64,000 bases of DNA from Catenuloplanes niger (GTDB lineage: Bacteria; Actinomycetota; Actinomycetes; Mycobacteriales; Micromonosporaceae), in contig NZ_JAVDYC010000001.1 in NCBI RefSeq assembly GCF_031458255.1, positions 9,038,501-9,102,500 on the forward strand. The letters run 5' to 3'. How positions within the stretch are numbered: the stretch's first letter is position 1; each line of letters begins with the position of its first letter. Positions 1-64,000 of this stretch are shown one piece after another. Both the position numbers and the translations under genes were made by a program. The notes under the pieces were generated by a model, which was given only the letters and a program-made list of their open reading frames with translations, had not been told where the DNA came from and ran no database searches.

Positions 1-77
1 CCCTCAACTGCGGCGTCGGCGCGGTCATCGGCCTCGCCGGCGGCGTGTTCCTTCCGAAGGCATTCCGGAGCTTCTGA
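1..77 (+). CDS. C-terminal end of an upstream gene (partial)
   Basis: An open frame enters the window and ends at a TGA at 75-77. The visible 24 residues end in a glycine/alanine-rich hydrophobic stretch and a short basic tail (LPKAFRSF), which suits the end of a small membrane protein. The next gene starts 2 nt after the stop, so the two are probably co-transcribed. Too little is present to name a family. Confidence 0.5.
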   Translation, partial: LNCGVGAVIGLAGGVFLPKAFRSF

Positions 78-79
78 CG

Positions 80-460
80 ATGACGCAATCCGCATACCGT
101 CCGACGACGGCGACCCGTGTGCTCCTCACGCTCGTCGTCGTGGGCTGGCTGACCTTCCTGGCGGCCCTGTTCGCGCGACCGTTCGGGCCCTGGGCGCTCG
201 TCGTCCCGGCCGGTCTGGTCGCGGTCGCCCTGATCGGGCAGCGGCTCGCGCGACGGCCGTGGCGGATCACCGTGACCGCCGAGCTGGCCGCCGTCCACCT
301 GGCGGTGGGCGTGGTCGGCCTGGCGGCCTCGGTGCTCTTTCTCCTCCTGCCGTACGGCCGTGAGGTCATGGGGGCGGTGCCACTCGTCGTTCTCGGGCTG
401 ACGACGGCCTGCACGATCGCCCTGGGCCTGACCGGCCGAAGGGAGGCCGCGCGCCGCTGA
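80..460 (+). CDS. Small four-helix membrane protein, function unknown
   Basis: 126 residues with four hydrophobic segments at about residues 14-32, 36-52, 66-86 and 95-115, separated by short Arg-rich loops and ending in a basic tail (GRREAARR). The ATG is preceded by GGAG about 10 nt upstream and lies 2 nt after the stop of the partial upstream gene, so it is likely the distal gene of an operon entering from the left. A GC-rich inverted repeat follows it. No catalytic or binding motif is visible and I do not recognise the family. Confidence 0.7.
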   Translation: MTQSAYRPTTATRVLLTLVVVGWLTFLAALFARPFGPWALVVPAGLVAVALIGQRLARRPWRITVTAELAAVHLAVGVVGLAASVLFLLLPYGREVMGAVPLVVLGLTTACTIALGLTGRREAARR

Positions 461-472
461 GTGACGGTCCGA

Positions 473-510
473 CGCGAGGCCGGGACGCCAGGACGGCGCC
501 CGGCCTCGCG
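473..510. terminator. GC-rich inverted repeat between convergent genes
   Basis: A perfect 12-bp stem (CGCGAGGCCGGG with its complement) and a 14-nt loop sit between the membrane protein (+) and the TetR gene (-). There is no U-tract; as a shared terminator this is an inference from position. Confidence 0.5.
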
Positions 511-516
511 CCGTGG

Positions 517-1134
517 TCACTCCCGCGGACGGGCGGGTGCGGTCAGGAGCGCGTGCAGGAGCCGGTGGAACGGTGCCGCGAGGTCGTCCTGACCGGCGGC
601 GGCGAGCGGTTCCAGCGGCATCGAGACGCGCAGCATCGCCAGGCCCAGCACGGTCGCGAGCGCGATCTCGGCGCCGAGCAGCAGCCGGTCGCCGTCGGGG
701 TGGTCGGGGTGCCAGCCGGCGGCGGCCGCCACGCGTTCGACGATGACCCGGACGCGGTCGAGGCGCAGCCGGTCGGCCCGGGCGTCGCCGGAGGTGCGCA
801 GCAGCATCAGGATCTGGTGGACCTGCCGGTCGGCCGACGGGCCGGCGAGGTGCCGGGCCATCGAGTCGGCCACCAGGTCGATGGACACGTTCTCGCCGAC
901 GGTACGGGTGAGGTCGTCCGCGGCGCCGACCAGGCAGGCCTCGAACAGCCCTTCCTTGGACGTGAAGTATCGGTTGATCAGTGCGACGTTGACGCCGGCG
1001 CGGTCGGCGATGTCCCGCACCGTGGTGGCGGCGTAGCCGTGCCGGGCGAACCGCTGCCCGGCCGCGTCGAGCAGCCGCTGCCGGGTGGCGGCGGAGTCCC
1101 GGCGGCGGGCGGCGGGGGAAGGGTCGGCGTTCAT
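517..1134 (-). CDS. TetR-family transcriptional repressor
   Basis: 205 residues. Residues 15-62 form the TetR helix-turn-helix region (TRQRLLDAAGQRFARHGY, then TTVRDIADRAGVNVALINRYF and SKEGLF). The C-terminal ligand domain is not similar enough to a named type to assign an inducer. The gene is divergent from the MFS exporter across a 112-bp gap holding two operator-like sequences, the classic layout of a repressor controlling an efflux pump and itself. Start chosen at the ATG at 1134, which gives the full N-terminal arm; the target assignment is inference. Confidence 0.88.
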   Translation of the reverse strand: MNADPSPAARRRDSAATRQRLLDAAGQRFARHGYAATTVRDIADRAGVNVALINRYFTSKEGLFEACLVGAADDLTRTVGENVSIDLVADSMARHLAGPSADRQVHQILMLLRTSGDARADRLRLDRVRVIVERVAAAAGWHPDHPDGDRLLLGAEIALATVLGLAMLRVSMPLEPLAAAGQDDLAAPFHRLLHALLTAPARPRE

Positions 1135-1167
1135 GGCCTCGTCACCCTACCCGTCACGCGGTGTGAC

Positions 1168-1228
1168 GTAAACAGACGTTGACTCGCTTCCCGAGATGGT
1201 TGTAGCGTGCACGTAATCAATCGTTGAC
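1168..1228. promoter_or_regulatory. Two TetR operator-like sites and MFS promoter
   Basis: Two 16-bp sites, GTAAACAGACGTTGAC (1168-1183) and GTAATCAATCGTTGAC (1213-1228), agree at 13 of 16 positions. The first is nearly palindromic (GTMAAC-N4-GTTKAC). TTGACT at 1179-1184, an 18-bp spacer and TAGCGT at 1203-1208 form a plausible promoter for the MFS gene, so repressor at the first site would cover the -35 box. Operator function is inference. Confidence 0.5.
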
Positions 1229-1246
1229 ATCTAGGTTCGAGGATCA

Positions 1247-2770
1247 ATGGCGCACAACAACCCCAGCCTCGCCCCGGGTACGGGACGGAGCAGCACGATG
1301 CTGGTGCTCTACCTGTCGCTCGGCGGCCTGGCGTTCGCGGTCCTCCAGTCGCTGGTCGCACCCGCGATGCCGACCATCGCCCGCGACCTCGGCGTCGGCA
1401 CCGGCGACATCAGCTGGATCCTCACGGCGTACCTGCTGGCCGCGTCGGTCCTGACCCCGATCCTGGGCCGGCTCGGTGACATGGTCGGCAAACGCCGCGT
1501 CCTGATCGGCGTGCTCGCCACGCTCGCCGCCGGCACGCTGCTGGCCGCGCTCGCCCCGAACCTGACCGTGCTGATCGTCGCCCGGGTGCTGCAGGGCGCG
1601 GCCGGCGCGGTGATGCCGCTGTCGATCGGCATCGTCCGCGACGAACTGCCCCGGGACCGGGTCGGCGTCACCATCGGACTGCTGTCGGCGATCTTCGGCA
1701 TCGGCGCCGGTGTCGGCATCGTGGCCGCCGGCCCGATCGTGGAGAACCTGTCCTGGCACTGGCTGTTCTGGCTGCCGCTGACGCTGGTCGTCGTGGCGCT
1801 GCTCGGCGCGATCTTCGGTATGCCGGACTCCGCGGTCCGCAAGCCCGGCCGCCTCGACGTGCTCGGCGCCGGCATCCTGTCGGTGTCGCTGGTCGCGCTG
1901 CTGCTGGCGATCAGCAAGGGCCAGTCCTGGGGCTGGGCCTCGGCGAACACGATCGGCCTGCTCGCGCTCGGCGTCGTCGCGCTGGCCGTCTTCGTCGCCG
2001 TCGAACTGCGGGTACGCGAGCCGCTGATCGACATGCGGCTGCTGGCGATCCGCGGCGTGTGGACCGCGAACCTGGTCGCGCTGATCTTCGGCTTCGCGAT
2101 GTTCGGCACGTTCGTGCTGGTCCCGACGCTGCTGCAACTGCCCGCCGAGACCGGTCACGGCTTCGGCAAGTCCGTCTCCGAGGCCGGCCTCTACCTGCTG
2201 CCGACCACGCTGACCATGGTCGTGTTCGGCCCGCTCGCCGGCATGCTGGTGCGCCGCTTCGGCCCGAAGCTGCCGCTGTTCCTCGGCGCGGTCGCGGTCA
2301 CCGCCGCGTTCGCGCTCCCCGCGCTCGCCCACGGCCAGATGTGGCAGATCGTCGTCTCCGGACTGCTCACCGGCGCCGGCATCGGCCTGGCGTTCGCCGC
2401 CATGTCCAACGCCGTCATCGAGGCCGTGCCGGTCGCCCAGACCGGCGAGGCCAGCGGCGTCAACGCGATCGCCCGGACCATCGGCAGCAGCGTCGGCACC
2501 GCCGTCATCGCCGCGATCATCTCCTCGCACAGCACCCCGCAGGGCCTGCCCACGGACGCCGCGTTCACCACCGGCTTCTGGGCCTGCGCCGGCGTCGCCG
2601 TGCTCGCGATCGCGGCCGCCCTCGCGGTCCCGTCCGCGCACCGCCGCCACGAGGAGGCCGTCGCGCACGGCGTCGAGGACCTCCCGCCCGAGCCGCCCGA
2701 ACTGCACCTGCCGCATCCGCACCTGCCGCACTCGCACCCGCACCTGCCGGCGAAGCAGTCGCGCGGCTGA
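1247..2770 (+). CDS. DHA2-type (14-helix) MFS drug exporter with His-rich tail
   Basis: 507 residues, the length and helix count of 14-TMS drug:proton antiporters. It carries the loop motif LGRLGDMVGKRRV after helix 2, the antiporter-type motif in helix 5 (LLSAIFGIGAGVGIVAAGPI) and a repeat of the transporter half near residues 260-460. The ATG follows GAGG at close spacing. The last 20 or so residues are a histidine-proline run (HPHLPHPHLPHSHPHLP-like, at about 483-500), unusual for the family and suggestive of metal binding. The divergent TetR and its operators imply inducible expression. Substrate cannot be read from sequence. Confidence 0.88.
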   Translation: MAHNNPSLAPGTGRSSTMLVLYLSLGGLAFAVLQSLVAPAMPTIARDLGVGTGDISWILTAYLLAASVLTPILGRLGDMVGKRRVLIGVLATLAAGTLLAALAPNLTVLIVARVLQGAAGAVMPLSIGIVRDELPRDRVGVTIGLLSAIFGIGAGVGIVAAGPIVENLSWHWLFWLPLTLVVVALLGAIFGMPDSAVRKPGRLDVLGAGILSVSLVALLLAISKGQSWGWASANTIGLLALGVVALAVFVAVELRVREPLIDMRLLAIRGVWTANLVALIFGFAMFGTFVLVPTLLQLPAETGHGFGKSVSEAGLYLLPTTLTMVVFGPLAGMLVRRFGPKLPLFLGAVAVTAAFALPALAHGQMWQIVVSGLLTGAGIGLAFAAMSNAVIEAVPVAQTGEASGVNAIARTIGSSVGTAVIAAIISSHSTPQGLPTDAAFTTGFWACAGVAVLAIAAALAVPSAHRRHEEAVAHGVEDLPPEPPELHLPHPHLPHSHPHLPAKQSRG

Positions 2771-2873
2771 CGACCGGCGCGGCCACCCGGCGCCGTCCCG
2801 TCGGCGGCCGGTGACGCGCCCCGTACCCGCGTTCCCGTCCCCACGGCGCCGCCGATCCGCACCGCGGCCGGGC

Positions 2874-2917
2874 GCCGTGGCCTTCCCCGCTTGCGTTCAT
2901 CCCGGGAAGGCCACGGC
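2874..2917. terminator. 14-bp perfect stem after the MFS gene
   Basis: GCCGTGGCCTTCCC at 2874-2887 pairs perfectly with 2904-2917 across a 16-nt loop, between the MFS stop (+) and the end of the 3045-3356 gene (-). Probably a bidirectional terminator. The rest of 2771-3044 shows no gene. Confidence 0.5.
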
Positions 2918-3044
2918 AGCCAGCCGCAGCACGGGTTCCAGATCGAGATCGGCCCGGCAGCGTCGGCGACGGTGCGGTACCTCGCGGCTGCGCCTGCGTC
3001 ACGTCACCGAGGTGAACGAGCGGCGCGCCGGCTGACCGGGTGGT

Positions 3045-3356
3045 TCAGCGCCGCAGGTCGACGCGGCGTCCCATGCCGAAGTCGGCGGCCCGGTCGTCGG
3101 TGACGTGGGCGAACACGCCGGCGGGCACGCCGTCGAGCGCGGCGACGCGGGCGGCGACGTCGAGCAGGCGGCCCTCGGCGGCACCGGCGATGAAGAAGAT
3201 GTAGACGCCGCCCCACTCCTCGCCGTCGTCGAACACCTCGATGACGCCCTGCTCGTCCAGCCCGTACAGGAAGTCCTCGATCTCATCGATCCACGGGTGC
3301 GGCTCACCCGAGGCGGTCGGCCGCAGGGGGACGTGGATCTCGACGTGACGTGCCAT
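3045..3356 (-). CDS. Conserved hypothetical protein, about 103 residues
   Basis: The frame shows strong third-position GC bias and a coherent mixed alpha/beta composition: an amphipathic start (RHVEIHVPL), an acidic central stretch (EVFDDGEEWGGVYIFF) and a C-terminal GMGRRVDL. An in-frame GTG lies two codons upstream at 3362; the ATG at 3356 is chosen. No family recognised. It is monocistronic between two convergent or independent units, with no clue to function. Confidence 0.65.
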   Translation of the reverse strand: MARHVEIHVPLRPTASGEPHPWIDEIEDFLYGLDEQGVIEVFDDGEEWGGVYIFFIAGAAEGRLLDVAARVAALDGVPAGVFAHVTDDRAADFGMGRRVDLRR

Positions 3357-3469
3357 GTCCACAGGATCTCAGGCGACCACGAACGACATCACCGGGGTAC
3401 GCCGGCCGGCGGTTCCCCGCACCGGGACCCTCGGCAGGGCGCCGCTGGATCCCGGTGCGCGCGGACGTT

Positions 3470-5083
3470 TCAGAGGAGCAGGTCCCGCCGGGCGTAGCGG
3501 ACCGTACCGGCGATGACCAGGCACGCCGCGACGGCCGTCATCGTGAGCGCGGCCGGCCACGCGGGTCCGGTGAGCGGAACGGGCGCGAGGTGGGCGAGCG
3601 GCGACACGTCCCGGACCCAGCCCGGTGCGCCGGTGGCGTCGGCGAGGACCTGGAGCAGGAAGCCGCCGACACCCGGCGCCACGCCGGCGAGCACCGCCAG
3701 GCGTGGCGTCACACCCACGGCCAGCACGGCGGCACCACAGCTGAGCGCGACGACCGGCAGCGTGTTGAGGGTCCCGGCCAGCGCGGCGGGCAGTGCCAGT
3801 CCGCCACCGACCGCGGTCACGCCGGCCCACGTCGCCGCCGCCGCGACGCAGAGCAGGATCAACGCGCCGCCGGCGGTGACGGCGACCTCGGCGGTGAGCA
3901 GCCGTGTCCTGGTCAGCGGCGCGGCGGCGAGCGAGGTCAGACGCCGGTCGGTCTCGGCCGCGGCGAACGCTCCCATCCGGACCGCGGTGAACGCCCCGAC
4001 CGGCAGGGCCAGCAGCGCGAAGAGGCTGGCGGTGAAGCCCTCCACGGTGTGCATGCCGGCGAAACCGGCCTGGGCCGCCGCGTCGGAGAACACGGTGTTG
4101 CCGGCCAGGAACTCGGTGACGGAACGTGCGGTCAGGCCGATGAGCAGGAAGTACGCCCCGATCCCGGCCGTCCAGGCGAGCACCGGCCCGATCGCGCGGC
4201 GCACGGCGAACGCACCCGGGCCGCCGAGCAGCCACCGCCGCGGTGCACGCCCGGCCACCGGCGTGGTCAGGCCGCCGCCGACGTCACGCCGGCCGGCCGC
4301 GACGACCGCGGCCGCGCCGGTGGCCAGCGCGGCGGCGAACAGGACCACCAGCGGCACCGGATCGTCGCGGCCGTACGGGGAGCTGAGGGCGAGCAGCCCG
4401 AACGGCGACAGCCAGTGCAGCGGACCGAGCGCGGCGATCCCGTCACCGATCATGCGCAGCAGCAGGCCGGCACCGAGCACGGCGATCACCGTGCCGCTCA
4501 CCGGGCTCCGGGCCGGGAGCGCCTGCGCGGCCAGCGCGGCGACCGCGATCGCGAACAACCCGGCGGAGGCGACCCCGGCGCCGTGCACGATCGCACCGGC
4601 GGGATCCGGTCCCGCGTTCCACAGCGCGGCCGTGACCGCCGCGCCGGAGGCGACCGGCACGGCCGCGAGCACGGCGAGGTGCCGGAGCAGCAGCCCGCGC
4701 CGCGTGACCCGGCCGGCCAGCAGCAGGTTCCAGCGGCCGGCGTCCTCCTCGCCGCGCAGGACGCGGGTGGTGGCCAGCGCGACCCAGACGGTGACGATGA
4801 CGGTCAGCACGGTGCCGACACGCCACACGGTGAACCCGCCGGCGTGGTCCAGCGCGACCGGCTCGCCGAACAGCGTGCGGATGGCCGGGTTCGCCGCGAT
4901 GTTCGCCAGCCCGGCCGCGGTGGCCGGATCGGCGGCGAGCCCGGCATAGGTGGCGGTGACCAGGGCCGGCATCCCGGCGGCCAGCAGCAGCACGATCGCA
5001 CCGCCCCGGCGGATCTGACGGGTGGCCAGCCCGGCGGCGGCCCGTCCCGGGCGTGCGGGGAGGGTGAGCGCGGGCGCGGTCAT
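3470..5083 (-). CDS. ABC-2 type exporter permease
   Basis: 537 residues with about twelve hydrophobic helices in two similar halves, each beginning with an Arg-rich cytosolic lead (RQIRRGG; FAVRRAIG), typical of the fused ABC-2 permeases of actinomycete antibiotic or lipid exporters. Its ATG overlaps the stop of the ATPase gene (ATGA), so the two are translationally coupled and form one transporter. The C-terminus is RYARRDLLL. The cargo is unknown. The upstream leader motif (6013-6031) would control both genes. Confidence 0.85.
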   Translation of the reverse strand: MTAPALTLPARPGRAAAGLATRQIRRGGAIVLLLAAGMPALVTATYAGLAADPATAAGLANIAANPAIRTLFGEPVALDHAGGFTVWRVGTVLTVIVTVWVALATTRVLRGEEDAGRWNLLLAGRVTRRGLLLRHLAVLAAVPVASGAAVTAALWNAGPDPAGAIVHGAGVASAGLFAIAVAALAAQALPARSPVSGTVIAVLGAGLLLRMIGDGIAALGPLHWLSPFGLLALSSPYGRDDPVPLVVLFAAALATGAAAVVAAGRRDVGGGLTTPVAGRAPRRWLLGGPGAFAVRRAIGPVLAWTAGIGAYFLLIGLTARSVTEFLAGNTVFSDAAAQAGFAGMHTVEGFTASLFALLALPVGAFTAVRMGAFAAAETDRRLTSLAAAPLTRTRLLTAEVAVTAGGALILLCVAAAATWAGVTAVGGGLALPAALAGTLNTLPVVALSCGAAVLAVGVTPRLAVLAGVAPGVGGFLLQVLADATGAPGWVRDVSPLAHLAPVPLTGPAWPAALTMTAVAACLVIAGTVRYARRDLLL

Positions 5084-5973
5084 CGTCCGTTCCCCGTGCC
5101 GTAGTAGTCGAGGAAGATCTCCTCGAGGCTGGGTTCGCGGACGGCGAGGGCGGTGACGTCGGCGGCGGCGAGCGCGCGCAGCGCGGGCGCGGGCGCGCCG
5201 GTCAGCGCGAACCGCAGCCGGCCGTCGCCCGCGGCCTCGACCCCGTCCACGCCGGGCACCGCGGCCAGCTCCGGCCGGGCGCCGCGGTAGGCGACGGTGA
5301 CCTCGGCGCGGTGCAGCGCCCGCAGTTGCGGCACGGAGGCGACCTCGGCGAGCCGGCCGGTGCGCAGGATGCCGACCCGGTCGCAGACGGCCTCGACCTC
5401 GGCGAGCTGGTGTGAGCTGAGGAAGACGGTCTGCCCACGCTCGCGGGCCTGGCCGACGGCGGCCCGGAACTGCTGTTCCATCAGCGGATCCAGGCCACTG
5501 GTCGGCTCGTCGAGCACGAGCAGCGGCGCGCGGGTGGCGAACGCGGCGATCAGGGCGACCTTCTGCCGGTTGCCGGTGGAGTAGGTGTGCGCCGGCCGCG
5601 ACACGTCCAGGTCGAACCGGTCGACGAGCTCGTCGCGGTAGGTGAGGTCGGTGCCGGGGCCGGTGCGGGCCAGCAGGTGCAGGATCTCCGCGCCGGTCAG
5701 TTGCGGCCACAGCGCGACGTCGGCCGGCACGTACGCCAGGTGCCGGTGCGCGCGGGCCACGTCGGCGGCGTCGATGCCGGCGATCCGCGCGGTGCCGGCG
5801 GTGGGACGGGCGAGGCCGAGGATCATGCGGATGGTGGTGGACTTCCCGGCACCGTTCGGGCCGAGGAAACCGAAGACCTCACCGGCGGCGACGTCGAGGG
5901 TCAGGTCGTCGACGGCGGTCAGCCGACCGTACCGTTTGGTGAGGTGGGAGGTGCGGAGCACGGGGTCGCTCAT
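5080..5973 (-). CDS. ABC exporter ATP-binding subunit
   Basis: 297 residues: Walker A GPNGAGKST at about 41-49, Q-loop region, signature YSTGNRQKV (a variant of LSGGQ seen in this exporter subfamily), Walker B LLVLDEP with D-loop SGLD, and H-loop SSH. A C-terminal regulatory part of about 80 residues follows, as in DrrA-type ATPases. The start is the ATG at 5973 after GGAAGGG; the longer open frame upstream (to 6045) runs through the conserved leader motif and is not needed. The downstream permease overlaps by 4 nt. Confidence 0.9.
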   Translation of the reverse strand: MSDPVLRTSHLTKRYGRLTAVDDLTLDVAAGEVFGFLGPNGAGKSTTIRMILGLARPTAGTARIAGIDAADVARAHRHLAYVPADVALWPQLTGAEILHLLARTGPGTDLTYRDELVDRFDLDVSRPAHTYSTGNRQKVALIAAFATRAPLLVLDEPTSGLDPLMEQQFRAAVGQARERGQTVFLSSHQLAEVEAVCDRVGILRTGRLAEVASVPQLRALHRAEVTVAYRGARPELAAVPGVDGVEAAGDGRLRFALTGAPAPALRALAAADVTALAVREPSLEEIFLDYYGTGNGR

Positions 5974-6012
5974 GGTCGGGAGCCCTTCCGGTCGCGGATG
6001 CGGAGCATGACC

Positions 6013-6031
6013 GCCGACCAGACTTCCCGGC
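6013..6031 (-). promoter_or_regulatory. Leader motif copy A (upstream of ABC exporter)
   Basis: The minus strand reads GCCGGGAAGTCTGGTCGGC, identical over 19 nt to copies at 7457-7475 and 10268-10286, preceded by GGTGT. It ends 39 nt before the ATPase start. Ends GCCG and CGGC can pair around an 11-nt loop. A short frame from the GTG just upstream encodes VCREVWSA and runs to a TGA overlapping the ATPase ATG. RNA element, leader peptide or both. Confidence 0.6.
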
Positions 6032-6159
6032 ACACCTTCGCTCACCGTACTCCCGCCGGAGCCGTCGAGGGAAGGGCCCGGCCGCGACGCCCGCCGACAC
6101 CCGAAGTCACGGGCGCCACCCGCCGGTGCTCGCCGGCGCGATCCCCGCGACGGCGGACG

Positions 6160-7422
6160 TCACCGGGCGAGCTCCTCCAGTGCGTCCGCGGCCGCCGCGA
6201 CGCCGTTCTCCGACCGGATCCGGGCACCGAGCAGCCGCGCGGCACCGGCCATGCCGGCGTCGTGCGCCGCCCGCCGGATCGCGGCGGCGAGCGCGGGCGC
6301 GTCCAGGCGGTGCTGGGCGACCGGTGGCGGGGCCACGCCGAGCCGGTGCATGCGCCGCCCCCAGAACGGCTGGTCGGCCACGAACGGGCAGATCACCTGC
6401 GGGCGGCCGGCCCGGGCCGCGGCCGCGGTGGTCCCGGCGCCGCCGTGGTGGACGATCACCGCGCACCGTCCGAACACCGCGTCGTGCGGCACGTCCCCGG
6501 AGACGAACGCGTGCCGATCCGAGGTGAACGACCGCAGCCCGCCCCAGCCACCGGCCACGATCCCGGGCAGTCCCGCCCGGTCGAGGGCGTCGAGCACGGT
6601 ATCGGTGGCCGCGCCCGGGTCCGGCCCGGCCATGCTGCCGAAGCCGACGAACACCGGCGGCTGCGGGCCGTCCAGCAGCGCGCGCACCCGAGCGTCCAGC
6701 CCGCCACCGGCCCCGGCGTCCCGGTCGGTGAACCAGTAGCCGGTGACCCGAGCCGTGGCGGGCCAGTCCGCCGGACGCGGCAGGACCGCCGGGCTGATCG
6801 CGTGCAGCACCGGCGCCGGCCCGCCGTCGGGTCGCCGCGCGGGGTCGTGCCGGCCCCGGCGGCGAGGCAGGCCGAGGCTGTCGCGCCACCGGTCGACGGT
6901 GCGGGCGAACACCAGCGCGGGCGCGCGCATCCCGGCGTAACTGGCCCGGTTGAGCCGGCCCGGCAGCCGGTCCGGCAGGTCCTGCCCGGGCCACGGGAAC
7001 TCGCGGGTGGGCACGTACATCGGCAGCGGCAGCGCCAGCACGGCGGGCACGCCGAGTTTCTCGGCCACGTGCTGGCCGGCGATCACCTGACCGTTGTGCA
7101 CGATCACGTCCGCGCCGTCCGACGCGACCCGCCAGCAGTCGCGGAGGACCTGACCGAACATCGCGGGCATGCGCCGCATGAGCGCGGCCTTCGCCCGGAT
7201 TCCACCGCCGGTGAGGAGACCGTCCGCGGAGCCGGCATCCAGCACCCGAAGCGGGCCGTCGTCGATCGGAGCGAACGTCACGGCGTGCGCGGCGGCCAGG
7301 TCGGCGAACCGCCGCGGTGCCGCGACCACCGCGTCATGGCCGCGTTGCCGCAGCTCACGGGCCAGTGCGAGGAACGGCTGCACGTCACCACGCGTGCCGA
7401 GGGTGAGGATGAGGACCCGCAT
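6160..7422 (-). CDS. GT1/MGT-type glycosyltransferase
   Basis: 420 residues, GT-B fold. The N-terminus MRVLILTLGTRGDVQPFLALA is the acceptor-domain start of antibiotic and sterol glycosyltransferases; the C-terminal donor domain has HHGGAGTTAAAARAGRPQVI followed by PFVADQPFWG, the nucleotide-sugar binding signature. Similar enzymes glycosylate macrolides, glycopeptide aglycones or lipids, some as self-resistance. Start: ATG at 7422 after GGAAGG. The open frame continues upstream through leader motif copy B in the same frame, so an N-terminally extended form (from 7482) cannot be excluded. Acceptor unknown. Confidence 0.88.
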   Translation of the reverse strand: MRVLILTLGTRGDVQPFLALARELRQRGHDAVVAAPRRFADLAAAHAVTFAPIDDGPLRVLDAGSADGLLTGGGIRAKAALMRRMPAMFGQVLRDCWRVASDGADVIVHNGQVIAGQHVAEKLGVPAVLALPLPMYVPTREFPWPGQDLPDRLPGRLNRASYAGMRAPALVFARTVDRWRDSLGLPRRRGRHDPARRPDGGPAPVLHAISPAVLPRPADWPATARVTGYWFTDRDAGAGGGLDARVRALLDGPQPPVFVGFGSMAGPDPGAATDTVLDALDRAGLPGIVAGGWGGLRSFTSDRHAFVSGDVPHDAVFGRCAVIVHHGGAGTTAAAARAGRPQVICPFVADQPFWGRRMHRLGVAPPPVAQHRLDAPALAAAIRRAAHDAGMAGAARLLGARIRSENGVAAAADALEELAR

Positions 7423-7456
7423 GGGAAGCCTTCCGGTGGCGTGCGTGCACGGACAC

Positions 7457-7475
7457 GCCGACCAGACTTCCCGGC
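7457..7475 (-). promoter_or_regulatory. Leader motif copy B (upstream of glycosyltransferase)
   Basis: Same 19-nt sequence as copies A and C, preceded by ATGGTGA and ending 34 nt before the glycosyltransferase ATG. Here the encoded MVSREVWSA peptide is in frame with the gene. A CCGGAAGG ribosome-binding stretch like that after copy A follows it. Confidence 0.6.
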
Positions 7476-7658
7476 TCACCATCAGCGACGATACGCCTCC
7501 GTGCCGCGTGCCGGGGCCCCGGACGGCGCTCCACATCGGCCGTCGCGGCGCGCCGATCGTCTGCCGTACCCGCGCGGTGGTGGATTCGGGTGCCTACCGG
7601 CAGTTCCAGGATCGGGAACCCGGGTGGCTCAAGGTCGCCCTGCAGGGGTGAGGAGCTC

Positions 7659-7685
7659 CGGCCGGGCGCGGACCGCGCCCGGCCG
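7659..7685. terminator. Hairpin after the STAS gene
   Basis: A 12-bp perfect stem with a 3-nt loop lies just past the stop of the minus-strand STAS gene. No U-tract. Confidence 0.5.
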
Positions 7686-7696
7686 CTGGGACGCGG

Positions 7697-8011
7697 TCAG
7701 GTGGGCGCCGGTCGTGGATCGAGCAGGTCGGCGGTGTCGGTGAGCTGGAACAGCCGGGTGAGGTGCGGGCCGGCCGCCCGGACCCGTAGGGCGATGCCCC
7801 GGCCGGCCGCGTGGTGTCTGCCCTCGGCGAGCGCTCCGATCCCGGCGCAGCCGAGGTGGTCCACGCCGGCGAGGTCGACGGTGACGGCCGCGACCGCGTC
7901 CGTCACCGCGTTCAGCAGCGTTCCCCGCAGGCCGGCCGCCGTGGCCAGGTCCAGCTGCCCCGCGATCGTGACCGTGGTGCCGGTGACGTGATGCGTGACG
8001 ACTGCGCGCAC
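7697..8011 (-). CDS. STAS-domain protein (anti-sigma antagonist-like) lacking the usual phospho-serine
   Basis: 104 residues spanning one STAS domain: beta strands VVTHHVTGTTVTIAGQLDLAT, then VTVDLAGVDHLGCAGIGALAEG and a C-terminal helix. GTG at 8011 follows GGGAGAGG at good spacing. STAS antagonists such as SpoIIAA bind anti-sigma kinases and are switched by phosphorylation of a Ser in a D-S-S-G motif; here the position reads G-C-A-G, so that serine is absent. It may be constitutively active or serve another partner. No kinase or sigma gene is adjacent. Confidence 0.75.
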   Translation of the reverse strand: MRAVVTHHVTGTTVTIAGQLDLATAAGLRGTLLNAVTDAVAAVTVDLAGVDHLGCAGIGALAEGRHHAAGRGIALRVRAAGPHLTRLFQLTDTADLLDPRPAPT

Positions 8012-8292
8012 AACCTCTCCCTGCCTAGGAGTCCCTTCACCCGGTGACAACGCCGGCGCGCCGCCGCCCATGCCGTTTCCGCCGGCTCCGGCACCGTGCC
8101 GACGATCACCGCATTCGCACGTTTGACCGTTCTCCGGCGCGGTGCGAGTGGCCCTCGGAGACGGTCTGAACAGGGCGAACGTCACGGGCCCGGGTGGCCG
8201 CCGTCATCGTGGGCGGTCCCGCGAACCGGTGACGCATAACCGGCGGGTGTCCGGGCATCCGGACCGTGAACCACTCGACGAGAGGTGAGCGG

Positions 8293-8490
8293 ATGTCCAG
8301 GGAAGACGTGGTGCACGATCCGGACCGGCAGGAGTTCGACGCGGGAGCGCTCGGGCCGCCTCCGGCCGCGAACCCGGATCCGGACGATCCCGCGCGGCGG
8401 CGGCACGACGCGGCGGAGGACACCGCCGTACCCGGTGATGATCTGACCGAGGCGCTCGACCCGGCGGCACACCCGCAACCACCCCGGTAG
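8293..8490 (+). CDS. Small acidic, proline-rich disordered protein
   Basis: 65 residues (MSREDVVHDPDRQEF...), rich in Asp, Pro and Ala, with no predicted helix or strand pattern. The ATG follows GAGAGGTG at ideal spacing, the main reason for calling it a gene. Such short Asp/Pro-rich proteins are common in actinomycetes and uncharacterised. It stands alone, in the gap between the STAS gene and the secreted protein. Confidence 0.5.
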   Translation: MSREDVVHDPDRQEFDAGALGPPPAANPDPDDPARRRHDAAEDTAVPGDDLTEALDPAAHPQPPR

Positions 8491-8547
8491 GCCGCCGGCG
8501 ACTCCCGGGTGCCCGGCCGGTGGCACCCCGGGACGCCGCGGACTACG

Positions 8548-9351
8548 TCATCGTGCGGGGTCCGGTGCGCAGCCGAGACGGTGCGGGGCGAGCGCGACGT
8601 CGTCGATCCAGACGTCGAAGGCGGCCGGGGTGGTCCCGCCCTGGTAGAGCTGCCAGCCGACCTTGACGGTGGTGACGTCCGGCAGCAGGAACGGCACGTC
8701 GGCGCCGCCGTGAGCGCGCTCGGAGACGGTCAGTGCCGGCGTGCCCGGATCGCCGAGCCAGACCAGCACGCGGTTGCCGGCGCGGTCGAGCAGCCACTCG
8801 ACGCACTGCCACCGGCCGGCGTGGGCGGGCGCGGACTCCCGCCAGTCGGTCCAGTCGCCGGTGGGGCCGCCGTCCGCACCGATGCCCCACAGTGCCCGGC
8901 CGACCGGTGGCACCCACTGCCCGCCGAGTGGCCGCACCACCTCGGCGCTGCCGGTCCCGGTCGCCTCGACGAGCGTGAAGTGCGCCCAGTCGGGTGCGGT
9001 GGGGAACGCGGCCACCCGGACCCGCATGCGGCCGTAGAGCCGGTCACCGGGCACGGCGAGGTCGTCGGCGACCAGGAACGCGCGGCCGTTGTCCCGGGTC
9101 CGCACGTGCAGGACCTGGCCACCGCCGCGCCGGCGCTCGACGGTGAGCGTGCCGTTGCGGGTGTCGATGCCCCAGTCCATGCTGCTCGCGCCGCCGGGCG
9201 GCAGCCGCTCGAAGTCCTCACAGAACAGCAGCGCCCGCCCGGGCGCGCAGGAGCCGGTGCCGTGCGTGCCGGCCGCGGGGGCCTCGGCCGCGGCGGTGCC
9301 GGCCGTGGGGGAGAGGAGGGCGAGGGCGGCGAGGAGAGCGAACGTCTTCAC
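8548..9351 (-). CDS. Secreted jelly-roll/Cip1-like carbohydrate-active protein
   Basis: 267 residues with a signal peptide (MKTFALLAALALLSPTAGTAAA, cleavage near residue 22). The mature part has the look of a concanavalin-like beta sandwich: LFCEDFERLPPGG, GRMRVRVAAFP, WQCVEWLLDRAGNRVLVWLGD and a terminal FDVWIDDVALA. The C-x-E-W pattern recalls Cip1-like proteins and polysaccharide lyases from wood-degrading microbes; this is a tentative reading. The GTG start is only 7 nt from a good -10 box, so the mRNA is predicted to be leaderless. Confidence 0.65.
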   Translation of the reverse strand: MKTFALLAALALLSPTAGTAAAEAPAAGTHGTGSCAPGRALLFCEDFERLPPGGASSMDWGIDTRNGTLTVERRRGGGQVLHVRTRDNGRAFLVADDLAVPGDRLYGRMRVRVAAFPTAPDWAHFTLVEATGTGSAEVVRPLGGQWVPPVGRALWGIGADGGPTGDWTDWRESAPAHAGRWQCVEWLLDRAGNRVLVWLGDPGTPALTVSERAHGGADVPFLLPDVTTVKVGWQLYQGGTTPAAFDVWIDDVALAPHRLGCAPDPAR

Positions 9352-9358
9352 GTCCGGC

Positions 9359-9386
9359 AGTATATCGACGAAAAGCTATTTACCAA
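9359..9386 (-). promoter_or_regulatory. Promoter giving a leaderless transcript
   Basis: On the minus strand TTGGTA (9381-9386), 16 bp, then TATACT (9359-9364), 7 nt before the GTG start of the secreted protein. Transcription would begin at or next to the start codon. It is the most AT-rich patch nearby. The remaining 9387-9600 holds nothing recognisable. Confidence 0.55.
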
Positions 9387-9600
9387 GCGCGCGACGTACG
9401 CTCCGGCCTGCGCATCTGGCTGAGCCTCCGGTCACGCGGCGGCCGGACCGAGCGGGACGGCCGGTGCCGCGGTGAGCCCCGGCGGGAGCCGGCCGCCGGC
9501 CGGGTGAACATGGCGACCGGAGCGACGACCGGCACGGGTACGAGGCACAGGCTGCAGGGCAAGCCGCCGCGCCCGGGCAACGGCTGTGGATCACCGGCGG

Positions 9601-10254
9601 TCAGGGTGTGCCGGGTGCCGGCCGGTCCCGCAGCACGGCGGCGGTGACCCAGCACAGCGCACACGTCATCGACGCCAGTTCCAGCAGCCCGGCCGGTCCG
9701 GAACCGATGACGCCTCGCTGCACCGCCCGGAACACGACTCCGGCCGTGACCGCCAGAACGGCCACGGCCCACGCGGTCAGCAGACACGCCGCAGCCCACC
9801 GGCTCCGGCCGTGTCGGCGGGCATCCCGGCCGGCCACGACGGCCGCGGCGACCACCCCGGCGAACAGCGTCGTGCCGCCGGCCTGGTGCAGCGCGCCCGC
9901 CACGCTCACCGCGTCCCGGGCACCGGGCGGGTATCCCAGCGCAGGATCCGTGGGAAACAGGCCGGCGATGACCAGCCCCACCGCCACCAGCCCCAGCAGC
10001 CGCCGTTGCCACCGGAGTGCGGACCTCGGTGATCGGCTCCCGATCAGCACCGCGGCCAGCAGCAGCGCGCCGCAGGAGACGAACAGCAGCCGGGCCACCA
10101 CGCCACCGTCGCCGGAGGTCAACTGGCTGACGCCGTGCCGAACCTGGTCATAGCCGTCCCGCGTGGCGCCGTCCCACAGCAGGCCCACGATCAGCAGCAC
10201 GGGGCTGACCGCCCCGCACAGGAGAACCAGCCGCAGCATCCGGTTCGCGCGCAC
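9601..10254 (-). CDS. DUF998-like integral membrane protein
   Basis: 217 residues with six hydrophobic helices. The GYDQVRHGVSQL stretch after helix 1 and the LFPTDP loop are hallmarks of the DUF998 family, which has no assigned function. Start uncertain: GTG at 10254 (VRANRMLR) or ATG at 10239; the frame is also open upstream through leader motif copy C. It lies 125 nt downstream of the megasynthase on the same strand but has its own leader element. Confidence 0.7.
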   Translation of the reverse strand: MRANRMLRLVLLCGAVSPVLLIVGLLWDGATRDGYDQVRHGVSQLTSGDGGVVARLLFVSCGALLLAAVLIGSRSPRSALRWQRRLLGLVAVGLVIAGLFPTDPALGYPPGARDAVSVAGALHQAGGTTLFAGVVAAAVVAGRDARRHGRSRWAAACLLTAWAVAVLAVTAGVVFRAVQRGVIGSGPAGLLELASMTCALCWVTAAVLRDRPAPGTP

Positions 10255-10267
10255 GGAAGACCCCCAC

Positions 10268-10286
10268 GCCGACCAGACTTCCCGGC
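10268..10286 (-). promoter_or_regulatory. Leader motif copy C (upstream of DUF998 gene)
   Basis: Third identical copy of GCCGGGAAGTCTGGTCGGC, preceded by ATGGTGT, 13 nt before the GTG (28 nt before the ATG) start. The peptide frame MVCREVWSAW is in frame with the gene, as at copy B. Confidence 0.6.
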
Positions 10287-10379
10287 ACACCATGAGACAC
10301 CGACGTCGATGCGTACAGTAGACCCGACGGCCAGGGATGTCACCCGTCACCCGCGTCCGCCGGACCGCCGCCGAGCCGG

Positions 10380-13300
10380 TCAGCGGTGACCGGTGGGTCC
10401 GGGAGCCGGCGCACCTCCCGGTGGGTCGGCGGCGTCACCCGGGTGGGCGACGAGCTGGTCCAGCAGGTGCAGCGGTGCGGGTCCGACGCCGGCGGCGACG
10501 AGGGCGTCCCAGTACGCGGTGGCCAGGCGCGCGTCGACCGGGCCGGACACCGCGGGCAGGTGAGGGCCGGCCGCGTGCAGCAGCGACTCCAGCTGACATG
10601 ACGCGACGCCGATCGCGGCGGGGCGGACGTCGGCCGGCAGGCCCGGGGCCGGCTCCCGCGTCGTGGCGCCGACGTCGAGCAGCCCGCCGCCGACGATCAG
10701 CACGTCCCGCTGCCGGCGCATCCGGGTGAGTGCCCGGGCGGTGTCGAAGCAGTGCGGGAAGGAGTCGTCGACCAGGACGGTGCCCGGCCGCAGCCGGTCC
10801 ACGTCGAGTGTGCGCGGCCCGCCGCTGGTCGCCGCCATGATCACGTCCGCGGCGTACACCGGATCGGGGCCGTCGGTGCGGATCTCGACGGGGCCGGGGT
10901 AGCCGTCCGCGCGCAGTGCCGCCGCCAGCGCGCCCAGCCGGCCGGCGGCGGCCGGAAGATCACACAGGACGAGTCCGGCCGGTGCCGTGCCGGCGCGGCT
11001 GAGCAGCAGCCGCAGCGAGGACTCCCCGATCGAGCCGACCCCCAGGACGGCCAGCACGCTGCCGGACAACGGCCGGCCCCGGTGCGCCACCGCGGCCAGC
11101 GTGGTGAGGACCACGGACGCGGCGGTCACGGCGTGCCCGGTGGTGATCCGGGCGGCGGAACGCACCAGCGGCGTGACGGCGGCGCCGTACCCGGTGCGGG
11201 CGGGGATCATCCCGGCCAGGGACACGCTGTGCGCCCCCAGGGAGGCGGCCAGGTCCACCGCCGCGGCGCTGTCCTCGGCCAGGCCCGGTGCGGTCAGCTC
11301 GTCGGCGAAGCGTGGCAGGCAGACGAACCCGGACCGGCCGAGCGCGGTCGTCACGGTCTCCAGCAGCCGGGGCCGGCCACCGGGGAACACGGCCGCCCGC
11401 AGCGACTCCCGGTCGAGGCCGGGCAGCGCCCGGCGTACCGCGTCCGGCGCCAGGGCCAGCAGGTCGGCCGGCGCCGGCAGGTAGCCGACCAGCGCCGCCT
11501 CGAGGTGCCGGGCCCCGGACCGCGGCCGTGGCGCGGCCGCCGGCCGCAACCGGGACTCGAGCGTGGCGGCCAGCCGGGCCAGCCGATCCGCGCCGGCCCG
11601 GCCGCGCAGGGTGCAGCGCAGCCGGCCGCCGGCCGGGCGCACCGCCAGCAGCACCTCGGTCCCGGGCGGGACGCCCAGGTCCGCGTCCTCGTCCACCCAG
11701 GACAGCCGCAGCGTCCGGCCGCTCGGCGTGCCGAGACCGTCGAAGTCCAGGTAGGTGAGGAAGAACCGCCAGCCGTGCGGGGCGGTGAACGTCCGCGTGC
11801 GCGCGTCGGCGACCTCGGCGGCGAGCCGGCCGAGGTCGTCCCCGGCGGAGTGCACGGCGACCGCGGTGGCGCACGGCCCGAAGATCCGCCCGAGATCCGG
11901 CAGGGCGTGGTCGCGCCCGGTCACCGCCACGCCGACGGTCGGGTCCGGCTCGCCCGTCTCCTCGGCCAGCGCCCGGTGGAACGCCGCCAGGACCGGCACG
12001 AACGGGGTCACCCCCGCGTGCGACGCGGCGGCCCGCAGCCGGGCCACCGCCTCCTCGTCCAGGGTGAAACCGGTGGTGACGAGCGGCCCGAAGGCCCCGT
12101 GGTCGTTGCGGACGGCGGCCGGGGTCAGCCCGTCGTGCAACGTCACGTAGTCGCGGAAGGTGGACGCCAGCGGCGGCAGCGCATGCCCGTCGTAGGCCGC
12201 CAGCAGCTCCCGGGTGAGCAGCGCCATGCTGTAGCCGTCGCCGATCAGGTGGTGGGCGTGCAGCATCAGCACGTGCTCCTCGGGACCGGTGCGCAGCAGC
12301 CGGATCCGCACCAGCGGCCAGTGCGCGGGATCGAACCGGTGCGCCCGTTCCGCGGCGACCTCGTCGTCGAGCGGGCCGGGCGTCGCGTCGTACCCGACGG
12401 TCAGGCGCGGGGTCCCGGTCAGCTCGTACTGCACCGGTGGGCGGGCATCCGGCCGGAACACCGTGCGGAGCATGGCATGCCGGGCGACCAGCTCGTCGAC
12501 CGCACGCTGGAACCGGTCGCGGTCGAGCGGGCCGTGCAGACGCGGGGTCGCCAGCCAGGTAACGGCCGCACCGGCCACGTCGGCCAGCAGGAAACCGCGC
12601 TGGGCGGGGCTGAGCGGAAAGTCCCCGCCGGCCGTGGGCGCCGGTGCCGGTCCCTGCTCCGCGGCGTCGATCGCGGCGGCGAGCGCGGCCACCGTACGGT
12701 GCCGGTAGATCACGGTCGGCCGGGGCAGCACCGGCCGGTGCGGTGCCAGGTCGGCGAACAGGTCCAGGGCGCCGATCGAGTCGCCGCCGAGCGCGAAGTA
12801 GTCGTCGTCGCGCCCCACCCGGGACACGCCGAGCCGCGCCGCCCAGACGCGGGCGACCAGCCGTTCCGTGTCGGTGCGCGGCTCCTCGTGCGGCGCGGGC
12901 ACGGAATCCGCGTCGCCGGTGGTGGTCAGCGCGGCCCGGTCCACCTTGCCGGTGGTGGTCAGCGGCAGCGAGCCGGTCACCTCGACGCGGGCCGGCACGA
13001 GGTACGGCGGCACCAGCCGCTCGAGGTGGGCGCGCAGCTCGGCGCCGGTCGGCGGGACCGCGCCACGCGCCCGCACCCAGGCCACCAGCCGGCCGCCGTC
13101 GAGTCGCACGACGGCACCGTCGACGCCCGGATGACCGCGCAGCACCGCCTCGACCTCGCCCGGCTCGATCCGGTGTCCGTGCAGCTTGATCTGGTCGTCG
13201 ACCCGGCCGCGGAACCACAACACGCCGAACCCGTCCCGCACGCCGCGGTCGCCGCTGCGGTACCAGCGCGTCCCGTCCCGGTCGAGGAAGGCCGCCGCGG

Positions 13301-16300
13301 TCTGCTCAGCGTCGTCGAGGTACCCGGCCGCCACGCCGAGGCCGCCGATGTAGATCTCCCCGACCTCGCCGGGCGGGCACACCGCGCCGTCCGGGCCGAG
13401 CACCTCGACGACCGCCCCGCCGACCGGCCGCCCGATCGGCAGCTGTACGGCGTCGTCGTCCGGCCGCTCGCGTACCACGTGGCAGGTCGCGTTGATCGTC
13501 GTCTCCGTCGGGCCGTACAGGTTCGCGACCGGCCGGCCCGGCCCGGCCAGGTCGAACCAGCGCCGTACGTGCGCGGCGGACAGTTCCTCCCCGCCGACAT
13601 GCACCCAGCGCAGCGACGTCAGATCGGGCCGCCGCGGCCGTTGCTCGGCCGCCCCGAGCAGCCGTTCCCACAGCGTGGGCACCGAGCTCCACACCGTGAT
13701 CCGGTCCCGTTCGACACGCGACAGCAGCAGGTCCGGGTCGCGGACCGTGTCGCGGTCCCAGGCCACCACGGTCGCGCCCACGAGCAGCGGCGCGAGCAGC
13801 TGGCGGACGGACGCGTCGAAGCAGATCGAGGCGGTCTGGGCCAGGCGGTCGCCGGCCCGGTAGCCGAACGTCGCGACGGCCCAGTCCAGGTAGTTCGTCA
13901 TCGCACGATGGCTGACCACGACGCCCTTCGGCCGGCCCGTCGACCCGGACGTGAAGATGACGTACGCGTCGTCGTCCGGCCCGGTGGTCACCGCCGGTGG
14001 TGCGGCGTCCACCCCGTCCGCGGTGCCGATCAGCGTGCACCCGGTCAGCACCGCGGCGTGCGCGTCGTCGTGGACGACGAGCCGGGCCCCGGCCCGCCGC
14101 AGCTGCCCGGTGAGCCGTGCCGGCGGGTGCGAGGCGTCCAACGGCACCCACGCCGCGCCCGCCTTGAGGATCGCCAGCAGGCCCACCACGGTCTGCGCCC
14201 CGGGACCGGTCAACAGGCCGATCCGCCGGTCCCCGTACGTGGCCAGCCGCGCGGCGAGCCGGTCGGAGGCGGCGTCGAGCTCCGCATAGGACAGTGGCAC
14301 GCCGTCGGTCAGCACCGCGGTCGCCGCCGGGGCGCGGCGGCACTGCTGCCGGATCCGCTCCGCCACGGCCGGCCCGGCGGCGGGCGCGGCCGGCTGGTCC
14401 TCGCCGAGCGACGCCAGGTGCTCGGCGGCGAGACGTGCGACGGTCCGCGCCTCGAACAGCGCCGCCGGATAGTTCCACGAGAAGTGCAGCGTGCCGTGCG
14501 CCTCGAAACACACCAGGCTCAGGCGCGTCGCGGCCGACGCGCTGCCGGCGACCGTGGCCACCGCGTCGCTTCCGCTCCCGCCGGCACCGGGGAAGCGGGC
14601 GAAGCTGAACGACGCCGGGCCGGCGGTCCGCGGGCCCGCGCCGCCGACGGCCAGCATCCCGGCCAGGTCCACAGTGGACACCGAGCCGTGTTGCTCGCTG
14701 CGCAGCCACGCGTCCCGCAGCCGGCCGGCGAGCTCGGCCACCGGCTCGCCGGGCCGCACCTCGGCCAGCACCGGCAGGGTGTCCGCGAACGGGCCCACGA
14801 TCCGGTCCACGCCCGGCAGCCGCGCCGTGCGGCCGGCCCGGGCCACCGCCACCGGCACCCGGGTCTGGCCGCTCCACCGGGACAGGCACCGGACGTAGCC
14901 GGCCAGCAGCAGATGGAACAGCGTGACCCCGGCGGCGCGCGCCTGCGCGGAGAGCCGCGCGGTGAGCTCGGCGCTCACCGACACCTGGTGCAGCGCGTAC
15001 GGCGGGACCGGCGCCGCCGCCGGATCCCCGTCGAAGGGCAGCCCCAGCCCGGGGTACGCCGCCAGCGTCGCCCGCCAGTAGGCGAGGTCGTCCGCGGACG
15101 GCTCCGCCCGGGCGGCCTCGTGCTCGGCGAACCCCGCGGCCGGTGGCGGCGGCAGCACCGCGCCCGCCGCGAGCGCGCCGAGCTCGTCGCCGAGGATCGC
15201 CAGGCTGTAACCGTCCGCGGCGGCGTGGTGCGCCACGATCAGCAGATGCGCCCGGTCCGGTCCGTCGACGGCGAGGACCGCCCGGACCGGTGCCTCCCGG
15301 GTCAGGTCGAAGGTGCGGTTGCGCAACGCGGACTCGACCGCCTCGAGCGGCGTGTCCAGTGTGGTCACGGTGAACCAGGCGGGTACGCCCTCGCCCGGAG
15401 CGGTGATGTGCTGCCCGTCCGGTCCGAGACGCATCCGCAGCATGGGATGCCGTCGCTCGAGCGCGGCCAGCGCGTGCCCGAACCGGTCCGGCTCCACCGG
15501 TCCGGTCAGCGTCCGCCGTACGTACGCGTAGGCGGGCACCCGCGGATGCAGCAGGCCGGTGGTGCGGAACGCGCGCTGCACCGGGCTGAGCGGGAACGCG
15601 GCGCCGCCGGCCAGGTGCCGGGCCAGCTCATCCAGCGTGCGGTGCTCGAATAACAGCGTGGTCGACAGCGTCCGCCCGAGCCGCGACTCCAGCTGCTTGA
15701 CCAGGTCGACCGCGGTCAGCGAGTCGAGGCCGAGAGCCAGGAACGGCTCGTCCGGCCCGATCGTCTCCGGGGCCCGGCCGAGCGGCTCGGCCAGCAGCTC
15801 CCGCACGATCGCCACCACCCGGTCGTGGTCGACCGGCGGCGCGCCGGCCACGCTCGTGGGCGTGGGCGTGGGCGTGGGCGTGGGTGCGGGGGCGGGCCGG
15901 TTCGCGGGCCCGGCGGCGGCGCGGCCGGTGGGCGGGGACGTGCCCACCAGCACCTGGGCGGCGCCCACACCCGCCGCGGCCCACAGGATCTCCGGGACCG
16001 CGTCGAGCGGCAGCCCGTCCTCGGCCCGGAGACGTCCGGCCGCGAGCCCGCCGTCCAGCGCGGGCAAATTGACCGCGACGAACCGGTCGCCCGCGGCCCG
16101 TGCGGCGGCGGCGAACGCGTCGAGGTAGGCGTTGCCCGCGGCGTAGTCACCGAGCGCGCCCGCCCGGCCGGGCAGGACGGACGACACCGACGACAGGGCG
16201 ACGATCAGCGGCCGCCGGTCGCGTACCGCCGCGGTGAGCACCTGAATCCCGCGCACCTTGGCCGCCAGCACGGCCGCCACGTCCGACCGCGTCTTCGCCC

Positions 16301-19300
16301 GCAGACTCCCCGGCCGCACGACGCCGGCCGCGTGCACCACCACGTCCAGCGCCCAGCCGTCGACCAGCGCGGCCACGTCCGCGGCGACCGACACGTCCGC
16401 GGTCCGGTACTCCACCGACGCGCCCAGGCCCCGCAGCTCGTCGAGCAGCGCGTCCGGGGCGGGGGACCGGCCGGCCAGCAGCAGACGGGGCCGGCCCCGG
16501 CGCGCCAGGTGCCGCGCGACGGCCGCCCCGGCCGCACCGGCACCGCCGACGATCAGGTAACTGCCGTCCGCGGGCGGATCCACCGGCCGTACGCCGGCGG
16601 CCGGGGTGAACGTGCGGATGAGACGCCGCCCGTCCCGCCAGGCGACGACCTCCACGGCCCCGGGCGCGGGTGGATCGCCGGCCTCCAGCTCCACGGCGGC
16701 GCGCCGCGCGTCGGCGCCGTCGGCCGAGCGGAGGTCGACGAGCCGTACGCCGAGCCGCTTCCGCTCGTCGGCCAGCGCCATGGCCAGCCCGGCCCAGACG
16801 GCCTGGGCCGGATCGGGCCGCTCGGTGCCGACGCCGGTGACGTGCACGTCCTCGGTGACGACGAGCAGGTGCCCGGCCTCCGGCGCGGCCGCCAGCGCCG
16901 GCAGCGCCTCGTCCGCGGCACCCGTGGCGCGCACGACCGTGACCACGCCGGCCGGTCGCCGGCCCGCCGGCGCGGGAGCGACCGCCCAGTGCGGCGTCGC
17001 GAGGACCGGCGCGGTGGCGTCCGACACCCAGAACCGGCGGCGCTGGAACGGGTACGTCGGCAGGTCCACGCGCGCGCTGCCCGCGTCCAGCAGCGACCGG
17101 TCCAGGGTGGCGCCGTGCTGCCACAGCTGTCCCGCGGTGGCCAGCAGCGTGGCCGCGCCGGTGCCGGCCGGACGCACGGACGCCGGGCGCAGCAGGGGCG
17201 CCAGTGCGGCGCTCGCGCCGATCTCGACGAAGGTGTCGTGGCCCGCCGCCCGGAGCCGGTCCACCGCCGTGGCGAACCGCACCGGCCGCACGGCGGCGGC
17301 GGCCAGGTAGGCGCCGTCGTAGTCCGCACCCCACTCGCCGGTGACCGTGCTGACCAGCGGGATCCGCGCCGGTGCGGCGTCCGGGTGCAGACCGGCGAGG
17401 CGGCCGGCCACCGCGCGCATGGCGGGGGAGTGGAACGCGTGCGACACCGCCAGCCGGCGCGCCGCGACGCCGCGCGCGGCGAGCAGTGCGAGCGCCCGGT
17501 CGAGGTCCGCCACCGGCCCGGCCAGCACGACGCGGCCGGCCGCGTTCTCGGCGGCGACCACGACCCGGTCGCCGAGCACGCCGGCCACCGCGTCGGCACC
17601 GGCCGCGACCGCAGCCATCGCGCCCGGCCCGGCCAGCGCGGCCGTCAGCCGGCCACGCTCGGCCGCCAGCCGTACCGCGTCGGCACCGGTGAGGATGCCG
17701 GCGGTGACCGCGGCCGCGAACTCACCGACGCTGTGGCCGGCCACCGCGTCCGGCGTGACGCCGTACGCGCGCAGCTGCGCCGCCTGCGCGACCGCGAAGG
17801 CGACCACCAGCGGCTGCGTGATCTCGGTGCGTGCCAGCTCCGCGGCGGGCACGGACGCGTCCGTGCACCACTGCACGAGGGTACGACCGGCGACCGGGCC
17901 GGCCGCGGCGGACAACTCGTCGAGCGTCTCCCGGAAGACGGGCGCCTCCGCGTAGAGCGCCGCGCCCTGACCCGGGCGCTGGGTCCCCTGGCCGCCGAAC
18001 AGGAACGCCACCCTCGGCGTCCTCGTCACCGAGGTCGACGGCGGCGCCCCGGCCAGCCGGCCGGCGAGGTCACCGTCGGCCACGATCGCCACGCGGTACG
18101 GCCCGTCGTCCCGGGCGGTCGAGGCGGTCGCGCACACGTCGGCCTCGTCCAGCTCCGGGTGCGCCCGCAGATGCGCGGCCAGCTCACCGGCGGCGGCACG
18201 CAGCGCGGCCTCCGAGCGGGCCGACAGCGTGAGCAGGTGCGGGCCGGCCGGCCGGGAACGGGGCACCGGCCGGTCCGGCGGCGCGGCGGCGAGGATCACG
18301 TGCGCGTTGGTGCCGCCGAACCCGAAACCGTTGACGCCGGCCACGGCCGGTCCGGTCCACGGCCGCCGCTTCGTGACCACCTCGAACCCGGCGCCGGCCA
18401 GGTCGAACCGGGGCGACGGGCGGTCGTGGTGCAGCGACGGCGGGACCTCGCGGTGCCGCAGCGACAGGATCACCTTGACCAGGCCCGGCAGCCCGGCCGA
18501 GTTGAGCAGGTGACCGACGTTCGTCTTGACCGAGCCGACCAGCCGCGGCCGGCCGTCCGGCAGCGGCGGGAAGGCGAACGCCAGCGAACGCGCCTCCGTC
18601 GAATCGCCGATCGCGGTGCCGGTGCCGTGCGCCTCCACATAGGACACGTCGGCCGGGTCCACCCCGCTGTCCCGGTACGCCGCGGCGATCACCTCCCGTT
18701 GCCGCAGCGGATTCGGCGCCATCAGGCTCAGCGACCGGCCGTCGTTGTTGACGGCCGTGCCCCGCACCACCGCCAGCACCCGGTCGCCCGGATCGTGCCC
18801 CCAGCGGGTCAGCACCAGGGCCGCGCCGCCCTCACCCGGCACGAAGCCGTCCGCGTCCGCGGCGAACGCCCGGCACCGGCCGGACGGGGACAGCGCGTGT
18901 GCCTCGCCGAGCAGCCGCTCACCGGTTTCCGTCAGGTTCAGGTTGACGCCGCCGACCACGGCCACGTCGCAGTCGCCCGCGGCCAGCGCGCGGCGGGCCG
19001 TGTGCAGGGCCACCAGCGCCGACGAGCACGCCGTGTCGATCGCGATCGCCGGGCCGCGCAGGTCGAGCAGGTGCGCCACGCGCGCGCCGGCGAGATTGCG
19101 CAGCGTGCCGGTCAGCGCGTGCGCGCCGGTCGCCCCGGACCGCTCGATCAGCGCCGGATAGCCGCTCTCCCCGACGGCCACGAAGACGCCGACCCGGTGG
19201 GCGTGCCGGCGCGGCCCGGCGTAACCGGCCCGTTCCAGGGCCTCGTGCGCCAGTTCGAGGAAGATCCGGGCGTGCGGGTCGAGCAGCCGCGCCTCGTCGT

Positions 19301-21470
19301 CGCCGATGCCGAAGAACCCGGCGTCGAACAGGGCCGGGTCGGCGAGGAAGGCGCCGGACCCGCCACCCGGCCGGCGCGCGTCGTCGGTGACGCTGTCGCG
19401 GCCGGCGACCAGGTTGTCCCAGAACCGCTCCGGGGTGTCCGCGTCCGGGAACCGGCAGGCCATCCCGACGACCGCGATGTCGTCGGGCCGCGGTGCGGCG
19501 GTGTCGTAGGGCCGCGCGGCGGCGGTGCCGTTCCGTTGGTCGGCGACGGTGTCGGCCGGCCGGGTGGTGGCGGGTGGCACGTGGGGGGCCGGGCGTGGCG
19601 GCTCGGGGCGGGACAGGCGGTCGGTCAGGTCGGTGACGGTGGCGCAGTCGCGCAACAGTGCCGGGTCCAGGGTGCGGCCGAGGGCGTCCTCGAGCAGCGC
19701 CAGCACCTCCATGGCCGCCACCGAGCTTCCGCCGATGGCCAGGAACCGGTCGTCCGGGCCGATCCGCTCCTCGGGCAGGCGCAGCACGTGGGCCCAGATC
19801 GCGCGCACCGTCCTCGCCAGGTCGCCGACCACGACCGGGACCGCAGCCGGGGCCCCGGCCTGCGCGGCCGGGATTTCGGGTCGCGCGGCACGGGTTCCGG
19901 TGTGCTCCGCCGGTGTCGGCTCGGTCTCCGGCCGCAGATCGAGGCGGTCCCGCAGTGCCTGCCGGCGCAGTTTGCCGCTGGTGGTGCGGGCGAACGTCCC
20001 GGACGGCACCACCCGCACCTCGACGGCGGCGTACCCGAGCGCCTCCGCGACCCGCGCCCGGACCCGCTCGGCGACCTCCGGCCGGTCCCGGACGGCCGGC
20101 GTGCTCAGGAAGACCACGACCCGTTCCCGCGTCCCGTCGGTGGTGCCGACCACGGCCAGCGGCCCGCTGCCCAGCCCGGGCGTCGCGGCCGCCACCTCCT
20201 CGAGGTCGGCCGCGTGGAAGGTGCGGCCGTGGACGAAGACCACGTCCTTGTGCCGGCCGGTGACACACAGCCGGCCGGCCCGGAGAAACCCGATGTCGCC
20301 GGTACGCAGCCAGCCGTCGACCAGCGTGGCGGCGGTCGCCTCCGGAGCCCGGTGGTAGCCGCGCGTGACGTTCGGCCCGCGCACCTGGACGTGCCCGACG
20401 ATGCTGTCGTCCACCGGCCGGTCCGCGTCGTCGACCACCCGGACCGTACAGCCGGGCACGGGATACCCGACGTCCATCAGCTCGGCCGCCGTGGCGTCGT
20501 CCGGGCCGGCCGGCAGCGCGACCCCGCGCGCGAGCGCCGCCCGGCTCAGCCGCACCGGTACGGCCAGTTCCCCGACCGGTGGGCAGGTCACCGCCACGGT
20601 CGCCTCGGCCAGGCCGTACACCGGTTGCAGGGCCTCCGGGCGCAGCCGGGCGCGGGCCGTACGCTCGGCGAACGTGCGCCACACCGCCGGGGAGATCGGC
20701 TCCGCCCCGACGATCATCAGGCGGACGCTGCTCAGGTCCAGGCCGTCGAGCACGTCCGGGCCCACCCGGCGGTTGGTGAGCGCGAGCGCGAAGTTCGCCG
20801 CGGACAGCACGGTCGCCCGGTGCCGTTCGGCGGTGCGCAGCCACACCGCCGGCCGCTTGGCGAAGGTCATCGGGTCGATCCGCACCTGCTTGCAGCGGCG
20901 GTGCAGCGGCACCAGGTGGGTGCCGATCAACCCCATGTCGTGGAAGTACGGCATCCACGTCAGCACGACGTCCTCGGCGCTCAGCGCGGCGGCCCGCGCG
21001 GCCTGCTCGAGGTTGGCCGCCACGTTGCCGTGGGTGAGCTCGACGCCCTTGGGCGTGCCGGTGCTGCCGGAGGAGAACTGCAGGAACGCCAGGTCGTCGT
21101 CGCGGACCGGGACGGGCGCGGACAGCGGCGCCGCGGCCGGCAGCGGTTCGCCACCGAGACGTGGCGGGTCGCCGAGCAGGGACGCGACCGCGGCGACGCG
21201 ACGGGGTTCCGGCGGCAGCGGCACGGGCACGACGCCGGCGAACACCGCGCCCCAGAACAGCGGCAGGAACTCGGCGTTGTCCTCGACGACCAGCAGCGCC
21301 GGGTCGCCCGGCCGCAGCCCACGCGCGCGCAGGCCACCGGCGACGGCCAGCGCCTCGCGGTAGAGCCCGGCACCGGTGGTGACCCGCTCGTCCCCGGCCC
21401 CGTCGGCGTGCACGATCACCTGGTCCGGCGCCTCGGTGGCGGCCAGTACCAGCACGTCGGTCAGCGTCAT
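10380..21470 (-). CDS. Hybrid FAAL-PKS-NRPS megasynthase with terminal acyl-ACP-reductase-like domain
   Basis: 3,696 residues. FAAL 1-513 (FSSGSTGTPKG, YFHDMGLIG, YGLAEA) activates a fatty acid; ACP 545-620 (Ser583); KS 663-1065 (Cys815, His948, His987 present); AT 1153-1430 (GHSVGE, Ser1247; HAFH at 1344-1347, the malonyl-CoA type); KR 1510-1845 (Ser1763, Tyr1776, Asn1780; cofactor loop GGAGAAG atypical); ACP 1882-1955 (Ser1917); C 1958-2357 (HHAAADG); A 2366-2850 (pocket read by eye as D-A-R-S-V-V-L-I-N-K, no confident substrate); T 2865-2940 (Ser2898); C 2950-3312 (HHLIGDG). Residues 3320-3680 resemble cyanobacterial acyl-ACP reductase (TTGHAVTA, GVGSIGES, LVDDSFPHCFD, Cys3625 in CQLES). 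No thioesterase. Predicted product: N-(3-hydroxyacyl) amino acid derivative, possibly released reductively. Start ATG after AAGG. Confidence 0.93.
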   Translation of the reverse strand: MTLTDVLVLAATEAPDQVIVHADGAGDERVTTGAGLYREALAVAGGLRARGLRPGDPALLVVEDNAEFLPLFWGAVFAGVVPVPLPPEPRRVAAVASLLGDPPRLGGEPLPAAAPLSAPVPVRDDDLAFLQFSSGSTGTPKGVELTHGNVAANLEQAARAAALSAEDVVLTWMPYFHDMGLIGTHLVPLHRRCKQVRIDPMTFAKRPAVWLRTAERHRATVLSAANFALALTNRRVGPDVLDGLDLSSVRLMIVGAEPISPAVWRTFAERTARARLRPEALQPVYGLAEATVAVTCPPVGELAVPVRLSRAALARGVALPAGPDDATAAELMDVGYPVPGCTVRVVDDADRPVDDSIVGHVQVRGPNVTRGYHRAPEATAATLVDGWLRTGDIGFLRAGRLCVTGRHKDVVFVHGRTFHAADLEEVAAATPGLGSGPLAVVGTTDGTRERVVVFLSTPAVRDRPEVAERVRARVAEALGYAAVEVRVVPSGTFARTTSGKLRRQALRDRLDLRPETEPTPAEHTGTRAARPEIPAAQAGAPAAVPVVVGDLARTVRAIWAHVLRLPEERIGPDDRFLAIGGSSVAAMEVLALLEDALGRTLDPALLRDCATVTDLTDRLSRPEPPRPAPHVPPATTRPADTVADQRNGTAAARPYDTAAPRPDDIAVVGMACRFPDADTPERFWDNLVAGRDSVTDDARRPGGGSGAFLADPALFDAGFFGIGDDEARLLDPHARIFLELAHEALERAGYAGPRRHAHRVGVFVAVGESGYPALIERSGATGAHALTGTLRNLAGARVAHLLDLRGPAIAIDTACSSALVALHTARRALAAGDCDVAVVGGVNLNLTETGERLLGEAHALSPSGRCRAFAADADGFVPGEGGAALVLTRWGHDPGDRVLAVVRGTAVNNDGRSLSLMAPNPLRQREVIAAAYRDSGVDPADVSYVEAHGTGTAIGDSTEARSLAFAFPPLPDGRPRLVGSVKTNVGHLLNSAGLPGLVKVILSLRHREVPPSLHHDRPSPRFDLAGAGFEVVTKRRPWTGPAVAGVNGFGFGGTNAHVILAAAPPDRPVPRSRPAGPHLLTLSARSEAALRAAAGELAAHLRAHPELDEADVCATASTARDDGPYRVAIVADGDLAGRLAGAPPSTSVTRTPRVAFLFGGQGTQRPGQGAALYAEAPVFRETLDELSAAAGPVAGRTLVQWCTDASVPAAELARTEITQPLVVAFAVAQAAQLRAYGVTPDAVAGHSVGEFAAAVTAGILTGADAVRLAAERGRLTAALAGPGAMAAVAAGADAVAGVLGDRVVVAAENAAGRVVLAGPVADLDRALALLAARGVAARRLAVSHAFHSPAMRAVAGRLAGLHPDAAPARIPLVSTVTGEWGADYDGAYLAAAAVRPVRFATAVDRLRAAGHDTFVEIGASAALAPLLRPASVRPAGTGAATLLATAGQLWQHGATLDRSLLDAGSARVDLPTYPFQRRRFWVSDATAPVLATPHWAVAPAPAGRRPAGVVTVVRATGAADEALPALAAAPEAGHLLVVTEDVHVTGVGTERPDPAQAVWAGLAMALADERKRLGVRLVDLRSADGADARRAAVELEAGDPPAPGAVEVVAWRDGRRLIRTFTPAAGVRPVDPPADGSYLIVGGAGAAGAAVARHLARRGRPRLLLAGRSPAPDALLDELRGLGASVEYRTADVSVAADVAALVDGWALDVVVHAAGVVRPGSLRAKTRSDVAAVLAAKVRGIQVLTAAVRDRRPLIVALSSVSSVLPGRAGALGDYAAGNAYLDAFAAAARAAGDRFVAVNLPALDGGLAAGRLRAEDGLPLDAVPEILWAAAGVGAAQVLVGTSPPTGRAAAGPANRPAPAPTPTPTPTPTSVAGAPPVDHDRVVAIVRELLAEPLGRAPETIGPDEPFLALGLDSLTAVDLVKQLESRLGRTLSTTLLFEHRTLDELARHLAGGAAFPLSPVQRAFRTTGLLHPRVPAYAYVRRTLTGPVEPDRFGHALAALERRHPMLRMRLGPDGQHITAPGEGVPAWFTVTTLDTPLEAVESALRNRTFDLTREAPVRAVLAVDGPDRAHLLIVAHHAAADGYSLAILGDELGALAAGAVLPPPPAAGFAEHEAARAEPSADDLAYWRATLAAYPGLGLPFDGDPAAAPVPPYALHQVSVSAELTARLSAQARAAGVTLFHLLLAGYVRCLSRWSGQTRVPVAVARAGRTARLPGVDRIVGPFADTLPVLAEVRPGEPVAELAGRLRDAWLRSEQHGSVSTVDLAGMLAVGGAGPRTAGPASFSFARFPGAGGSGSDAVATVAGSASAATRLSLVCFEAHGTLHFSWNYPAALFEARTVARLAAEHLASLGEDQPAAPAAGPAVAERIRQQCRRAPAATAVLTDGVPLSYAELDAASDRLAARLATYGDRRIGLLTGPGAQTVVGLLAILKAGAAWVPLDASHPPARLTGQLRRAGARLVVHDDAHAAVLTGCTLIGTADGVDAAPPAVTTGPDDDAYVIFTSGSTGRPKGVVVSHRAMTNYLDWAVATFGYRAGDRLAQTASICFDASVRQLLAPLLVGATVVAWDRDTVRDPDLLLSRVERDRITVWSSVPTLWERLLGAAEQRPRRPDLTSLRWVHVGGEELSAAHVRRWFDLAGPGRPVANLYGPTETTINATCHVVRERPDDDAVQLPIGRPVGGAVVEVLGPDGAVCPPGEVGEIYIGGLGVAAGYLDDAEQTAAAFLDRDGTRWYRSGDRGVRDGFGVLWFRGRVDDQIKLHGHRIEPGEVEAVLRGHPGVDGAVVRLDGGRLVAWVRARGAVPPTGAELRAHLERLVPPYLVPARVEVTGSLPLTTTGKVDRAALTTTGDADSVPAPHEEPRTDTERLVARVWAARLGVSRVGRDDDYFALGGDSIGALDLFADLAPHRPVLPRPTVIYRHRTVAALAAAIDAAEQGPAPAPTAGGDFPLSPAQRGFLLADVAGAAVTWLATPRLHGPLDRDRFQRAVDELVARHAMLRTVFRPDARPPVQYELTGTPRLTVGYDATPGPLDDEVAAERAHRFDPAHWPLVRIRLLRTGPEEHVLMLHAHHLIGDGYSMALLTRELLAAYDGHALPPLASTFRDYVTLHDGLTPAAVRNDHGAFGPLVTTGFTLDEEAVARLRAAASHAGVTPFVPVLAAFHRALAEETGEPDPTVGVAVTGRDHALPDLGRIFGPCATAVAVHSAGDDLGRLAAEVADARTRTFTAPHGWRFFLTYLDFDGLGTPSGRTLRLSWVDEDADLGVPPGTEVLLAVRPAGGRLRCTLRGRAGADRLARLAATLESRLRPAAAPRPRSGARHLEAALVGYLPAPADLLALAPDAVRRALPGLDRESLRAAVFPGGRPRLLETVTTALGRSGFVCLPRFADELTAPGLAEDSAAAVDLAASLGAHSVSLAGMIPARTGYGAAVTPLVRSAARITTGHAVTAASVVLTTLAAVAHRGRPLSGSVLAVLGVGSIGESSLRLLLSRAGTAPAGLVLCDLPAAAGRLGALAAALRADGYPGPVEIRTDGPDPVYAADVIMAATSGGPRTLDVDRLRPGTVLVDDSFPHCFDTARALTRMRRQRDVLIVGGGLLDVGATTREPAPGLPADVRPAAIGVASCQLESLLHAAGPHLPAVSGPVDARLATAYWDALVAAGVGPAPLHLLDQLVAHPGDAADPPGGAPAPGPTGHR

Positions 21471-21503
21471 GATCGAACCTTAGGCCGTGGTCGCCCGCCC
21501 GGG

Positions 21504-21524
21504 CATCGGCATGATTGACCGATG
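21504..21524. promoter_or_regulatory. Inverted repeat upstream of the megasynthase
   Basis: CATCGG and CCGATG separated by 9 bp, 34 nt before the megasynthase ATG. A possible operator; no clear -35/-10 pair was found. The rest of 21471-21765 shows no gene. Confidence 0.25.
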
Positions 21525-21765
21525 TGCACCCACGTGCCCGGGCGGGTCGTGCGAATCCATCCACGACGGTCCGCACCGGGCCGCCAGGGCTGAGCCCGGT
21601 CGGCGTTCCCCACGGCACGCCGAAGGATGACGTCGGGATCGACCGGGGGCGGGACGGCGACACGGTCGCACCGGCTGCCCGAACGCGGGCCGCGCAGCCG
21701 CCGCCCGGCGCACGCAGGGGCGCCGTGGACCGGCAGCGCCACGACTGCTCCGGCACCGCCCGCTG

Positions 21766-22083
21766 TCAGTCCTCGGCGTGCGGCCAGCCGATCACGCGCT
21801 CGGCGGTGACGCCCCGGAGCGTGGCGCCCTCCCAGTGGGCGCCGGTGACGTCGGTGCGGCCGTACTGCGGATCGTGGGTTCGCACGTAACCGAACCTGGC
21901 GTAGGACAGGTCCGTGTCCCGCAGGTCGCCGTCCCGCAGGTCGCAGCCGGCGAACCCGGCCCCGCGCAGGGACGCGCCCCGCAGATCCGCGCCGCGGAAG
22001 TCGCAGAACATGAAGTGGTGGCCGTCCAGCGTCCGGTGGCGCAGATCCTGGCCGGCACAGGAGCGCCGGGACACGAGATTCAC
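21766..22083 (-). CDS. Pentapeptide-repeat protein
   Basis: 105 residues. From about residue 12 to 65 the sequence follows the A(D/N)LXX pentapeptide pattern (DLRHRTLDGHHFMFCDFRGADLRGASLRGAGFAGCDLRDGDLRDTDL), which folds as a right-handed quadrilateral beta helix. GTG start after GGGGC. Some pentapeptide proteins protect DNA gyrase from inhibitors (Qnr, MfpA); this one is shorter than MfpA (about 180 residues), so that role is not supported. It lies upstream of the megasynthase on the same strand, separated by 295 nt. Confidence 0.8.
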   Translation of the reverse strand: MNLVSRRSCAGQDLRHRTLDGHHFMFCDFRGADLRGASLRGAGFAGCDLRDGDLRDTDLSYARFGYVRTHDPQYGRTDVTGAHWEGATLRGVTAERVIGWPHAED

Positions 22084-22144
22084 TGCCCCACCGTACGGTC
22101 CGGGGCGGGCCGGGCGGAACGCGATTATCCCGGCCCGCCCCCGC

Positions 22145-22639
22145 TCAGGGTTCCAGCGGGCGCCGGGAACCGGAATCGAGCGCCTCCCGCGCCCGCGCGA
22201 TGCCGGCGCGGATCATCGATCCGTAGTCGTCGTCGGGCAGTGCCGCCAGGTCGGTGGCCGCCGCCGACAGGTGGACGCGCGCCTCGGCCGGTTCGCCCGC
22301 ACGCCGGTACGCGTCGGCGAGGTTCAGGTGCAGCGACGGCAGGAACGCCCGCACCCGGAGGGAGTCGTGGAAGTGGCGCGCACGCTCGTCGTCGAGGTCC
22401 GTCACCGCGGCGAGCGCCCGCCGGTCCCACGTCAGCTCGTCCGCGACGGTGTCCTGGAGGTCGGCGAGGTAGTGCGCGATGCTGCACCGGTGCAGCGCGT
22501 CACCGTGCTCGCCGACGGCGTCCCACAGCCGGGTGAGGGACTCCCTCGCCCCGGCCCGGTCGCCGGACCGGCCCCGCTCGACGGCGGCGCCGATGGCCGC
22601 CATGACGTCGTCCGACGCGATGCTCGTCGATTCTGACAC
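22145..22639 (-). CDS. TPR-like helical repeat protein
   Basis: 164 residues, almost wholly alpha-helical, with two tetratricopeptide-like units (LHRCSIAHYLADLQ... and SLHLNLADAYRRAGEPAEARVHLSAA). GTG start at 22639 after GGAGGACC. Such small TPR proteins occur widely in actinomycetes, without known function. The stop lies 61 nt before the pentapeptide gene, so the two may be co-transcribed. Confidence 0.7.
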   Translation of the reverse strand: MSESTSIASDDVMAAIGAAVERGRSGDRAGARESLTRLWDAVGEHGDALHRCSIAHYLADLQDTVADELTWDRRALAAVTDLDDERARHFHDSLRVRAFLPSLHLNLADAYRRAGEPAEARVHLSAAATDLAALPDDDYGSMIRAGIARAREALDSGSRRPLEP

Positions 22640-22820
22640 CGTGGTCCTCCCCGCTGTGTGCCGGCGCGCCGTGCCGGGCCGGCCCCGCGAAACAGGCTGG
22701 TGCCTCGACCCGGTCGAGGGTCAAGACCGGCCGGTACCCCGCGTCGGCGCGGGCGGACAGCGGCGGTGCCACCGTCCGGCGGCACGACGATCGACGGTCC
22801 GGTGCGGCGGTCGCCCGTGC

Positions 22821-23056
22821 GAGCCGGGCGACCCGAAGTCCACCGCCCCGGCCGTCATCGCCGCCGGTGACCCGCCGTCGGCGGTCGCCGCCACCGGTTT
22901 CACCACCGCCCACGTGTCCGCGGTCTGGCGTGCGCTGCTGGCCGCGCCGCTGATCAGCGCCGCGCCGCAGACGGCCGGCGGGTCACCACGGCGACCGCCG
23001 CGGTGGCGGTCGCCGGCGGTGTGCCGGCCGGGGCGATGCTGACGCCGGTCGGCTGA
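22821..23056 (+). pseudogene. Possible frameshifted gene fragment
   Basis: One frame reads AVIAAGDPPSAVAATGFTTA and continues to about 22975 (HVSAVWRALLAAPLISAAPQ); a second frame then continues in similar alanine/valine-rich style (RVTTATAAVAVAGGVPAGAM) to a TGA at 23054. Joining the two needs a single 1-nt shift. No start codon or ribosome-binding site is evident and the family is not recognisable, so this could also be chance in high-GC DNA. Confidence 0.25.
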
Positions 23057-23080
23057 CGCCGGTCGGCTGACGCCGGTCGG
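23040..23080. repeat. 14-bp tandem repeat, three units
   Basis: TGACGCCGGTCGGC occurs at 23040-23053 and 23054-23067, with 13 of its 14 bases at 23068-23080. It directly abuts the stop codon of the DUF4132 gene and multiplies the stop codon of the presumed fragment on the other strand. Confidence 0.8.
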
Positions 23081-25489
23081 TCAGCCGGCCGTGCGGGCGG
23101 CGATCTGCGCCAGGATCGACGGATCGGTGATGTGCTCGTCGTCGGCCAGCAGCAGGATCTTGGAGATGATCACGCCGGTCGTCGCGTCCTCGTCGGCGAA
23201 CGGCAGGAACAGGCGCTCGTGCGGTGACTCGCCCCACCCGGCCGGCACCACGCACAGGTAACCGCCCGGCTCCAGGTGGATCGACCCGCTGCCCAGGTGC
23301 ACGACGTAGGTCGCGCGCGAGCCGGCCACCCGCGCGTGCCGTTCCGCGACCGTGACCCGCTCCAGCCCCAGCGCCGCGACCAGCGATCGGACCAGCGCGA
23401 CGCGGGACTCCACCACCGGCGCGGAATGGTACGGCGTACCGGACGCGACCGAGACGATCAGGTCGACGTCGCGCATCACCTCGGAGAACACGATCGGCGG
23501 CACGTCCTCCAGGGCCACCGCGGGCCCGCCGCCCACCGGCTGGAACGAGATGTGCCGCAGCGTCACGTCCGCCATGCCCCAGTAGCCGTGCAGCTCGGCG
23601 TGCAGCTCCGCGACGAACGGGCCGGCGGCGCGGGTGGCCTGCGCGTCCGCGTACTCGCCGTGGGTGCGCCACCCGCGCTCGGACAGCAACGCGGCGGCGC
23701 GGGCGCCCTGCACCACGTGCCCGGCGAACCGGTGCGACGCGGTCCCGGACTCCCGTTCGGCCGGCGTCAGCGGGTACAGCTCGCGGAACACCTGCTTGAC
23801 CGGTTGCCGCAGCCGCCGCCGGACCAGCTCCTGCTGCCAGTGCGACAGCCGGCCGTCCGCCAGCAGATCGGCCGGGTGCACGGCGGTCAGCGGCCCGGCC
23901 GGGTCGACCTGCGGCACCAGCCCGACCGCACCGGACGCGTCCCGCCACAGCAGGCCGGGCAGCATCGCGGCCGCGGACGGCAGCCGGGACAGCAGCGCCC
24001 ACTCGCCCGGCGTGAGCGTGCCGCCGGTGGCGACCAGACGCTCGATCAGCGAGACCCGCATGCGCCGGGACTGGTCGCGCAGCACGTCGACGGTGCGGCG
24101 AGCCTCCGCGTAGGACGGGTCCTTGCGCACCGCCGCCGGCACCGACCTCAGTGCCTTGCCGGCCTTCGTGACCGCGATGCCGTCCGCGGAGGCCACCAGC
24201 CGGTACGGCGGCACGTCCCACCCGGTCCGCATGCCGGTGGCGATCCGCGCCTCGCACTCCCACTCGAACCTGGCCGGGTCCGCGCCCACGACCTGCGCCA
24301 GGTGCGCGATCGCGACCCGGACCGCCGCCGCGTGACTGTGCCTCCGGTTCGGGCCGAGACCCGGCCCGCGCTTCGCCACCGCCTGCAACGCCAGGTAGCG
24401 GTCCAGCGCCGTCTCACCGTCCGCGAGCGGCAGCAGGCCGAACGCGGCGATGCCGTCCAGCGCGTTGTTGCGCACGCGCTTCTCCACGGCCGCGCGATTG
24501 AGCCCGAGCGCGGCCGAGACCGGCTCGCTCGGCGCCAGCTCCAGCAGCGGCCGCGACCACGGGCCGTCGGCGGCCAGGATCGCCGCCCGGTCGTGCGGCT
24601 CGGGATGCTCCGGCCGTGGCGCGTCGATGATCGCCAGCAGCGGCGCGGCCGGGCCCAACCCGAGCGACTCCAGCAGCACCGCCGCGTCCCCGGCCGCCCG
24701 GCGCAGCGTGAAGACCTGCCGGCGGACCGCCGGCGACTGCGCGGTGAGGAACGCGACGAGCTCGTCCGGCGGCACGGCGGCGGCGCCGAGATAGGCCGCC
24801 AACCGCGGGTCGGTGCAGGTCAGCGCCGCCTCGACGAACCGCAGCCCGCGCGGGACCAGCCCTGACGGCAGCGCGTCGAGGCGCAGCCCGTCGCGGACGC
24901 CACGCCAGGTGAGCTCGTCGTAGACGTCGTGCACCGCGGCGCGGCAGCCGGCCGGCCCCAGCGACCGGCCGAGGTGACGGTCGACGTCCAGCGCCGCCTC
25001 GATGATCGAGGGAGTCAGCTCACCGCGGTCGTGCAGCGCGTCCAGCATCGCCACCGTGCCGTCCGGTCCGAGCCGGCCGACCCGCGAGGTCGCCATCAGG
25101 CGCAGCAGCCGGGAGTCGCCGGACGCGAGCGCGTGCGGGACGAACACGTCCCGTCGCCGCCGGTCCAGGGACTGCTCCGGCGGCGACGGCATCAGCGCGA
25201 CCAGGCGCTCCTCCCGTGCCGCGGTCGGCCACGGGGTGTCCAGCACGTCGGCCAGACCGGCGTCGGCGGGCAGCGGGAAGTGCCGGTCGAAGGCCGCGTC
25301 GATCGTCGCGCCCGCGATCAGGTGCAGCCGGTGCCGGTCGTGGAGCCCCAGCTCGCGACGGACCCGCTCGGCGAACGCGGCCAGCCCGTCGCGGTCCAGC
25401 CGTGCCGCCTCCTCGCCGTAGGCCTCGAAGAGGTCGAGGTCGGGCGGGCGGTGCCCGATCAGGTGCGGCGCCCAGCGCAGCTCCGCCAT
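23081..25489 (-). CDS. DUF4132 (MolR-like) protein
   Basis: 802 residues, soluble and Arg/Leu-rich with many helices. The C-terminal half has the DUF4132 pattern: WQQELVRRRLRQPVKQVFRELYPLT, FAGHVVQGARAAALLSERGW and ALEDVPPIVFSEVMRDVDLIVSVAS, followed by a region carrying WGESPHERLFLP. The family includes E. coli MolR; its biochemical role is not established. The ATG sits 2 nt after the stop of the small partner gene, so the pair forms an operon. A second DUF4132 gene lies at 40200-43031. Confidence 0.8.
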   Translation of the reverse strand: MAELRWAPHLIGHRPPDLDLFEAYGEEAARLDRDGLAAFAERVRRELGLHDRHRLHLIAGATIDAAFDRHFPLPADAGLADVLDTPWPTAAREERLVALMPSPPEQSLDRRRRDVFVPHALASGDSRLLRLMATSRVGRLGPDGTVAMLDALHDRGELTPSIIEAALDVDRHLGRSLGPAGCRAAVHDVYDELTWRGVRDGLRLDALPSGLVPRGLRFVEAALTCTDPRLAAYLGAAAVPPDELVAFLTAQSPAVRRQVFTLRRAAGDAAVLLESLGLGPAAPLLAIIDAPRPEHPEPHDRAAILAADGPWSRPLLELAPSEPVSAALGLNRAAVEKRVRNNALDGIAAFGLLPLADGETALDRYLALQAVAKRGPGLGPNRRHSHAAAVRVAIAHLAQVVGADPARFEWECEARIATGMRTGWDVPPYRLVASADGIAVTKAGKALRSVPAAVRKDPSYAEARRTVDVLRDQSRRMRVSLIERLVATGGTLTPGEWALLSRLPSAAAMLPGLLWRDASGAVGLVPQVDPAGPLTAVHPADLLADGRLSHWQQELVRRRLRQPVKQVFRELYPLTPAERESGTASHRFAGHVVQGARAAALLSERGWRTHGEYADAQATRAAGPFVAELHAELHGYWGMADVTLRHISFQPVGGGPAVALEDVPPIVFSEVMRDVDLIVSVASGTPYHSAPVVESRVALVRSLVAALGLERVTVAERHARVAGSRATYVVHLGSGSIHLEPGGYLCVVPAGWGESPHERLFLPFADEDATTGVIISKILLLADDEHITDPSILAQIAARTAG

Positions 25490-25491
25490 CG

Positions 25492-25863
25492 TCAGCCTCC
25501 GGCCAGCGGCACCAGCCGCAGGAACACGACCGGCTCGCCGGCCCGCACCGTGACGGTCTCGTCGAGGCTCTCCGCGGCCCGTTCGCCGCAGAACACCACG
25601 AACCCGCGCCGCTCGAACGCACGCAGCGCCCGCTCGACCTCGGTGTCCGGGTCGGCCGCGGCCGTGGCCGGCGGCCGGACCGCCCCGGCCGCGGCCATCG
25701 CCGCGATCTCGGCGGGCGTGGCGAACTGCCGGTGCACCGCGGCCCGGTCGCGCGCCACCTGCTCCCGGACCGCGTGCGCGATCAGCTCACGGACGGTCAC
25801 CCGCTCCTCGGCCACCTCGATGAACACCGTCGCCAGGCCCTTGGCCCGCACCTCCACCCGCAT
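25492..25863 (-). CDS. Small protein co-transcribed with DUF4132 gene
   Basis: 123 residues: a beta-strand start (MRVEVRAKGLATVFIEVAEER), a helical middle (TVRELIAHAVREQVARDRAAVHRQFATP) and a strand-rich end (VTVRAGEPVVFLRLVPLAGG). ATG at 25863 chosen because the frame becomes coherent there. It ends 2 nt before the DUF4132 start, suggesting coupled translation and a functional link. I do not recognise the family. Confidence 0.7.
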   Translation of the reverse strand: MRVEVRAKGLATVFIEVAEERVTVRELIAHAVREQVARDRAAVHRQFATPAEIAAMAAAGAVRPPATAAADPDTEVERALRAFERRGFVVFCGERAAESLDETVTVRAGEPVVFLRLVPLAGG

Positions 25864-26047
25864 GGCCGACACCCTAGCCACGGGGTACGACAACCCGCGG
25901 ACCACCGACGCGCAGCCGGGCGGCGGCATCACCGGGTCCCGGCCGACGCGGGCAGCGCGGGCCGGCCCGGTGCCGCTGGTCCACGGGCAGCCGAGGTCGC
26001 GGCCGGTGCGGCCCGGCCGGGCCCGGCCGATCGGGCCCGGTGCTCGC

Positions 26048-26923
26048 CTACCGCGCTCTTCGCAGGATGCGCATCTGGTCGGCCAGCCGTTCGAGTTCGG
26101 CCGCCTCCGTCGCGGGTGACGTGCTGCTGAGCCCGCTGTGCGTGACGGTCGAGCTTCGCAGGAACCGCCGGACGACGGGCACCAGCACTCCGTCCGGCAG
26201 AGTCAGCACCGCGGCGAGACCCCGCGGGACCGGTGGCGTCGGCAGGTCGGCCAGGTCCCGTCGCACGCGGTGGAGCATGCCGCGGATCGCGTCCGGGTCG
26301 CGGGCGAGCGCCGCCGGCCCGCCCGCCGCGGCCGACGCCTGCCCGAGCGGCACCGTGACGGTGGCGTGCGTCCGCAGCCAGGCATCGATCCGCGGCTCGG
26401 CTCGGGCGCTGATCCCGGCGGTGCGGAACATCCGTACGATCCGCCCCACCCGAGCGCTGTCGTGCCCGTCGGGTTCGCCGATCTGGATCGGGACGCGGCG
26501 GGTCACGAAGCCGTGCGGGCGGTGGCGGATCACGTCCCCGTCCATCGTGCCGCCGCGGGCGGGGAAGCCGAGCAGCACCCGTTCGTGGCCGATCACCGCG
26601 CCCAGCGGCTCGGCGCCGGCCGCCCACGCGTGCAGGAACAACACGTCGCCGTCGAGGCCGGCGACCGATTGCAGGACCGGGTCCACCTGATGGGCGCGGA
26701 CCATGACGATGATCAGGTCGTACCCGTCCGCCGGGTCCGCGACCACCGGCACCGGCACCCGCCGGACCACCGAGTTGTGGCCCTCGGCGAGCAGGACGCC
26801 GTGGCGGCGCAGGGCGGCCAGGCGCTCGCCCCGGGCGAGGAGCGCGACGTCGTGCCCGGCCTCGTGCAGGTCGGCCGCGAGCAGGCTGCCGAGCACGCCG
26901 GCGCCGTAGACGAGCAGCCTCAT
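26048..26923 (-). CDS. Ketopantoate reductase (ApbA/PanE)-family oxidoreductase
   Basis: 291 residues. N-terminal Rossmann fold MRLLVYGAGVLGSLLAADLHEAGHDVALLAR, then VVADPADGYDLIIVMVRAHQV as in PanE-type NADPH enzymes; the C-terminal helical domain is divergent and lacks the clear Lys/Glu motif of true ketopantoate reductases, so the substrate may differ. The ATG overlaps the MMPL stop (ATGA), so it is co-expressed with the exporter and under the same TetR operators. The link suggests detoxification or modification of the exported compound, as inference. Confidence 0.8.
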   Translation of the reverse strand: MRLLVYGAGVLGSLLAADLHEAGHDVALLARGERLAALRRHGVLLAEGHNSVVRRVPVPVVADPADGYDLIIVMVRAHQVDPVLQSVAGLDGDVLFLHAWAAGAEPLGAVIGHERVLLGFPARGGTMDGDVIRHRPHGFVTRRVPIQIGEPDGHDSARVGRIVRMFRTAGISARAEPRIDAWLRTHATVTVPLGQASAAAGGPAALARDPDAIRGMLHRVRRDLADLPTPPVPRGLAAVLTLPDGVLVPVVRRFLRSSTVTHSGLSSTSPATEAAELERLADQMRILRRAR

Positions 26924-29118
26924 GCCCGCACCTGCCCGGGGACGCCCACGACCGGTTCGAGGGACACGTCGTCGCGCCGGTGCCGCAGTTCCGCGCCTTC
27001 CACGTCCACGGTGGGCAGCAGCCGGTCCAGCCATCGGGGCAGCCACCAGGCGGCCCTGCCGAGCAGGGTCATCACGGCCGGCACGATCGTCATCCGGACG
27101 ACGAACGCGTCGAAGAGCACGGCGGCGGAGAGCCCGAAGCCGACCGACTTGATGAGCGGGTCGGGGGCGATGACGAACCCGGCGAAGACGCTGATCATGA
27201 TCAGCGCGGCGGCGGTGACCACCCGGGCGCCGTGACCGAAACCGGTGATCACGGCCTCCCGGGGAGCGGCGCCGTGGACGTACTCCTCGCGCATCCGGGT
27301 GACCAGGAAGACCTGGTAGTCCATGGCCAGACCGAACACGATCCCGATCAGCACGATGGGCAGCGAGCTGACGATCATCCCGGTGCGGTCGGTGCCGAGC
27401 AGGTCGGCGCCCCAGCCCCACTGGAAGAGTGCCACGAGGGCGCCGAAGGTGGCGGCGAGGCTGAGCAGGAAGCCCAGGGTGGCCTTGATCGGTACCAGCA
27501 GCGACCGGAACACGAGCATGAGCAGTACGAACGCCAGGCCCACGACCACCGCCAGGTACGGCAGAAGCGCGTCGGTGAGTTTGGTGGAGACGTCGATGTT
27601 GATGGCGGTCAGGCCGGTGACGCCGATGCCGGCGCCGGTGACGGTGCCGTCGAGGCGGCGGATGGCGTGTACGAGATCCGTGGTGGCGGCGTCGCCGGGT
27701 CCGCCGGCGGGGATGACGGTGAGCAGGGCGGTGTCGCCGGCCGGACTGACCGCGGTGGTGGCCGCCGTCGTGACGCCGGGCAGGGCGGTGATCTTCCGTA
27801 CGACGTGCTCGGCGGCGGCCGCCGCGCCGCCGGCCGCCGTGTCGACCACGACGGTGAGCGGCCCGTTGAAGCCCGCGCCGAATCCGGTGGCCAACAGGTC
27901 GTAGGCCTTGCGCTGGGTGGAGTCGGTCGCGGCGGTGCCGTCGTCCGTCATGCCCAGCCGCAGGTCCAGGGCCGGGGTCGCGACGATGCCGAGTGCGGCC
28001 ACGGCGACCAGCAGTGCGGCGACCGGCCGGCGGGCGATCGCGCGGGCCCAGCGGGCGCCGGCGCCGGTGGTGCCGGCCTCGGGGTCGCGGGTGCGCCGGG
28101 TGCGGGTGCGTGCGCCGAGGACCCGGCGGCCGGCGAAGCCCAGCGCGGCGGGCAGCAGGGTCAGCGCGACGACCACGGCGACGGCCACGGTGAGCGCCGC
28201 GGCCAGGCCCATCTGGGTCAGGAACGGCACGCCGACCACGGAGAGCGCGGCCAGCGCGATAACGACGGTGAGGCCGGCGAAGACGACCGCGGAGCCGGCG
28301 GTGCCGACCGCCCGGCCGGCGGCTTCCTCGGGTTCGCGGCCGTCAGCGAGTTCGTGCCGGTAGCGGGAGACGATGAACAGGGCGTAGTCGATCGAGACGG
28401 CGAGGCCGAGCATCAGCGCGAGGATCGGTGTGGTCGACGACAGGTCGACGAAACCGGTGGCGGCGGTGATCAGGCTGATGCCGATGCCGATGCCGAACAG
28501 CGCGGTCAGCAGCGGCAGCCCGGCGGCGACCAGGGAACCGAACGTGATCACCAGGACCACGGCGGCCACCGCGACGCCGATCACCTCCCCGACGCCGGTC
28601 TCGGACCGGGCCTGCAGCGCGTCACCGCCGATCTCGACGGTCAGGCCCGTCGCGCGGGCCCGCTCCGCGATGCCGGTGAGCGTGTCGCGGTCGCCGTCCG
28701 TCAGCTCCTGCGCGGCCACGCGGTAGGTCGCCTGGGCGAAGCCGACGGTCCCGGCCCGGTTCACGGCGCCGGGCCCGAACGGGTCACTCACCGAGGCGAC
28801 CCGGGGCGCCCGGCGCAACTCGACGACGACCTGCTCGACGGCGGCCTTCGTGGCCGCGCCGGTGAGCTGCTGTCCGGCCGGCGCGGCGAACACCACCCGG
28901 GCGACGGCGCCGTCCGCGGAGGCCTGCGGGAACCGCTCCCGCAGCAGGTCGATCACCTGCTGCGAGGGTGTGCCGGGAATCCGGAACGCGTCGGACGTCG
29001 CACCGGACAGGGTCGCGGCACCGGTCGCCGTGACCGCGAGGACCGCCAGCCACAGCCCGACGACCGGCCATCGCCGACGGAACGCGAACCGGCCGAGCCG
29101 GTACAGGAACGAAGCCAT
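26920..29118 (-). CDS. MMPL/RND-type membrane exporter
   Basis: 732 residues: two MMPL repeats, each with one helix, a large extracytoplasmic loop and five further helices. Residues 1-40 start with FAFRRRWPVVGLWLAVLAV. The first repeat carries SIDYALFIVSRYRHELADG and the second GLAMDYQVFLVTRMREEYVHG, the family's D-Y pair in the fourth helix of each repeat that drives proton coupling. Related proteins export lipids, siderophores or antibiotics. ATG at 29118 follows GGAGGAGAT. The divergent TetR and five phased operators imply tight control. Confidence 0.9.
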   Translation of the reverse strand: MASFLYRLGRFAFRRRWPVVGLWLAVLAVTATGAATLSGATSDAFRIPGTPSQQVIDLLRERFPQASADGAVARVVFAAPAGQQLTGAATKAAVEQVVVELRRAPRVASVSDPFGPGAVNRAGTVGFAQATYRVAAQELTDGDRDTLTGIAERARATGLTVEIGGDALQARSETGVGEVIGVAVAAVVLVITFGSLVAAGLPLLTALFGIGIGISLITAATGFVDLSSTTPILALMLGLAVSIDYALFIVSRYRHELADGREPEEAAGRAVGTAGSAVVFAGLTVVIALAALSVVGVPFLTQMGLAAALTVAVAVVVALTLLPAALGFAGRRVLGARTRTRRTRDPEAGTTGAGARWARAIARRPVAALLVAVAALGIVATPALDLRLGMTDDGTAATDSTQRKAYDLLATGFGAGFNGPLTVVVDTAAGGAAAAAEHVVRKITALPGVTTAATTAVSPAGDTALLTVIPAGGPGDAATTDLVHAIRRLDGTVTGAGIGVTGLTAINIDVSTKLTDALLPYLAVVVGLAFVLLMLVFRSLLVPIKATLGFLLSLAATFGALVALFQWGWGADLLGTDRTGMIVSSLPIVLIGIVFGLAMDYQVFLVTRMREEYVHGAAPREAVITGFGHGARVVTAAALIMISVFAGFVIAPDPLIKSVGFGLSAAVLFDAFVVRMTIVPAVMTLLGRAAWWLPRWLDRLLPTVDVEGAELRHRRDDVSLEPVVGVPGQVRA

Positions 29119-29160
29119 CTGGGATCTCCTCCAGGAGGTGGATGTGCTCCGGAAGCTAGC

Positions 29161-29259
29161 CGATCGTGCAGCCGGAAACTGCACGATCGTGAAGTTGTTC
29201 ACTTTACGATCGTACAGTCATCGGCTGCACGATCGTGCAGTTGTCTCCTGAACGATCGG
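29161..29259. promoter_or_regulatory. Array of five CGATCG operators at 23-bp spacing
   Basis: CGATCG cores at 29161, 29184, 29207, 29230 and 29253, exactly 23 bp apart. The best site, CTGCACGATCGTGCAG (29225-29240), is a perfect 16-bp palindrome; 29179-29193 and 29203-29217 are close variants. The array fills the gap between the MMPL operon and the divergent TetR gene, so the TetR is the likely binder. 23 bp is about 2.2 helical turns, so neighbouring sites lie on progressively rotated faces. Confidence 0.75.
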
Positions 29260-29304
29260 CCGGTTAGGCTTCGTGGCAGCACCGGGTTCAGCAGGGGAGG
29301 GCGC

Positions 29305-29880
29305 ATGTCCGTGGCAGCAGTCCGGGCGCCGGACAGCCGGCACCGCTTCATCGACGCCGCGATCCGCCTGTTCGCCCGGCACAGCTTCGCCGGCACGTCG
29401 CTGCAGATGATCGCCGACGAGGTGGGCGTCACGAAGTCGGCCGTCCACCATCACTTCCGCACCCGCGAGGAACTGCTCACCGCGGTGATCGAGCCGCTCC
29501 TCGGCGCACTGCGGGCGGTGGTCGAGGCGGCCGAGGGGCAGCGTGGCCGCCGGGCACGCGCGGAGCGCATGCTCGCCGGCGTCGTCGACCTCGCGGTGCG
29601 GCATCGCATGCTGGTTCCGATGCTGATCGGCGATCCCGGCGCCACCGGGATGCTCCGTTCCCGCACGGAGGTGGGCGACCTGGTCGACCGAATGATCACG
29701 CTGCTCGCCGAGACCGACCCCGGCGTGGGCGGGTTGATCAAAGCCGACATGGTGATGGCCGGGATCGCCGGCGGGATGAGCGCACGGACGCGCGGCCTCG
29801 ACGACGACGTGCTGCGCCGGCACCTGATCGACGCCAGCCGGCGCACCCTCGGCCTGCGCACCCCGCGCTGCCTCACCTGA
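29305..29880 (+). CDS. TetR-family regulator of the MMPL operon
   Basis: 191 residues. Helix-turn-helix at about 12-58: RFIDAAIRLFARHSFAGTSL, QMIADEVGVTKSAVHHHFRTREELLTAV. The C-terminal domain is of unnamed type. ATG at 29305 after GGGGAGGG. Divergent from MMPL/ketopantoate reductase-like genes across the operator array, so it probably represses both directions. Inducer unknown, plausibly the exported compound. Confidence 0.88.
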   Translation: MSVAAVRAPDSRHRFIDAAIRLFARHSFAGTSLQMIADEVGVTKSAVHHHFRTREELLTAVIEPLLGALRAVVEAAEGQRGRRARAERMLAGVVDLAVRHRMLVPMLIGDPGATGMLRSRTEVGDLVDRMITLLAETDPGVGGLIKADMVMAGIAGGMSARTRGLDDDVLRRHLIDASRRTLGLRTPRCLT

Positions 29881-29922
29881 ACGCCGGCCCGGTGACCGGC
29901 GCCGCGATCACCATCGTCCGGT

Positions 29923-29994
29923 GCCGGTCCGTCGGCCGATGCCGGTCCGTCGGCCGATGCCGGTCCGTCGTCCGGTGTCGGTCCGTCGTCCGGT
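29923..29994. repeat. 18-bp tandem repeat, four units
   Basis: GCCGGTCCGTCGGCCGAT at 29923 and 29941 (identical), then GCCGGTCCGTCGTCCGGT (29959) and GTCGGTCCGTCGTCCGGT (29977), with partial units at both ends. It lies in the 169-bp gap between the convergent TetR (+) and hydrolase (-) genes. Confidence 0.85.
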
Positions 29995-30049
29995 GTCGTG
30001 GGTTCCTGACGAAGCGGTGGCGCGGATCGCGGTCCGCGCCACCGGCCGG

Positions 30050-30937
30050 TCAGCGGGTCCGGTCGACGCGGTCGACGAAGGTGCGGACGGTGGAGGCGAA
30101 GGCCTCGGGGGCCTCCTGGGCGACGAGGTGGCCGACGCCGGGGATGTGGACCGCGGTGACGTCGCCGCGGGTGACCTGGCGCATCGTGCGTTCGGTGAAC
30201 GGGGCGTTGCTGCCGTCGATCGCGAGCACGGGCACGGTCAGCGGCCGGGACTCGGCGAGCGCGCGGGTCCGGCCGTCGTCGTCGAGCGCGGAGCGGTAGA
30301 GCCCCTCGGTGCCCCGCCAGCCGCCGGGGTGGGTGTAGGTGCGGGTGAACTCGTCGATGTCGGCGTCGGTGACGGCCCCGGGCACGGTGGCCATCATCGA
30401 GACGGCCCACTCCACCATCGTCCGCTCGCGTCCGGCCAGGAGCCGGTCGGGGATGCCGGTGGTGGCCAGGAAGCCGACGTGCCAGGAGCCTCCGTTGGCC
30501 ACGTCGGCGAGCATCTCCATGCCGTACCCGGGCAGGGTGGTCTCGACGGCGGTGAGGCTGCGGACGTCGCCGGGGTGGGTGGCGGCGAACTGGAAGACCG
30601 GGCCGCCGCTGATGTCCTGGCAGGTCACGTGCACCGGCCCGGCGCCGAGGTGGGCGACCAGCTGGTGGAGGTCCTCGGCCATGGTGGCCGCGTCGTGGTC
30701 GCCGTTGCCGCCGCTGGAGTCGCCGAAGCCGCGCAGGTCCACGGCGACGACCCGGTGCGTGGCGGCCAGCAGCGGGATGACGGCGCGGAACGCCCACCAG
30801 CTCTCCGGCCAGCCGTGCACCAGCAGGATCGGGGAGCCGGCGGTGCCCGCGGACACGTAGTGCAGCGTGGCGCCGTTGATGTCGGCCGTGTGGTGGGTGA
30901 TGCCCTCGACGGTGGGCAGCGGGGACGGGACGGGCAC
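30050..30937 (-). CDS. Alpha/beta hydrolase, epoxide hydrolase-like
   Basis: 295 residues. Oxyanion-hole motif HGWPESWWAFR, nucleophile elbow CQDISGGP with Asp as in epoxide hydrolases and haloalkane dehalogenases, cap domain about 140-215, acid residue in LAIDGSN and the catalytic His in GVGHLVAQEAPEAF. GTG at 30937 is chosen because AGGGAG precedes it; the frame is open further upstream but crosses the operators. Divergent from a MarR gene with two perfect or near-perfect palindromes between, so expression is probably derepressed by a ligand. Confidence 0.85.
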   Translation of the reverse strand: MPVPSPLPTVEGITHHTADINGATLHYVSAGTAGSPILLVHGWPESWWAFRAVIPLLAATHRVVAVDLRGFGDSSGGNGDHDAATMAEDLHQLVAHLGAGPVHVTCQDISGGPVFQFAATHPGDVRSLTAVETTLPGYGMEMLADVANGGSWHVGFLATTGIPDRLLAGRERTMVEWAVSMMATVPGAVTDADIDEFTRTYTHPGGWRGTEGLYRSALDDDGRTRALAESRPLTVPVLAIDGSNAPFTERTMRQVTRGDVTAVHIPGVGHLVAQEAPEAFASTVRTFVDRVDRTR

Positions 30938-30952
30938 GGGAACTCCCTGAAT

Positions 30953-30993
30953 AGACAACCTGGTTGCCCCAAAGTTAGACAACCAGGTTGTCT
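30953..30993. promoter_or_regulatory. Two MarR operator palindromes
   Basis: AGACAACCAGGTTGTCT (30977-30993) is a perfect palindrome about a central A; AGACAACCTGGTTGCCC (30953-30969) repeats it with one arm imperfect, 24 bp away. Both lie between the hydrolase and the MarR gene. The first contains the -35 box of the MarR promoter, so the protein should autorepress. Confidence 0.75.
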
Positions 30994-31016
30994 CTGTCAA
31001 CGGCGGCCCCTAGACT
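30988..31016 (+). promoter_or_regulatory. MarR promoter, leaderless
   Basis: TTGTCT (30988-30993), 17 bp, TAGACT (31011-31016), then 6 nt to the ATG at 31023. No ribosome-binding site lies in between, so the transcript probably starts at the start codon. The -35 box is inside the operator. Confidence 0.6.
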
Positions 31017-31022
31017 GCTCGT

Positions 31023-31496
31023 ATGCCGTCCCGATCGGGTGCCGACCTCGCCCTCCTGCTGCTGGGCAGTTACCGCAACCTGGTGGACGAGGTGGTCCGC
31101 GAGCTCGCCGCGCGGGGATTTCCCGACGCCCGGCCGTCCCACGAGTACGCGCTGCGGGCGATCCGCGCGGGTGCGGACAACGCCGCGGAGCTCGGTCGTC
31201 GGCTCGCCGTCACCAAGCAGGCCGCGGCGAAGACGATCGCGGTGCTCACCGAGCGCGGGTACGTCACCAGCGGCCCGCACCCCGCCGACGCGCGCCGCAA
31301 CCAGGTCCGGATCACCGACCACGGGCTCGCGCTGATGCGGGAGGGCGAGGCGATCTTCGACGAGGTGCGCGCACGCTGGGAGCGCCGCCTGGGTGCCGCG
31401 GAGCTGGTCCGGCTGGAGGGTCAGCTCGCGCAGTTCGTCGGCGACGCCCCGATCGACCTCGACGCCCCGGGCTGGGCGGCGCAGGAACTCGGCTGA
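31023..31496 (+). CDS. MarR-family regulator (paired with hydrolase)
   Basis: 157 residues. Winged helix at about 40-105: AGADNAAELGRRLAVTKQAAAKTIAVLTERGYVTSGPHPADARRNQVRITDHG, with the DXRXX wing signature (DARRNQ). Flanking helices form the dimer interface. Likely binds the two AGACAACC palindromes upstream and controls itself and the divergent epoxide hydrolase-like gene. It reads as a leaderless gene. Confidence 0.88.
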   Translation: MPSRSGADLALLLLGSYRNLVDEVVRELAARGFPDARPSHEYALRAIRAGADNAAELGRRLAVTKQAAAKTIAVLTERGYVTSGPHPADARRNQVRITDHGLALMREGEAIFDEVRARWERRLGAAELVRLEGQLAQFVGDAPIDLDAPGWAAQELG

Positions 31497-31524
31497 CCAG
31501 GGCGGCCCGCGGTCGCGGGTGTGA

Positions 31525-32001
31525 TCAGCGCGGGTCGCGCGCGGCCGGCTCGGCGGGTGTGAGGCGTTGTTCCATGATCGCGGTCATGTCCTGCACCAGG
31601 CGGGCGAACCGGTCCAGCGTCTCGCGGTCGTAGCGGGACATGCCCGCGGCGAGTTCCGTGCCGAGGGCCGCGAAGAACTCGTCGACCTGGCGGTGCACGG
31701 CCTCGGTCGAGCGCAGCGTGACCATCCGCCGGTCGGCGCGGTCGCGATGACGCTCGATGTGCCCGGCCTCCTCCAGCCGGTTGAGCAGGGACGACGTCGC
31801 GCCGCTGGTCAGGCCGATGCGCCGGCTGAGGGCCGACTGGGTCAGCGGGGTGCCCCTGTCCTCGGCGGCGACCACCAGCACCAGTGCCTCGGCGTCGGTG
31901 ACGTGCAGCCCGGCGGTCCGGCCGAACCGGCGGCCGAACTCGTTGAAGGCGACGCCCCATGCGCGCATGGCGGCCAGCACCCGCTCCGCGGACTCTTCCA
32001 T
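31525..32001 (-). CDS. MarR-family regulator (paired with FAD monooxygenase)
   Basis: 158 residues. Winged helix with TPLTQSALSRRIGLTSGATSSLLNRLEEAGHIERHRDRADRRMVTLRST, wing signature DRADRRM. ATG at 32001 preceded by GGGGGAGG. Divergent from the FAD monooxygenase across a 109-bp, unusually AT-rich gap with an inverted repeat. It ends convergently with the other MarR gene, 28 bp away. Confidence 0.87.
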   Translation of the reverse strand: MEESAERVLAAMRAWGVAFNEFGRRFGRTAGLHVTDAEALVLVVAAEDRGTPLTQSALSRRIGLTSGATSSLLNRLEEAGHIERHRDRADRRMVTLRSTEAVHRQVDEFFAALGTELAAGMSRYDRETLDRFARLVQDMTAIMEQRLTPAEPAARDPR

Positions 32002-32030
32002 CGCCCTGTTCCTCCCCCGCTCAGTGGACA

Positions 32031-32085
32031 AGATAGCAGTCACGAAGTAGCTTCAAAATCAAGCATTTTGAAAATCAAGCTATCT
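32031..32085. promoter_or_regulatory. AT-rich operator region for MarR/monooxygenase
   Basis: TTCAAAAT-N5-ATTTTGAA (32052-32072) is a perfect palindrome; AAAATCAAGC occurs twice in direct orientation (32055-32064, 32071-32080); AGATAGC (32031) and GCTATCT (32079) form an outer inverted pair. The AT content contrasts sharply with the surrounding DNA. Confidence 0.65.
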
Positions 32086-32110
32086 GCGACCGCTGTGACG
32101 GGAGACGTCC

Positions 32111-33310
32111 ATGACCGCACCACGAGTACTCGTATCCGGAGCCGGCATCGCGGGACTGAGCACCGCGTTCTGGCTCGGCCGCGCCGGATGGGAGGTCACG
32201 GTCCTCGAGCGGGCCGCGGCGTTCCGGGGCGGCGGGCAGAACGTCGACGTGCGCGGCGCCGCGCGGGAGGTCCTGACCCGGATGGGCCTGGAGGGCGAGG
32301 TGCGCCGCCTCGGCACGACCGAGGAGGGCACCAGCGTCCTCGACGACCGGGGCCGGGCGATCGCGCGGTTCCCCGTCGAGGACCCGGACGGCCCGACCGC
32401 GGAACTCGAGATCCTGCGCGGTGACCTGGCCCGGGTCATCCTCGACCGGCTACCCGGGAACGTCACCGTGCGATACGGGGACCGGATCCGCGACGTGCGT
32501 CACGAGGCATCGCACGTCGAGGTGACGCCGCAGGACGGGCCGGCCCGGCGGTACGACCTGCTGGTCGTCGCGGAGGGGGTGCGCTCCCGCACCCGTGACC
32601 TCGTCTTCGGCTCCGCCGTCGAGCGGCGCGGGCTCGGTCTCACCATGGCCTACGGAACCATCCCGCGTACGCCGGACGACGACCGCTGGTGGCGCTGGTA
32701 CTCGGCCCCGGGCGGCCGGCAGATCACCGTGCGCCCGGACAATGCCGGCACCACGCGAGCCACGCTGGCCTTCACCGGCCGGGACCGGAACCTCGCCGAC
32801 CTGCCGCCCGACGAGGCCCGCGCCGAGCTGCGCGCGACCTTCCACGACGCCGGCTGGCAGGCCGGGCGCGTCCTGGACGGCTTCGCCGGCTCCGCGGACG
32901 TCTACCTCGACTACCTCACCCAGATCAGGATGCCGGCGTGGTCACGCGGCCGCGTCTGCGTCACCGGCGACGCCGCCTGGTGCGTCACGCCGCTCGGGGG
33001 CGGCGGCACGTCGTTGGCCATGGTCGGCGGATACGTGCTGGCCGCGTACCTCGGCCAGGCGGGACCGGGCGGCCACGCCGGCGCCCTCGCGCGGTACGAG
33101 CGGTGGATGCGGCCGCTGATCGACGACGCCCAGAAGCTGCCGCCGGGTACGCCCGGCCTGTTCTATCCCCGCTCCGCCGCCGGCGTGCGGGCGCTGCGCC
33201 TGGCGGCCCGCGTCGGCAGTGCGCCGCTGCTGCGGAGGCTGACCTCCCGGATCGGCCACGTGGCGCGCACCGGGCAGGCGCTGCCCGAGATGCCGCTGGG
33301 CGTGCGGTGA
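32111..33310 (+). CDS. FAD-dependent monooxygenase (aromatic hydroxylase/TetX-like)
   Basis: 399 residues. FAD motifs of group A flavin monooxygenases: GAGIAGLSTAFWLGRAGWEVTVLER at 10-34, the DG-like segment LLVVAEGVRSRTRDLVF near 150, and GDAAWCVTPLGGGGTSLAMVGG near 290. The single-polypeptide length matches TetX-like and polyketide hydroxylases. ATG after GGGAG. The divergent MarR suggests induction by the substrate; no polyketide cluster adjoins, so a role in xenobiotic or antibiotic breakdown is inferred. Confidence 0.88.
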   Translation: MTAPRVLVSGAGIAGLSTAFWLGRAGWEVTVLERAAAFRGGGQNVDVRGAAREVLTRMGLEGEVRRLGTTEEGTSVLDDRGRAIARFPVEDPDGPTAELEILRGDLARVILDRLPGNVTVRYGDRIRDVRHEASHVEVTPQDGPARRYDLLVVAEGVRSRTRDLVFGSAVERRGLGLTMAYGTIPRTPDDDRWWRWYSAPGGRQITVRPDNAGTTRATLAFTGRDRNLADLPPDEARAELRATFHDAGWQAGRVLDGFAGSADVYLDYLTQIRMPAWSRGRVCVTGDAAWCVTPLGGGGTSLAMVGGYVLAAYLGQAGPGGHAGALARYERWMRPLIDDAQKLPPGTPGLFYPRSAAGVRALRLAARVGSAPLLRRLTSRIGHVARTGQALPEMPLGVR

Positions 33311-33341
33311 CCGCCGTGCCGCGGGCCTGATCGGTGACCGG

Positions 33342-33950
33342 TCAGGCTCCCGCGGGCGTGACGCCGCGCAGCGTCTGGTCGATCAGGCGGGGTACGAGCG
33401 ACTCGTCGACCGGCACCTTGAGCACGAGCAGCCGGTGGTAGCAGGCGCCCCAGAGGTGATCGACGATGATCTCCAGGTCGGCGTCGGCGCGGAGCTGGCC
33501 CCGTTGCTGCGCGGCGTGCAGGCGGGCGCGGGCGAGCTCGCGGCGGGGTGCCGAGTAGTTCTCCTTCCAGGCGCGGGCCAGGTCCGGGTCCATCTGGGCG
33601 GCGCCGATGATCTCGGCCACCCGGCTGCCCGTTCCCCCGTCGCTGAGCAGGCGGACGAACGCGGTGAGCTGGGTGGTCAGGTCGGCGCGCAGGTCACCGG
33701 TGTCCGGGAACTCGAGGGCCTGCTCGCTCTGCGCGAAGTACGCCTCCGCGGCCAGCATGCCGGGGGAGGGCCACCACTTGTACAGCGTCATCTTGCTCGA
33801 CCCGGACTCCTTGGCGACGCGATCGAACGTCACCGCGGCCAGCCCGTCACGCATCAGGATCTGCCCCGCGGACGCGAGCACCCCGGCACGGACCTCTGCC
33901 GCGGGCCGGCGGCCACGGCCCCGGCGGACGGGCACGAACTGATCGGACAT
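33342..33950 (-). CDS. TetR-family regulator
   Basis: 202 residues with an Arg-rich N-terminal extension (RRGRGRRPAAEVRAGV) before the helix-turn-helix LMRDGLAAVTFDRVAKESGSSKMTLYKWWP. The C-terminal half (LSDGGTGSRVAEIIGAAQMDPDLARAWKENY) matches a common actinomycete TetR subtype. Divergent from the SDR-SDR-sugar dehydrogenase operon across a 100-bp gap with two inverted half sites. Confidence 0.88.
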   Translation of the reverse strand: MSDQFVPVRRGRGRRPAAEVRAGVLASAGQILMRDGLAAVTFDRVAKESGSSKMTLYKWWPSPGMLAAEAYFAQSEQALEFPDTGDLRADLTTQLTAFVRLLSDGGTGSRVAEIIGAAQMDPDLARAWKENYSAPRRELARARLHAAQQRGQLRADADLEIIVDHLWGACYHRLLVLKVPVDESLVPRLIDQTLRGVTPAGA

Positions 33951-33978
33951 GACACCTCGCTTCCCGGCAACACGATAC

Positions 33979-34033
33979 ATGTGGACGGCTTGTACATTTC
34001 CGCGGCGGCAGCTAATGTACTTCCTGTCCATAT
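33979..34033. promoter_or_regulatory. Inverted operator pair and SDR operon promoter
   Basis: ATGTGGACGGCTTGTACATT (33979-33998) and, in inverted orientation, AATGTACTTCCTGTCCATAT (34014-34033) agree at 15 of 20 positions. TTGTAC (33990-33995), 17 bp, TAATGT (34013-34018) forms a good promoter for the operon, overlapped by both sites. Probable TetR operator. Confidence 0.65.
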
Positions 34034-34050
34034 AACGAGGAGGGGTCATC

Positions 34051-34788
34051 ATGACCGACACCATCGACCGCGTCGCGATCGTCACCGGCGGCTCCGGCGG
34101 CATCGGCCGGGCCAGCGCGCTGCGCCTGGCCGCGGACGGCATGGCCGTCGTCGTGCACTACAACGGCAACCGGGAGCGCGCCGACGAGGCCGTCCGGGCC
34201 ATCACCGACGCCGGCGGGCGCGCCGTCGCGGCCGGGGGCGACATCTCCGACGAAGCCGCGGCCACCGCGCTGTTCGACGTGGCCGAGCGGGAGTTCGGCG
34301 GCGTCGACGTGCTCGTGCACACGGCCGGGATCATGCCGTTGTCACCGCTCGCGCAGCTCGATCTGGACGTGTTCGACCGCATCCAGCGGGTGAACGTGCG
34401 CGGCACGTTCATCGTGGACAAGCTCGCGGTGCAGCGGGTACGGACCGGCGGCGCGATCATCAACTTCTCCACCTCGATCATCCGGCTGCGGCCGCCGGCC
34501 TACGCCGCCTACGCCGCGTCCAAGGCCGCGGTCGAGGTGATCTCCCTCATCCTCGCCCGTGAGCTGCGCGGCAAGGACATCACGGTGAACACGATCGCGC
34601 CCGGCCCGACCGCGACGCCGCTGTTCCTGCACGGCAAGAGCGAGGAGCTGATCGCCCAGATCGCGAACAACAACCCGTACCAGCGGCTGGGCGAGCCCGA
34701 GGACATCGTGGAGGCGGTGGCGTTCCTCGCCGGGCCCGCGCGCTGGGTGAACGGCCAGACCATCTTCGTCAACGGCGGCGCCGCCTGA
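34051..34788 (+). CDS. Short-chain dehydrogenase/reductase
   Basis: 245 residues, classical SDR: cofactor motif TGGSGGIG at 12-19, NAG equivalent HTAG near 90, catalytic Ser in NFSTSII and Tyr-x-x-x-Lys in YAASK near 153-157, plus the C-terminal NGQTIFVNGG. Acidic position after beta 2 is absent and Asn-Arg follows (HYNGNRER), favouring NADP. ATG after GAGGAGGGG. First gene of an operon under the divergent TetR. Substrate unknown. Confidence 0.9.
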   Translation: MTDTIDRVAIVTGGSGGIGRASALRLAADGMAVVVHYNGNRERADEAVRAITDAGGRAVAAGGDISDEAAATALFDVAEREFGGVDVLVHTAGIMPLSPLAQLDLDVFDRIQRVNVRGTFIVDKLAVQRVRTGGAIINFSTSIIRLRPPAYAAYAASKAAVEVISLILARELRGKDITVNTIAPGPTATPLFLHGKSEELIAQIANNNPYQRLGEPEDIVEAVAFLAGPARWVNGQTIFVNGGAA

Positions 34789-34816
34789 CCGGCGGCCGCA
34801 CGGACCGGGAGTCACC

Positions 34817-35704
34817 ATGAGCATCATCCTGATCACCGGCGCGTCCTCCGGCATCGGCCGGCTGACCGCCCGCACCCTCGCCGCGGCCGGGCACACCGTC
34901 TACGCCACGATGCGCGACCCGGTCGGCGGGAACGCCGCCGCGGCGGCCGACCTGATCGCCTACGGTGACACGCAGCCGGGCGAGCTGCGCGTCGTGGAAC
35001 TGGACGTGACGTCGCAGTCCTCCGCGGACGCGGCGGTCGCGCGCGTCGTCGACGAGGCCGGCGGCCTCGACGTGGTGGTGCAGAACGCCGGCCACCTCTA
35101 CATCGGGTACGTCGAGGCGTTCACCGCGGCGGATCTCACCCGGCTGCTGGACATCAACGCGGTCGGCGCGCACCGGGTCAACCGGGCCGCCCTGCCGCAC
35201 CTGCGCCGGCAGCGGTCCGGCGTGCTGATCTGGGTCGGCAGCACCATCCCGGTGACCACGCCGCCGTTCCTCGGGCCGTACGTGGCGTCGAAGGCCGCGT
35301 TCGACTCCCTCGCGGTGGTGACCTCCTACGAGGTCTCCCAGTTCGGGATCGAGACGACGATCGTGATGCCCGGCGCGATCCCGCAGGGCACCGACCACTT
35401 CAGCGGTGCCAGCCACGCGAGCGACGACGGCGTGACCGCGCAGTACGGCGAGCTGGACCCGCTGGTCGCCCGCACCCACGCCGCCCACGACGACCTCTTC
35501 GCGCCCGGCACCACGGCGGACCCGCAGGACGTCGCGGACGAGATCGCCCGGGTGCTGGCACTGCCGGTGGGCGCGAAGCCGTTCCGGACGGTCGTCGACG
35601 CCGCGCACGCCGGCGTGGACCACGTGGTCGCGTTCGCCGACCTGACCCGGGAGGCGTTCGTCCGCCGCCTCGGGTTCGCCGAGACCCTGGCCCTCAAGCG
35701 ATGA
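34817..35704 (+). CDS. Short-chain dehydrogenase/reductase, second in operon
   Basis: 295 residues: TGASSGIG at 7-14, NAG in VVQNAGH, catalytic Ser in WVGSTIP and YVASK near 155. A C-terminal extension (about 200-295) matches the longer SDRs of the oxidoreductase/retinol type. Starts 28 nt after the first SDR gene and overlaps the next gene by ATGA, so all three are one operon. Substrate unknown. Confidence 0.9.
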
Positions 35705-36798
35705 GGCGGACGGCGATCGGTGCCCTGTGCGCCGGACTGATCCTGGCGGGCTGCACCCAGCAGCCGTCCACGACCACGAACCGTCCACCGGGCGCCGCCG
35801 CCGGCACCGTCGCCACGCTCGGCGAACCGACCGAGCTGACCACGGGCCTGCGGTCGCCGTGGGGGCTGACGTTCCTGCCGGACGGCTCGGCCCTGGTCTC
35901 GGAACGGATCACCGGGCGGATCCTGCGCGTGCCGGCCGGCGGCGGGGACGCGCAGACCGTGGGGACCGTCCCGGACGTCAGCGTGAGCGCGGAGGGTGGG
36001 CTGCTCGGCATCGTGGCCTCACCGGGGTTCGCCCGGGACCGCACGGTCTACGCGGCCGTGTCCGGCCCGGACCAGAACCGGATCGTGGCCGTCACCATCG
36101 GCGCGGACTTCGCGTCCCTCACGGTGGACCGGGTGCTGCTCGACGGCATCCGGACCGCGGACCGTCACCACGGCGGGCGCATCGTGATCGGCCCGGACGG
36201 GCACCTGTGGATCGGCACCGGCGACGCCTTCGAGCCCGCCGACGCCGCGAACGGCGACTCCCTCAACGGCAAGATCCTCCGGATCGCCACGGACGGTACG
36301 ATCCCCGACGACAACCCGGGGGACTCGCCGATCTACTCCAGCGGGCACCGCAACGTGCAGGGCATCGCGTTCGGGCCGGACGGCACCGCCTACGCCTCCG
36401 AGCTCGGGCACCGCACCTGGGACGAGGTCAACGTGCTGCGGGCGGGCGCCGACTACGGCTGGCCCGCGACCGAGGGGATCGCCGGCGACACCGGCGAACC
36501 GCCGATCGCGACCATCCATCCGGACGACGCGAGCCCGTCCGGGGTCGCCTACGCCCACGGCTCGCTGTGGATCGGGGCGCTCGGCGGGCAGCGGCTCTGG
36601 CAGCTGCCGGTCGACGGGGCCACCGCCACGGCGGACCCGATCGCCCACCTGGCCGGCGACCACGGCCGCATCCGCACCGTCGAGGTGGCCCCGGACGGCT
36701 CGCTGTGGCTGCTCACCTCCAACACCGACCTGGCCACCTGGGGCGGCACCGATCCCCGTCCGGGAGACGACCGCATCCTCCGCGTCGAGATCGGCTGA
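35701..36798 (+). CDS. Lipoprotein, PQQ-type glucose/sorbosone dehydrogenase-like
   Basis: 365 residues. Lipobox LILAGC with Cys18, so membrane-anchored outside the cell, then a low-complexity Thr/Pro linker. The rest is a six-bladed beta propeller of the soluble glucose dehydrogenase type: [71 protein letters not shown] and [22 protein letters not shown]. The catalytic His of the RHHGG segment is present. PQQ use is expected for the family. Overlaps the preceding SDR by ATGA. Periplasmic-side sugar or aldehyde oxidation is likely. Confidence 0.87.
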
Positions 36799-36918
36799 GC
36801 GGAGCCGGGTCGTCGGTGACCGGCCGCGGGACGTGCAGGGAGGCCGCCCGCGGCCGACCGGTGCCCGCGGGAGCACTGGGAACGTGCCCACGCCGGAAGC
36901 GGGAAGATCGGGTTCTTT

Positions 36919-37344
36919 CTAGGCGAGCAGTGCCCGCAACTGGGCGCGCAGGTCGTCGCCGTCGTCCGGCGTGGTGGCGCAGAGCGCGGCGTCGTAGGCG
37001 CGGGCGCGGGCGTGGCGGTCGGTGAGCCAGGCGTGGCCGGCCGCGGTGACGGCGAGCAGGTTCCGGCGGCGGTCGGCCGGATCCGGCGTGCGGGTGAGCA
37101 GCCCGGCGTCCTCGAGCGCGGCGAGGACCGTGACCAGGTCGCTGGGGTCGGCGTCCATCGCGCCGGCGAGCTCGCGCTGGGTGGCGCCGTCGAGGTGGGC
37201 GGCCCAGCACAGCGTCACGTAGTGCGGGAAGCGCAGCGGTTCCGCGGCGAAATGCGGTGCGGCGAGCCGGGACGCCTTACGGACGGCGCGGGTCAGCAGG
37301 TACGGCGTGCTGTCCGTGAGCTGGGGCGGCAGGGTCGATGCCAT
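36919..37344 (-). CDS. MarR-family regulator (paired with second hydrolase)
   Basis: 141 residues. Winged helix: LDGATQRELAGAMDADPSDLVTVLAALEDAGLLTRTPDPADRRRNLLAVTAAG, wing DPADRRR. ATG at 37344. Divergent from an alpha/beta hydrolase; a perfect 23-bp palindrome lies across the hydrolase start codon. The third MarR/enzyme pair in 7 kb. Confidence 0.87.
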   Translation of the reverse strand: MASTLPPQLTDSTPYLLTRAVRKASRLAAPHFAAEPLRFPHYVTLCWAAHLDGATQRELAGAMDADPSDLVTVLAALEDAGLLTRTPDPADRRRNLLAVTAAGHAWLTDRHARARAYDAALCATTPDDGDDLRAQLRALLA

Positions 37345-37377
37345 GTGCCGACGGTACCGGCCTGTCCGCACCGGCAA

Positions 37378-37400
37378 ATTCGTGGGACACTCCCACGAAT
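37378..37400. promoter_or_regulatory. Perfect palindrome overlapping a start codon
   Basis: ATTCGTGGGA-CAC-TCCCACGAAT: two perfect 10-bp arms. Its right end includes the first two bases of the hydrolase ATG (37399). With GACACT (37386-37391) as a -10 box 7 nt before the ATG, the hydrolase would be leaderless, and bound MarR would block initiation directly. Confidence 0.7.
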
Positions 37401-38457
37401 GGAGCGTAATCCGTTCGAGCGCCGGCTGGATCCGGCGGTGCCGCGAGGGTTCACCCAGCAGTTCGCCGAGGTCGGCGACGGGGTGACGCTCAGCTTCGTG
37501 CGCGGGCCGGCCGGCGGGCCGCCGCTGGTGCTGCTCCCGGCGCAGATGGGCACCTGGCGGACGTACGCGCGGGTCGCCACGGACCTGGCGGGCGAGTTCG
37601 AGGTGTTCGCGGTCGACGTGACCGGGCACGGGTCGTCGTCGTGGACCCCCGGCCGCTACACCTGGGACGCGGTCGGCGGGCACCTCCGGTCGTTCCTGGC
37701 GACCGTGGTGCGGCGGCCGGCGATCGTCAGCGGCAACTCCTCCGGCGGGATCCTCGCGCTCTGGCTCGCCGCGCACGCACCGGACCTGGTCAGTGGCGTC
37801 GTGCTGGAGGACGCACCGGTCTTCTCGGCGGAGTGGCCGCGATTCCGCGACCGCGACCGGTTCGTCCATCGTGGACCCGTGCACGCGGTCGCCGTGCTGG
37901 AGAAGCCGGACCGCCGGCTCGCCGACTACTTCCGCGGGCAGGAGCTGCCGGTCTCGCCGCGGCGGGTGAAACGGTTCCCGGACTGGGCCGTGACGCTGAT
38001 CGACCGGGGCGTGCGGCGCTGGGAACGCGCGCATCCGGGTGCGCCCTCGGGATTCGCGGCATGGTGGGCGCCGGCGTCGTTCGGTGACCTGTTCCGGTCA
38101 CTGTCCATGTTCGACCCGGACTTCGCGCGCGCGTTCGTCGACGGCCGGATGTACGGCACGTTCGCACACGCGGACGCGCTGCGCGCCGTGCGGGCACCGA
38201 TCCTGCTGATGCACGCCCGCTGGATGCGACTCGACCGATACGGGCTCGTCGGCGCGCTCGACGACGATGACGCGCGCCGGGTGACCGAGCTGGCGCCGCG
38301 GACCACGCTGGTGCGCTCGGACGCGAACCACGTGATCCACCGCTACGACCGGTCCGGGTTCGTCCGCGCGCTGCGCGCCTGGGCACGCGCGGAACGGCTG
38401 GTGCCGGCCGGCCGCCCACCGGAGGCCGGCCCACCGGAGGCGGCGGGCCGGCCGTAG
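37399..38457 (+). CDS. Alpha/beta hydrolase (serine type)
   Basis: 352 residues. Nucleophile elbow SGNSSGG near 115-121, preceding VFAVDVTGHGSSSW strand-loop typical of the fold, a helical cap from about 150 to 240, and the catalytic His in ANHVIHRYD near 318. No lipase or esterase signature beyond this. The C-terminal tail is Gly/Pro-rich. No ribosome-binding site precedes the ATG; the gene appears leaderless. Controlled by the divergent MarR. Confidence 0.82.
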   Translation: MERNPFERRLDPAVPRGFTQQFAEVGDGVTLSFVRGPAGGPPLVLLPAQMGTWRTYARVATDLAGEFEVFAVDVTGHGSSSWTPGRYTWDAVGGHLRSFLATVVRRPAIVSGNSSGGILALWLAAHAPDLVSGVVLEDAPVFSAEWPRFRDRDRFVHRGPVHAVAVLEKPDRRLADYFRGQELPVSPRRVKRFPDWAVTLIDRGVRRWERAHPGAPSGFAAWWAPASFGDLFRSLSMFDPDFARAFVDGRMYGTFAHADALRAVRAPILLMHARWMRLDRYGLVGALDDDDARRVTELAPRTTLVRSDANHVIHRYDRSGFVRALRAWARAERLVPAGRPPEAGPPEAAGRP

Positions 38458-38470
38458 GCGGCCGGCCCGC
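38443..38470. terminator. Hairpin at the hydrolase stop codon
   Basis: GCGGGCCGGCC pairs perfectly with 38460-38470 around a 6-nt loop that contains the hydrolase stop codon. No U-tract. Confidence 0.5.
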
Positions 38471-38564
38471 GACGGGTGGGTGACGCGGCGGCGAGCGGAT
38501 CCGGTGTGTGTGGGTTGCGGGTTCGGTACTTCGGTTGGATGGGGCCGGGCCGCCCCGATAGGCA

Positions 38565-38585
38565 GGCATCGCGCTGAGCGATGCC
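38565..38585 (+). promoter_or_regulatory. Hairpin covering an upstream in-frame ATG of the GH16 gene
   Basis: GGCATCG (38565-38571) and CGATGCC (38579-38585) form a 7-bp stem with a 7-nt loop. The in-frame ATG at 38581 lies in the 3' arm. This supports the TTG at 38611 as the working start. Confidence 0.4.
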
Positions 38586-38610
38586 CCTGTCGCCCATCGA
38601 AGGTTGCTAT

Positions 38611-40077
38611 TTGTCTCTGCACCCCATCGCCGGCCGGACCCGACTGGTCGCCGCCACCCGGCGTGCCACGCTCACCGCGGTCCTCGCCGTCGCCGCACTC
38701 GTGCTCCCGGAGACGCCGTCCGCCCGGACGGCTCCCGCCGTCCGGCCCGCCGCGGCCGCCGTCGCAGGCGGCGCCTCGGGCAGTGCCTCGGGCAGTGCCT
38801 CGGGTGGTGCCGAGGGCGTGCTGGACGGGACGGTCACTCGGACCGCCCACGGCTGGACCGCGAGTTCCGTCGCCGGCCCGGTGACGCTGCGCCGGGTCAG
38901 CGGGGTGAGCGGGCCGTTCAGCGCCACCACGGCCATGGAGATCTCCCGCGCCGGCGGCACCGGCGACTGGGCGATGGCCCTGGCCCCGCTGCGGAACCCG
39001 ACCACCTTCTTCACCGTCGGCAGGACCTACCGGATGCAGGCCTGGGTCCGTGACCTGCGTGGCGCCCGCCGTCCGATCGGCATGCTGCTGGCCAACGGCA
39101 ACTACGAGCACCGGCCCGCCGACGCCGCGGTCTACGGCGAGTACACCGACACCGGCTGGCACCTGATCACGCGTACGTTCGCCGCCACCGCGGCCGGCCG
39201 CGCCGACACCGCCGTCTACCTGAGCCTGCCGGGCTCGGGCGCCTTCCGGTTCCAGGTGACCGGCCTGACCGTCCGGGAGCACGTGGCCGCCGTGCCCGCC
39301 CGGGCCCCGGTCAAGCCCACCCGGACGATCTCGTTCGCCGGCCGGGCCGGCACCGCGCCGTCCGCCGCGACCTGGAACCACGAGACCGGCGGCAACGGCT
39401 GGGGCAACCGGGAACTGCAGACCTACACCGCCGGCACCGCCAACTCCGCGGTCGACGGCACCGGCCGGCTGGTCATCACCGCGCGCCGGCAGACCACCAA
39501 GGGCACGGACGGCATCACCCGGGACTTCACCAGCGCCCGCCTCACCACGGCCGGCAAGGTGACGATCAAGCCGCGCTCCTATGTGGAGAGTGCGATCGTC
39601 GCGCCGGTGGGTGCCGGGGTCTGGCCCGCGTTCTGGCTCGTCGGCGCGGACGTCAAGAAGGTGGGCTGGCCCGCCTCGGGTGAGCTGGACATCCTCGAGG
39701 GTGCCGGCGCCACCCCGACCATCGCCCACCACGGCATGCACATGGCCAAGATCGGCGATCCGCGGACGGACATGCCCTACGGCTGGGGCGAGGCCGGCGG
39801 CACCGTCGACCTCGGCGTGCCGCTCGACGCCCGCGCGCACCGCTACGGCGTCTACTTCGACGAGCACGTGGTGCGCTTCTACATCGACCGCAAGCCGACG
39901 ATGACGTTCTGGGCATCCGACGCCGCCGCGTCCGGCCGCACCTGGCCGTTCGGCAAGAGCGCCTTCATCGTGCTCAACGTCGCGATCGCCGCCAGCGCCG
40001 ACCCGGCCCGGTCCGCGGCCGTCCGCACCATGACCGTCGGCGACATCGGCGTCTACGAGGGCGGCGTCCCGTTCTGA
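38611..40077 (+). CDS. Secreted GH16 beta-glucanase (laminarinase-like)
   Basis: About 488 residues: signal peptide (RRATLTAVLAVAALVLPETPSARTAPA), a short Gly-Ser-Ala repeat linker, an N-terminal carbohydrate-binding-like beta-sandwich (about 70-230) and a GH16 catalytic domain (about 240-488). The catalytic motif SGELDILEGAG (Glu-x-Asp-x-x-Glu) and WPAFWLVG are intact. GH16 members of this subtype usually cleave beta-1,3-glucans. TTG at 38611 is preferred: GAAGG lies 7 nt upstream, whereas the in-frame ATG at 38581 lacks a ribosome-binding site and lies in a hairpin. Confidence 0.88.
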   Translation: MSLHPIAGRTRLVAATRRATLTAVLAVAALVLPETPSARTAPAVRPAAAAVAGGASGSASGSASGGAEGVLDGTVTRTAHGWTASSVAGPVTLRRVSGVSGPFSATTAMEISRAGGTGDWAMALAPLRNPTTFFTVGRTYRMQAWVRDLRGARRPIGMLLANGNYEHRPADAAVYGEYTDTGWHLITRTFAATAAGRADTAVYLSLPGSGAFRFQVTGLTVREHVAAVPARAPVKPTRTISFAGRAGTAPSAATWNHETGGNGWGNRELQTYTAGTANSAVDGTGRLVITARRQTTKGTDGITRDFTSARLTTAGKVTIKPRSYVESAIVAPVGAGVWPAFWLVGADVKKVGWPASGELDILEGAGATPTIAHHGMHMAKIGDPRTDMPYGWGEAGGTVDLGVPLDARAHRYGVYFDEHVVRFYIDRKPTMTFWASDAAASGRTWPFGKSAFIVLNVAIAASADPARSAAVRTMTVGDIGVYEGGVPF

Positions 40078-40083
40078 CCGGCG

Positions 40084-40103
40084 CGCCCGGACCGGTCCGG
40101 GCG
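40084..40103. terminator. 20-bp perfect palindrome after the GH16 gene
   Basis: CGCCCGGACCGGTCCGGGCG, 6 nt after the stop codon. Likely a terminator hairpin. Confidence 0.45.
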
Positions 40104-40199
40104 GGTGGGCCTCGCCCCGCGGCGTGCGTGCGCGGCGAACGTGTCGGTGGTCGGCGCTAAGGTCTGCCGCACCGGTACGGACGACGGGGGTGCAACGGG

Positions 40200-43031
40200 A
40201 TGACCGACGAGGACACGCTGGTCCTGCCGTGGGCGGGTCACCCGTGGCGCGGCTGCGGCGCGGCCTGGACGCCGACGCCGGACGCCGCGCGACGGGTGGC
40301 GTCCGTGGTCGGGCGCTGGGCAGATCCGGCGGCCACGCTCGGCGGCACGCAGACGCCGCCGGACGTGACGACGGCGGGCCTGGCCTGGCTGGCCGGGGAG
40401 CGCACGCCGTTCGGTGCGGCCGTGATCGCCACCGCGATGCCGGTCGACGACGGCTTCCGGCGGGTGCTGGCCGACTCGTGGATCGCCGAGCACGGGCTGC
40501 CGTTCGCGGCCCGCGTCTGCCTGGAGATGGCCGGCCTGCTGTTCGTCAAGCGCAGCACCAATCCTGCGGTGCTGCGCCCGGGCGCGGACGCCGCACCCCA
40601 CGCCGAGTGGTACGGGAAGCGGACGGCCGGCGTGCTCGCCCGGGTGCGCGCGGCGATGTCGGCCGCGCCCGCCGGTGAGTACGAGACGGCGGTGGCGGCG
40701 CTGGCCGAGGGCCGGGCCGCCAGCACGCGCCACCGGGTGGTCGCGTCGTTCCTGGCGCCGGACGCACCGTGGCTGGCGGACACGCTGGCCGCACTGACCA
40801 CGACCGGCCGGCACGACTCCAGCACCGTGCTGCTGACCGCGTGCGCGCGCGACCGGGCCGAGCTGGACGCCGTGTTCCGGGCCACCGGCTGGTCGCTGCA
40901 GTCGCTGGAGTCCTCGCCGGCGCTGCTTGCCACGGTCGTCGCCGCGCTCGGCCCGGACGAGGCGCTGGACCTGATCACCGGCGAGGAACACCGGTACCTG
41001 TGGCACGACCGGGAGGGGCTGGCCGGCACGTACCTGGCGGTGATCGGCGCGCTGCCGACCGACCGGGCGTACCGGTACCTGCTCGACCATCTCGGCGTGA
41101 CGACCGTGGCGGCCGTCGCGTTCGAGGCCGCCGCCCGGTTCCCGCGCCGCGCCGCCCGGCTGCTCGCCGCCGAGCCCGCGCCGTCGCCGCGGCACCTCGA
41201 CCTGCTGCGCCGCCACGTGCGCGCCCACCCGGACGTGGCCGGCCTGCTGCCGCCGGAGCTGGCCGCCCGGTTCGCACCGCGCGACGAGCCGGTGGCGGGC
41301 GTGCTGCCGCCGGTGCTGGCCACGCCGCCGTGGACGGTGAAGCGCCGGCGCACCCGGCCGCCGTCCGTCGACGGGCTGCGCGGGCCGGACCGGGACCGGT
41401 GGACCGCCTGGCTGAAGGGCCCGCGCGCGGCCGTGCTGGACCGGGCGCGCCGCGACCCGGAGCCGGCGGCCCGCGCGCTGATCCCGATCGCGTTCGGCCC
41501 GGCCGGCCCGGAGCGGCGGCAGGCCACGGCCGCGCTGCACACGCTGGCCGCCGAGGGCCACCGCGGCGTGGTGCTGGCCGCGGCCACCGGGTACGGCCCG
41601 ACCGCTGCCACGAAGATCGAGCCGCTGCTGGCCGCCGACCCGCTCGACGCGCTGCCCACCAGGATCCCCGACCTGCCGGCCTGGCTGGACCCGGACGCGC
41701 TGGCACCGATCCGGACACCGCACGGCGTGCTGCCCGCGCACGCGGTCCGGCACGTGCTCACGATGCTGATGATCTCCAAGCCCGGCGAGCCGTACGCGGG
41801 CCTGGACCTGGTCCGCGACGCGTGCGACGCGGCCGATCTGGGCGCGTTCGCCCGGTCGCTGCTGCAGACCTGGCTGCTCGCGGACGCGCCGCCCAAGGAG
41901 CCGTGGCCGCTCGACGCCCAGGCGGTCCTCGGCGACGACCGCACCGCGGCCGAGCTCGCCGCGCAGATCCGCGCGTGGCCGTCCACGGGCGCGCACACCC
42001 GCGCGGTCCGGGGCGTGGACGTGCTGGCCCGGATCGGCACGGACACCGCGCTGCGGCTGCTGCACGAGATCACCACGACCGTGCGGACCCGCACGGTACG
42101 CGAACGCGCCCTGCTCCGGATGGCGGACGTGGCCGGCGCGATCGGCACGACCCCGGACGGCCTCGCGGACCGGCTCACCCCCGCGTGGGGTCTCCGCGCC
42201 GACGCCACGCTCACGCTGGACTTCGGCCCGCGCGCGTTCACGGCCGGGTTCGACGGGCAGCTGCGCCCGTGGGTCGCCGACGCGTCCGGCCGGCGGCTGC
42301 GGTCGCTGCCGAAGGCCGGCGCGGCCGACGACCCGGAGCTGGCCGCCGCCGCGCACCGCCGGCTCGCGGACGTGCGGAAGGGCGTCCGGAGGACGGCGGC
42401 CGAGGTGGTCCGCCGGCTGGAGTCCGCGCTGGCCGAGCAGCGCGCGTGGACCGGCGCGGAGCTGCGCGCGCTCACCGCCCACCCGCTGCTGTTCCCGGTC
42501 GGCTCCCGCCTGCTGTGGGTCACCGCGGCCGGGACCGCGTTCCGGATCGCGGAGGACCGCACGCTCGCGGACGCCGCCGACGACCCGGTGCCGCTCGACG
42601 ACGACGCGGAGGTGCGCCTGGCCCACCCCGCGCACGGCATCGACGCCGGATGGGCGGAGATCTTCGCGGACTACGAGATCGTGCAGCCGTTCCCGCAGCT
42701 CGGCCGCGAGGTGTTCGCACTGGCCGACGGCGAGCGTACGTCCGGGGCGCTGACCCGCTTCGACGGTGTGAAGACGGAGACCGGCCGGCTGCTGGGCCTG
42801 GAACGGGCGGGCTGGCGACGGCCGGCCGGTGCCGGCGGTTGGCAGCACACGCTGGTCCGCGACCTGCCCGGCGGCCGCCGGATCGAAGTGGACCTGACCC
42901 CGGGCATACCCGCCTGGCAGCCGACGTCCGTGCCGGAGCAGGCGATCGAGTCGGTCCGCGCCCCGCTCGCCGCGTTGACCACTGTGGAGGCGTCCGAGCT
43001 GCTCCGCGACCTGACGCTGGCCACGGCGTGA
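40200..43031 (+). CDS. DUF4132 (MolR-like) protein, large form
   Basis: 943 residues, soluble, helix-rich, HEAT-like in the middle (repeated AxxLLxxxP-type helices). The C-terminal third contains DUF4132-type features: TAGFDGQLRPWVADASGRRLRSLPK, an ADVRKGVRRTAAEVVRRLESALAEQRAW helix, and FADYEIVQPFPQLGREVF. ATG at 40200 after GGGGTGCAACGGG. It is not closely similar by eye to the 802-residue DUF4132 protein at 23081, so the two are distant paralogues. Monocistronic. Function unknown. Confidence 0.78.
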   Translation: MTDEDTLVLPWAGHPWRGCGAAWTPTPDAARRVASVVGRWADPAATLGGTQTPPDVTTAGLAWLAGERTPFGAAVIATAMPVDDGFRRVLADSWIAEHGLPFAARVCLEMAGLLFVKRSTNPAVLRPGADAAPHAEWYGKRTAGVLARVRAAMSAAPAGEYETAVAALAEGRAASTRHRVVASFLAPDAPWLADTLAALTTTGRHDSSTVLLTACARDRAELDAVFRATGWSLQSLESSPALLATVVAALGPDEALDLITGEEHRYLWHDREGLAGTYLAVIGALPTDRAYRYLLDHLGVTTVAAVAFEAAARFPRRAARLLAAEPAPSPRHLDLLRRHVRAHPDVAGLLPPELAARFAPRDEPVAGVLPPVLATPPWTVKRRRTRPPSVDGLRGPDRDRWTAWLKGPRAAVLDRARRDPEPAARALIPIAFGPAGPERRQATAALHTLAAEGHRGVVLAAATGYGPTAATKIEPLLAADPLDALPTRIPDLPAWLDPDALAPIRTPHGVLPAHAVRHVLTMLMISKPGEPYAGLDLVRDACDAADLGAFARSLLQTWLLADAPPKEPWPLDAQAVLGDDRTAAELAAQIRAWPSTGAHTRAVRGVDVLARIGTDTALRLLHEITTTVRTRTVRERALLRMADVAGAIGTTPDGLADRLTPAWGLRADATLTLDFGPRAFTAGFDGQLRPWVADASGRRLRSLPKAGAADDPELAAAAHRRLADVRKGVRRTAAEVVRRLESALAEQRAWTGAELRALTAHPLLFPVGSRLLWVTAAGTAFRIAEDRTLADAADDPVPLDDDAEVRLAHPAHGIDAGWAEIFADYEIVQPFPQLGREVFALADGERTSGALTRFDGVKTETGRLLGLERAGWRRPAGAGGWQHTLVRDLPGGRRIEVDLTPGIPAWQPTSVPEQAIESVRAPLAALTTVEASELLRDLTLATA

Positions 43032-43047
43032 CCCGCGCCGGCGCTAC

Positions 43048-43085
43048 GGCGGTGTCAGGTGATGGCGGCGGTGTCAGGTGACGGC
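43048..43085. repeat. 19-bp tandem duplication over a gene end
   Basis: GGCGGTGTCAGGTGATGGC (43048-43066) is followed at once by GGCGGTGTCAGGTGACGGC (43067-43085), 18 of 19 identical. The second unit carries the GNAT stop codon (43074-43076). Confidence 0.85.
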
Positions 43086-43565
43086 GGAGCTGCGGCGTTC
43101 GATGGCGACCACGTCGCGCCAGACGCCGTGGTGCCGGCCGACGCGCTCCCGGGTGCCGATGACGCGGAACCCGCAGGCGGCGTGCAGGGCGAGACTGGCG
43201 GTGTTCTCCGGGAAGATCCCGGACTGGATCGTCCAGATCCCGGCCGCCTCGGTCGAGTCGATCAGCGCGCGGAGCAGTGCCTTCCCGACGCCACGCCCGC
43301 GGGCGGCGGGATGGACGTAGACGGAGTGCTCGACCACGCCGGCGTAGACGCACCGGTCCGAGACGCCGGCGCAGGCGACCCAGCCGACCACCCGGCCGGT
43401 GCCGTCGAGCGCGACGAACCGGTGCTGCGGCAGCCGGTCGGCGGTGAACCGCGGCCAGTCCGGCGCCTCGGTCTCGAAGGTCGCGTCGCCGGTGGCGATG
43501 CCCAGGGCGTAGATGCCGATCACCTGATCGGCGTGCGCGTCGGTCATGGGGGCGAGCGTGATCAT
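43074..43565 (-). CDS. GNAT N-acetyltransferase, phosphinothricin acetyltransferase-like
   Basis: 163 residues: MITLAPMTDAHADQVIGIYALGIATGDATFETEAPDW matches the N-terminal pattern of the PAT/YncA group (IYN-x-x-I-x-x-x-x-ATFE). Acetyl-CoA binding motif VHPAARGRGVGKALL (R-G-x-G-x-G/A) near 97-111, and the conserved HAACGFRVIGTRERVG end. ATG at 43565. Such enzymes acetylate phosphinothricin, methionine sulfoximine or related amino acids; specificity is not readable here. Confidence 0.88.
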   Translation of the reverse strand: MITLAPMTDAHADQVIGIYALGIATGDATFETEAPDWPRFTADRLPQHRFVALDGTGRVVGWVACAGVSDRCVYAGVVEHSVYVHPAARGRGVGKALLRALIDSTEAAGIWTIQSGIFPENTASLALHAACGFRVIGTRERVGRHHGVWRDVVAIERRSSAVT

Positions 43566-43657
43566 CGCGCGGCGGCTCCTCTCGTGCGTGGATCGGGGCG
43601 GCACGACCCGGCCGCGGGACCGGCCCCGCGGCGAGCCGGTCCCGGCGCCCAGCCGGA

Positions 43658-44647
43658 TCAGGCGCGCCGGAGCGTCTCGCTGGGGGACCGGCCGTACCGT
43701 TGCCGGTATTGTGCCGCGAAACGGCCCAGGTGGGTGAAGCCCCAGCGGTGCGCCGCCTCCGTGACGGTCTCCGCGAAACCGAACCGCAGGTCGCGATGGA
43801 CCCGGTCGAGGCGTACGTCCCGGAGGTAGCCCGTCGGCGTGACGCCCAGATGCGTGCGGAACCCGGCCTGCAGTGTTCGCGTGCCGACCCCGGCGAGCTC
43901 GGCGAGGGTGCGCGGCGTGTACGGCTGGGCCGGGTCGGCCTGCATCGCGTCGATCGCGACCTGCACGGCGCGCGGCCGGCACGGCGCCGCCTGCTGTCGA
44001 AGGTGGGCCGTGTGCTCGTGCTCGGCGGCGAGCAGCAAGCCGTTGAGCAGGGCCTGACTGAGCGGGGCCGCGGTCAGCGGGTGCGTGGTCAGCAGGCCGC
44101 CGGCCGACAGATCGTTCATGACCAGATGTAACAGCTCGGCCCATCGGCGGCCGGGCTCGCCCGAGACGTCCAGGGCGGGCGCGATCTCCCCGGGCCCGGT
44201 GACCGTGCGCTGCAGCAGCTCCGACAGCTGCTCGCGCCACACCTCCCGGTCGATGGTGAGCCCGCGCAGCCGGGTCCCCCCGGCCGTGCGGATCCGCAGG
44301 GTCCCGCGGCCCGGGCTGGTGGTGACCCCCCGGCTGCGGCTGGTTCCGACCTGCGTGCCGGCCTGCTCGAAGGACACGACACCGTCGACGGCGACCACCA
44401 CCCCGTAGAAGTCGTCACGATCGCTGCGGATCAGCGTGCCGGCGGACACCGCATGATCGGTCAGCTGCAGCGGGCCGAACTCGGCGACGTCCAGCCGGTA
44501 GGCGAAGCGCGCGCCACGAGCGTTCGCCTCCACCGCGACGAGCTTGCCGAACTCGTCGGTGTTCATGGCGGCCATCTCGTCGATGCTGTCGGTCCGGTAG
44601 CGCCGGCAGCGTCCCCGCACCACGACCGGATCTGTCACGGAGACCAC
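43658..44647 (-). CDS. AraC-family transcriptional regulator
   Basis: About 329 residues. N-terminal ligand domain of the AraC-binding-like type (SAGTLIRSDRDDFYGVVVAVDG) and a C-terminal double helix-turn-helix: PRTLAELAGVGTRTLQAGFRTHLGVTPTGYLRDVRLDRVHRDL, then AHRWGFTHLGRFAAQYRQRYGRSPSE. Start uncertain: GTG at 44647 or, with GGAG 10 nt upstream, GTG at 44638. Downstream of the FMN-binding gene on the same strand, 114 nt apart. Confidence 0.87.
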   Translation of the reverse strand: MVSVTDPVVVRGRCRRYRTDSIDEMAAMNTDEFGKLVAVEANARGARFAYRLDVAEFGPLQLTDHAVSAGTLIRSDRDDFYGVVVAVDGVVSFEQAGTQVGTSRSRGVTTSPGRGTLRIRTAGGTRLRGLTIDREVWREQLSELLQRTVTGPGEIAPALDVSGEPGRRWAELLHLVMNDLSAGGLLTTHPLTAAPLSQALLNGLLLAAEHEHTAHLRQQAAPCRPRAVQVAIDAMQADPAQPYTPRTLAELAGVGTRTLQAGFRTHLGVTPTGYLRDVRLDRVHRDLRFGFAETVTEAAHRWGFTHLGRFAAQYRQRYGRSPSETLRRA

Positions 44648-44761
44648 ACTCCACCGGACGGAGCCATTCCCTCACGGTATGGCACGGGTGGGAATCCCGG
44701 AAGGCAGCCTGGTTGCACGTCCGGGTGACGTCCGGCCGCGTCACCCGGCGACGTCCGGTCC

Positions 44762-45223
44762 TCATCGGACCGGTATCCGGTCGCGTGCCAGCCGGGTGTC
44801 CCGCATGCGGGACAGGGACACGCCCACGCCGTAGGTGACGAAATGCCCGATCGGACGGATCTCCAGGACCGCGCAGCTCGCCCGGCGCTCCGGCGGTGCG
44901 AGAGCGGCCAGCCGGGGGAGTCGGTCCAGGACGGTTCCGGGATGCACCGTCGCCTCCGCCGGAAAGCTGACGGTCGCCGGCGGAATCGGTGCCAGCAGCG
45001 CCAGCAGCCCGCCGCGCCGGATCGGCACGGTGACCGAGACCCGGCCGTCCCCGGCGATGTGCCGGGCCTTCCAGCCGTCCGGCGCGACGACCGCGTACAG
45101 CCGGTCGCCGTCGGTCCGGTACAGCACGCCACTCGACCGCGGCGCGCCCGTCGGCGTCACGTGGCTGACGACGGCGAAGGATGCACGCCCGATCGCCGCC
45201 CACACCGCCCGGTTGCTCGTCAT
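44762..45223 (-). CDS. Pyridoxamine 5'-phosphate oxidase-like FMN/F420-binding protein
   Basis: 153 residues with the split-barrel pattern: FAVVSHVTPTGAPRSSGVLYRTDGDRLYAVV, then DGWKARHIAGDGRVSVTVPI, as in small flavin/F420-dependent PNPOx-like proteins. ATG follows GGAGGTG. The usual catalytic residues vary in this superfamily, so the reaction is unknown. Proximal gene of a possible unit with the AraC regulator. Confidence 0.75.
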   Translation of the reverse strand: MTSNRAVWAAIGRASFAVVSHVTPTGAPRSSGVLYRTDGDRLYAVVAPDGWKARHIAGDGRVSVTVPIRRGGLLALLAPIPPATVSFPAEATVHPGTVLDRLPRLAALAPPERRASCAVLEIRPIGHFVTYGVGVSLSRMRDTRLARDRIPVR

Positions 45224-45315
45224 GGGTTACACCTCCGAATTCTGGACGCGCCGCACGGGCGCGGTCGTCGCTCGCCTCGACAGAACCGAAGCCCGCGGCA
45301 CCGCCCACGCGCGGC

Positions 45316-45693
45316 TCAGCGTTCGGCCACCAGGCGCCGGGCACGCAGCAGCCGCGCCCACCACGGGCGGGCCGGTGACGCCGCGCGGGGCGAGCGGGCC
45401 GGCAGGCCACGCAGGCTGATCCAGCCGCCGGGCCCCATGCTCACGGTACGGATGGCGGGACCGGGCGGCCGGCGGGTGACGGCGACCGCGGCCGCGCCGG
45501 CGACGGCCACGACGGAGGCGGCCAGCACCAGCCGGCCGGTGTCGACCACCGGCAGGAAGCGGGCACCGCCGGTAGTGATCACGAACGCACCGACCGGCCG
45601 TCCGCGGTGCGTGACCGGCACGACCGAGACACCGCCCGGTCCGGGGACGGCCGCCTGCCGCGGCGGGCTGGGCGACGGTGCCGACTGCGTCAT
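45316..45693 (-). CDS. Single-helix membrane protein, possibly GerW/YtfJ-like
   Basis: 125 residues: a Pro/Ser-rich start, a segment GPGGVSVVPVTHRGRPVGAFVITTGGARFLPVVD that resembles the core of GerW/YtfJ spore proteins, one transmembrane helix (LVLAASVVAVAGAAAVAV) and a basic C-terminal tail. ATG follows GGAGG at ideal spacing. The GerW likeness is by eye and weak. Downstream of a universal stress protein gene, from which it is separated by a strong hairpin. Confidence 0.6.
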   Translation of the reverse strand: MTQSAPSPSPPRQAAVPGPGGVSVVPVTHRGRPVGAFVITTGGARFLPVVDTGRLVLAASVVAVAGAAAVAVTRRPPGPAIRTVSMGPGGWISLRGLPARSPRAASPARPWWARLLRARRLVAER

Positions 45694-45717
45694 GGCGACC
45701 TCCAGGGTCGGTGGTCC

Positions 45718-45748
45718 GGCGGTGCCCGGCGGTCTGCCGGGCACCGCC
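45718..45748. terminator. 13-bp perfect hairpin
   Basis: GGCGGTGCCCGGC, loop GGTCT, then the perfect complement. Between the minus-strand stress protein gene and the membrane protein gene; likely terminator or attenuator. Confidence 0.6.
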
Positions 45749-45793
45749 GGTTCACGAGCACCGTGACCGACGGGTGCGGGCACGGCCGTCACC

Positions 45794-46228
45794 TCAGGCG
45801 GCCGGGTCCGTGGGCACCACCACGACCGGGCACGGCGCGCGCCGGATGCAGCCGTCGCTGACCGACCCGAGGACGCGGTGTCGCAGCGCGGAGTGGCCGT
45901 GGCTGCCGAGCACCAGCAGGCTCGCCTTCTCGGCCGCGGTGGTCAGCGCGGTGACCGGGTCGTTCTCCGCGGCCTCCACGGTCACCGTGACCGGCGGGTG
46001 CGCCCGCCGCAGCACGGCGTCGGTCTCGTCGCGCAGCAGCGTCTCCGCGCGGTGTCGCTGCGCGGCCGGGGACGTCTCGGTCAGTGGCCCGGAGTCGATG
46101 CCGTCCCAGGTCCACGCGGTCACCGCCCGGACCGTACCGCCGATCCGGGCGGCCTCGGCGATCGCCCAGTCCAGCGCGCGACGCCCGCCTGGCGAGCCGT
46201 CCACGCCGACCACGATCAGGTTCTCCAT
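45794..46228 (-). CDS. Universal stress protein, single domain
   Basis: 144 residues: VVGVDGSPGGRRALDWA start, DPVTALTTAAEKASLLVLGSHG, and the ATP-binding G2xG9xGS pattern GSHGHSALRHRVLGSVS intact, then CPVVVVP. ATP-binding UspA type. ATG follows GAGAGAG. A GGGTC-TTTT-GACCC DosR-like box lies 73 nt upstream. Divergent from the Hsp20 gene. Confidence 0.9.
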   Translation of the reverse strand: MENLIVVGVDGSPGGRRALDWAIAEAARIGGTVRAVTAWTWDGIDSGPLTETSPAAQRHRAETLLRDETDAVLRRAHPPVTVTVEAAENDPVTALTTAAEKASLLVLGSHGHSALRHRVLGSVSDGCIRRAPCPVVVVPTDPAA

Positions 46229-46300
46229 CTCTCTCACCCCTTCACCGGTACGCATGACTGGTTCCGACCCCAGTAGGCGGTCGTCGGCGGCTGCCCGGCA

Positions 46301-46314
46301 GGGTCTTTTGACCC
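46301..46314. promoter_or_regulatory. DosR-like box 1
   Basis: GGGTCTTTTGACCC, perfect 5-bp arms with 4-bp spacer, 72 nt before the minus-strand stress protein start. Confidence 0.65.
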
Positions 46315-46360
46315 GGGAGACAACCCGTTGTGCCCAGCGCCGGTCCGGGTGCCGGAGGTC

Positions 46361-46374
46361 GGGACCAAAGTCCC
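46361..46374. promoter_or_regulatory. DosR-like box 2
   Basis: GGGACCAAAGTCCC, flanked TC...TGA, the closest match in the window to the DosR consensus; 59 nt before the Hsp20 ATG. Confidence 0.75.
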
Positions 46375-46433
46375 TGACCCGTACCGGCGTGGCGCGTTCT
46401 GCTGGGGGTGAAAGCACCGTGAGGAGGTGGCAC

Positions 46434-46814
46434 ATGTCAACCCTGACCCCACTCGACCTGCTCAGGTGGTCCTGGTCGCCGTTCCCCGGACCGGGTATCA
46501 GGATCGAGGAGCAACTGGAGGGAGACCGGTTCGTCGTCCGTGCCGAGCTGCCCGGTGTCGACCCCGAGAAGGATGTCGAGGTCACGCTGTCCGGCGAGGT
46601 GTTGAAGATTCACGTGGAGCGCAAGGAGGCGTTCACCGGTAAGGCGCAGTCGGAGTTCCACTACGGTTCGTTCTTCCGCACCGTCCCGGTGCCGGCCGGG
46701 CTGCGGCCGGACACGGTGGAGGCGAGCTATCGGGCCGGCATCCTGACGATCAGCGCCCTGGTCGCGGAGAATCAGACCGCCGGCGAACCCATCCCGATCA
46801 AGACAGCGTCATGA
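46434..46814 (+). CDS. Hsp20/alpha-crystallin small heat-shock protein
   Basis: 126 residues. Alpha-crystallin domain from about 20 to 115: IRIEEQLEGDRFVVRAELPGVDPEKDVEVTLSGEVLKIHVERKE, FHYGSFFRTVPVPAGLRPDTVEASYRAGILTISAL, with the AGILT (A-x-x-x-G-x-L) signature. The C-terminal I-x-I (IPIK) oligomerisation motif is present. ATG after GAGGAGG. Close in size and organisation to mycobacterial HspX (Acr), and likewise preceded by a DosR-type box. Confidence 0.93.
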   Translation: MSTLTPLDLLRWSWSPFPGPGIRIEEQLEGDRFVVRAELPGVDPEKDVEVTLSGEVLKIHVERKEAFTGKAQSEFHYGSFFRTVPVPAGLRPDTVEASYRAGILTISALVAENQTAGEPIPIKTAS

Positions 46815-46922
46815 CGGTGAGGGCTCATTGATTCCGTGTGCGGCCGCGGAACCGGCCGGTGGGGCGCGACCCGCCGGCCGGTTCCGTCCCGGCCGGCGGC
46901 ACCGGCGCAGGCATGCGGCGAA

Positions 46923-46936
46923 GGGCCGAACGGCCC
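46923..46936. promoter_or_regulatory. DosR-like box 3
   Basis: GGGCCGAACGGCCC, perfect arms, 58 nt before the P1B ATPase ATG. Confidence 0.55.
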
Positions 46937-46994
46937 GGGCCGCGGGTGGCCGCCGTCCCTGGGCGGGCGGCGCCCGGCGGCGCCTACTGGACAG

Positions 46995-49271
46995 ATGGAA
47001 TCGGTGTTGTTCGCCCTCGCCGGACTGCTGACGGCGGCCGGGGCCGCCGGCTGGGCGGCCGGTGCCGGCCCGCTCGCGGACGTGGCCTGGGCCGTAGCTG
47101 CGGTGCTCGGCCTGGGGTATTCGACCGTGACCCTGGCCCGGGCGGTGCGCCGCCGGGAGCCGAGCGTGGACGTGATCGCCTGGCTTGCGCTGGCCGGTGC
47201 GCTGGCCGTGGGTGAGACGTTCGCCGGTGCGGTCATCGCGATGATGCTGGCCGGCGGCGCGCTGCTGGAGGCACGGGCGGCCGCGCGCGCCCGCCGGGAG
47301 CTGAGCGCGCTCGCGGCCAGGGCACCGCGGACCGCGCGCCGCCGGACGCCGGCCGGCAGCACCGAGATCCCCGTCGGGGACGTCGCGGCCGGTGACCGTC
47401 TGGTCGTCGCTACCGGCGAGGTCGTGCCGGTCGACGGCCGGCTGTGCGGGCCGGCGTCGCTGGACGAGTCCGCGCTGACCGGCGAGCCGATGCCGGTGTC
47501 CCACCGCGCCGGGGCGGACGTGCGCAGCGGCGTGGTGAACGCGGGCCCCGCCGTGGAGCTGATCGCCACCGCGACCGCGGAGGCCTCGACGTACGCGGGG
47601 GTGGTGCGCCTGGTCGCACGCGCCCGGGCGGCGAGCGCGCCGGCCGTGCGGACCGCAGACCGGCTGGCCGTGGTGTTCGTGCCGGTGACGCTGGTGCTGG
47701 CCGGAGCCGCGTGGGCACTCAGCGGGGACCCGGCCCGGGTGGTCGCGGTGCTGGTCGTCGCCACGCCGTGTCCGCTGCTGCTGGCCGTACCCATCGCGAT
47801 CATGTCGGGGTTGTCCCGCGCCGCCCGCGCCGGCGTGATCGTCAAAGGGGGAGCGGCGCTGGAACGGCTGGCCGCCGGGCGGGTGCTGCTGTTCGACAAG
47901 ACCGGCACGCTGACCGCCGGCCGCCCCGTGCTGACCGGGGTGGTGACCGCGCCCGGCGGTGACGGCGACGAGGTACTGCGCCTGGCCGCGTCCGTGGACG
48001 CGGTCTCCGCGCATGTGCTGGCCGCCGCGATCGTGACCGCGGCCGCGGACCGTGGACTGAGGACCGAGGACCCCGCGGGGGTACGGGAGGAGCCCGGTCA
48101 CGGCGTCGAGGGGATCGTCGCCGGGCACCGGGTCCGCCTCGGCCGGCTCGCCTGGGCCGCCCCCGGCGAGACACCGGCCTGGCTGCGGTCGGCCCGCCGC
48201 CGGGCCGCGCTGGACGGCTCCCTGGCCGTGTTCGCCGGCGTGGACGGCGTACCCGCGGGGGTGTTGCTCCTCGAGGACCGGATCCGGCCACAGGCGCCCC
48301 GCATGCTGCGCACGCTGCGGCGGGCCGGCGTCGACCGGATCGTGCTGGTCACCGGCGACCGCACGGACACCGCGGAGGCGGTCGGCCGGATCGTCGGTGT
48401 CGACGCGGTGCACGCCGACTGCGACCCGGCGGAGAAGGTGGCGGTCGTCGCCCGGGAGCGGCACGCCGGCCCGGTGGTGATGGTCGGCGACGGCATCAAC
48501 GACGCACCGGCGCTCGCGGCCGCGGACCTCGGCGTCGCGCTCGCCGCCCGCGGCGTGACCGCGACGGCGGAGACCGCTGACGTGGTGCTCACCGTGGACC
48601 GGATCGACGTGCTGGCCGACGCGATCCTGATCGCCCGCCGGTGCCGGGCCGTCGCGCTCACGGCCGCGTTCGCCGGCATGGGCGCGGCCGCGGTCGCGAT
48701 GCTGGCCGCCGCGGCCGGCCACCTGCCGCCGGCCGCGGGTGCGCTGCTCCAGGAAATGATCGACGTGGCCGCGATCGGCATCGCGCTGACCGCACTGCTG
48801 CCCGGCCGCGCGCGCACGGCGCGGATCGCGCCGGCCGAGACCGCGGTCGCCCGGCGCCTGCACGCGGAGCACCGCGCGGTCCGCGGCCTGATCGAGCGGG
48901 TCCGGTCGGTCGCCGACGCGCTGGCCGGCCCGCCGTACGACACCACACCGGTCCGGGACCTGTCCACACAACTCAAGGCCGAGCTGCTGCCGCACGAGCG
49001 GGCCGAGGAGGCACAGCTGCTGCCGATCGTGGCCCGGGCGCTCGGCCCCGAGGCCGTCGGCGCGCTGAGCCGTACCCACGCCGAGATCGAGCACCAGGTC
49101 AACCGCCTGGACCGCTGCCTGACCGGCCTGACCGGCGACGCCGAGCCGGAGGACGTCGTCGACCTGCGCCGCCTCCTCTACGGCCTGTACGCCATCCTGC
49201 GCCTGCACGACGCCCAGGAGGAGGAGGGCGCGTTCAGCCTCGTCCCCGCCGCCGACGGCCGGTCCGGGTAG
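46995..49271 (+). CDS. P1B-5 type metal-transporting ATPase with C-terminal hemerythrin domain
   Basis: 758 residues. Actuator TGE motif in ESALTGEPMP, metal-site TPCPLL in helix 4 (Thr257, Cys259), phosphorylation motif DKTGTLT at Asp301, MVGDGINDAPAL hinge, and QEMID in a late helix (Gln586, Glu587, Asp590). TPCP plus QE-x-x-D and a hemerythrin tail are the features of subgroup P1B-5, linked to nickel, iron or cobalt export. Residues about 619-750 carry the hemerythrin pattern (HAEH, LLPHERAEE, THAEIEHQ, RLHDAQEEE), able to bind a di-iron centre. No N-terminal metal domain. The frame is open upstream, but MESVLFALAG at 46995 starts the first helix. Confidence 0.9.
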   Translation: MESVLFALAGLLTAAGAAGWAAGAGPLADVAWAVAAVLGLGYSTVTLARAVRRREPSVDVIAWLALAGALAVGETFAGAVIAMMLAGGALLEARAAARARRELSALAARAPRTARRRTPAGSTEIPVGDVAAGDRLVVATGEVVPVDGRLCGPASLDESALTGEPMPVSHRAGADVRSGVVNAGPAVELIATATAEASTYAGVVRLVARARAASAPAVRTADRLAVVFVPVTLVLAGAAWALSGDPARVVAVLVVATPCPLLLAVPIAIMSGLSRAARAGVIVKGGAALERLAAGRVLLFDKTGTLTAGRPVLTGVVTAPGGDGDEVLRLAASVDAVSAHVLAAAIVTAAADRGLRTEDPAGVREEPGHGVEGIVAGHRVRLGRLAWAAPGETPAWLRSARRRAALDGSLAVFAGVDGVPAGVLLLEDRIRPQAPRMLRTLRRAGVDRIVLVTGDRTDTAEAVGRIVGVDAVHADCDPAEKVAVVARERHAGPVVMVGDGINDAPALAAADLGVALAARGVTATAETADVVLTVDRIDVLADAILIARRCRAVALTAAFAGMGAAAVAMLAAAAGHLPPAAGALLQEMIDVAAIGIALTALLPGRARTARIAPAETAVARRLHAEHRAVRGLIERVRSVADALAGPPYDTTPVRDLSTQLKAELLPHERAEEAQLLPIVARALGPEAVGALSRTHAEIEHQVNRLDRCLTGLTGDAEPEDVVDLRRLLYGLYAILRLHDAQEEEGAFSLVPAADGRSG

Positions 49272-49326
49272 GACCGCGGGCCGGGCGGCGGGTCGGCTCC
49301 GCGGCCCGGATCCGGCGGGTCGGGCA

Positions 49327-49340
49327 GGGCCGTTCGGCCC
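49327..49340. promoter_or_regulatory. DosR-like box 4
   Basis: GGGCCGTTCGGCCC, perfect arms, 70 nt before the stress protein/nitroreductase operon start. Confidence 0.6.
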
Positions 49341-49410
49341 GGTGCCGGGTGCCGTCGAGCACTGTCACGGTGCGTATCGCAGTCCGACGCTGGGAGTGGA
49401 GGTGGACGTG

Positions 49411-50283
49411 ATGACGGATATCGCCGGTACGACGGAGATCGTGGCCGCGGTGGACGGCTCCGGACCCGGGCAGGCGGCCGTACGCTGGGCGGCGCGCGCG
49501 GCACACCGGTCCGGGTCGAGGCTGCGGATCGTGCACGCCTACGACTGGAACTGGGCGGCCGCCCGATTCGGTGGCGCGGTGCAGCTCCGTGCCCCGGCGG
49601 TCGCCGAGGCGGAGCGGATCCTGGGCGCCGCGCGGCAGGCCGCGAACGAGGTGGCCCCGGGCATCCCGGTGTCGCTCGACGCGGTCGCCGGATCGGCGGT
49701 CGCCGCGCTGCTCGGCGAGGAGTCCGCCCTGCGGATCGTCGTCGGGCACCGGGGGAGCGGCGGCTTCGACCGGCTCGTGCTCGGCTCCGTGGGCCGGCAG
49801 GTGGTGATGCACTCGCACCGCCCGGTCGTGGTCGTCCGGGGTCATGCCGAGCGCGCCGACGGCCCGGTCGTCGTCGGCGCGGACGGTTCACCGGCCGGCG
49901 TGCACGCGGTCGAGGAGGCCTTCGCCGAGGCCGCCGCCCGGCACACGACGCTGGTCGCGATCCGCGCCTACCCGGTGCCGGTTCCACCCTGGGGTGCCGA
50001 CGTCTCACCGCTGGTCTACGACCCGCAGCGGCTGGAGGCGGCCGAACGCGCCGCCCTGCACGAGGACCTGGCGCCCGGCCGCGACAAGTACCCGCAGGTG
50101 GCCGTGGAGGCGTTGGTCGTGCGGGACGACGCGGCGGCGGTGCTGACCGGGGTGTCCGGCGCCGCGCAGCTGCTCGTCGTGGGACATCGTGGGCACGGCA
50201 CCCTGGCCGGTGCGCTGCTCGGCTCGGTGGCACTGAAACTCGTGCACCACGCCGACTGCCCGGTCCTGATCGCCCGGCCGTGA
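49411..50283 (+). CDS. Universal stress protein, tandem domain
   Basis: 290 residues in two Usp domains (about 10-145 and 155-290), each with an intact ATP motif: GHRGSGGFDRLVLGS and GHRGHGTLAGALLGS. ATG follows GGAGG. Overlaps the next gene by GTGA, so translationally coupled to a nitroreductase-like protein, as in mycobacterial DosR-regulon operons of similar content. Confidence 0.92.
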   Translation: MTDIAGTTEIVAAVDGSGPGQAAVRWAARAAHRSGSRLRIVHAYDWNWAAARFGGAVQLRAPAVAEAERILGAARQAANEVAPGIPVSLDAVAGSAVAALLGEESALRIVVGHRGSGGFDRLVLGSVGRQVVMHSHRPVVVVRGHAERADGPVVVGADGSPAGVHAVEEAFAEAAARHTTLVAIRAYPVPVPPWGADVSPLVYDPQRLEAAERAALHEDLAPGRDKYPQVAVEALVVRDDAAAVLTGVSGAAQLLVVGHRGHGTLAGALLGSVALKLVHHADCPVLIARP

Positions 50284-51083
50284 TCATGATGGCCCGCGAT
50301 CTCGTACCCTCGACCGGTGAACGGCTCGACCAGGTGCTGCTGCTGGCCGTCGTGGAGGCCGCGCAGGCACCGTCCGCTGGCAACACGCAGCCGTGGCGGT
50401 GGCGCATCCGCGGCCCGGAACTGGAGCTGCGGGCCGACCCCGGGCGCGCTCCGGCCATGGATCCGGACGGCCGGCTGCTGACATTCGGCTGTGGTGCCGT
50501 GTTGCACCACGCCCGGACCGCGATCGCGGCGGCCGGATGGCGGGTGCGGGTGACCCGCCTGCCCGAGCCGGACGAGCCGCTGCTGCTGGCCAGGCTGCGG
50601 CTGGCCGCGGTGCACGCGCCCGACCCGCGCGCGGCGGCGCTGCTCGAGGCGATCCGTCGGCGCCGCACCGACCGGCGGCCGTACGCGATGGGCCGGCTAC
50701 CGGACCGGATCCTGCACCGGCTGGTCCGCACCGTCTGGGCCGAGGGCTGCCGGTTGCGGCCGCTGACCCCGGCGGAGGTGCCGGCCGGGGTCCGCACCGG
50801 CTACGGGCCCGGCGGCGCCCTGTTGCTCCTGCACGGCCCGGCCGACGACCGGGCGCACTGGCTGCGCGGCGGGGAGGCGCTGTCGGCGCTGCTGCTGGCG
50901 GCCACCAGCGAGGGCCTCGCGACCGCGACCCTCAGCGACCCGGTGCCCACCCTCGGGCATCTGCTGGACGCCGCGGAGTACCCGTACCTGTTGGTCCGCG
51001 TCGGTCACCCCATCGGTGACGGTGACGCGCCGGCCACCGCCCGGCGCCCCCTCGCGGAGATCTTCGACATCGCCCCGCCGTGA
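50280..51083 (+). CDS. Acg-type nitroreductase-like protein
   Basis: 267 residues. N-terminal EAAQAPSAGNTQPWRWRI is the FMN-phosphate binding start of the nitroreductase fold; RRRRTDRRPY and the LLLAATSEGLATATLSDP core follow, as in the Acg (Rv2032)/Rv3131/Rv3127 group. These keep the fold but often occlude the active site, acting perhaps as flavin stores. Starts at GTG 50280 (overlap) or ATG 50286/50289. Its stop codon lies inside a 58-bp palindrome. Confidence 0.85.
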   Translation: MIMMARDLVPSTGERLDQVLLLAVVEAAQAPSAGNTQPWRWRIRGPELELRADPGRAPAMDPDGRLLTFGCGAVLHHARTAIAAAGWRVRVTRLPEPDEPLLLARLRLAAVHAPDPRAAALLEAIRRRRTDRRPYAMGRLPDRILHRLVRTVWAEGCRLRPLTPAEVPAGVRTGYGPGGALLLLHGPADDRAHWLRGGEALSALLLAATSEGLATATLSDPVPTLGHLLDAAEYPYLLVRVGHPIGDGDAPATARRPLAEIFDIAPP

Positions 51084-51131
51084 CCGAAGGGACGGGCGGC
51101 CGCGGCCGCCCGTCCCTTCGGTCACGGCGGG
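51074..51131. terminator. 58-bp perfect palindrome between convergent genes
   Basis: Two 29-nt arms, perfectly complementary with no loop, centred between 51102 and 51103 (core GGCCGCGGCC). It contains the nitroreductase stop codon (51081-51083) and ends 3 nt before the stop of the minus-strand stress protein. Either transcript would fold into a very stable hairpin; bidirectional terminator is the likely role. Confidence 0.75.
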
Positions 51132-51134
51132 CGG

Positions 51135-51623
51135 TCAGGCGGACGTTCCGGTCAGGCCGGACAGCTCTCGCAGCAACAGCCGGGTGGCGCGCCGCCGCCC
51201 GGCCTCGCGTCCCAGCGCGTCCGGCGGCACCACCAGCAGCGGGCAACGGGCGTGCCGCGCGCAATAGCCGGCTACCGACGGCCGCCACGGCAGGTGCCGG
51301 CCGCGGCCGACCAGCAGCAGGTCGTCGTCGCGGACGGAGTAGGCGACCAGCGCCGGTCCCGGCCGGCCGAACGGGACGACCCGTCGCACGGTCACGCCGG
51401 CCGGTTCGCCGCCGGAGATGTCCGCGAACGCGTCCGCGATGTCCCGCACGGCGCGCCGCCGGGCCCGATCGAGCTTCGGCGCCATGATCTCGCCGTAGGT
51501 CACCTCGGCCTCCCAGGCGCGGACGGCGTGCAACGGCACGCCCAGTTCGCGTGCCCACTCGACGCCGGTCCGCAGCGCGCGCAGACCGGCGATCGACCGA
51601 TGGACGCCCACGATCACGCGCAT
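51135..51623 (-). CDS. Universal stress protein-like, atypical nucleotide site
   Basis: 162 residues: VIVGVHRSIAGLRALRTGVEWARELGVPLHAVRAWEA start and DDDLLLVGRGRHLPWRPSVAGYCARHARCPLLVVP. The G2xG9xG(S/T) ATP motif is not conserved, so it probably does not bind ATP like its neighbours. ATG after GGAGG. 44 nt downstream of the tandem Usp gene on the same strand, likely same transcript. Confidence 0.8.
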   Translation of the reverse strand: MRVIVGVHRSIAGLRALRTGVEWARELGVPLHAVRAWEAEVTYGEIMAPKLDRARRRAVRDIADAFADISGGEPAGVTVRRVVPFGRPGPALVAYSVRDDDLLLVGRGRHLPWRPSVAGYCARHARCPLLVVPPDALGREAGRRRATRLLLRELSGLTGTSA

Positions 51624-51667
51624 GTCGCCTCCTCCGCTGCTTCGGTGCATGACGAGGGCCGGGCGGC

Positions 51668-52558
51668 TCAGTGCACGATGAAGACCGGGCACCGCGCCTC
51701 GTGGATCAGCGCCTGGCTGACCGAGCCGAGCAGCAGACCGGTGAGCCCGCCGACACCGCGTGATCCGACGACGATCGCGGCCGCGCGCTCCGACTCGAGG
51801 ACGAAGCGGTGGCGCGGGTCCTCGGCGACCCGGGAGATCCGCGTCCGCACCCCGGCCTGGTTCGTCGCCGTGCTGAGGCGCGCCGCCCGCATCCGGGCGT
51901 CGGCCTGGCTCATCCAGGCCGGCAGCGACCACAGCACGACCAGCTCGCTGCCGCGCCACCGAGCTTCCTCGACGGCGAACCGCACCGCGCGGTCCGCCCA
52001 TCGCGAACCGTCGTATCCGGCCACGACCGGGCGTTCGGCCCACGACGTGCCCCGGGGCGGTCCCGGCATGCGTACCACCAGCACCGGTCCGCGATGGCGG
52101 GCGGCCACCTGGTCGCTGGTCGCACCGGTCAGCAGACCACCGGCCCGGGTGTGGCCGGCGCCCACGACCAGCAGGTCCTCTGCGGAGGCCCGATCGAGCA
52201 GGCAGCTCACCGGCGGGCCGACGGCCAGCCGGGACGCGACGGAGAGCGCGTCCGTACCGGCGTGCGCGCGGTCGGCGAGTCGCCGCAGCAGTGCGGTGCC
52301 GTGGTCCCGGTCCGCCTCCGGCACGCCGCGGGGCTGAGCGTGCACGATCGACAGCGGCCAGCCGCGCAGTTCGGCCTCGATCGCGGCATGGTCGACGGCG
52401 ATCGCGGCCGTGGGTGTGTCGTCCGCGCCCACGACGACGGTGTGCCGCACGACGGGCAGCGGGCGCGGCCGGCGCGGTGGGGCGGGACGGGTGGCCGTAC
52501 CCAGGAACCGGTTGATCGTTCCGAGACGGCCTGGGTGTCGTGTCTCCTGGGTGGTCAT
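51668..52558 (-). CDS. Universal stress protein, tandem domain with N-terminal extension
   Basis: 296 residues. A basic Pro/Arg-rich lead of about 35 residues precedes two Usp domains. The second has a full ATP motif GSRGVGGLTGLLLGS; the first (GAGHTRAGGLLTGAT) is degenerate. ATG follows GAGGAGG. A DosR-like box lies 67 nt upstream; divergent from the DoxX gene. Confidence 0.9.
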   Translation of the reverse strand: MTTQETRHPGRLGTINRFLGTATRPAPPRRPRPLPVVRHTVVVGADDTPTAAIAVDHAAIEAELRGWPLSIVHAQPRGVPEADRDHGTALLRRLADRAHAGTDALSVASRLAVGPPVSCLLDRASAEDLLVVGAGHTRAGGLLTGATSDQVAARHRGPVLVVRMPGPPRGTSWAERPVVAGYDGSRWADRAVRFAVEEARWRGSELVVLWSLPAWMSQADARMRAARLSTATNQAGVRTRISRVAEDPRHRFVLESERAAAIVVGSRGVGGLTGLLLGSVSQALIHEARCPVFIVH

Positions 52559-52624
52559 GTCGGCCTCCTCGCCTCGTCCGGACGGGCTCACCTCCAGCGA
52601 AGCGCGGGCCGCGCGGCCGGCACA

Positions 52625-52638
52625 GGGCCGTTGGACCC
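52625..52638. promoter_or_regulatory. DosR-like box 5
   Basis: GGGCCGTTGGACCC, 66 nt before the minus-strand tandem stress protein. Confidence 0.55.
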
Positions 52639-52680
52639 GAGGACGTGCGGCGCGGGAGGACCTCCGGACCCCGCGCGGCA

Positions 52681-52694
52681 CGGCCGTCCGGCCC
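52681..52694. promoter_or_regulatory. DosR-like box 6
   Basis: CGGCCGTCCGGCCC, one outer base off the pattern, 69 nt before the DoxX-type gene. Confidence 0.45.
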
Positions 52695-52763
52695 TGTCCG
52701 GACCGCATCGACCCTCGTCCAATGGTGACAACAGTCATCCGCACCGGAAGGGACGTGAGCACC

Positions 52764-53339
52764 ATGACAGCGATGGCAGAACGGCCGGCCGCTGGTGGAC
52801 CCGAGCCCCCGGCCGAAGTCCTCGCCACCACGGCGAAGGCGGAGACCGCCGCGCAGCGAGCCGCCCGGTACGTCTTCGGTGGCATCCGGCTCGCACTGGG
52901 CTGGATCTTCCTGTGGGCGTTCCTCGACAAGACGTTCGGGCTCGGGCACGAGACCGAGCCGGCCGCCGCCTGGATCAACGGCGGCAGCCCCACGAAGGGG
53001 TTCCTGTCCTTCGGCGCCACCGGCCCGTTCCAGGGCTTCTACCAGGACATCGCGGGTGCGGCCTGGGCCGACTGGCTCTTCATGGCGGGTCTGGCCGGCA
53101 TCGCGGTGGCGTTGCTGCTCGGCATCGGCCTGCGCATCGCCGCGGCCACCGGCGGGCTGCTCTACGTCCTGATGTGGACCGCCGTGCTGCCGCCGGAGAA
53201 CAACATCTTCATGGACGACCACCTGATCAACGCGGCGCTGCTGGCCGGCCTCGCGCTGATCGCCGCCGGTGACACGCTCGGCCTCGGACGGTGGTGGGCC
53301 TCGCTGCCCGTCGTGCGACACCACACCTGGCTGAAGTGA
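52764..53339 (+). CDS. DoxX/DoxD-type quinone-linked membrane protein
   Basis: 191 residues, four membrane helices. RLALGWIFLWAFLDKTFGLG followed by WINGGSPTKGFLSFGATGPFQGFYQDIAG resembles the DoxD/thiosulfate:quinone oxidoreductase large-subunit group; PPENNIFMDDHLINAALLAGLAL closes it. ATG at 52764 with GGAAGGG upstream. A role in membrane redox chemistry under low oxygen fits the context but is inference. Confidence 0.8.
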   Translation: MTAMAERPAAGGPEPPAEVLATTAKAETAAQRAARYVFGGIRLALGWIFLWAFLDKTFGLGHETEPAAAWINGGSPTKGFLSFGATGPFQGFYQDIAGAAWADWLFMAGLAGIAVALLLGIGLRIAAATGGLLYVLMWTAVLPPENNIFMDDHLINAALLAGLALIAAGDTLGLGRWWASLPVVRHHTWLK

Positions 53340-53345
53340 CCGCGC

Positions 53346-53384
53346 GCACCGGCTCGCTCGCGCACCGGGCGGGCGAGCCGGTGC
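53346..53384. terminator. 12-bp hairpin between DoxX and DUF1876 genes
   Basis: GCACCGGCTCGC pairs perfectly with 53373-53384. With no separate promoter visible in the 69-bp gap, it may attenuate rather than end transcription, or act as an mRNA processing or stability site. Confidence 0.45.
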
Positions 53385-53408
53385 CGTCCCGGAACGAAGG
53401 AGGACGCC

Positions 53409-53678
53409 ATGTCCGTGACGAAGCGCTGGAGCGTGGAGATCCTGATCGGCGAGACGAACCGGAAGACCTACGCCGAGGCGCAGCTGTACGACGAGAACAG
53501 CAACCAACTCGTCGGCCACGGCTCGGCCGTGGTCCATCCCGACGAGCCCCGCGTGCCCGAGGTCGGCGACGAGATAGCCGTCGCCCGCGCCCTGGCCGAC
53601 CTCGGCAACCGGCTGCTGGTCACGGCCGCCGGTGACCTCGAGGACGTGCTCGGCACCCGCGTGGACCTGGGACGGTAG
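53409..53678 (+). CDS. DUF1876 protein (Rv1738-like)
   Basis: 89 residues, the full length of the family: KRWSVEILIGETNRKTYAEAQLYDENSNQLVGHGSAVVHPDEPRVPEVGDEIAVARALADLGNRLLVTAAGDLEDV. The VPEVGDEIAVARAL block is the family signature. Rv1738 is one of the most strongly hypoxia-induced mycobacterial genes and its fold resembles ribosome hibernation factors. ATG after GAAGGAGG. 2 nt before the next gene. Confidence 0.9.
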   Translation: MSVTKRWSVEILIGETNRKTYAEAQLYDENSNQLVGHGSAVVHPDEPRVPEVGDEIAVARALADLGNRLLVTAAGDLEDVLGTRVDLGR

Positions 53679-53680
53679 CC

Positions 53681-54673
53681 ATGAGCCCGGTGCTGACCAC
53701 ACTGCGCGCCCTGTCCCCGGAGTCGCTGGACGCCTGCCTGACGGCCGCGATCGCGGCGGTGTCGGTCCACAACACCCAGCCGTGGCTGTTCCGTGCGCAC
53801 GGCCCGGAGATCGACGTCATGGCGGACGAGCGGCGCCGGCTGCGGGTGATCGACCCGGACGGCCGGCAGCTCGCGATGAGCGTCGGCGCCGCCGCCTTCA
53901 ACCTCCGGGTGGCGATGCGTGCCCGCGGCCGGCTGCCGGTGCAGCGGATCCTGCCGGACTCCGCGCACCCGGAGACGCTCGTCACCGTCTTTCCCGGCCC
54001 GTTCTCGCCGCCCGGCGCCGGCATCCGGGAGCTGACCGCCGCGATCGGGCGGCGGCACACCAGCCGGTCACCGCTGCGTACCTCCGCGATCCCGTGGCGC
54101 GTCCAGCAGGATCTGCTGGCGGCCGCCGCCGCGGAGGGCGCCCGGCTGACCGCCTGTGCGCCGGTGTCCCGGGACGGCCTGTTGGCGCTGACCCGGGCGG
54201 CGGCGGAAACGCTGCACCACAACCCGGCCTACCGCGACGAGATCGCGGCCTGGGCCGGCGGGCCGGCCGCGCGCACCGACGGTGTGCCGGTCACCGCGTT
54301 CGCGCCGCGGGACGCCGCCGCACGACTGCCGCTGCGCGACTTCCGGTCCGGCCGGCCGGAGCTGTACCGGCCGGTCACGGCGCGGTTCGAGCGGTTCCCG
54401 GCGCTGATGGTGCTGTCCACGCCCGGCGACACCCGTTACGACTGGATCCGTGCCGGGCAGGCGCTGCAACGAGTCCTGCTCACCGCGACGGTGCACGGGC
54501 TCGCGGTCACGCCGATGAACCAGGCCCTGGACGTACCCGCGCTCCGGCACCTCGTCGGCGGTGACGGCGCCGGGCCGCACGCGCAGGCCGTCCTGCGCCT
54601 CGGCTACGGCTCGCCCGGCCCGGCCACACCGCGTCGCCGCGTCGACGAGGTCCTGGTCGGCCGGACGCCGTAA
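53681..54673 (+). CDS. Acg-type nitroreductase-like protein, long form
   Basis: 330 residues. Starts with AAIAAVSVHNTQPWLFRAHGPEIDVMADERRRLRVIDPDGRQL, then RRHTSRSPL and RAGQALQRVLLTATVHGLAVTPMNQALD, the layout of Rv3131/Rv2032 (Acg). It begins 2 nt after the DUF1876 stop, a coupled pair. FMN binding is expected; catalysis is unproven for this group. A hairpin follows. Confidence 0.88.
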   Translation: MSPVLTTLRALSPESLDACLTAAIAAVSVHNTQPWLFRAHGPEIDVMADERRRLRVIDPDGRQLAMSVGAAAFNLRVAMRARGRLPVQRILPDSAHPETLVTVFPGPFSPPGAGIRELTAAIGRRHTSRSPLRTSAIPWRVQQDLLAAAAAEGARLTACAPVSRDGLLALTRAAAETLHHNPAYRDEIAAWAGGPAARTDGVPVTAFAPRDAAARLPLRDFRSGRPELYRPVTARFERFPALMVLSTPGDTRYDWIRAGQALQRVLLTATVHGLAVTPMNQALDVPALRHLVGGDGAGPHAQAVLRLGYGSPGPATPRRRVDEVLVGRTP

Positions 54674-54694
54674 CGCGACGCGACCACGTGATGC

Positions 54695-54723
54695 GGCCGG
54701 CACGACGTCCTGTCGTGCCGGCC
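54695..54723. terminator. 12-bp hairpin after the nitroreductase gene
   Basis: GGCCGGCACGAC, loop GTCCT, perfect complement. No U-tract. The remaining 54724-54930 is comparatively AT-rich and shows no clear promoter match. Confidence 0.55.
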
Positions 54724-54930
54724 GGACCACGTGCGCCATATAGACCGTGCGCCCGCCGCTCGCGTTCCACGTACTCGGGAAAACGTCGAGCGGCGTTGTC
54801 CGCACCAGCCGGTGATCGCATTCGCGGGACTGTCGATTCACCGTTTATCCGCTGTTCCGCGCGGCCGCGGAACTGTGGTGAGCGCGATCACTCGGATGAA
54901 CAGATAGCGGAAAGAATCGTTTATGCGCAT

Positions 54931-55779
54931 ATGACGCTAAGAATTGGTTTCGTCGGGGTCGGGGACATCGGTGGTCCGATGGCCGCCCGCTGCATCGGGG
55001 CCGGGTTCGAGGTCTCGCTGTGGGCCCGGCGGGCGGCCAGCCTCGAGCAGTTCGCACCGGATTCGTTCCGGGTCGCGGCGTCACTCACGGATCTCGGCCG
55101 GGGCAGTGACGTCGTCGGGGTCGCCGTTTTCAGCGAGGACGACGTGCGCGAGGTCGTCGCCGGTGACGAGGGCATCGCCGCGGGCATGGCGCCCGGCGGC
55201 ATCATCCTGATCCACTCGACCGTCTCCGGCCGGCTCGTGCAGGGCCTGGCCGAGGAATGCGGGTCCCGTGGTGTGACGGTGCTGGACGCCCCCGTCAGTG
55301 GCCTGCGCGCGCGGGCCGTCACCGGCGACCTGACCATCATGGTCGGCGGCCCGGAGGAGGCCTTCGAGACCGCCCGCCCCATGCTCGACGCCATGGCCTC
55401 CGCGGTGCGCCGCCACGGCCCGGTAGGCGCGGGTCTGCAGGTCAAAGTCCTCAACCAGTCCCTGCTGTACGCCAACATGGCCGCCGCCGGGCTGGCCCTC
55501 GAGGCCGCCGACCGACTCGGCCTGGACCGCGCCGTGGTCGCGGACACCATCCTGGCCTCCTCGGGAGCGAGCGTCGGCCTGCAGACCTTCGCCGGCCGGG
55601 TCACGAACGACCCGGCCTTCCGGGACCACGCCGCGAGAACCGCCACGAAGGACCTCGACGCCCTCGGCTCGGTGCTCTCCGCCGCCGGAATCGACGGAGG
55701 TGCCCTGTCGTCGATGGCCGCCGAGTTCACCGAGGTCGTCGCCCGTCTGTCGCCCGGCCGCAGCGCGCCGGTGCCGTGA
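54931..55779 (+). CDS. NAD(P)-binding beta-hydroxyacid dehydrogenase family protein
   Basis: 282 residues. Rossmann motif GFVGVGDIGGPMAARCIGAGFEVSLWAR at 7-33; substrate-site DAPVSG (DxPVSGG-type) near 118 and the helix 6 Lys in KVLNQSLLYANMAAAGLALEAADRLG. This is the 3-hydroxyisobutyrate/6-phosphogluconate dehydrogenase-like family. First codons (ACG CTA AGA ATT GGT) are unusually A/T-ending for this DNA, possibly to keep the start unstructured. ATG at 54931; ribosome-binding site weak. Confidence 0.82.
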   Translation: MTLRIGFVGVGDIGGPMAARCIGAGFEVSLWARRAASLEQFAPDSFRVAASLTDLGRGSDVVGVAVFSEDDVREVVAGDEGIAAGMAPGGIILIHSTVSGRLVQGLAEECGSRGVTVLDAPVSGLRARAVTGDLTIMVGGPEEAFETARPMLDAMASAVRRHGPVGAGLQVKVLNQSLLYANMAAAGLALEAADRLGLDRAVVADTILASSGASVGLQTFAGRVTNDPAFRDHAARTATKDLDALGSVLSAAGIDGGALSSMAAEFTEVVARLSPGRSAPVP

Positions 55780-55835
55780 CGACAGGGACTCGCTGATCCG
55801 TACGCCCGTGGAACCGGCCGGCCGGCGTCGCGCCG

Positions 55836-55867
55836 GTCGAGGTCTCCGCGATCGCGGAGACCTCGAC
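55836..55867. terminator. 32-bp perfect palindrome
   Basis: Arms of 16 bp around a central GCGATCGC, with no loop, 57 nt after the oxidoreductase stop. First of two hairpins between convergent genes. Confidence 0.6.
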
Positions 55868-55885
55868 ACCCGTCGGGGTGGTGCG

Positions 55886-55926
55886 CCCGGTCGAGCGTGC
55901 CCGCCGCGCGGGAACGCTCGACCGGG
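55886..55926. terminator. 13-bp stem hairpin at the end of adhE
   Basis: CCCGGTCGAGCGT pairs with 55914-55926 around a 15-nt loop, 9 nt past the adhE stop. Serves the minus strand, probably as a terminator. Confidence 0.6.
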
Positions 55927-55934
55927 ATCGGAGG

Positions 55935-58595
55935 TTACGACGCCGTCCGGGCGGTCCGTGCCTTGCGCGGGCGCGGTGCGCGGTCCTCGGCGGCCGTGGT
56001 GCGGTCGCCGTAGTAGGCGGTGCGCATCAGCTCCTGCATGTCGTCGAGCATCGGCATGCGGGGGTTGGCCGGCGCGCACTGGTCCTCGTAGGCGTTGAGT
56101 GCCTGCTGCGGCAGCGACTCCAGGAACGTCCGCTCGTCCACCCCGGCGGCCCGGAACGAGCGGGGGATGCCGACCTCGTCGCGCAGCCGTTCGATCGCGA
56201 CGGCGAGGGACTCCACGCCCTCGGCCGGGGTGGCGGCGGGCAGCCCGAGCATCTGCGCGATCTGCTGGAAGCGCTCCGGTGCGCGGTAGCTCTCGTACTT
56301 CGGCCAGCCGGTCAGCTTCGTCGGCGTGCTGCCGTTGTAGCGGATCACGTGCGGGAGCAGGATCGCGTTGGTGCGGCCGTGCGCGACGTGGAACGTGGCG
56401 CCGAGCGTGTGCGACATGGCGTGCACGATGCCGAGGAACGCGCTGCCGAACGCCATGCCCGCGATCGTCCCGGCGTTGTGCATGCGCTCCCGGGCCACCG
56501 GATCCGACGCTCCGGCGTGGACCGCGCGGGACAGGTGACCGAAGATGAGCCGGATCGCGTGCAGCGCGAGACCGTCGGTGAAGTCGCTGGCGTAGACGGA
56601 CACGTACGACTCGATGGCGTGGGTGAGCGCGTCGAAGCCGCTGTCCGCGGTGACCACGGCCGGCAGGTCCGCGGCCAGCACCGGGTCGACCACCGCGACG
56701 CTCGGGGTGAGCGCGTAGTCGGCGAGGGGGTACTTCTTGCCGGTCGCGGTGTCGGTGATGACAGCGAACGGGGTGACCTCCGCGCCGGTGCCGGACGTGG
56801 TCGGGATGCAGACGAGCTTCGCGAGGTCGCCGAGCGTGGGGAACTTGAAGGCGCGCTTGCGGATGTCGAAGAACTTCTCCCGCATGTCCGCGAAGACGAC
56901 CTCCGGGTGCTCGTAACGCAGCCACATGACCTTGGCCGCGTCCATGGCGGAGCCGCCGCCGAGCGCGATGATCGTGTCCGGGCGGAACGAGCGCATCAGG
57001 TCCGCGCCCCGGTCGACCGTGGCCACGCTCGGCTCGGGCTCGACGTCGTCGATGATCTGCAGTGCCACCCGCTCCGGGCGGCGGTGCAGCACCGAGATGA
57101 CGCGGTCGACGTACCCCAGCCTGGTCATGGTGTGGTCGGTGACGACCGTGACCCGGTGCACGTCCGGCATGTCGGCGAGGTACCGGATCGCGTTCGGCTC
57201 GAAGTAGATCTTCGGCGGGACCTTGAACCACTGCAGGTTGTTCGTACGCCGGCCGACCCGCTTGATGTTGATGAGATCCACCGCCGTGACGTTGTGCGAG
57301 ACCGAGTTGCGGCCGTAGCTGCCGCAGCCGAGCGTGAGCGAGGGCAGGAACGCGTTGTACATGTCGCCGATGCCGCCCTGCGACGCCGGCGCGTTCCAGA
57401 TGATCCGCACCGCCTTGACCCGGCGGCCGTACGCCTCGGCCAGCTCGTCGGACGCGGTGTGGATGACCGCGGAGTGCCCGAGGCCGTGGAACTCGACCAT
57501 CCGCTCGGCGAACCGGATGCCCTCCTCGGTGTCGCGGGCGGTGAGCAGCGCCAGCACCGGGCAGAGCTTTTCCCGGGTCAGCGGCTCGGCCGGCCCCACC
57601 GTGTCGACCGGCACGATGATGATCGACGTGTCCGGCGGCACCTCGAAACCGGCCTGCTCCGCGATCCACGCCGGGCTCTTGCCGACGACCGAGGCGTTGA
57701 GCTTCGCGCCGGCGCAGTCCGTGCCGTCCGCGGCGACGCCGAACATCAGCTTCTCCAGCGCGGTCTTCTGTTCCGGCGTCGCGATGTGCGCGTGCAGCGC
57801 GCGGAACTCGTCCAGCGCGGCCGCCAGGATCGGCTCGTCGACGATGACGGCCTGCTCGGACGCGCAGATCATGCCGTTGTCGAAGCTCTTCGAGAGCACC
57901 ACGTCGTTGACGGCCCGCTTGAGGTCCGCGGAACTCTCGATGTAGGCGGGCACGTTGCCGGCGCCGACGCCGAGCGCGGGCTTCCCGGCCGAGTAGGCGG
58001 CCTTGACCATCGCGTTCCCGCCGGTGGCCAGGATGACCGACACGCCGTCGTGGTTCATCAGCGCGGACGTCGCCGCGACCGACGGCTCGGAGATCCACTG
58101 TACGCAGTGCTCCGGCGCGCCCGCCGCGACCGCCGCGTCCCGCACCACCCGGGCCGCCTCGGCGCTGCACTCCTGTGCCGAGGGGTGGAACGCGAAGATG
58201 ACCGGGTTGCGGGTCTTCAGCGCCAACAGCGCCTTGAAGATCGTCGTCGACGTCGGGTTCGTCACCGGCGTGACCGCCGCGACCACGCCGACCGGCTCCG
58301 CGATCTCGGTGATCCCGGCGACGTCGTCGCGGTTGATCACACCGACCGTGCGGACGCCGGCCATGTGGTTCGTGACGTGTTCGCACGCGAAGATGTTCTT
58401 CACGGCCTTGTCCTCGAACACGCCGCGCCCGGTCTCCTCGACCGCCCGCCGGGCCAGATCCGCGTGCCGGCTCAGCGCGGCCACGGACGCCTTCTTCACG
58501 ATCTCGTCGATCTGCTCCTGCGTGAAACCGTCGTAGTCGGCCAGGGCCTTCAGCCCGTGCGCGACCAGGACGTCGATGACCGCGTCGGTCGTCAT
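55935..58595 (-). CDS. adhE: Bifunctional acetaldehyde-CoA/alcohol dehydrogenase
   Basis: 886 residues, full AdhE length. N-terminal CoA-acylating aldehyde dehydrogenase (about 1-440) with the catalytic Cys in FDNGMICASEQ; C-terminal iron-type alcohol dehydrogenase (about 450-860) with GGGSAMDAAKVMWLRYEHPE, DSGFDALTHAIESYVS and the metal-binding His run SHTLGATFHVAHGRTNA. It reduces acetyl-CoA to ethanol with two NADH, regenerating NAD without oxygen. ATG preceded by GGAGTG. A DosR-like box lies 90 nt upstream, shared with the divergent Usp-PPDK unit. The last 30 residues are a basic tail. Confidence 0.95.
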   Translation of the reverse strand: MTTDAVIDVLVAHGLKALADYDGFTQEQIDEIVKKASVAALSRHADLARRAVEETGRGVFEDKAVKNIFACEHVTNHMAGVRTVGVINRDDVAGITEIAEPVGVVAAVTPVTNPTSTTIFKALLALKTRNPVIFAFHPSAQECSAEAARVVRDAAVAAGAPEHCVQWISEPSVAATSALMNHDGVSVILATGGNAMVKAAYSAGKPALGVGAGNVPAYIESSADLKRAVNDVVLSKSFDNGMICASEQAVIVDEPILAAALDEFRALHAHIATPEQKTALEKLMFGVAADGTDCAGAKLNASVVGKSPAWIAEQAGFEVPPDTSIIIVPVDTVGPAEPLTREKLCPVLALLTARDTEEGIRFAERMVEFHGLGHSAVIHTASDELAEAYGRRVKAVRIIWNAPASQGGIGDMYNAFLPSLTLGCGSYGRNSVSHNVTAVDLINIKRVGRRTNNLQWFKVPPKIYFEPNAIRYLADMPDVHRVTVVTDHTMTRLGYVDRVISVLHRRPERVALQIIDDVEPEPSVATVDRGADLMRSFRPDTIIALGGGSAMDAAKVMWLRYEHPEVVFADMREKFFDIRKRAFKFPTLGDLAKLVCIPTTSGTGAEVTPFAVITDTATGKKYPLADYALTPSVAVVDPVLAADLPAVVTADSGFDALTHAIESYVSVYASDFTDGLALHAIRLIFGHLSRAVHAGASDPVARERMHNAGTIAGMAFGSAFLGIVHAMSHTLGATFHVAHGRTNAILLPHVIRYNGSTPTKLTGWPKYESYRAPERFQQIAQMLGLPAATPAEGVESLAVAIERLRDEVGIPRSFRAAGVDERTFLESLPQQALNAYEDQCAPANPRMPMLDDMQELMRTAYYGDRTTAAEDRAPRPRKARTARTAS

Positions 58596-58684
58596 CCGGA
58601 ATCACTCCACATCGTCAATCGGTGCCGGTTCCCAGCCTTGTCGCGCCGGCGCGTTCCGGTCAGCGGCGATCGGTACCCGCCGGT

Positions 58685-58698
58685 GGGACCTTCGGCCC
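58685..58698. promoter_or_regulatory. DosR-like box 7, between adhE and the Usp-PPDK operon
   Basis: GGGACCTTCGGCCC, 89 nt from the adhE start and 72 nt from the stress protein start; may serve both directions. Confidence 0.65.
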
Positions 58699-58770
58699 TG
58701 CCCGCGGCGCGCCGGACGGCGGACGGTCGTATCGACGGACACCACTCCGGTGGCCGGGAGGGAGGCCACG

Positions 58771-59643
58771 ATGAGTCGCACGGACCACCTCACGCTCGGC
58801 TTCGACGACTCGCCCGGCGCGCGCACCGCGCTGCACTGGGCCCTGGACGAGGCCGCCCGCACCGGTGCGGCGTTGCGCCTGGCGCTCGTGCTGGACACGC
58901 CGGCGGTGCCGGCGCCGGTGCCGTACCCGGTCGGCTGGCCGGACCAGGCCGCCATGGACGTCGCGACGGCCGTCCTGGACCGGGTCACCGAGGCGGCCGC
59001 GCACTCGCACCCCGCCGTGCCGGTCACCCGTACGGTGCGCCGGGGCGCGCCGGCACGCGTGCTGGAGGACCTGTCCCGCACGTCGCGCCTGCTGGTGCTC
59101 GGCAGCCACGGACACGGTGGCTTCACCGGCATGCTGCTCGGATCGACCGGCGTCTCGGTGTCCGCGCACGCGCACTGCCCGGTCGTCGTGGTGCGCCGGC
59201 ACGCGGATCCGCACGGCCACGTCGCCGTCGGGCTGGACGGCTCGCCGGCCAGCCGGATCGCGTTGCGGTTCGCGGCGCGGGCCGCGGTGTCGCGCGGGGT
59301 GCCGCTGCACGCGGTCCGGGTCTGGACGCCTCCGTCACCGCTGTGGGAGCCGTCCGGCTTCGACGCGGCCGCGGTCCAGGCGGCCGAGACGGCCGCGCTC
59401 GACAAGGACCTCGTCGACTGCCCGAGCACGCGGATCACCGCCGAGGTGGTCGCCGGCAACCCGGCCGGCGTGCTGCTCGCCGCCGCCCGCCACGCCCAGC
59501 TGGTCGTGGTCGGCACCCGCGGCCACGGCGGCTTCACCGGCATGCTGCTCGGTTCGGTCAGCCAGCATCTGCTGCACCACGCGCCCTGCCCGGTCGCGGT
59601 GGTGCGCGAACCCGTACCGGCCACACCCGACGTCGACCACTGA
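58771..59643 (+). CDS. Universal stress protein, tandem domain
   Basis: 290 residues with two Usp domains, each with an intact ATP motif (GSHGHGGFTGMLLGS; GTRGHGGFTGMLLGS). The near-identity of the two motifs suggests an internal duplication. ATG after GGGAGGGAGG. 19 nt before the PPDK gene, so co-transcribed. Confidence 0.93.
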   Translation: MSRTDHLTLGFDDSPGARTALHWALDEAARTGAALRLALVLDTPAVPAPVPYPVGWPDQAAMDVATAVLDRVTEAAAHSHPAVPVTRTVRRGAPARVLEDLSRTSRLLVLGSHGHGGFTGMLLGSTGVSVSAHAHCPVVVVRRHADPHGHVAVGLDGSPASRIALRFAARAAVSRGVPLHAVRVWTPPSPLWEPSGFDAAAVQAAETAALDKDLVDCPSTRITAEVVAGNPAGVLLAAARHAQLVVVGTRGHGGFTGMLLGSVSQHLLHHAPCPVAVVREPVPATPDVDH

Positions 59644-59662
59644 GACCACGGAGGTGCGCACC

Positions 59663-62317
59663 ATGTCCACGTACGTGCACGACTTCATCGACGGCAGCCG
59701 GGACGCCGCTGACCTGCTCGGCGGCAAGGGCGCCAACCTGGCCGAGATGACCCGCCTCGGCCTGCCCGTCCCGCCCGGCTTCACCATCACCACCGACGCC
59801 TGCCGCGCCTACCTGAAGACCGGCGCCGTGCCGGTGGAACTCATGCGCCAGGTGGAGGACCACCTCCGTGGCGTGGAGGCGCGGATGGACCGGCGGCTGG
59901 GCGACCCGGACCACCCACTGCTGCTGTCCGTGCGGTCCGGGGGCCGCTTCTCCATGCCCGGGATGATGGACACGGTGCTCGACATCGGGCTCAACGACCG
60001 TACCGTCGAGGGACTGGCGAGGGTCGCCGGCGACGCCCGGTTCGCGTGGGACTCGTACCGGCGGCTGATCCAGATGTTCGGGCACACCGTCTTCGACATC
60101 CCCGCGGCCGCGTTCGAGGAGGTCCTCTCCGCCGCCGGCCCGGAGGAGTCACTGGACGCGGACGCGCTGCGGGACGTGGTCGCCGCCTACAAGCAGATCT
60201 TCCACCGGCACACCGGGCGGGACTTCCCGCAGGCGCCGCACGAGCAGGTGCACCTGGCCGTGCTCGCGGTCTTCCGGTCGTGGAACTCGGAGCGCGCGCA
60301 GGTCTACCGCCGGCAGGAACACATCCCGGACGACCTGGGCACCGCGGTGAACGTGATGGCGATGGTCTTCGGAAACCGCGGGCCCGACTCCGGCACCGGC
60401 GTGGCGTTCACCCGCGACCCGGCCACCGGACGCCGCGGCGCCTACGGCGACTACCTGCCGAACGCGCAGGGCGAGGACGTCGTCGCCGGGGTGCGCAACA
60501 CCGTACCGCTGCAGGCCCTGGCCGATCTTCAACCCGCCTGCTACGCGCAGCTGCTGGCCAACATGGACGCGCTCGAGGAGCACTACCGGGACCTGTGCGA
60601 CATCGAGTTCACGATCGAGCACGGCCGGCTGTGGATGCTGCAGACCCGGGTCGGCAAGCGCACACCCGAGGCCGCGTTCGTGATCGCCGCGCAACTGGTC
60701 GACGAGGGGCTCATCGACCTCGACGAGGCACTGCGCCGCGTCTCCGGACCGCAGCTGGCGCACCTGATGTTCCCCGCGTTCGACCCGGCCGCCACGCCCC
60801 GCGCGCTGACCACCGGCGTCGCCGCGTCCCCGGGCGCGGCCGTCGGCGCGATCGTCTTCGACTCCGCGGCGGCCGCCGCCGCGCGGGAACCGGTGATCCT
60901 GGTACGCCGGGAGACCAACCCGGACGACCTGCCCGGCATGATCGCCGCCGTCGGCATCCTCACCGGCCGGGGCGGCAAGACCTCGCACGCGGCCGTGGTC
61001 GCCCGCGGCATGGGTCGGCCCTGCGTGTGCGGCGCCGAGGAACTGGACATCGACCCGGCCGCCGGCACCCTGACCGTGCACGGCACGGTCCTGCACGCCG
61101 GCGACGTCATCTCCGTCGACGGTACGACCGGGAAGATCTACCCCGGGGCGGTTCCGGTCCGGCCGTCCGCGCTGATGCGCCACCTGGGCGACGGCACCGC
61201 ACGAAGCGACGACCCGGTCGTCGCCGCGGTCGACCGGCTGCTCGACCACGCCGGCCGGGTCGCCCGCCTGGGCGTGTACGCGAACGCGGACACACCCGAG
61301 GACGCGGCGCTGGCTCGCCGGCTGCGCGCCACCGGCATCGGACTGTGCCGCACCGAGCACATGTTCCTCGGCGAGCGCCGCCCGCTGATCGAGCGGTTGA
61401 TCCTGGCCGGCGACGACGACACCGAACGCGAGGCCGCGCTCGCGGCGCTGCTGCCGCTGCAACGCGCCGACTTCGCCGGGATCCTCGCCGCGATGGACGG
61501 TCTCCCGGTCACCATCCGGCTGCTCGACCCGCCGCTGCACGAGTTCCTGCCCGCGCTCGACGAGCTCACCGCCCGGGTGGCGCGAGCCGAGGCGCTCGGC
61601 GCCGACCCCGGCCGGGACGCGCTGCTGCTGACCGCGGTACGCCGGCTGCACGAACAGAACCCGATGCTCGGGCTGCGCGGCGTCCGGCTCGGCCTGGTCG
61701 TGCCCGGCCTGTACGACATGCAGGTCGAGGCGATCGCGGCCGCGGCCGCGGCCTGCCGTCGCGCGGGTGGCGACCCACGCCCGGAGATCATGGTCCCGCT
61801 CGTCGGTGACGTGCGCGAACTCGCCGCCGTACGCCGTGCGGCCGAGGCCGTGATCGCCCGGGTCGAGGGCGCGCCGGCGATCCCGGTCGGCACGATGATC
61901 GAGGTGCCGCGCGCGGCGCTGCTGGCCGGTGAGATCGCGGAGGAGGCCCGGTTCTTCTCGTTCGGCACCAACGACCTCACCCAGATGGGCTGGGGCTTCT
62001 CCCGCGACGACGTGGAGGGCGCGTTCTTCGGCCGCTACCTGGAGTTGGGCATCTTCCCGGTCTCGCCGTTCGAGACGATCGACGAGCGCGGCATCGGCCG
62101 GCTGATCCGGATCGCGGCCGACGAGGGCCGCCGGACCCGGCCGGACCTGGTCGTCGGCGTGTGCGGCGAGCACGGCGGCGACCCGTCCTCGGTGCGCTTC
62201 TTCCACGACGCCGGCCTCGACTACGTGTCCTGCTCGCCGTACCGGGTGCCGATCGCACGCCTCGAGGCCGGCCGTGCCGTCGTGCTCGGTGCGGCCGGCG
62301 GCTCGGACAGCCGCTGA
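59663..62317 (+). CDS. ppdK: Pyruvate, phosphate dikinase
   Basis: 884 residues, the usual length. N-terminal nucleotide-binding domain from LLGGKGANLAEMTRLGLPVPPGFTI through LLSVRSGGRFSMPGMMDTVLDIGLN; swivelling domain with the phospho-histidine His442 in GGKTSHAAVVARGMGRPCVCG; C-terminal PEP/pyruvate barrel with the acid/base Cys834 in GVCGEHGGDP and SCSPYRVPIARLEAGRA. It interconverts ATP, Pi and pyruvate with AMP, PPi and PEP. ATG after GGAGG. Context with AdhE suggests PPi-linked energy or gluconeogenic metabolism at low oxygen. Confidence 0.96.
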   Translation: MSTYVHDFIDGSRDAADLLGGKGANLAEMTRLGLPVPPGFTITTDACRAYLKTGAVPVELMRQVEDHLRGVEARMDRRLGDPDHPLLLSVRSGGRFSMPGMMDTVLDIGLNDRTVEGLARVAGDARFAWDSYRRLIQMFGHTVFDIPAAAFEEVLSAAGPEESLDADALRDVVAAYKQIFHRHTGRDFPQAPHEQVHLAVLAVFRSWNSERAQVYRRQEHIPDDLGTAVNVMAMVFGNRGPDSGTGVAFTRDPATGRRGAYGDYLPNAQGEDVVAGVRNTVPLQALADLQPACYAQLLANMDALEEHYRDLCDIEFTIEHGRLWMLQTRVGKRTPEAAFVIAAQLVDEGLIDLDEALRRVSGPQLAHLMFPAFDPAATPRALTTGVAASPGAAVGAIVFDSAAAAAAREPVILVRRETNPDDLPGMIAAVGILTGRGGKTSHAAVVARGMGRPCVCGAEELDIDPAAGTLTVHGTVLHAGDVISVDGTTGKIYPGAVPVRPSALMRHLGDGTARSDDPVVAAVDRLLDHAGRVARLGVYANADTPEDAALARRLRATGIGLCRTEHMFLGERRPLIERLILAGDDDTEREAALAALLPLQRADFAGILAAMDGLPVTIRLLDPPLHEFLPALDELTARVARAEALGADPGRDALLLTAVRRLHEQNPMLGLRGVRLGLVVPGLYDMQVEAIAAAAAACRRAGGDPRPEIMVPLVGDVRELAAVRRAAEAVIARVEGAPAIPVGTMIEVPRAALLAGEIAEEARFFSFGTNDLTQMGWGFSRDDVEGAFFGRYLELGIFPVSPFETIDERGIGRLIRIAADEGRRTRPDLVVGVCGEHGGDPSSVRFFHDAGLDYVSCSPYRVPIARLEAGRAVVLGAAGGSDSR

Positions 62318-62324
62318 ACACACA

Positions 62325-62357
62325 CCGGGCGAGGGCCGCGCGCCGGCCCTCGCCCGG
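62325..62357. terminator. Strong hairpin after ppdK
   Basis: CCGGGCGAGGGCC and its perfect complement around a 7-nt loop, with outer ACACCGGG/CCCGGTGT pairing possible. 7 nt after the stop. Confidence 0.65.
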
Positions 62358-62403
62358 CCGTCCCGGTGTGATCGATCCCGGGGCGCGGAACCGTGCCGCA
62401 ACC

Positions 62404-62417
62404 GGGACCTTGGTCCC
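62404..62417. promoter_or_regulatory. DosR-like box 8
   Basis: GGGACCTTGGTCCC, perfect palindromic arms and very close to consensus; 134 nt before the stress protein ATG, further than the others. Confidence 0.7.
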
Positions 62418-62551
62418 TGTCGATGCCCTCGCCGGGCGGCGACCCTGACGGTGTGACGCCCGGCAGCCGGAGGTGACCCGGCGGACTCGTCCGGGCGCCG
62501 CCGAGCGCTCGCCGCCCGGCGAACGCCGCCCGCGGATCGTGAGGTGCTGTC

Positions 62552-63415
62552 ATGACCATCAGGACCATCGTCGTCGGATACGACGGCTCACCAGGTGCCG
62601 ACGCCGCCAGGATCTGGGCACTCGACGAGGCGGAACGGACCGGCGCGGCCGTTCGGCTCTGCTTCGCCCGCGAGTGGGCCGGGCTGATGCCCGCCGCCCC
62701 GTTCGTGCCCGGCACGGCCGTGCCACCGGAGGCGGAGATGGAACGCGCCGCGACGGTGCTGCTCGACGAGGCACTGCGGGAGGCGGCCAAGACCCACCCC
62801 ACGGTCTGCGTCAGCACGGCGGTGCGCCACGCCGGCGCCGGTGCCGCGCTGGTGGACGAGTCCCGCGGGGCCGAGCTGCTGGTGCTCGGCGCGCACGGCC
62901 ACAGCGCATTCACCCATCTCGTCCTGGGATCGGTGTCCATCCAGGTGTCCGCGCACGCGCACTGCCCGGTCGTCGTGGTGCGGGACGTCGTCGCGCACGC
63001 GGGCACGACCGCACCGATCGTCGCGGGCGTCGACGAGTCCACCGGCGCACCGGCCGTACTGGACTTCGCGTTCATCACGGCCGAGGCGCGACGCGTACCG
63101 CTGCGCGTCGTGCGCGCCTGCACCCCGGCACCCACCGCTTGGTTGCCCGCCGCCGACCTGGGCGAACCCACCGAGGACGACCGGCACCGGCTCGACGACG
63201 CGCTCCGCGGACACCGGCAGCGCTACCCGAAGGTGGCGGTGACCACCACGGTCCGGACCGGCAGCCCGGCGCGAGCGCTGCTGGAGGCGGGCCGCTCCGC
63301 ACAACTGATCGTCGTCGGCTCCCGGGGACGCGGCGGGCTGAGCGGCGCGCTGCTGGGCTCCGTCAGCCAGCAGCTACTGCACCACGCCCCGTGCGCCGTC
63401 GCCGTGGTCAGATAA
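62552..63415 (+). CDS. Universal stress protein, tandem domain
   Basis: 287 residues, two Usp domains with ATP motifs GAHGHSAFTHLVLGS and GSRGRGGLSGALLGS. Starts MTIRTIVVGYDGSPGADAAR; ATG after GAGGTGC. Similar in layout to the proteins at 49411 and 58771, so all three are likely paralogues from local duplication. Confidence 0.93.
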   Translation: MTIRTIVVGYDGSPGADAARIWALDEAERTGAAVRLCFAREWAGLMPAAPFVPGTAVPPEAEMERAATVLLDEALREAAKTHPTVCVSTAVRHAGAGAALVDESRGAELLVLGAHGHSAFTHLVLGSVSIQVSAHAHCPVVVVRDVVAHAGTTAPIVAGVDESTGAPAVLDFAFITAEARRVPLRVVRACTPAPTAWLPAADLGEPTEDDRHRLDDALRGHRQRYPKVAVTTTVRTGSPARALLEAGRSAQLIVVGSRGRGGLSGALLGSVSQQLLHHAPCAVAVVR

Positions 63416-63417
63416 CC

Positions 63418-63431
63418 GGGACCATCGGCCC
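63418..63431. promoter_or_regulatory. DosR-like box 9
   Basis: GGGACCATCGGCCC, immediately after a stress protein stop codon and 273 nt before the next start. The distance weakens the assignment, though the core is good. The rest of 63432-63704 shows no gene. Confidence 0.5.
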
Positions 63432-63704
63432 TGTTCGATGTTCGCCGCGCCGGCGCACGCTGCGGGTGACGCATGGGACGAGGCACGGGCCGCGCGGTGC
63501 GGTCGGCGGGAGCCGTGTCCGTACCGCGGCCCGCCGCTCGTGGTCATCGGTGTGGCCACGACGGTCACGCCGCGGTGACGCGACCACGGTGGCGCCACCA
63601 CGGCCGGTCCGCCGACAGCGCCACCCGTGGCCGCCCAGCGCCGACGTCCTCACCGGCGGACCGCGGTGGGTGCCGAGTCCGTGCCCGGAGCAGGAGGAGG
63701 AGCG

Positions 63705-64000
63705 ATGGCACCAAGGGAGATCATCGTCGGGACCGACGGCTCGGCCGGCGGCGACCGGGCGGTGCGCTGGGCCGCCCGCGAGGCGCGACTGTCCGGACGC
63801 CCGCTGCGCATTCTGACCACGGTCGACTGGAACTGGACCAGCGGCCGCTTCACCGGCGGCATCAGTCAACGCCAACTCGCCGAGGAGGCCGCCGAGACCG
63901 TCCTGGCCGACGCCCGCCTGACCGCGCACGGCATCGCGCCGGGCGTCGCCACCCGCTGCGAAGCCGCGGTCGGCGGGCCGGCGGCGGCACTGATCACGGC
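63705..64000 (+). CDS. Universal stress protein (partial, runs off the window)
   Basis: The first 98 residues are visible: IIVGTDGSAGGDRAVRWAAREARLSGRPLRILTTVDWNWTSGRF, the Usp N-terminal domain, closest in style to the protein at 49411 (both have YDWNW/VDWNW). ATG follows GGAGGAGGAG. The ATP motif and any second domain lie beyond the window. Confidence 0.88.
   Translation, partial: MAPREIIVGTDGSAGGDRAVRWAAREARLSGRPLRILTTVDWNWTSGRFTGGISQRQLAEEAAETVLADARLTAHGIAPGVATRCEAAVGGPAAALIT

Follow-up and report, generated by a model that had tools for sequence, protein, structure and literature searches.

We conclude that the megasynthase encoded in the window (by which we mean the whole 64,000-nt stretch of Catenuloplanes niger DNA) almost certainly ends in a domain of the TAD clade, TAD being a name that we take to stand for terminal amidation domain. 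The domain has the fold of cyanobacterial fatty acyl-ACP reductase (AAR), yet AAR is not its nearest family, as TADs are nearer by sequence, by fold and in trees. Judged on sequence, it is a putative terminal amidation domain, related to AAR, which would bind NAD(H) and use a catalytic cysteine; "TAD" denotes here a clade of domains and not an identical arrangement. A terminal NRPS domain with the AAR fold is already represented among solved structures, namely those of the carmabin TAD. Rankin et al. (Structure 2025, "Structure of a putative terminal amidation domain in natural product biosynthesis") reportedly survey TADs across phyla and liken the TAD structure to AAR.

The megasynthase (3,696 aa, positions 10380..21470, on the minus strand like all of its parts given below) is an intact ORF with an ATG start. 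Its 15 Pfam matches (AMP-binding, PP-binding in three stretches, ketosynthase, acyltransferase, KR and condensation), together with motifs, give the domain order FAAL-ACP-KS-AT-KR-ACP-C1-A-PCP-C2, followed by a terminal domain of ~350 aa. The fatty acyl-AMP ligase (FAAL) domain (residues 1-515, 19926..21470; Pfam AMP-binding) has NCBIfam fatty acyl-AMP ligase models among its top matches, all under their curated cut-offs. It is followed by ACP 1 (residues ~552-618, 19617..19817; Pfam PP-binding, placed by motif) and by a PKS module consisting of a ketosynthase with an intact TACSS motif (residues ~660-1126, 18093..19493; Pfam and motif), an acyltransferase (residues ~1150-1450, 17121..18023; Pfam) with an HAFH motif, which we take to mean malonyl, a ketoreductase (residues ~1630-1830, 15981..16583; Pfam) and ACP 2 (residues ~1888-1955, 15606..15809; Pfam PP-binding). 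The NRPS part comprises condensation domain C1 with intact HHxxxDG (residues ~1957-2350, 14421..15602; Pfam and motif), an adenylation domain (residues ~2365-2845, 12936..14378; Pfam and motif), a PCP (residues ~2858-2925, 12696..12899; Pfam and motif) and a second condensation domain, C2 (residues ~2928-3300, 11571..12689; Pfam, motif and model), again with intact HHxxxDG and with neither an A domain nor a PCP after it. No thioesterase family is present among the 15 Pfam matches, and Pfam reveals no transaminase domain in the megasynthase.

The ten-residue code of the adenylation domain, read at positions that we presume to correspond to GrsA numbering, is DARSHGLINK. It is almost constant between genera: 67 of 79 aligned rows carry the same code, seven have DARSHGLVNK, one has DARSQGLINK and four are partly unreadable. 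We know of no code with which DARSHGLINK could be confidently equated; as a guess, the positive residue at position 239 might suit an acidic side chain.

The terminal domain itself (residues ~3325-3675, 10446..11498) is defined by sequence, fold and tree, while the last 397 residues of the protein have no Pfam match at E≤1. A preliminary description of this DNA had pointed to an AAR-like pattern in about 360 residues after the last condensation domain, and the AAR fold of this ~350-aa domain bears that out. All of the motifs quoted there are present within residues 3320-3696 (11513..10380): SLAGMIPARTGYG, ITTGHAVTAAS, VLAVLGVGSIGES, LVDDSFPHCFD, VGGGLLDVG and Cys3625 in ASCQLES. An AlphaFold2 model of the isolated domain (residues 3310-3696) has a mean pLDDT of 90.8 and a pTM of 0.89.

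Comparison with solved structures places the carmabin TAD first by every route. In a search of PDB sequences with a 48-row profile, the carmabin TAD entries 9e4s/9e4x (whose sequence entries are titled "Amino acid adenylation domain protein") were matched at E 1e-61, PigE at 5e-10 and AAR at 1e-4, and with the window domain as a single query 9e4x/9e4s were again the best solved relatives (E 7e-33). VIA-align of the model gave Z 44.1-44.9 (rmsd 2.1-2.6, 343-351 residues aligned) for the "TAD from Carmabin Biosynthetic Pathway" and Z 28.9-29.8 (rmsd 3.1-3.9, 307-317 aligned) for AAR; the remaining rows, phenylalanine, leucine and glutamate dehydrogenases and others, stayed at Z ≤14.0. Foldseek likewise ranks TAD first and AAR second (best E 2e-30 vs 2e-14). 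Structure prediction thus recovers the AAR fold that had been proposed, but with TAD on top, and the better-matching family has the same catalytic Cys.

Among NCBIfam models at E≤5, the window domain matches only those for PigE (29.6 bits, against a model cut-off of 850 bits) and SbnB, with no SDR-type R-domain model among them. It has no match at E≤5 to TIGR04058, the AAR model (curated cut-off 449.7 bits), and the two weak matches to this model that its own genome does contain lie elsewhere. At E≤0.01, 20 of 48 family members match TIGR04058 (best 9.5e-7) and all 48 match the PigE model. SDR-type R domains have a different fold and are not known to use a catalytic Cys; they share with the window domain the position at the end of an NRPS or PKS assembly line, but no such Pfam match is seen in it at E≤1. 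The earlier view that this is not an ordinary SDR-type R domain therefore stands, as neither Pfam nor NCBIfam returned a model of that kind.

The catalytic cysteine can be followed through TAD, AAR and PigE. In the profile alignment Cys3625 falls on the Cys of NIMGCAFS in 9e4s, which, from the alignment and from arithmetic on residue numbers, would be about residue 2238, and Cys3625 would then occupy the position of the Cys2238 named in the PDB titles of the TAD entries (a Cys2238-dephosphocoenzyme A disulfide, beside NAD and NADH complexes). Alignment of a stand-alone bridging protein to AAR residues 34-335 places the AAR Cys in FACFAEAM, where 6jzz (titled AAR-C294S) has Ser in the alignment; Cys294 of AAR has been equated with Cys296 of PigE (PMC8341465). 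In a joint alignment of 38 rows, the Cys3625 column is Cys in AAR, PigE, the carmabin TAD and all 16 stand-alone AAR-like rows, and in four divergent TADs it is Cys in three and Ser in one (L121). The suggestion that Cys3625 sits where AAR is acylated is thereby upheld: it aligns with Cys294 as well as with the PigE and TAD cysteines, in 79 of 79 family rows.

Other positions separate the two sides. His3446, Asp3504, Asp3569 and Ser3570 occur in 15/15 family rows of the joint alignment, in 4/4 divergent actinobacterial TADs and in 9e4s, and are absent from AAR, from PigE and from all 16 stand-alone AAR-like rows. They belong to the TTGH motif at 3443-3446 (11133..11144; TTGN in AAR and TSGN in PigE), to the end of beta-2 (Asp3504, 10959..10961), where AAR has TARNQER, and to DDSFPHCF at 3568-3575 (10746..10769), whose DDS is common to all TAD-side rows of the joint alignment and whose PHCF is not strict (His3573 and Cys3574 in 72/79 family rows). 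The glycine loop GVGSIG lies at 3477-3482 (11025..11042; motif and alignment). The pattern is reversed at Cys+3 (Cys3625-x-x-Glu3628, 10587..10598): Glu is found in 79/79 family rows, in AAR, in PigE and in 16/16 stand-alone AAR-like rows, while 9e4s has Ser and the four divergent TADs have Ser or Ala. Given TAD-type H3446/D3504/D3569/S3570 and an AAR/PigE-type Glu3628, we would describe the domain as belonging to the TAD clade but carrying a single AAR-like character in its active site. Within the family (79 rows, comprising the window and 78 of the 80 loci described below, after removal of the short or broken L063 and L069 and of L001, which is the window itself), Cys3625, Glu3628 and His3668 (10467..10469) are invariant and Asp3504 is kept in 78 rows.

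In a tree of 38 rows, the carmabin TAD, the divergent actinobacterial TADs and the window family are split from AAR, PigE and the stand-alone proteins with support of 100/100, and a second tree of 26 rows (without PigE and with 5 of the 16 stand-alone rows) gives the same TAD/AAR split, again at 100/100; for both, the tool issued warnings about long branches and about deviating composition in many rows. The other TADs form a group apart from the window family, with support of 99/100 in one tree and 94/86 in the other; the window family itself comes together in 56% of the first tree's 200 bootstrap replicates. We are unsure of the branching order that the sequences suggest inside the TAD side, and the position of the window family as a more distant branch within the TADs is less firm than its membership. 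The L118 domain, at E 9e-57 to 9e4x vs 7e-33 for the window domain, is closer to the carmabin TAD.

Set against known systems, the window domain shares with the carmabin TAD (9e4s, 9e4u, 9e4x, 9e50, 9e56) the AAR-related fold over its whole length, the Rossmann loop with Asp at the end of beta-2, TTGH, DDSxPHCF and the catalytic Cys. It differs in the presence of C2 between PCP and TAD, in Glu rather than Ser at Cys+3, in its host enzyme (an actinobacterial FAAL-PKS-NRPS) and in having an identity of 26-27%. The terminal domains of VatR and HcaD are probably also close known systems, going by their descriptions. The final domain of HcaD (83.5% identity to its VatR counterpart) is assumed to release the chain by terminal amidation, and dragonamides, carmabin A and vatiamides E and F are given as terminal amides; the same source describes the enzymology of domain-driven terminal amidation as unstudied and ammonolysis as a hypothesis (PMC10949194). 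Cyanobacterial AAR (6jzq, 6jzu, 6jzy, 6jzz) resembles the window domain in fold, in the position of the acylated Cys and in Cys-x-x-Glu; unlike it, AAR has TTGN, no Asp at the end of beta-2 and no DDS, lies on the opposite side of the tree, and is described as working with ADO and using NADPH to reduce an acyl-C294 intermediate in a ping-pong scheme (PMC7089970). PigE and TamH have an AAR-type domain with a conserved Cys that acts on a natural-product thioester (the Glu is also present in PigE), but they are fused to a PLP-dependent (class III) transaminase and not to an NRPS, and the PigE match is far weaker; both are described as thioester reducers (PMC8341465, PMC9594044), and the AAR-type domain of TamH as NADH-dependent (PMC9594044). 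With these reductase-transaminase fusions and a TAD as terminal NRPS domain on record, the claim of an undescribed mode of release has to be given up. The proposed AAR identity survives in part: fold, Cys and Cys-x-x-Glu are as in AAR and PigE, but TAD is the nearer family. A narrow literature search found no paper on this actinobacterial megasynthase. Lyngbyapeptin B was considered as a parallel and set aside as unrelated, its terminal thiazole being described as the product of a nonheme diiron enzyme (PMC10127204).

The same fusion recurs in other actinomycetes. A tblastn search confirmed 137 stretches in other genomes, so the terminal-domain pattern is not a chance one; the best 80 loci were kept, and in 78 of them the best segment is 48-74% identical to the window. 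Couchioplanes and Actinoplanes are the closest named relatives among the matches listed, which also include Micromonospora, Streptomyces, Nonomuraea, Microtetraspora, Kineococcus, Ornithinimicrobium and Nocardioidaceae MAGs as hosts. All eleven domains were found in order in 48/80 loci and in two more all except a detected AT; the other loci mostly appear to be cut by the 10-kb flank or by a contig end. The domains of the window's megasynthase served as queries for reading the order in relatives, so inserted domains of other kinds would not show. The tail A-PCP-C2-AAR is present in 77 of these best 80 of 137 loci, the exceptions being L063 and L073, on short contigs, and L069, in pieces over several frames. 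L069 (Streptomyces sp. NBRC 110035) is a shortened or broken copy with FAAL-ACP-KS-C1-A-AAR spread over several frames, and may be an assembly artefact.

In its own genome (one 9.74-Mb contig) the domain profile has one match at E≤1e-15, and 3/5 genomes of the genus, the window's own included, have the domain. In the same family it was detected in 55/354 genomes at E≤1e-30; four of these are divergent kinds (E 2e-52 to 7e-65) and 51 are window-type by domain score (E 3e-76 or better), full domain order having been checked in L107, L110 and L122 (the last without a detected AT) beside the window, and the other family genomes being judged by score and frame length. In-frame TGA occurs in six same-family rows, and in the three examined it is the natural stop. 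A sample of the phylum gave 20/396 genomes, four with megasynthase-sized proteins (the window's own included) and 16 with small AAR-like proteins; the latter (L090-L105, in small Actinobacteriota genomes) are stand-alone proteins of 359-384 aa with Cys-x-x-Glu in 16/16. A divergent-TAD profile found 11/394 genomes in a sample of the class, the window's own included, one match being a 402-aa frame. In one relative (genome G459, locus L138) a long repeat-like insertion separates the T(T/S)GH helix of the TAD from the glycine loop.

C2 predicts well when modelled alone (pLDDT 88.6) and has a complete C-domain fold. In structural comparison it comes closest to AmbE-CmodAA (Z 34.2), with a heterocyclization domain practically level at 33.9 and the other listed C domains at Z 29.8-33.0, while PvdL and bacitracin synthase chains come first in a profile search. 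HHxxxDG is kept in 78/79 C2 rows and in 77/79 C1 rows, three of the C1 rows looking as if drawn from C2. Neither in the window nor in 77/80 loci does the TAD directly follow a carrier domain, C2 being placed between them. In L118 (C-A-PCP-TAD) and L121 (KS-AT-KR-ACP-C-A-carrier-TAD) the TAD directly follows a carrier, and in L119 and L120 divergent TAD-clade domains stand alone (all four in genomes of the same family), which makes C2 before the TAD a peculiarity of the window family among those seen. The domain in L121 (5444-6919, minus strand) has Ser replacing the catalytic Cys and possibly is inactive or works by a different mechanism.

We lean, by a little, towards a reading in which the chain moves to Cys3625 and is released as a primary amide with NAD bound. 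FAAL would load a fatty acid, the PKS module would add two carbons and reduce the beta-keto group, and C1 would join the beta-hydroxyacyl chain to one amino acid on the PCP; C2 would then act once more on the PCP-bound chain, the TAD would take the chain off the carrier protein onto Cys3625, and attack by ammonia would release it as a lipid-aminoacyl primary amide. We infer NAD rather than NADP, acylation of Cys3625 and an amide as the product. Amide release is now likelier than aldehyde release because the nearest family is TAD and because carmabin A and related peptides end in amides. Several points speak against it: the Glu at Cys+3 is kept as in AAR and PigE, where other TADs have Ser or Ala; C2 stands between PCP and TAD, unlike in L118 and L121 and unlike HcaD and VatR as described in PMC10949194; and the window domain lies further from the carmabin TAD than that of L118 does.

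The release of an aldehyde or alcohol, which the preliminary description proposed, gives way as the best reading before a carmabin TAD as nearest solved relative and a TAD-type TTGH, beta-2 Asp, DDS and tree position. We now hold it to be rather unlikely that NAD(P)H reduces acyl-Cys3625 in the manner of AAR, yielding an N-acyl-amino aldehyde or alcohol. Such chemistry would suit the shared fold and Cys, the Cys-x-x-Glu found in AAR (C294), PigE and the 16/16 stand-alone rows, the matches of family members to TIGR04058 (20/48) and to the PigE model (48/48), and the descriptions of PigE and TamH as thioester reducers, TamH with NADH (PMC8341465, PMC9594044). It is opposed by the clade and by Asp3504, TTGH and DDS, all TAD-type, by the lack of a TIGR04058 match at E≤5 in the window domain and by the lack of an ADO or transaminase among 20 neighbours scanned. 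We nevertheless keep this reading in view because of Glu3628, because TamH uses NADH, which leaves reduction compatible with an NAD(H)-type site, and because TAD amidation is itself deduced from the products of such pathways. It seems still less probable to us that C2 is the true release or finishing catalyst, by condensation with a free amine or a second aminoacyl unit or by tailoring of the PCP-bound residue (for which AmbE-CmodAA, a dehydrating domain, is a model), with the TAD acting after or beside it. The complete fold of C2, its HHxxxDG, the constancy of the A-PCP-C2-AAR order and the structural ranking of AmbE-CmodAA would all agree with such a role, but other C domains score only slightly lower, no subtype is singled out, and the kept active-site residues of the TAD would be left unexplained.

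A reading of the terminal domain as an NAD-binding cap that is vestigial or has a purely structural role, with release by hydrolysis, is very improbable. A TAD-clade relative, L121, has indeed lost the Cys, but a vestigial domain should drift, whereas Cys, Glu and His are invariant and Asp nearly so in 79 rows that include 78 loci at 48-74% identity; nor is there a thioesterase family among the megasynthase's Pfam matches. As a bolder proposal, which we regard as unlikely though somewhat less so than release by C2, PCP-C2-TAD could form a distinct offloading cassette in which C2 and a Cys-x-x-Glu TAD act in sequence, one gene giving a family of lipid-aminoacyl amides; C2 might, for instance, carry out a second condensation or modify a residue, after which NAD-assisted, amide-forming release would follow via Cys3625. 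The active site, being intermediate, might combine thioester reduction with re-oxidation of a hemiaminal.

No recurrent partner genes were found beside the megasynthase. Of the 21 other ORFs called in 1-33310, 20 were examined with Pfam, and no transaminase, ADO or amidotransferase family was found among them. Pfam identifies an ABC exporter (3470-5973), a glycosyltransferase (6160-7422), a ketopantoate-reductase-like protein (26048-26923) and an MMPL transporter (26920-29202), as well as a STAS-domain protein, a DUF998 protein, a pentapeptide-repeat protein, a DUF4132/DUF7737 protein and regulators. Just upstream of the megasynthase and on the same strand, 21766-25863 holds genes for pentapeptide-repeat, TPR-like and DUF4132/DUF7737 proteins and a small unassigned ORF; no link between these and the megasynthase was found. 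Among the best-scoring 40 clusters of downstream ORFs, the widest is represented in 12 of the 78 sets compared (77 loci plus the window), and none of the window's downstream ORFs has relatives in three or more of them. When 48 window genes were compared with 8-20 kb flanks in four genomes (two of the same genus), four matches passed E≤1e-10, an alpha/beta hydrolase with 68% and three others with 31-36%. As no conserved neighbour was found around the relatives, the megasynthase probably needs no clustered partners to make its product.

With the fold and cofactor site of a TAD and the Cys-x-x-Glu of AAR, the window family is a natural intermediate between the aldehyde-making AAR and the TADs, in a field where terminal amide formation by such an NRPS domain was called unstudied in 2024 (PMC10949194), and its C-TAD order can be separated experimentally. 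The host enzyme is encoded by a single gene, with a near-constant A code and no conserved neighbours found, present in Actinoplanes, Micromonospora, Streptomyces and others, which makes a product family in intensively screened bacteria testable through expression of one gene. If the cassette proposal were true, these bacteria would hold an unrecognised family of lipid-aminoacyl amides made from one conserved actinobacterial gene.
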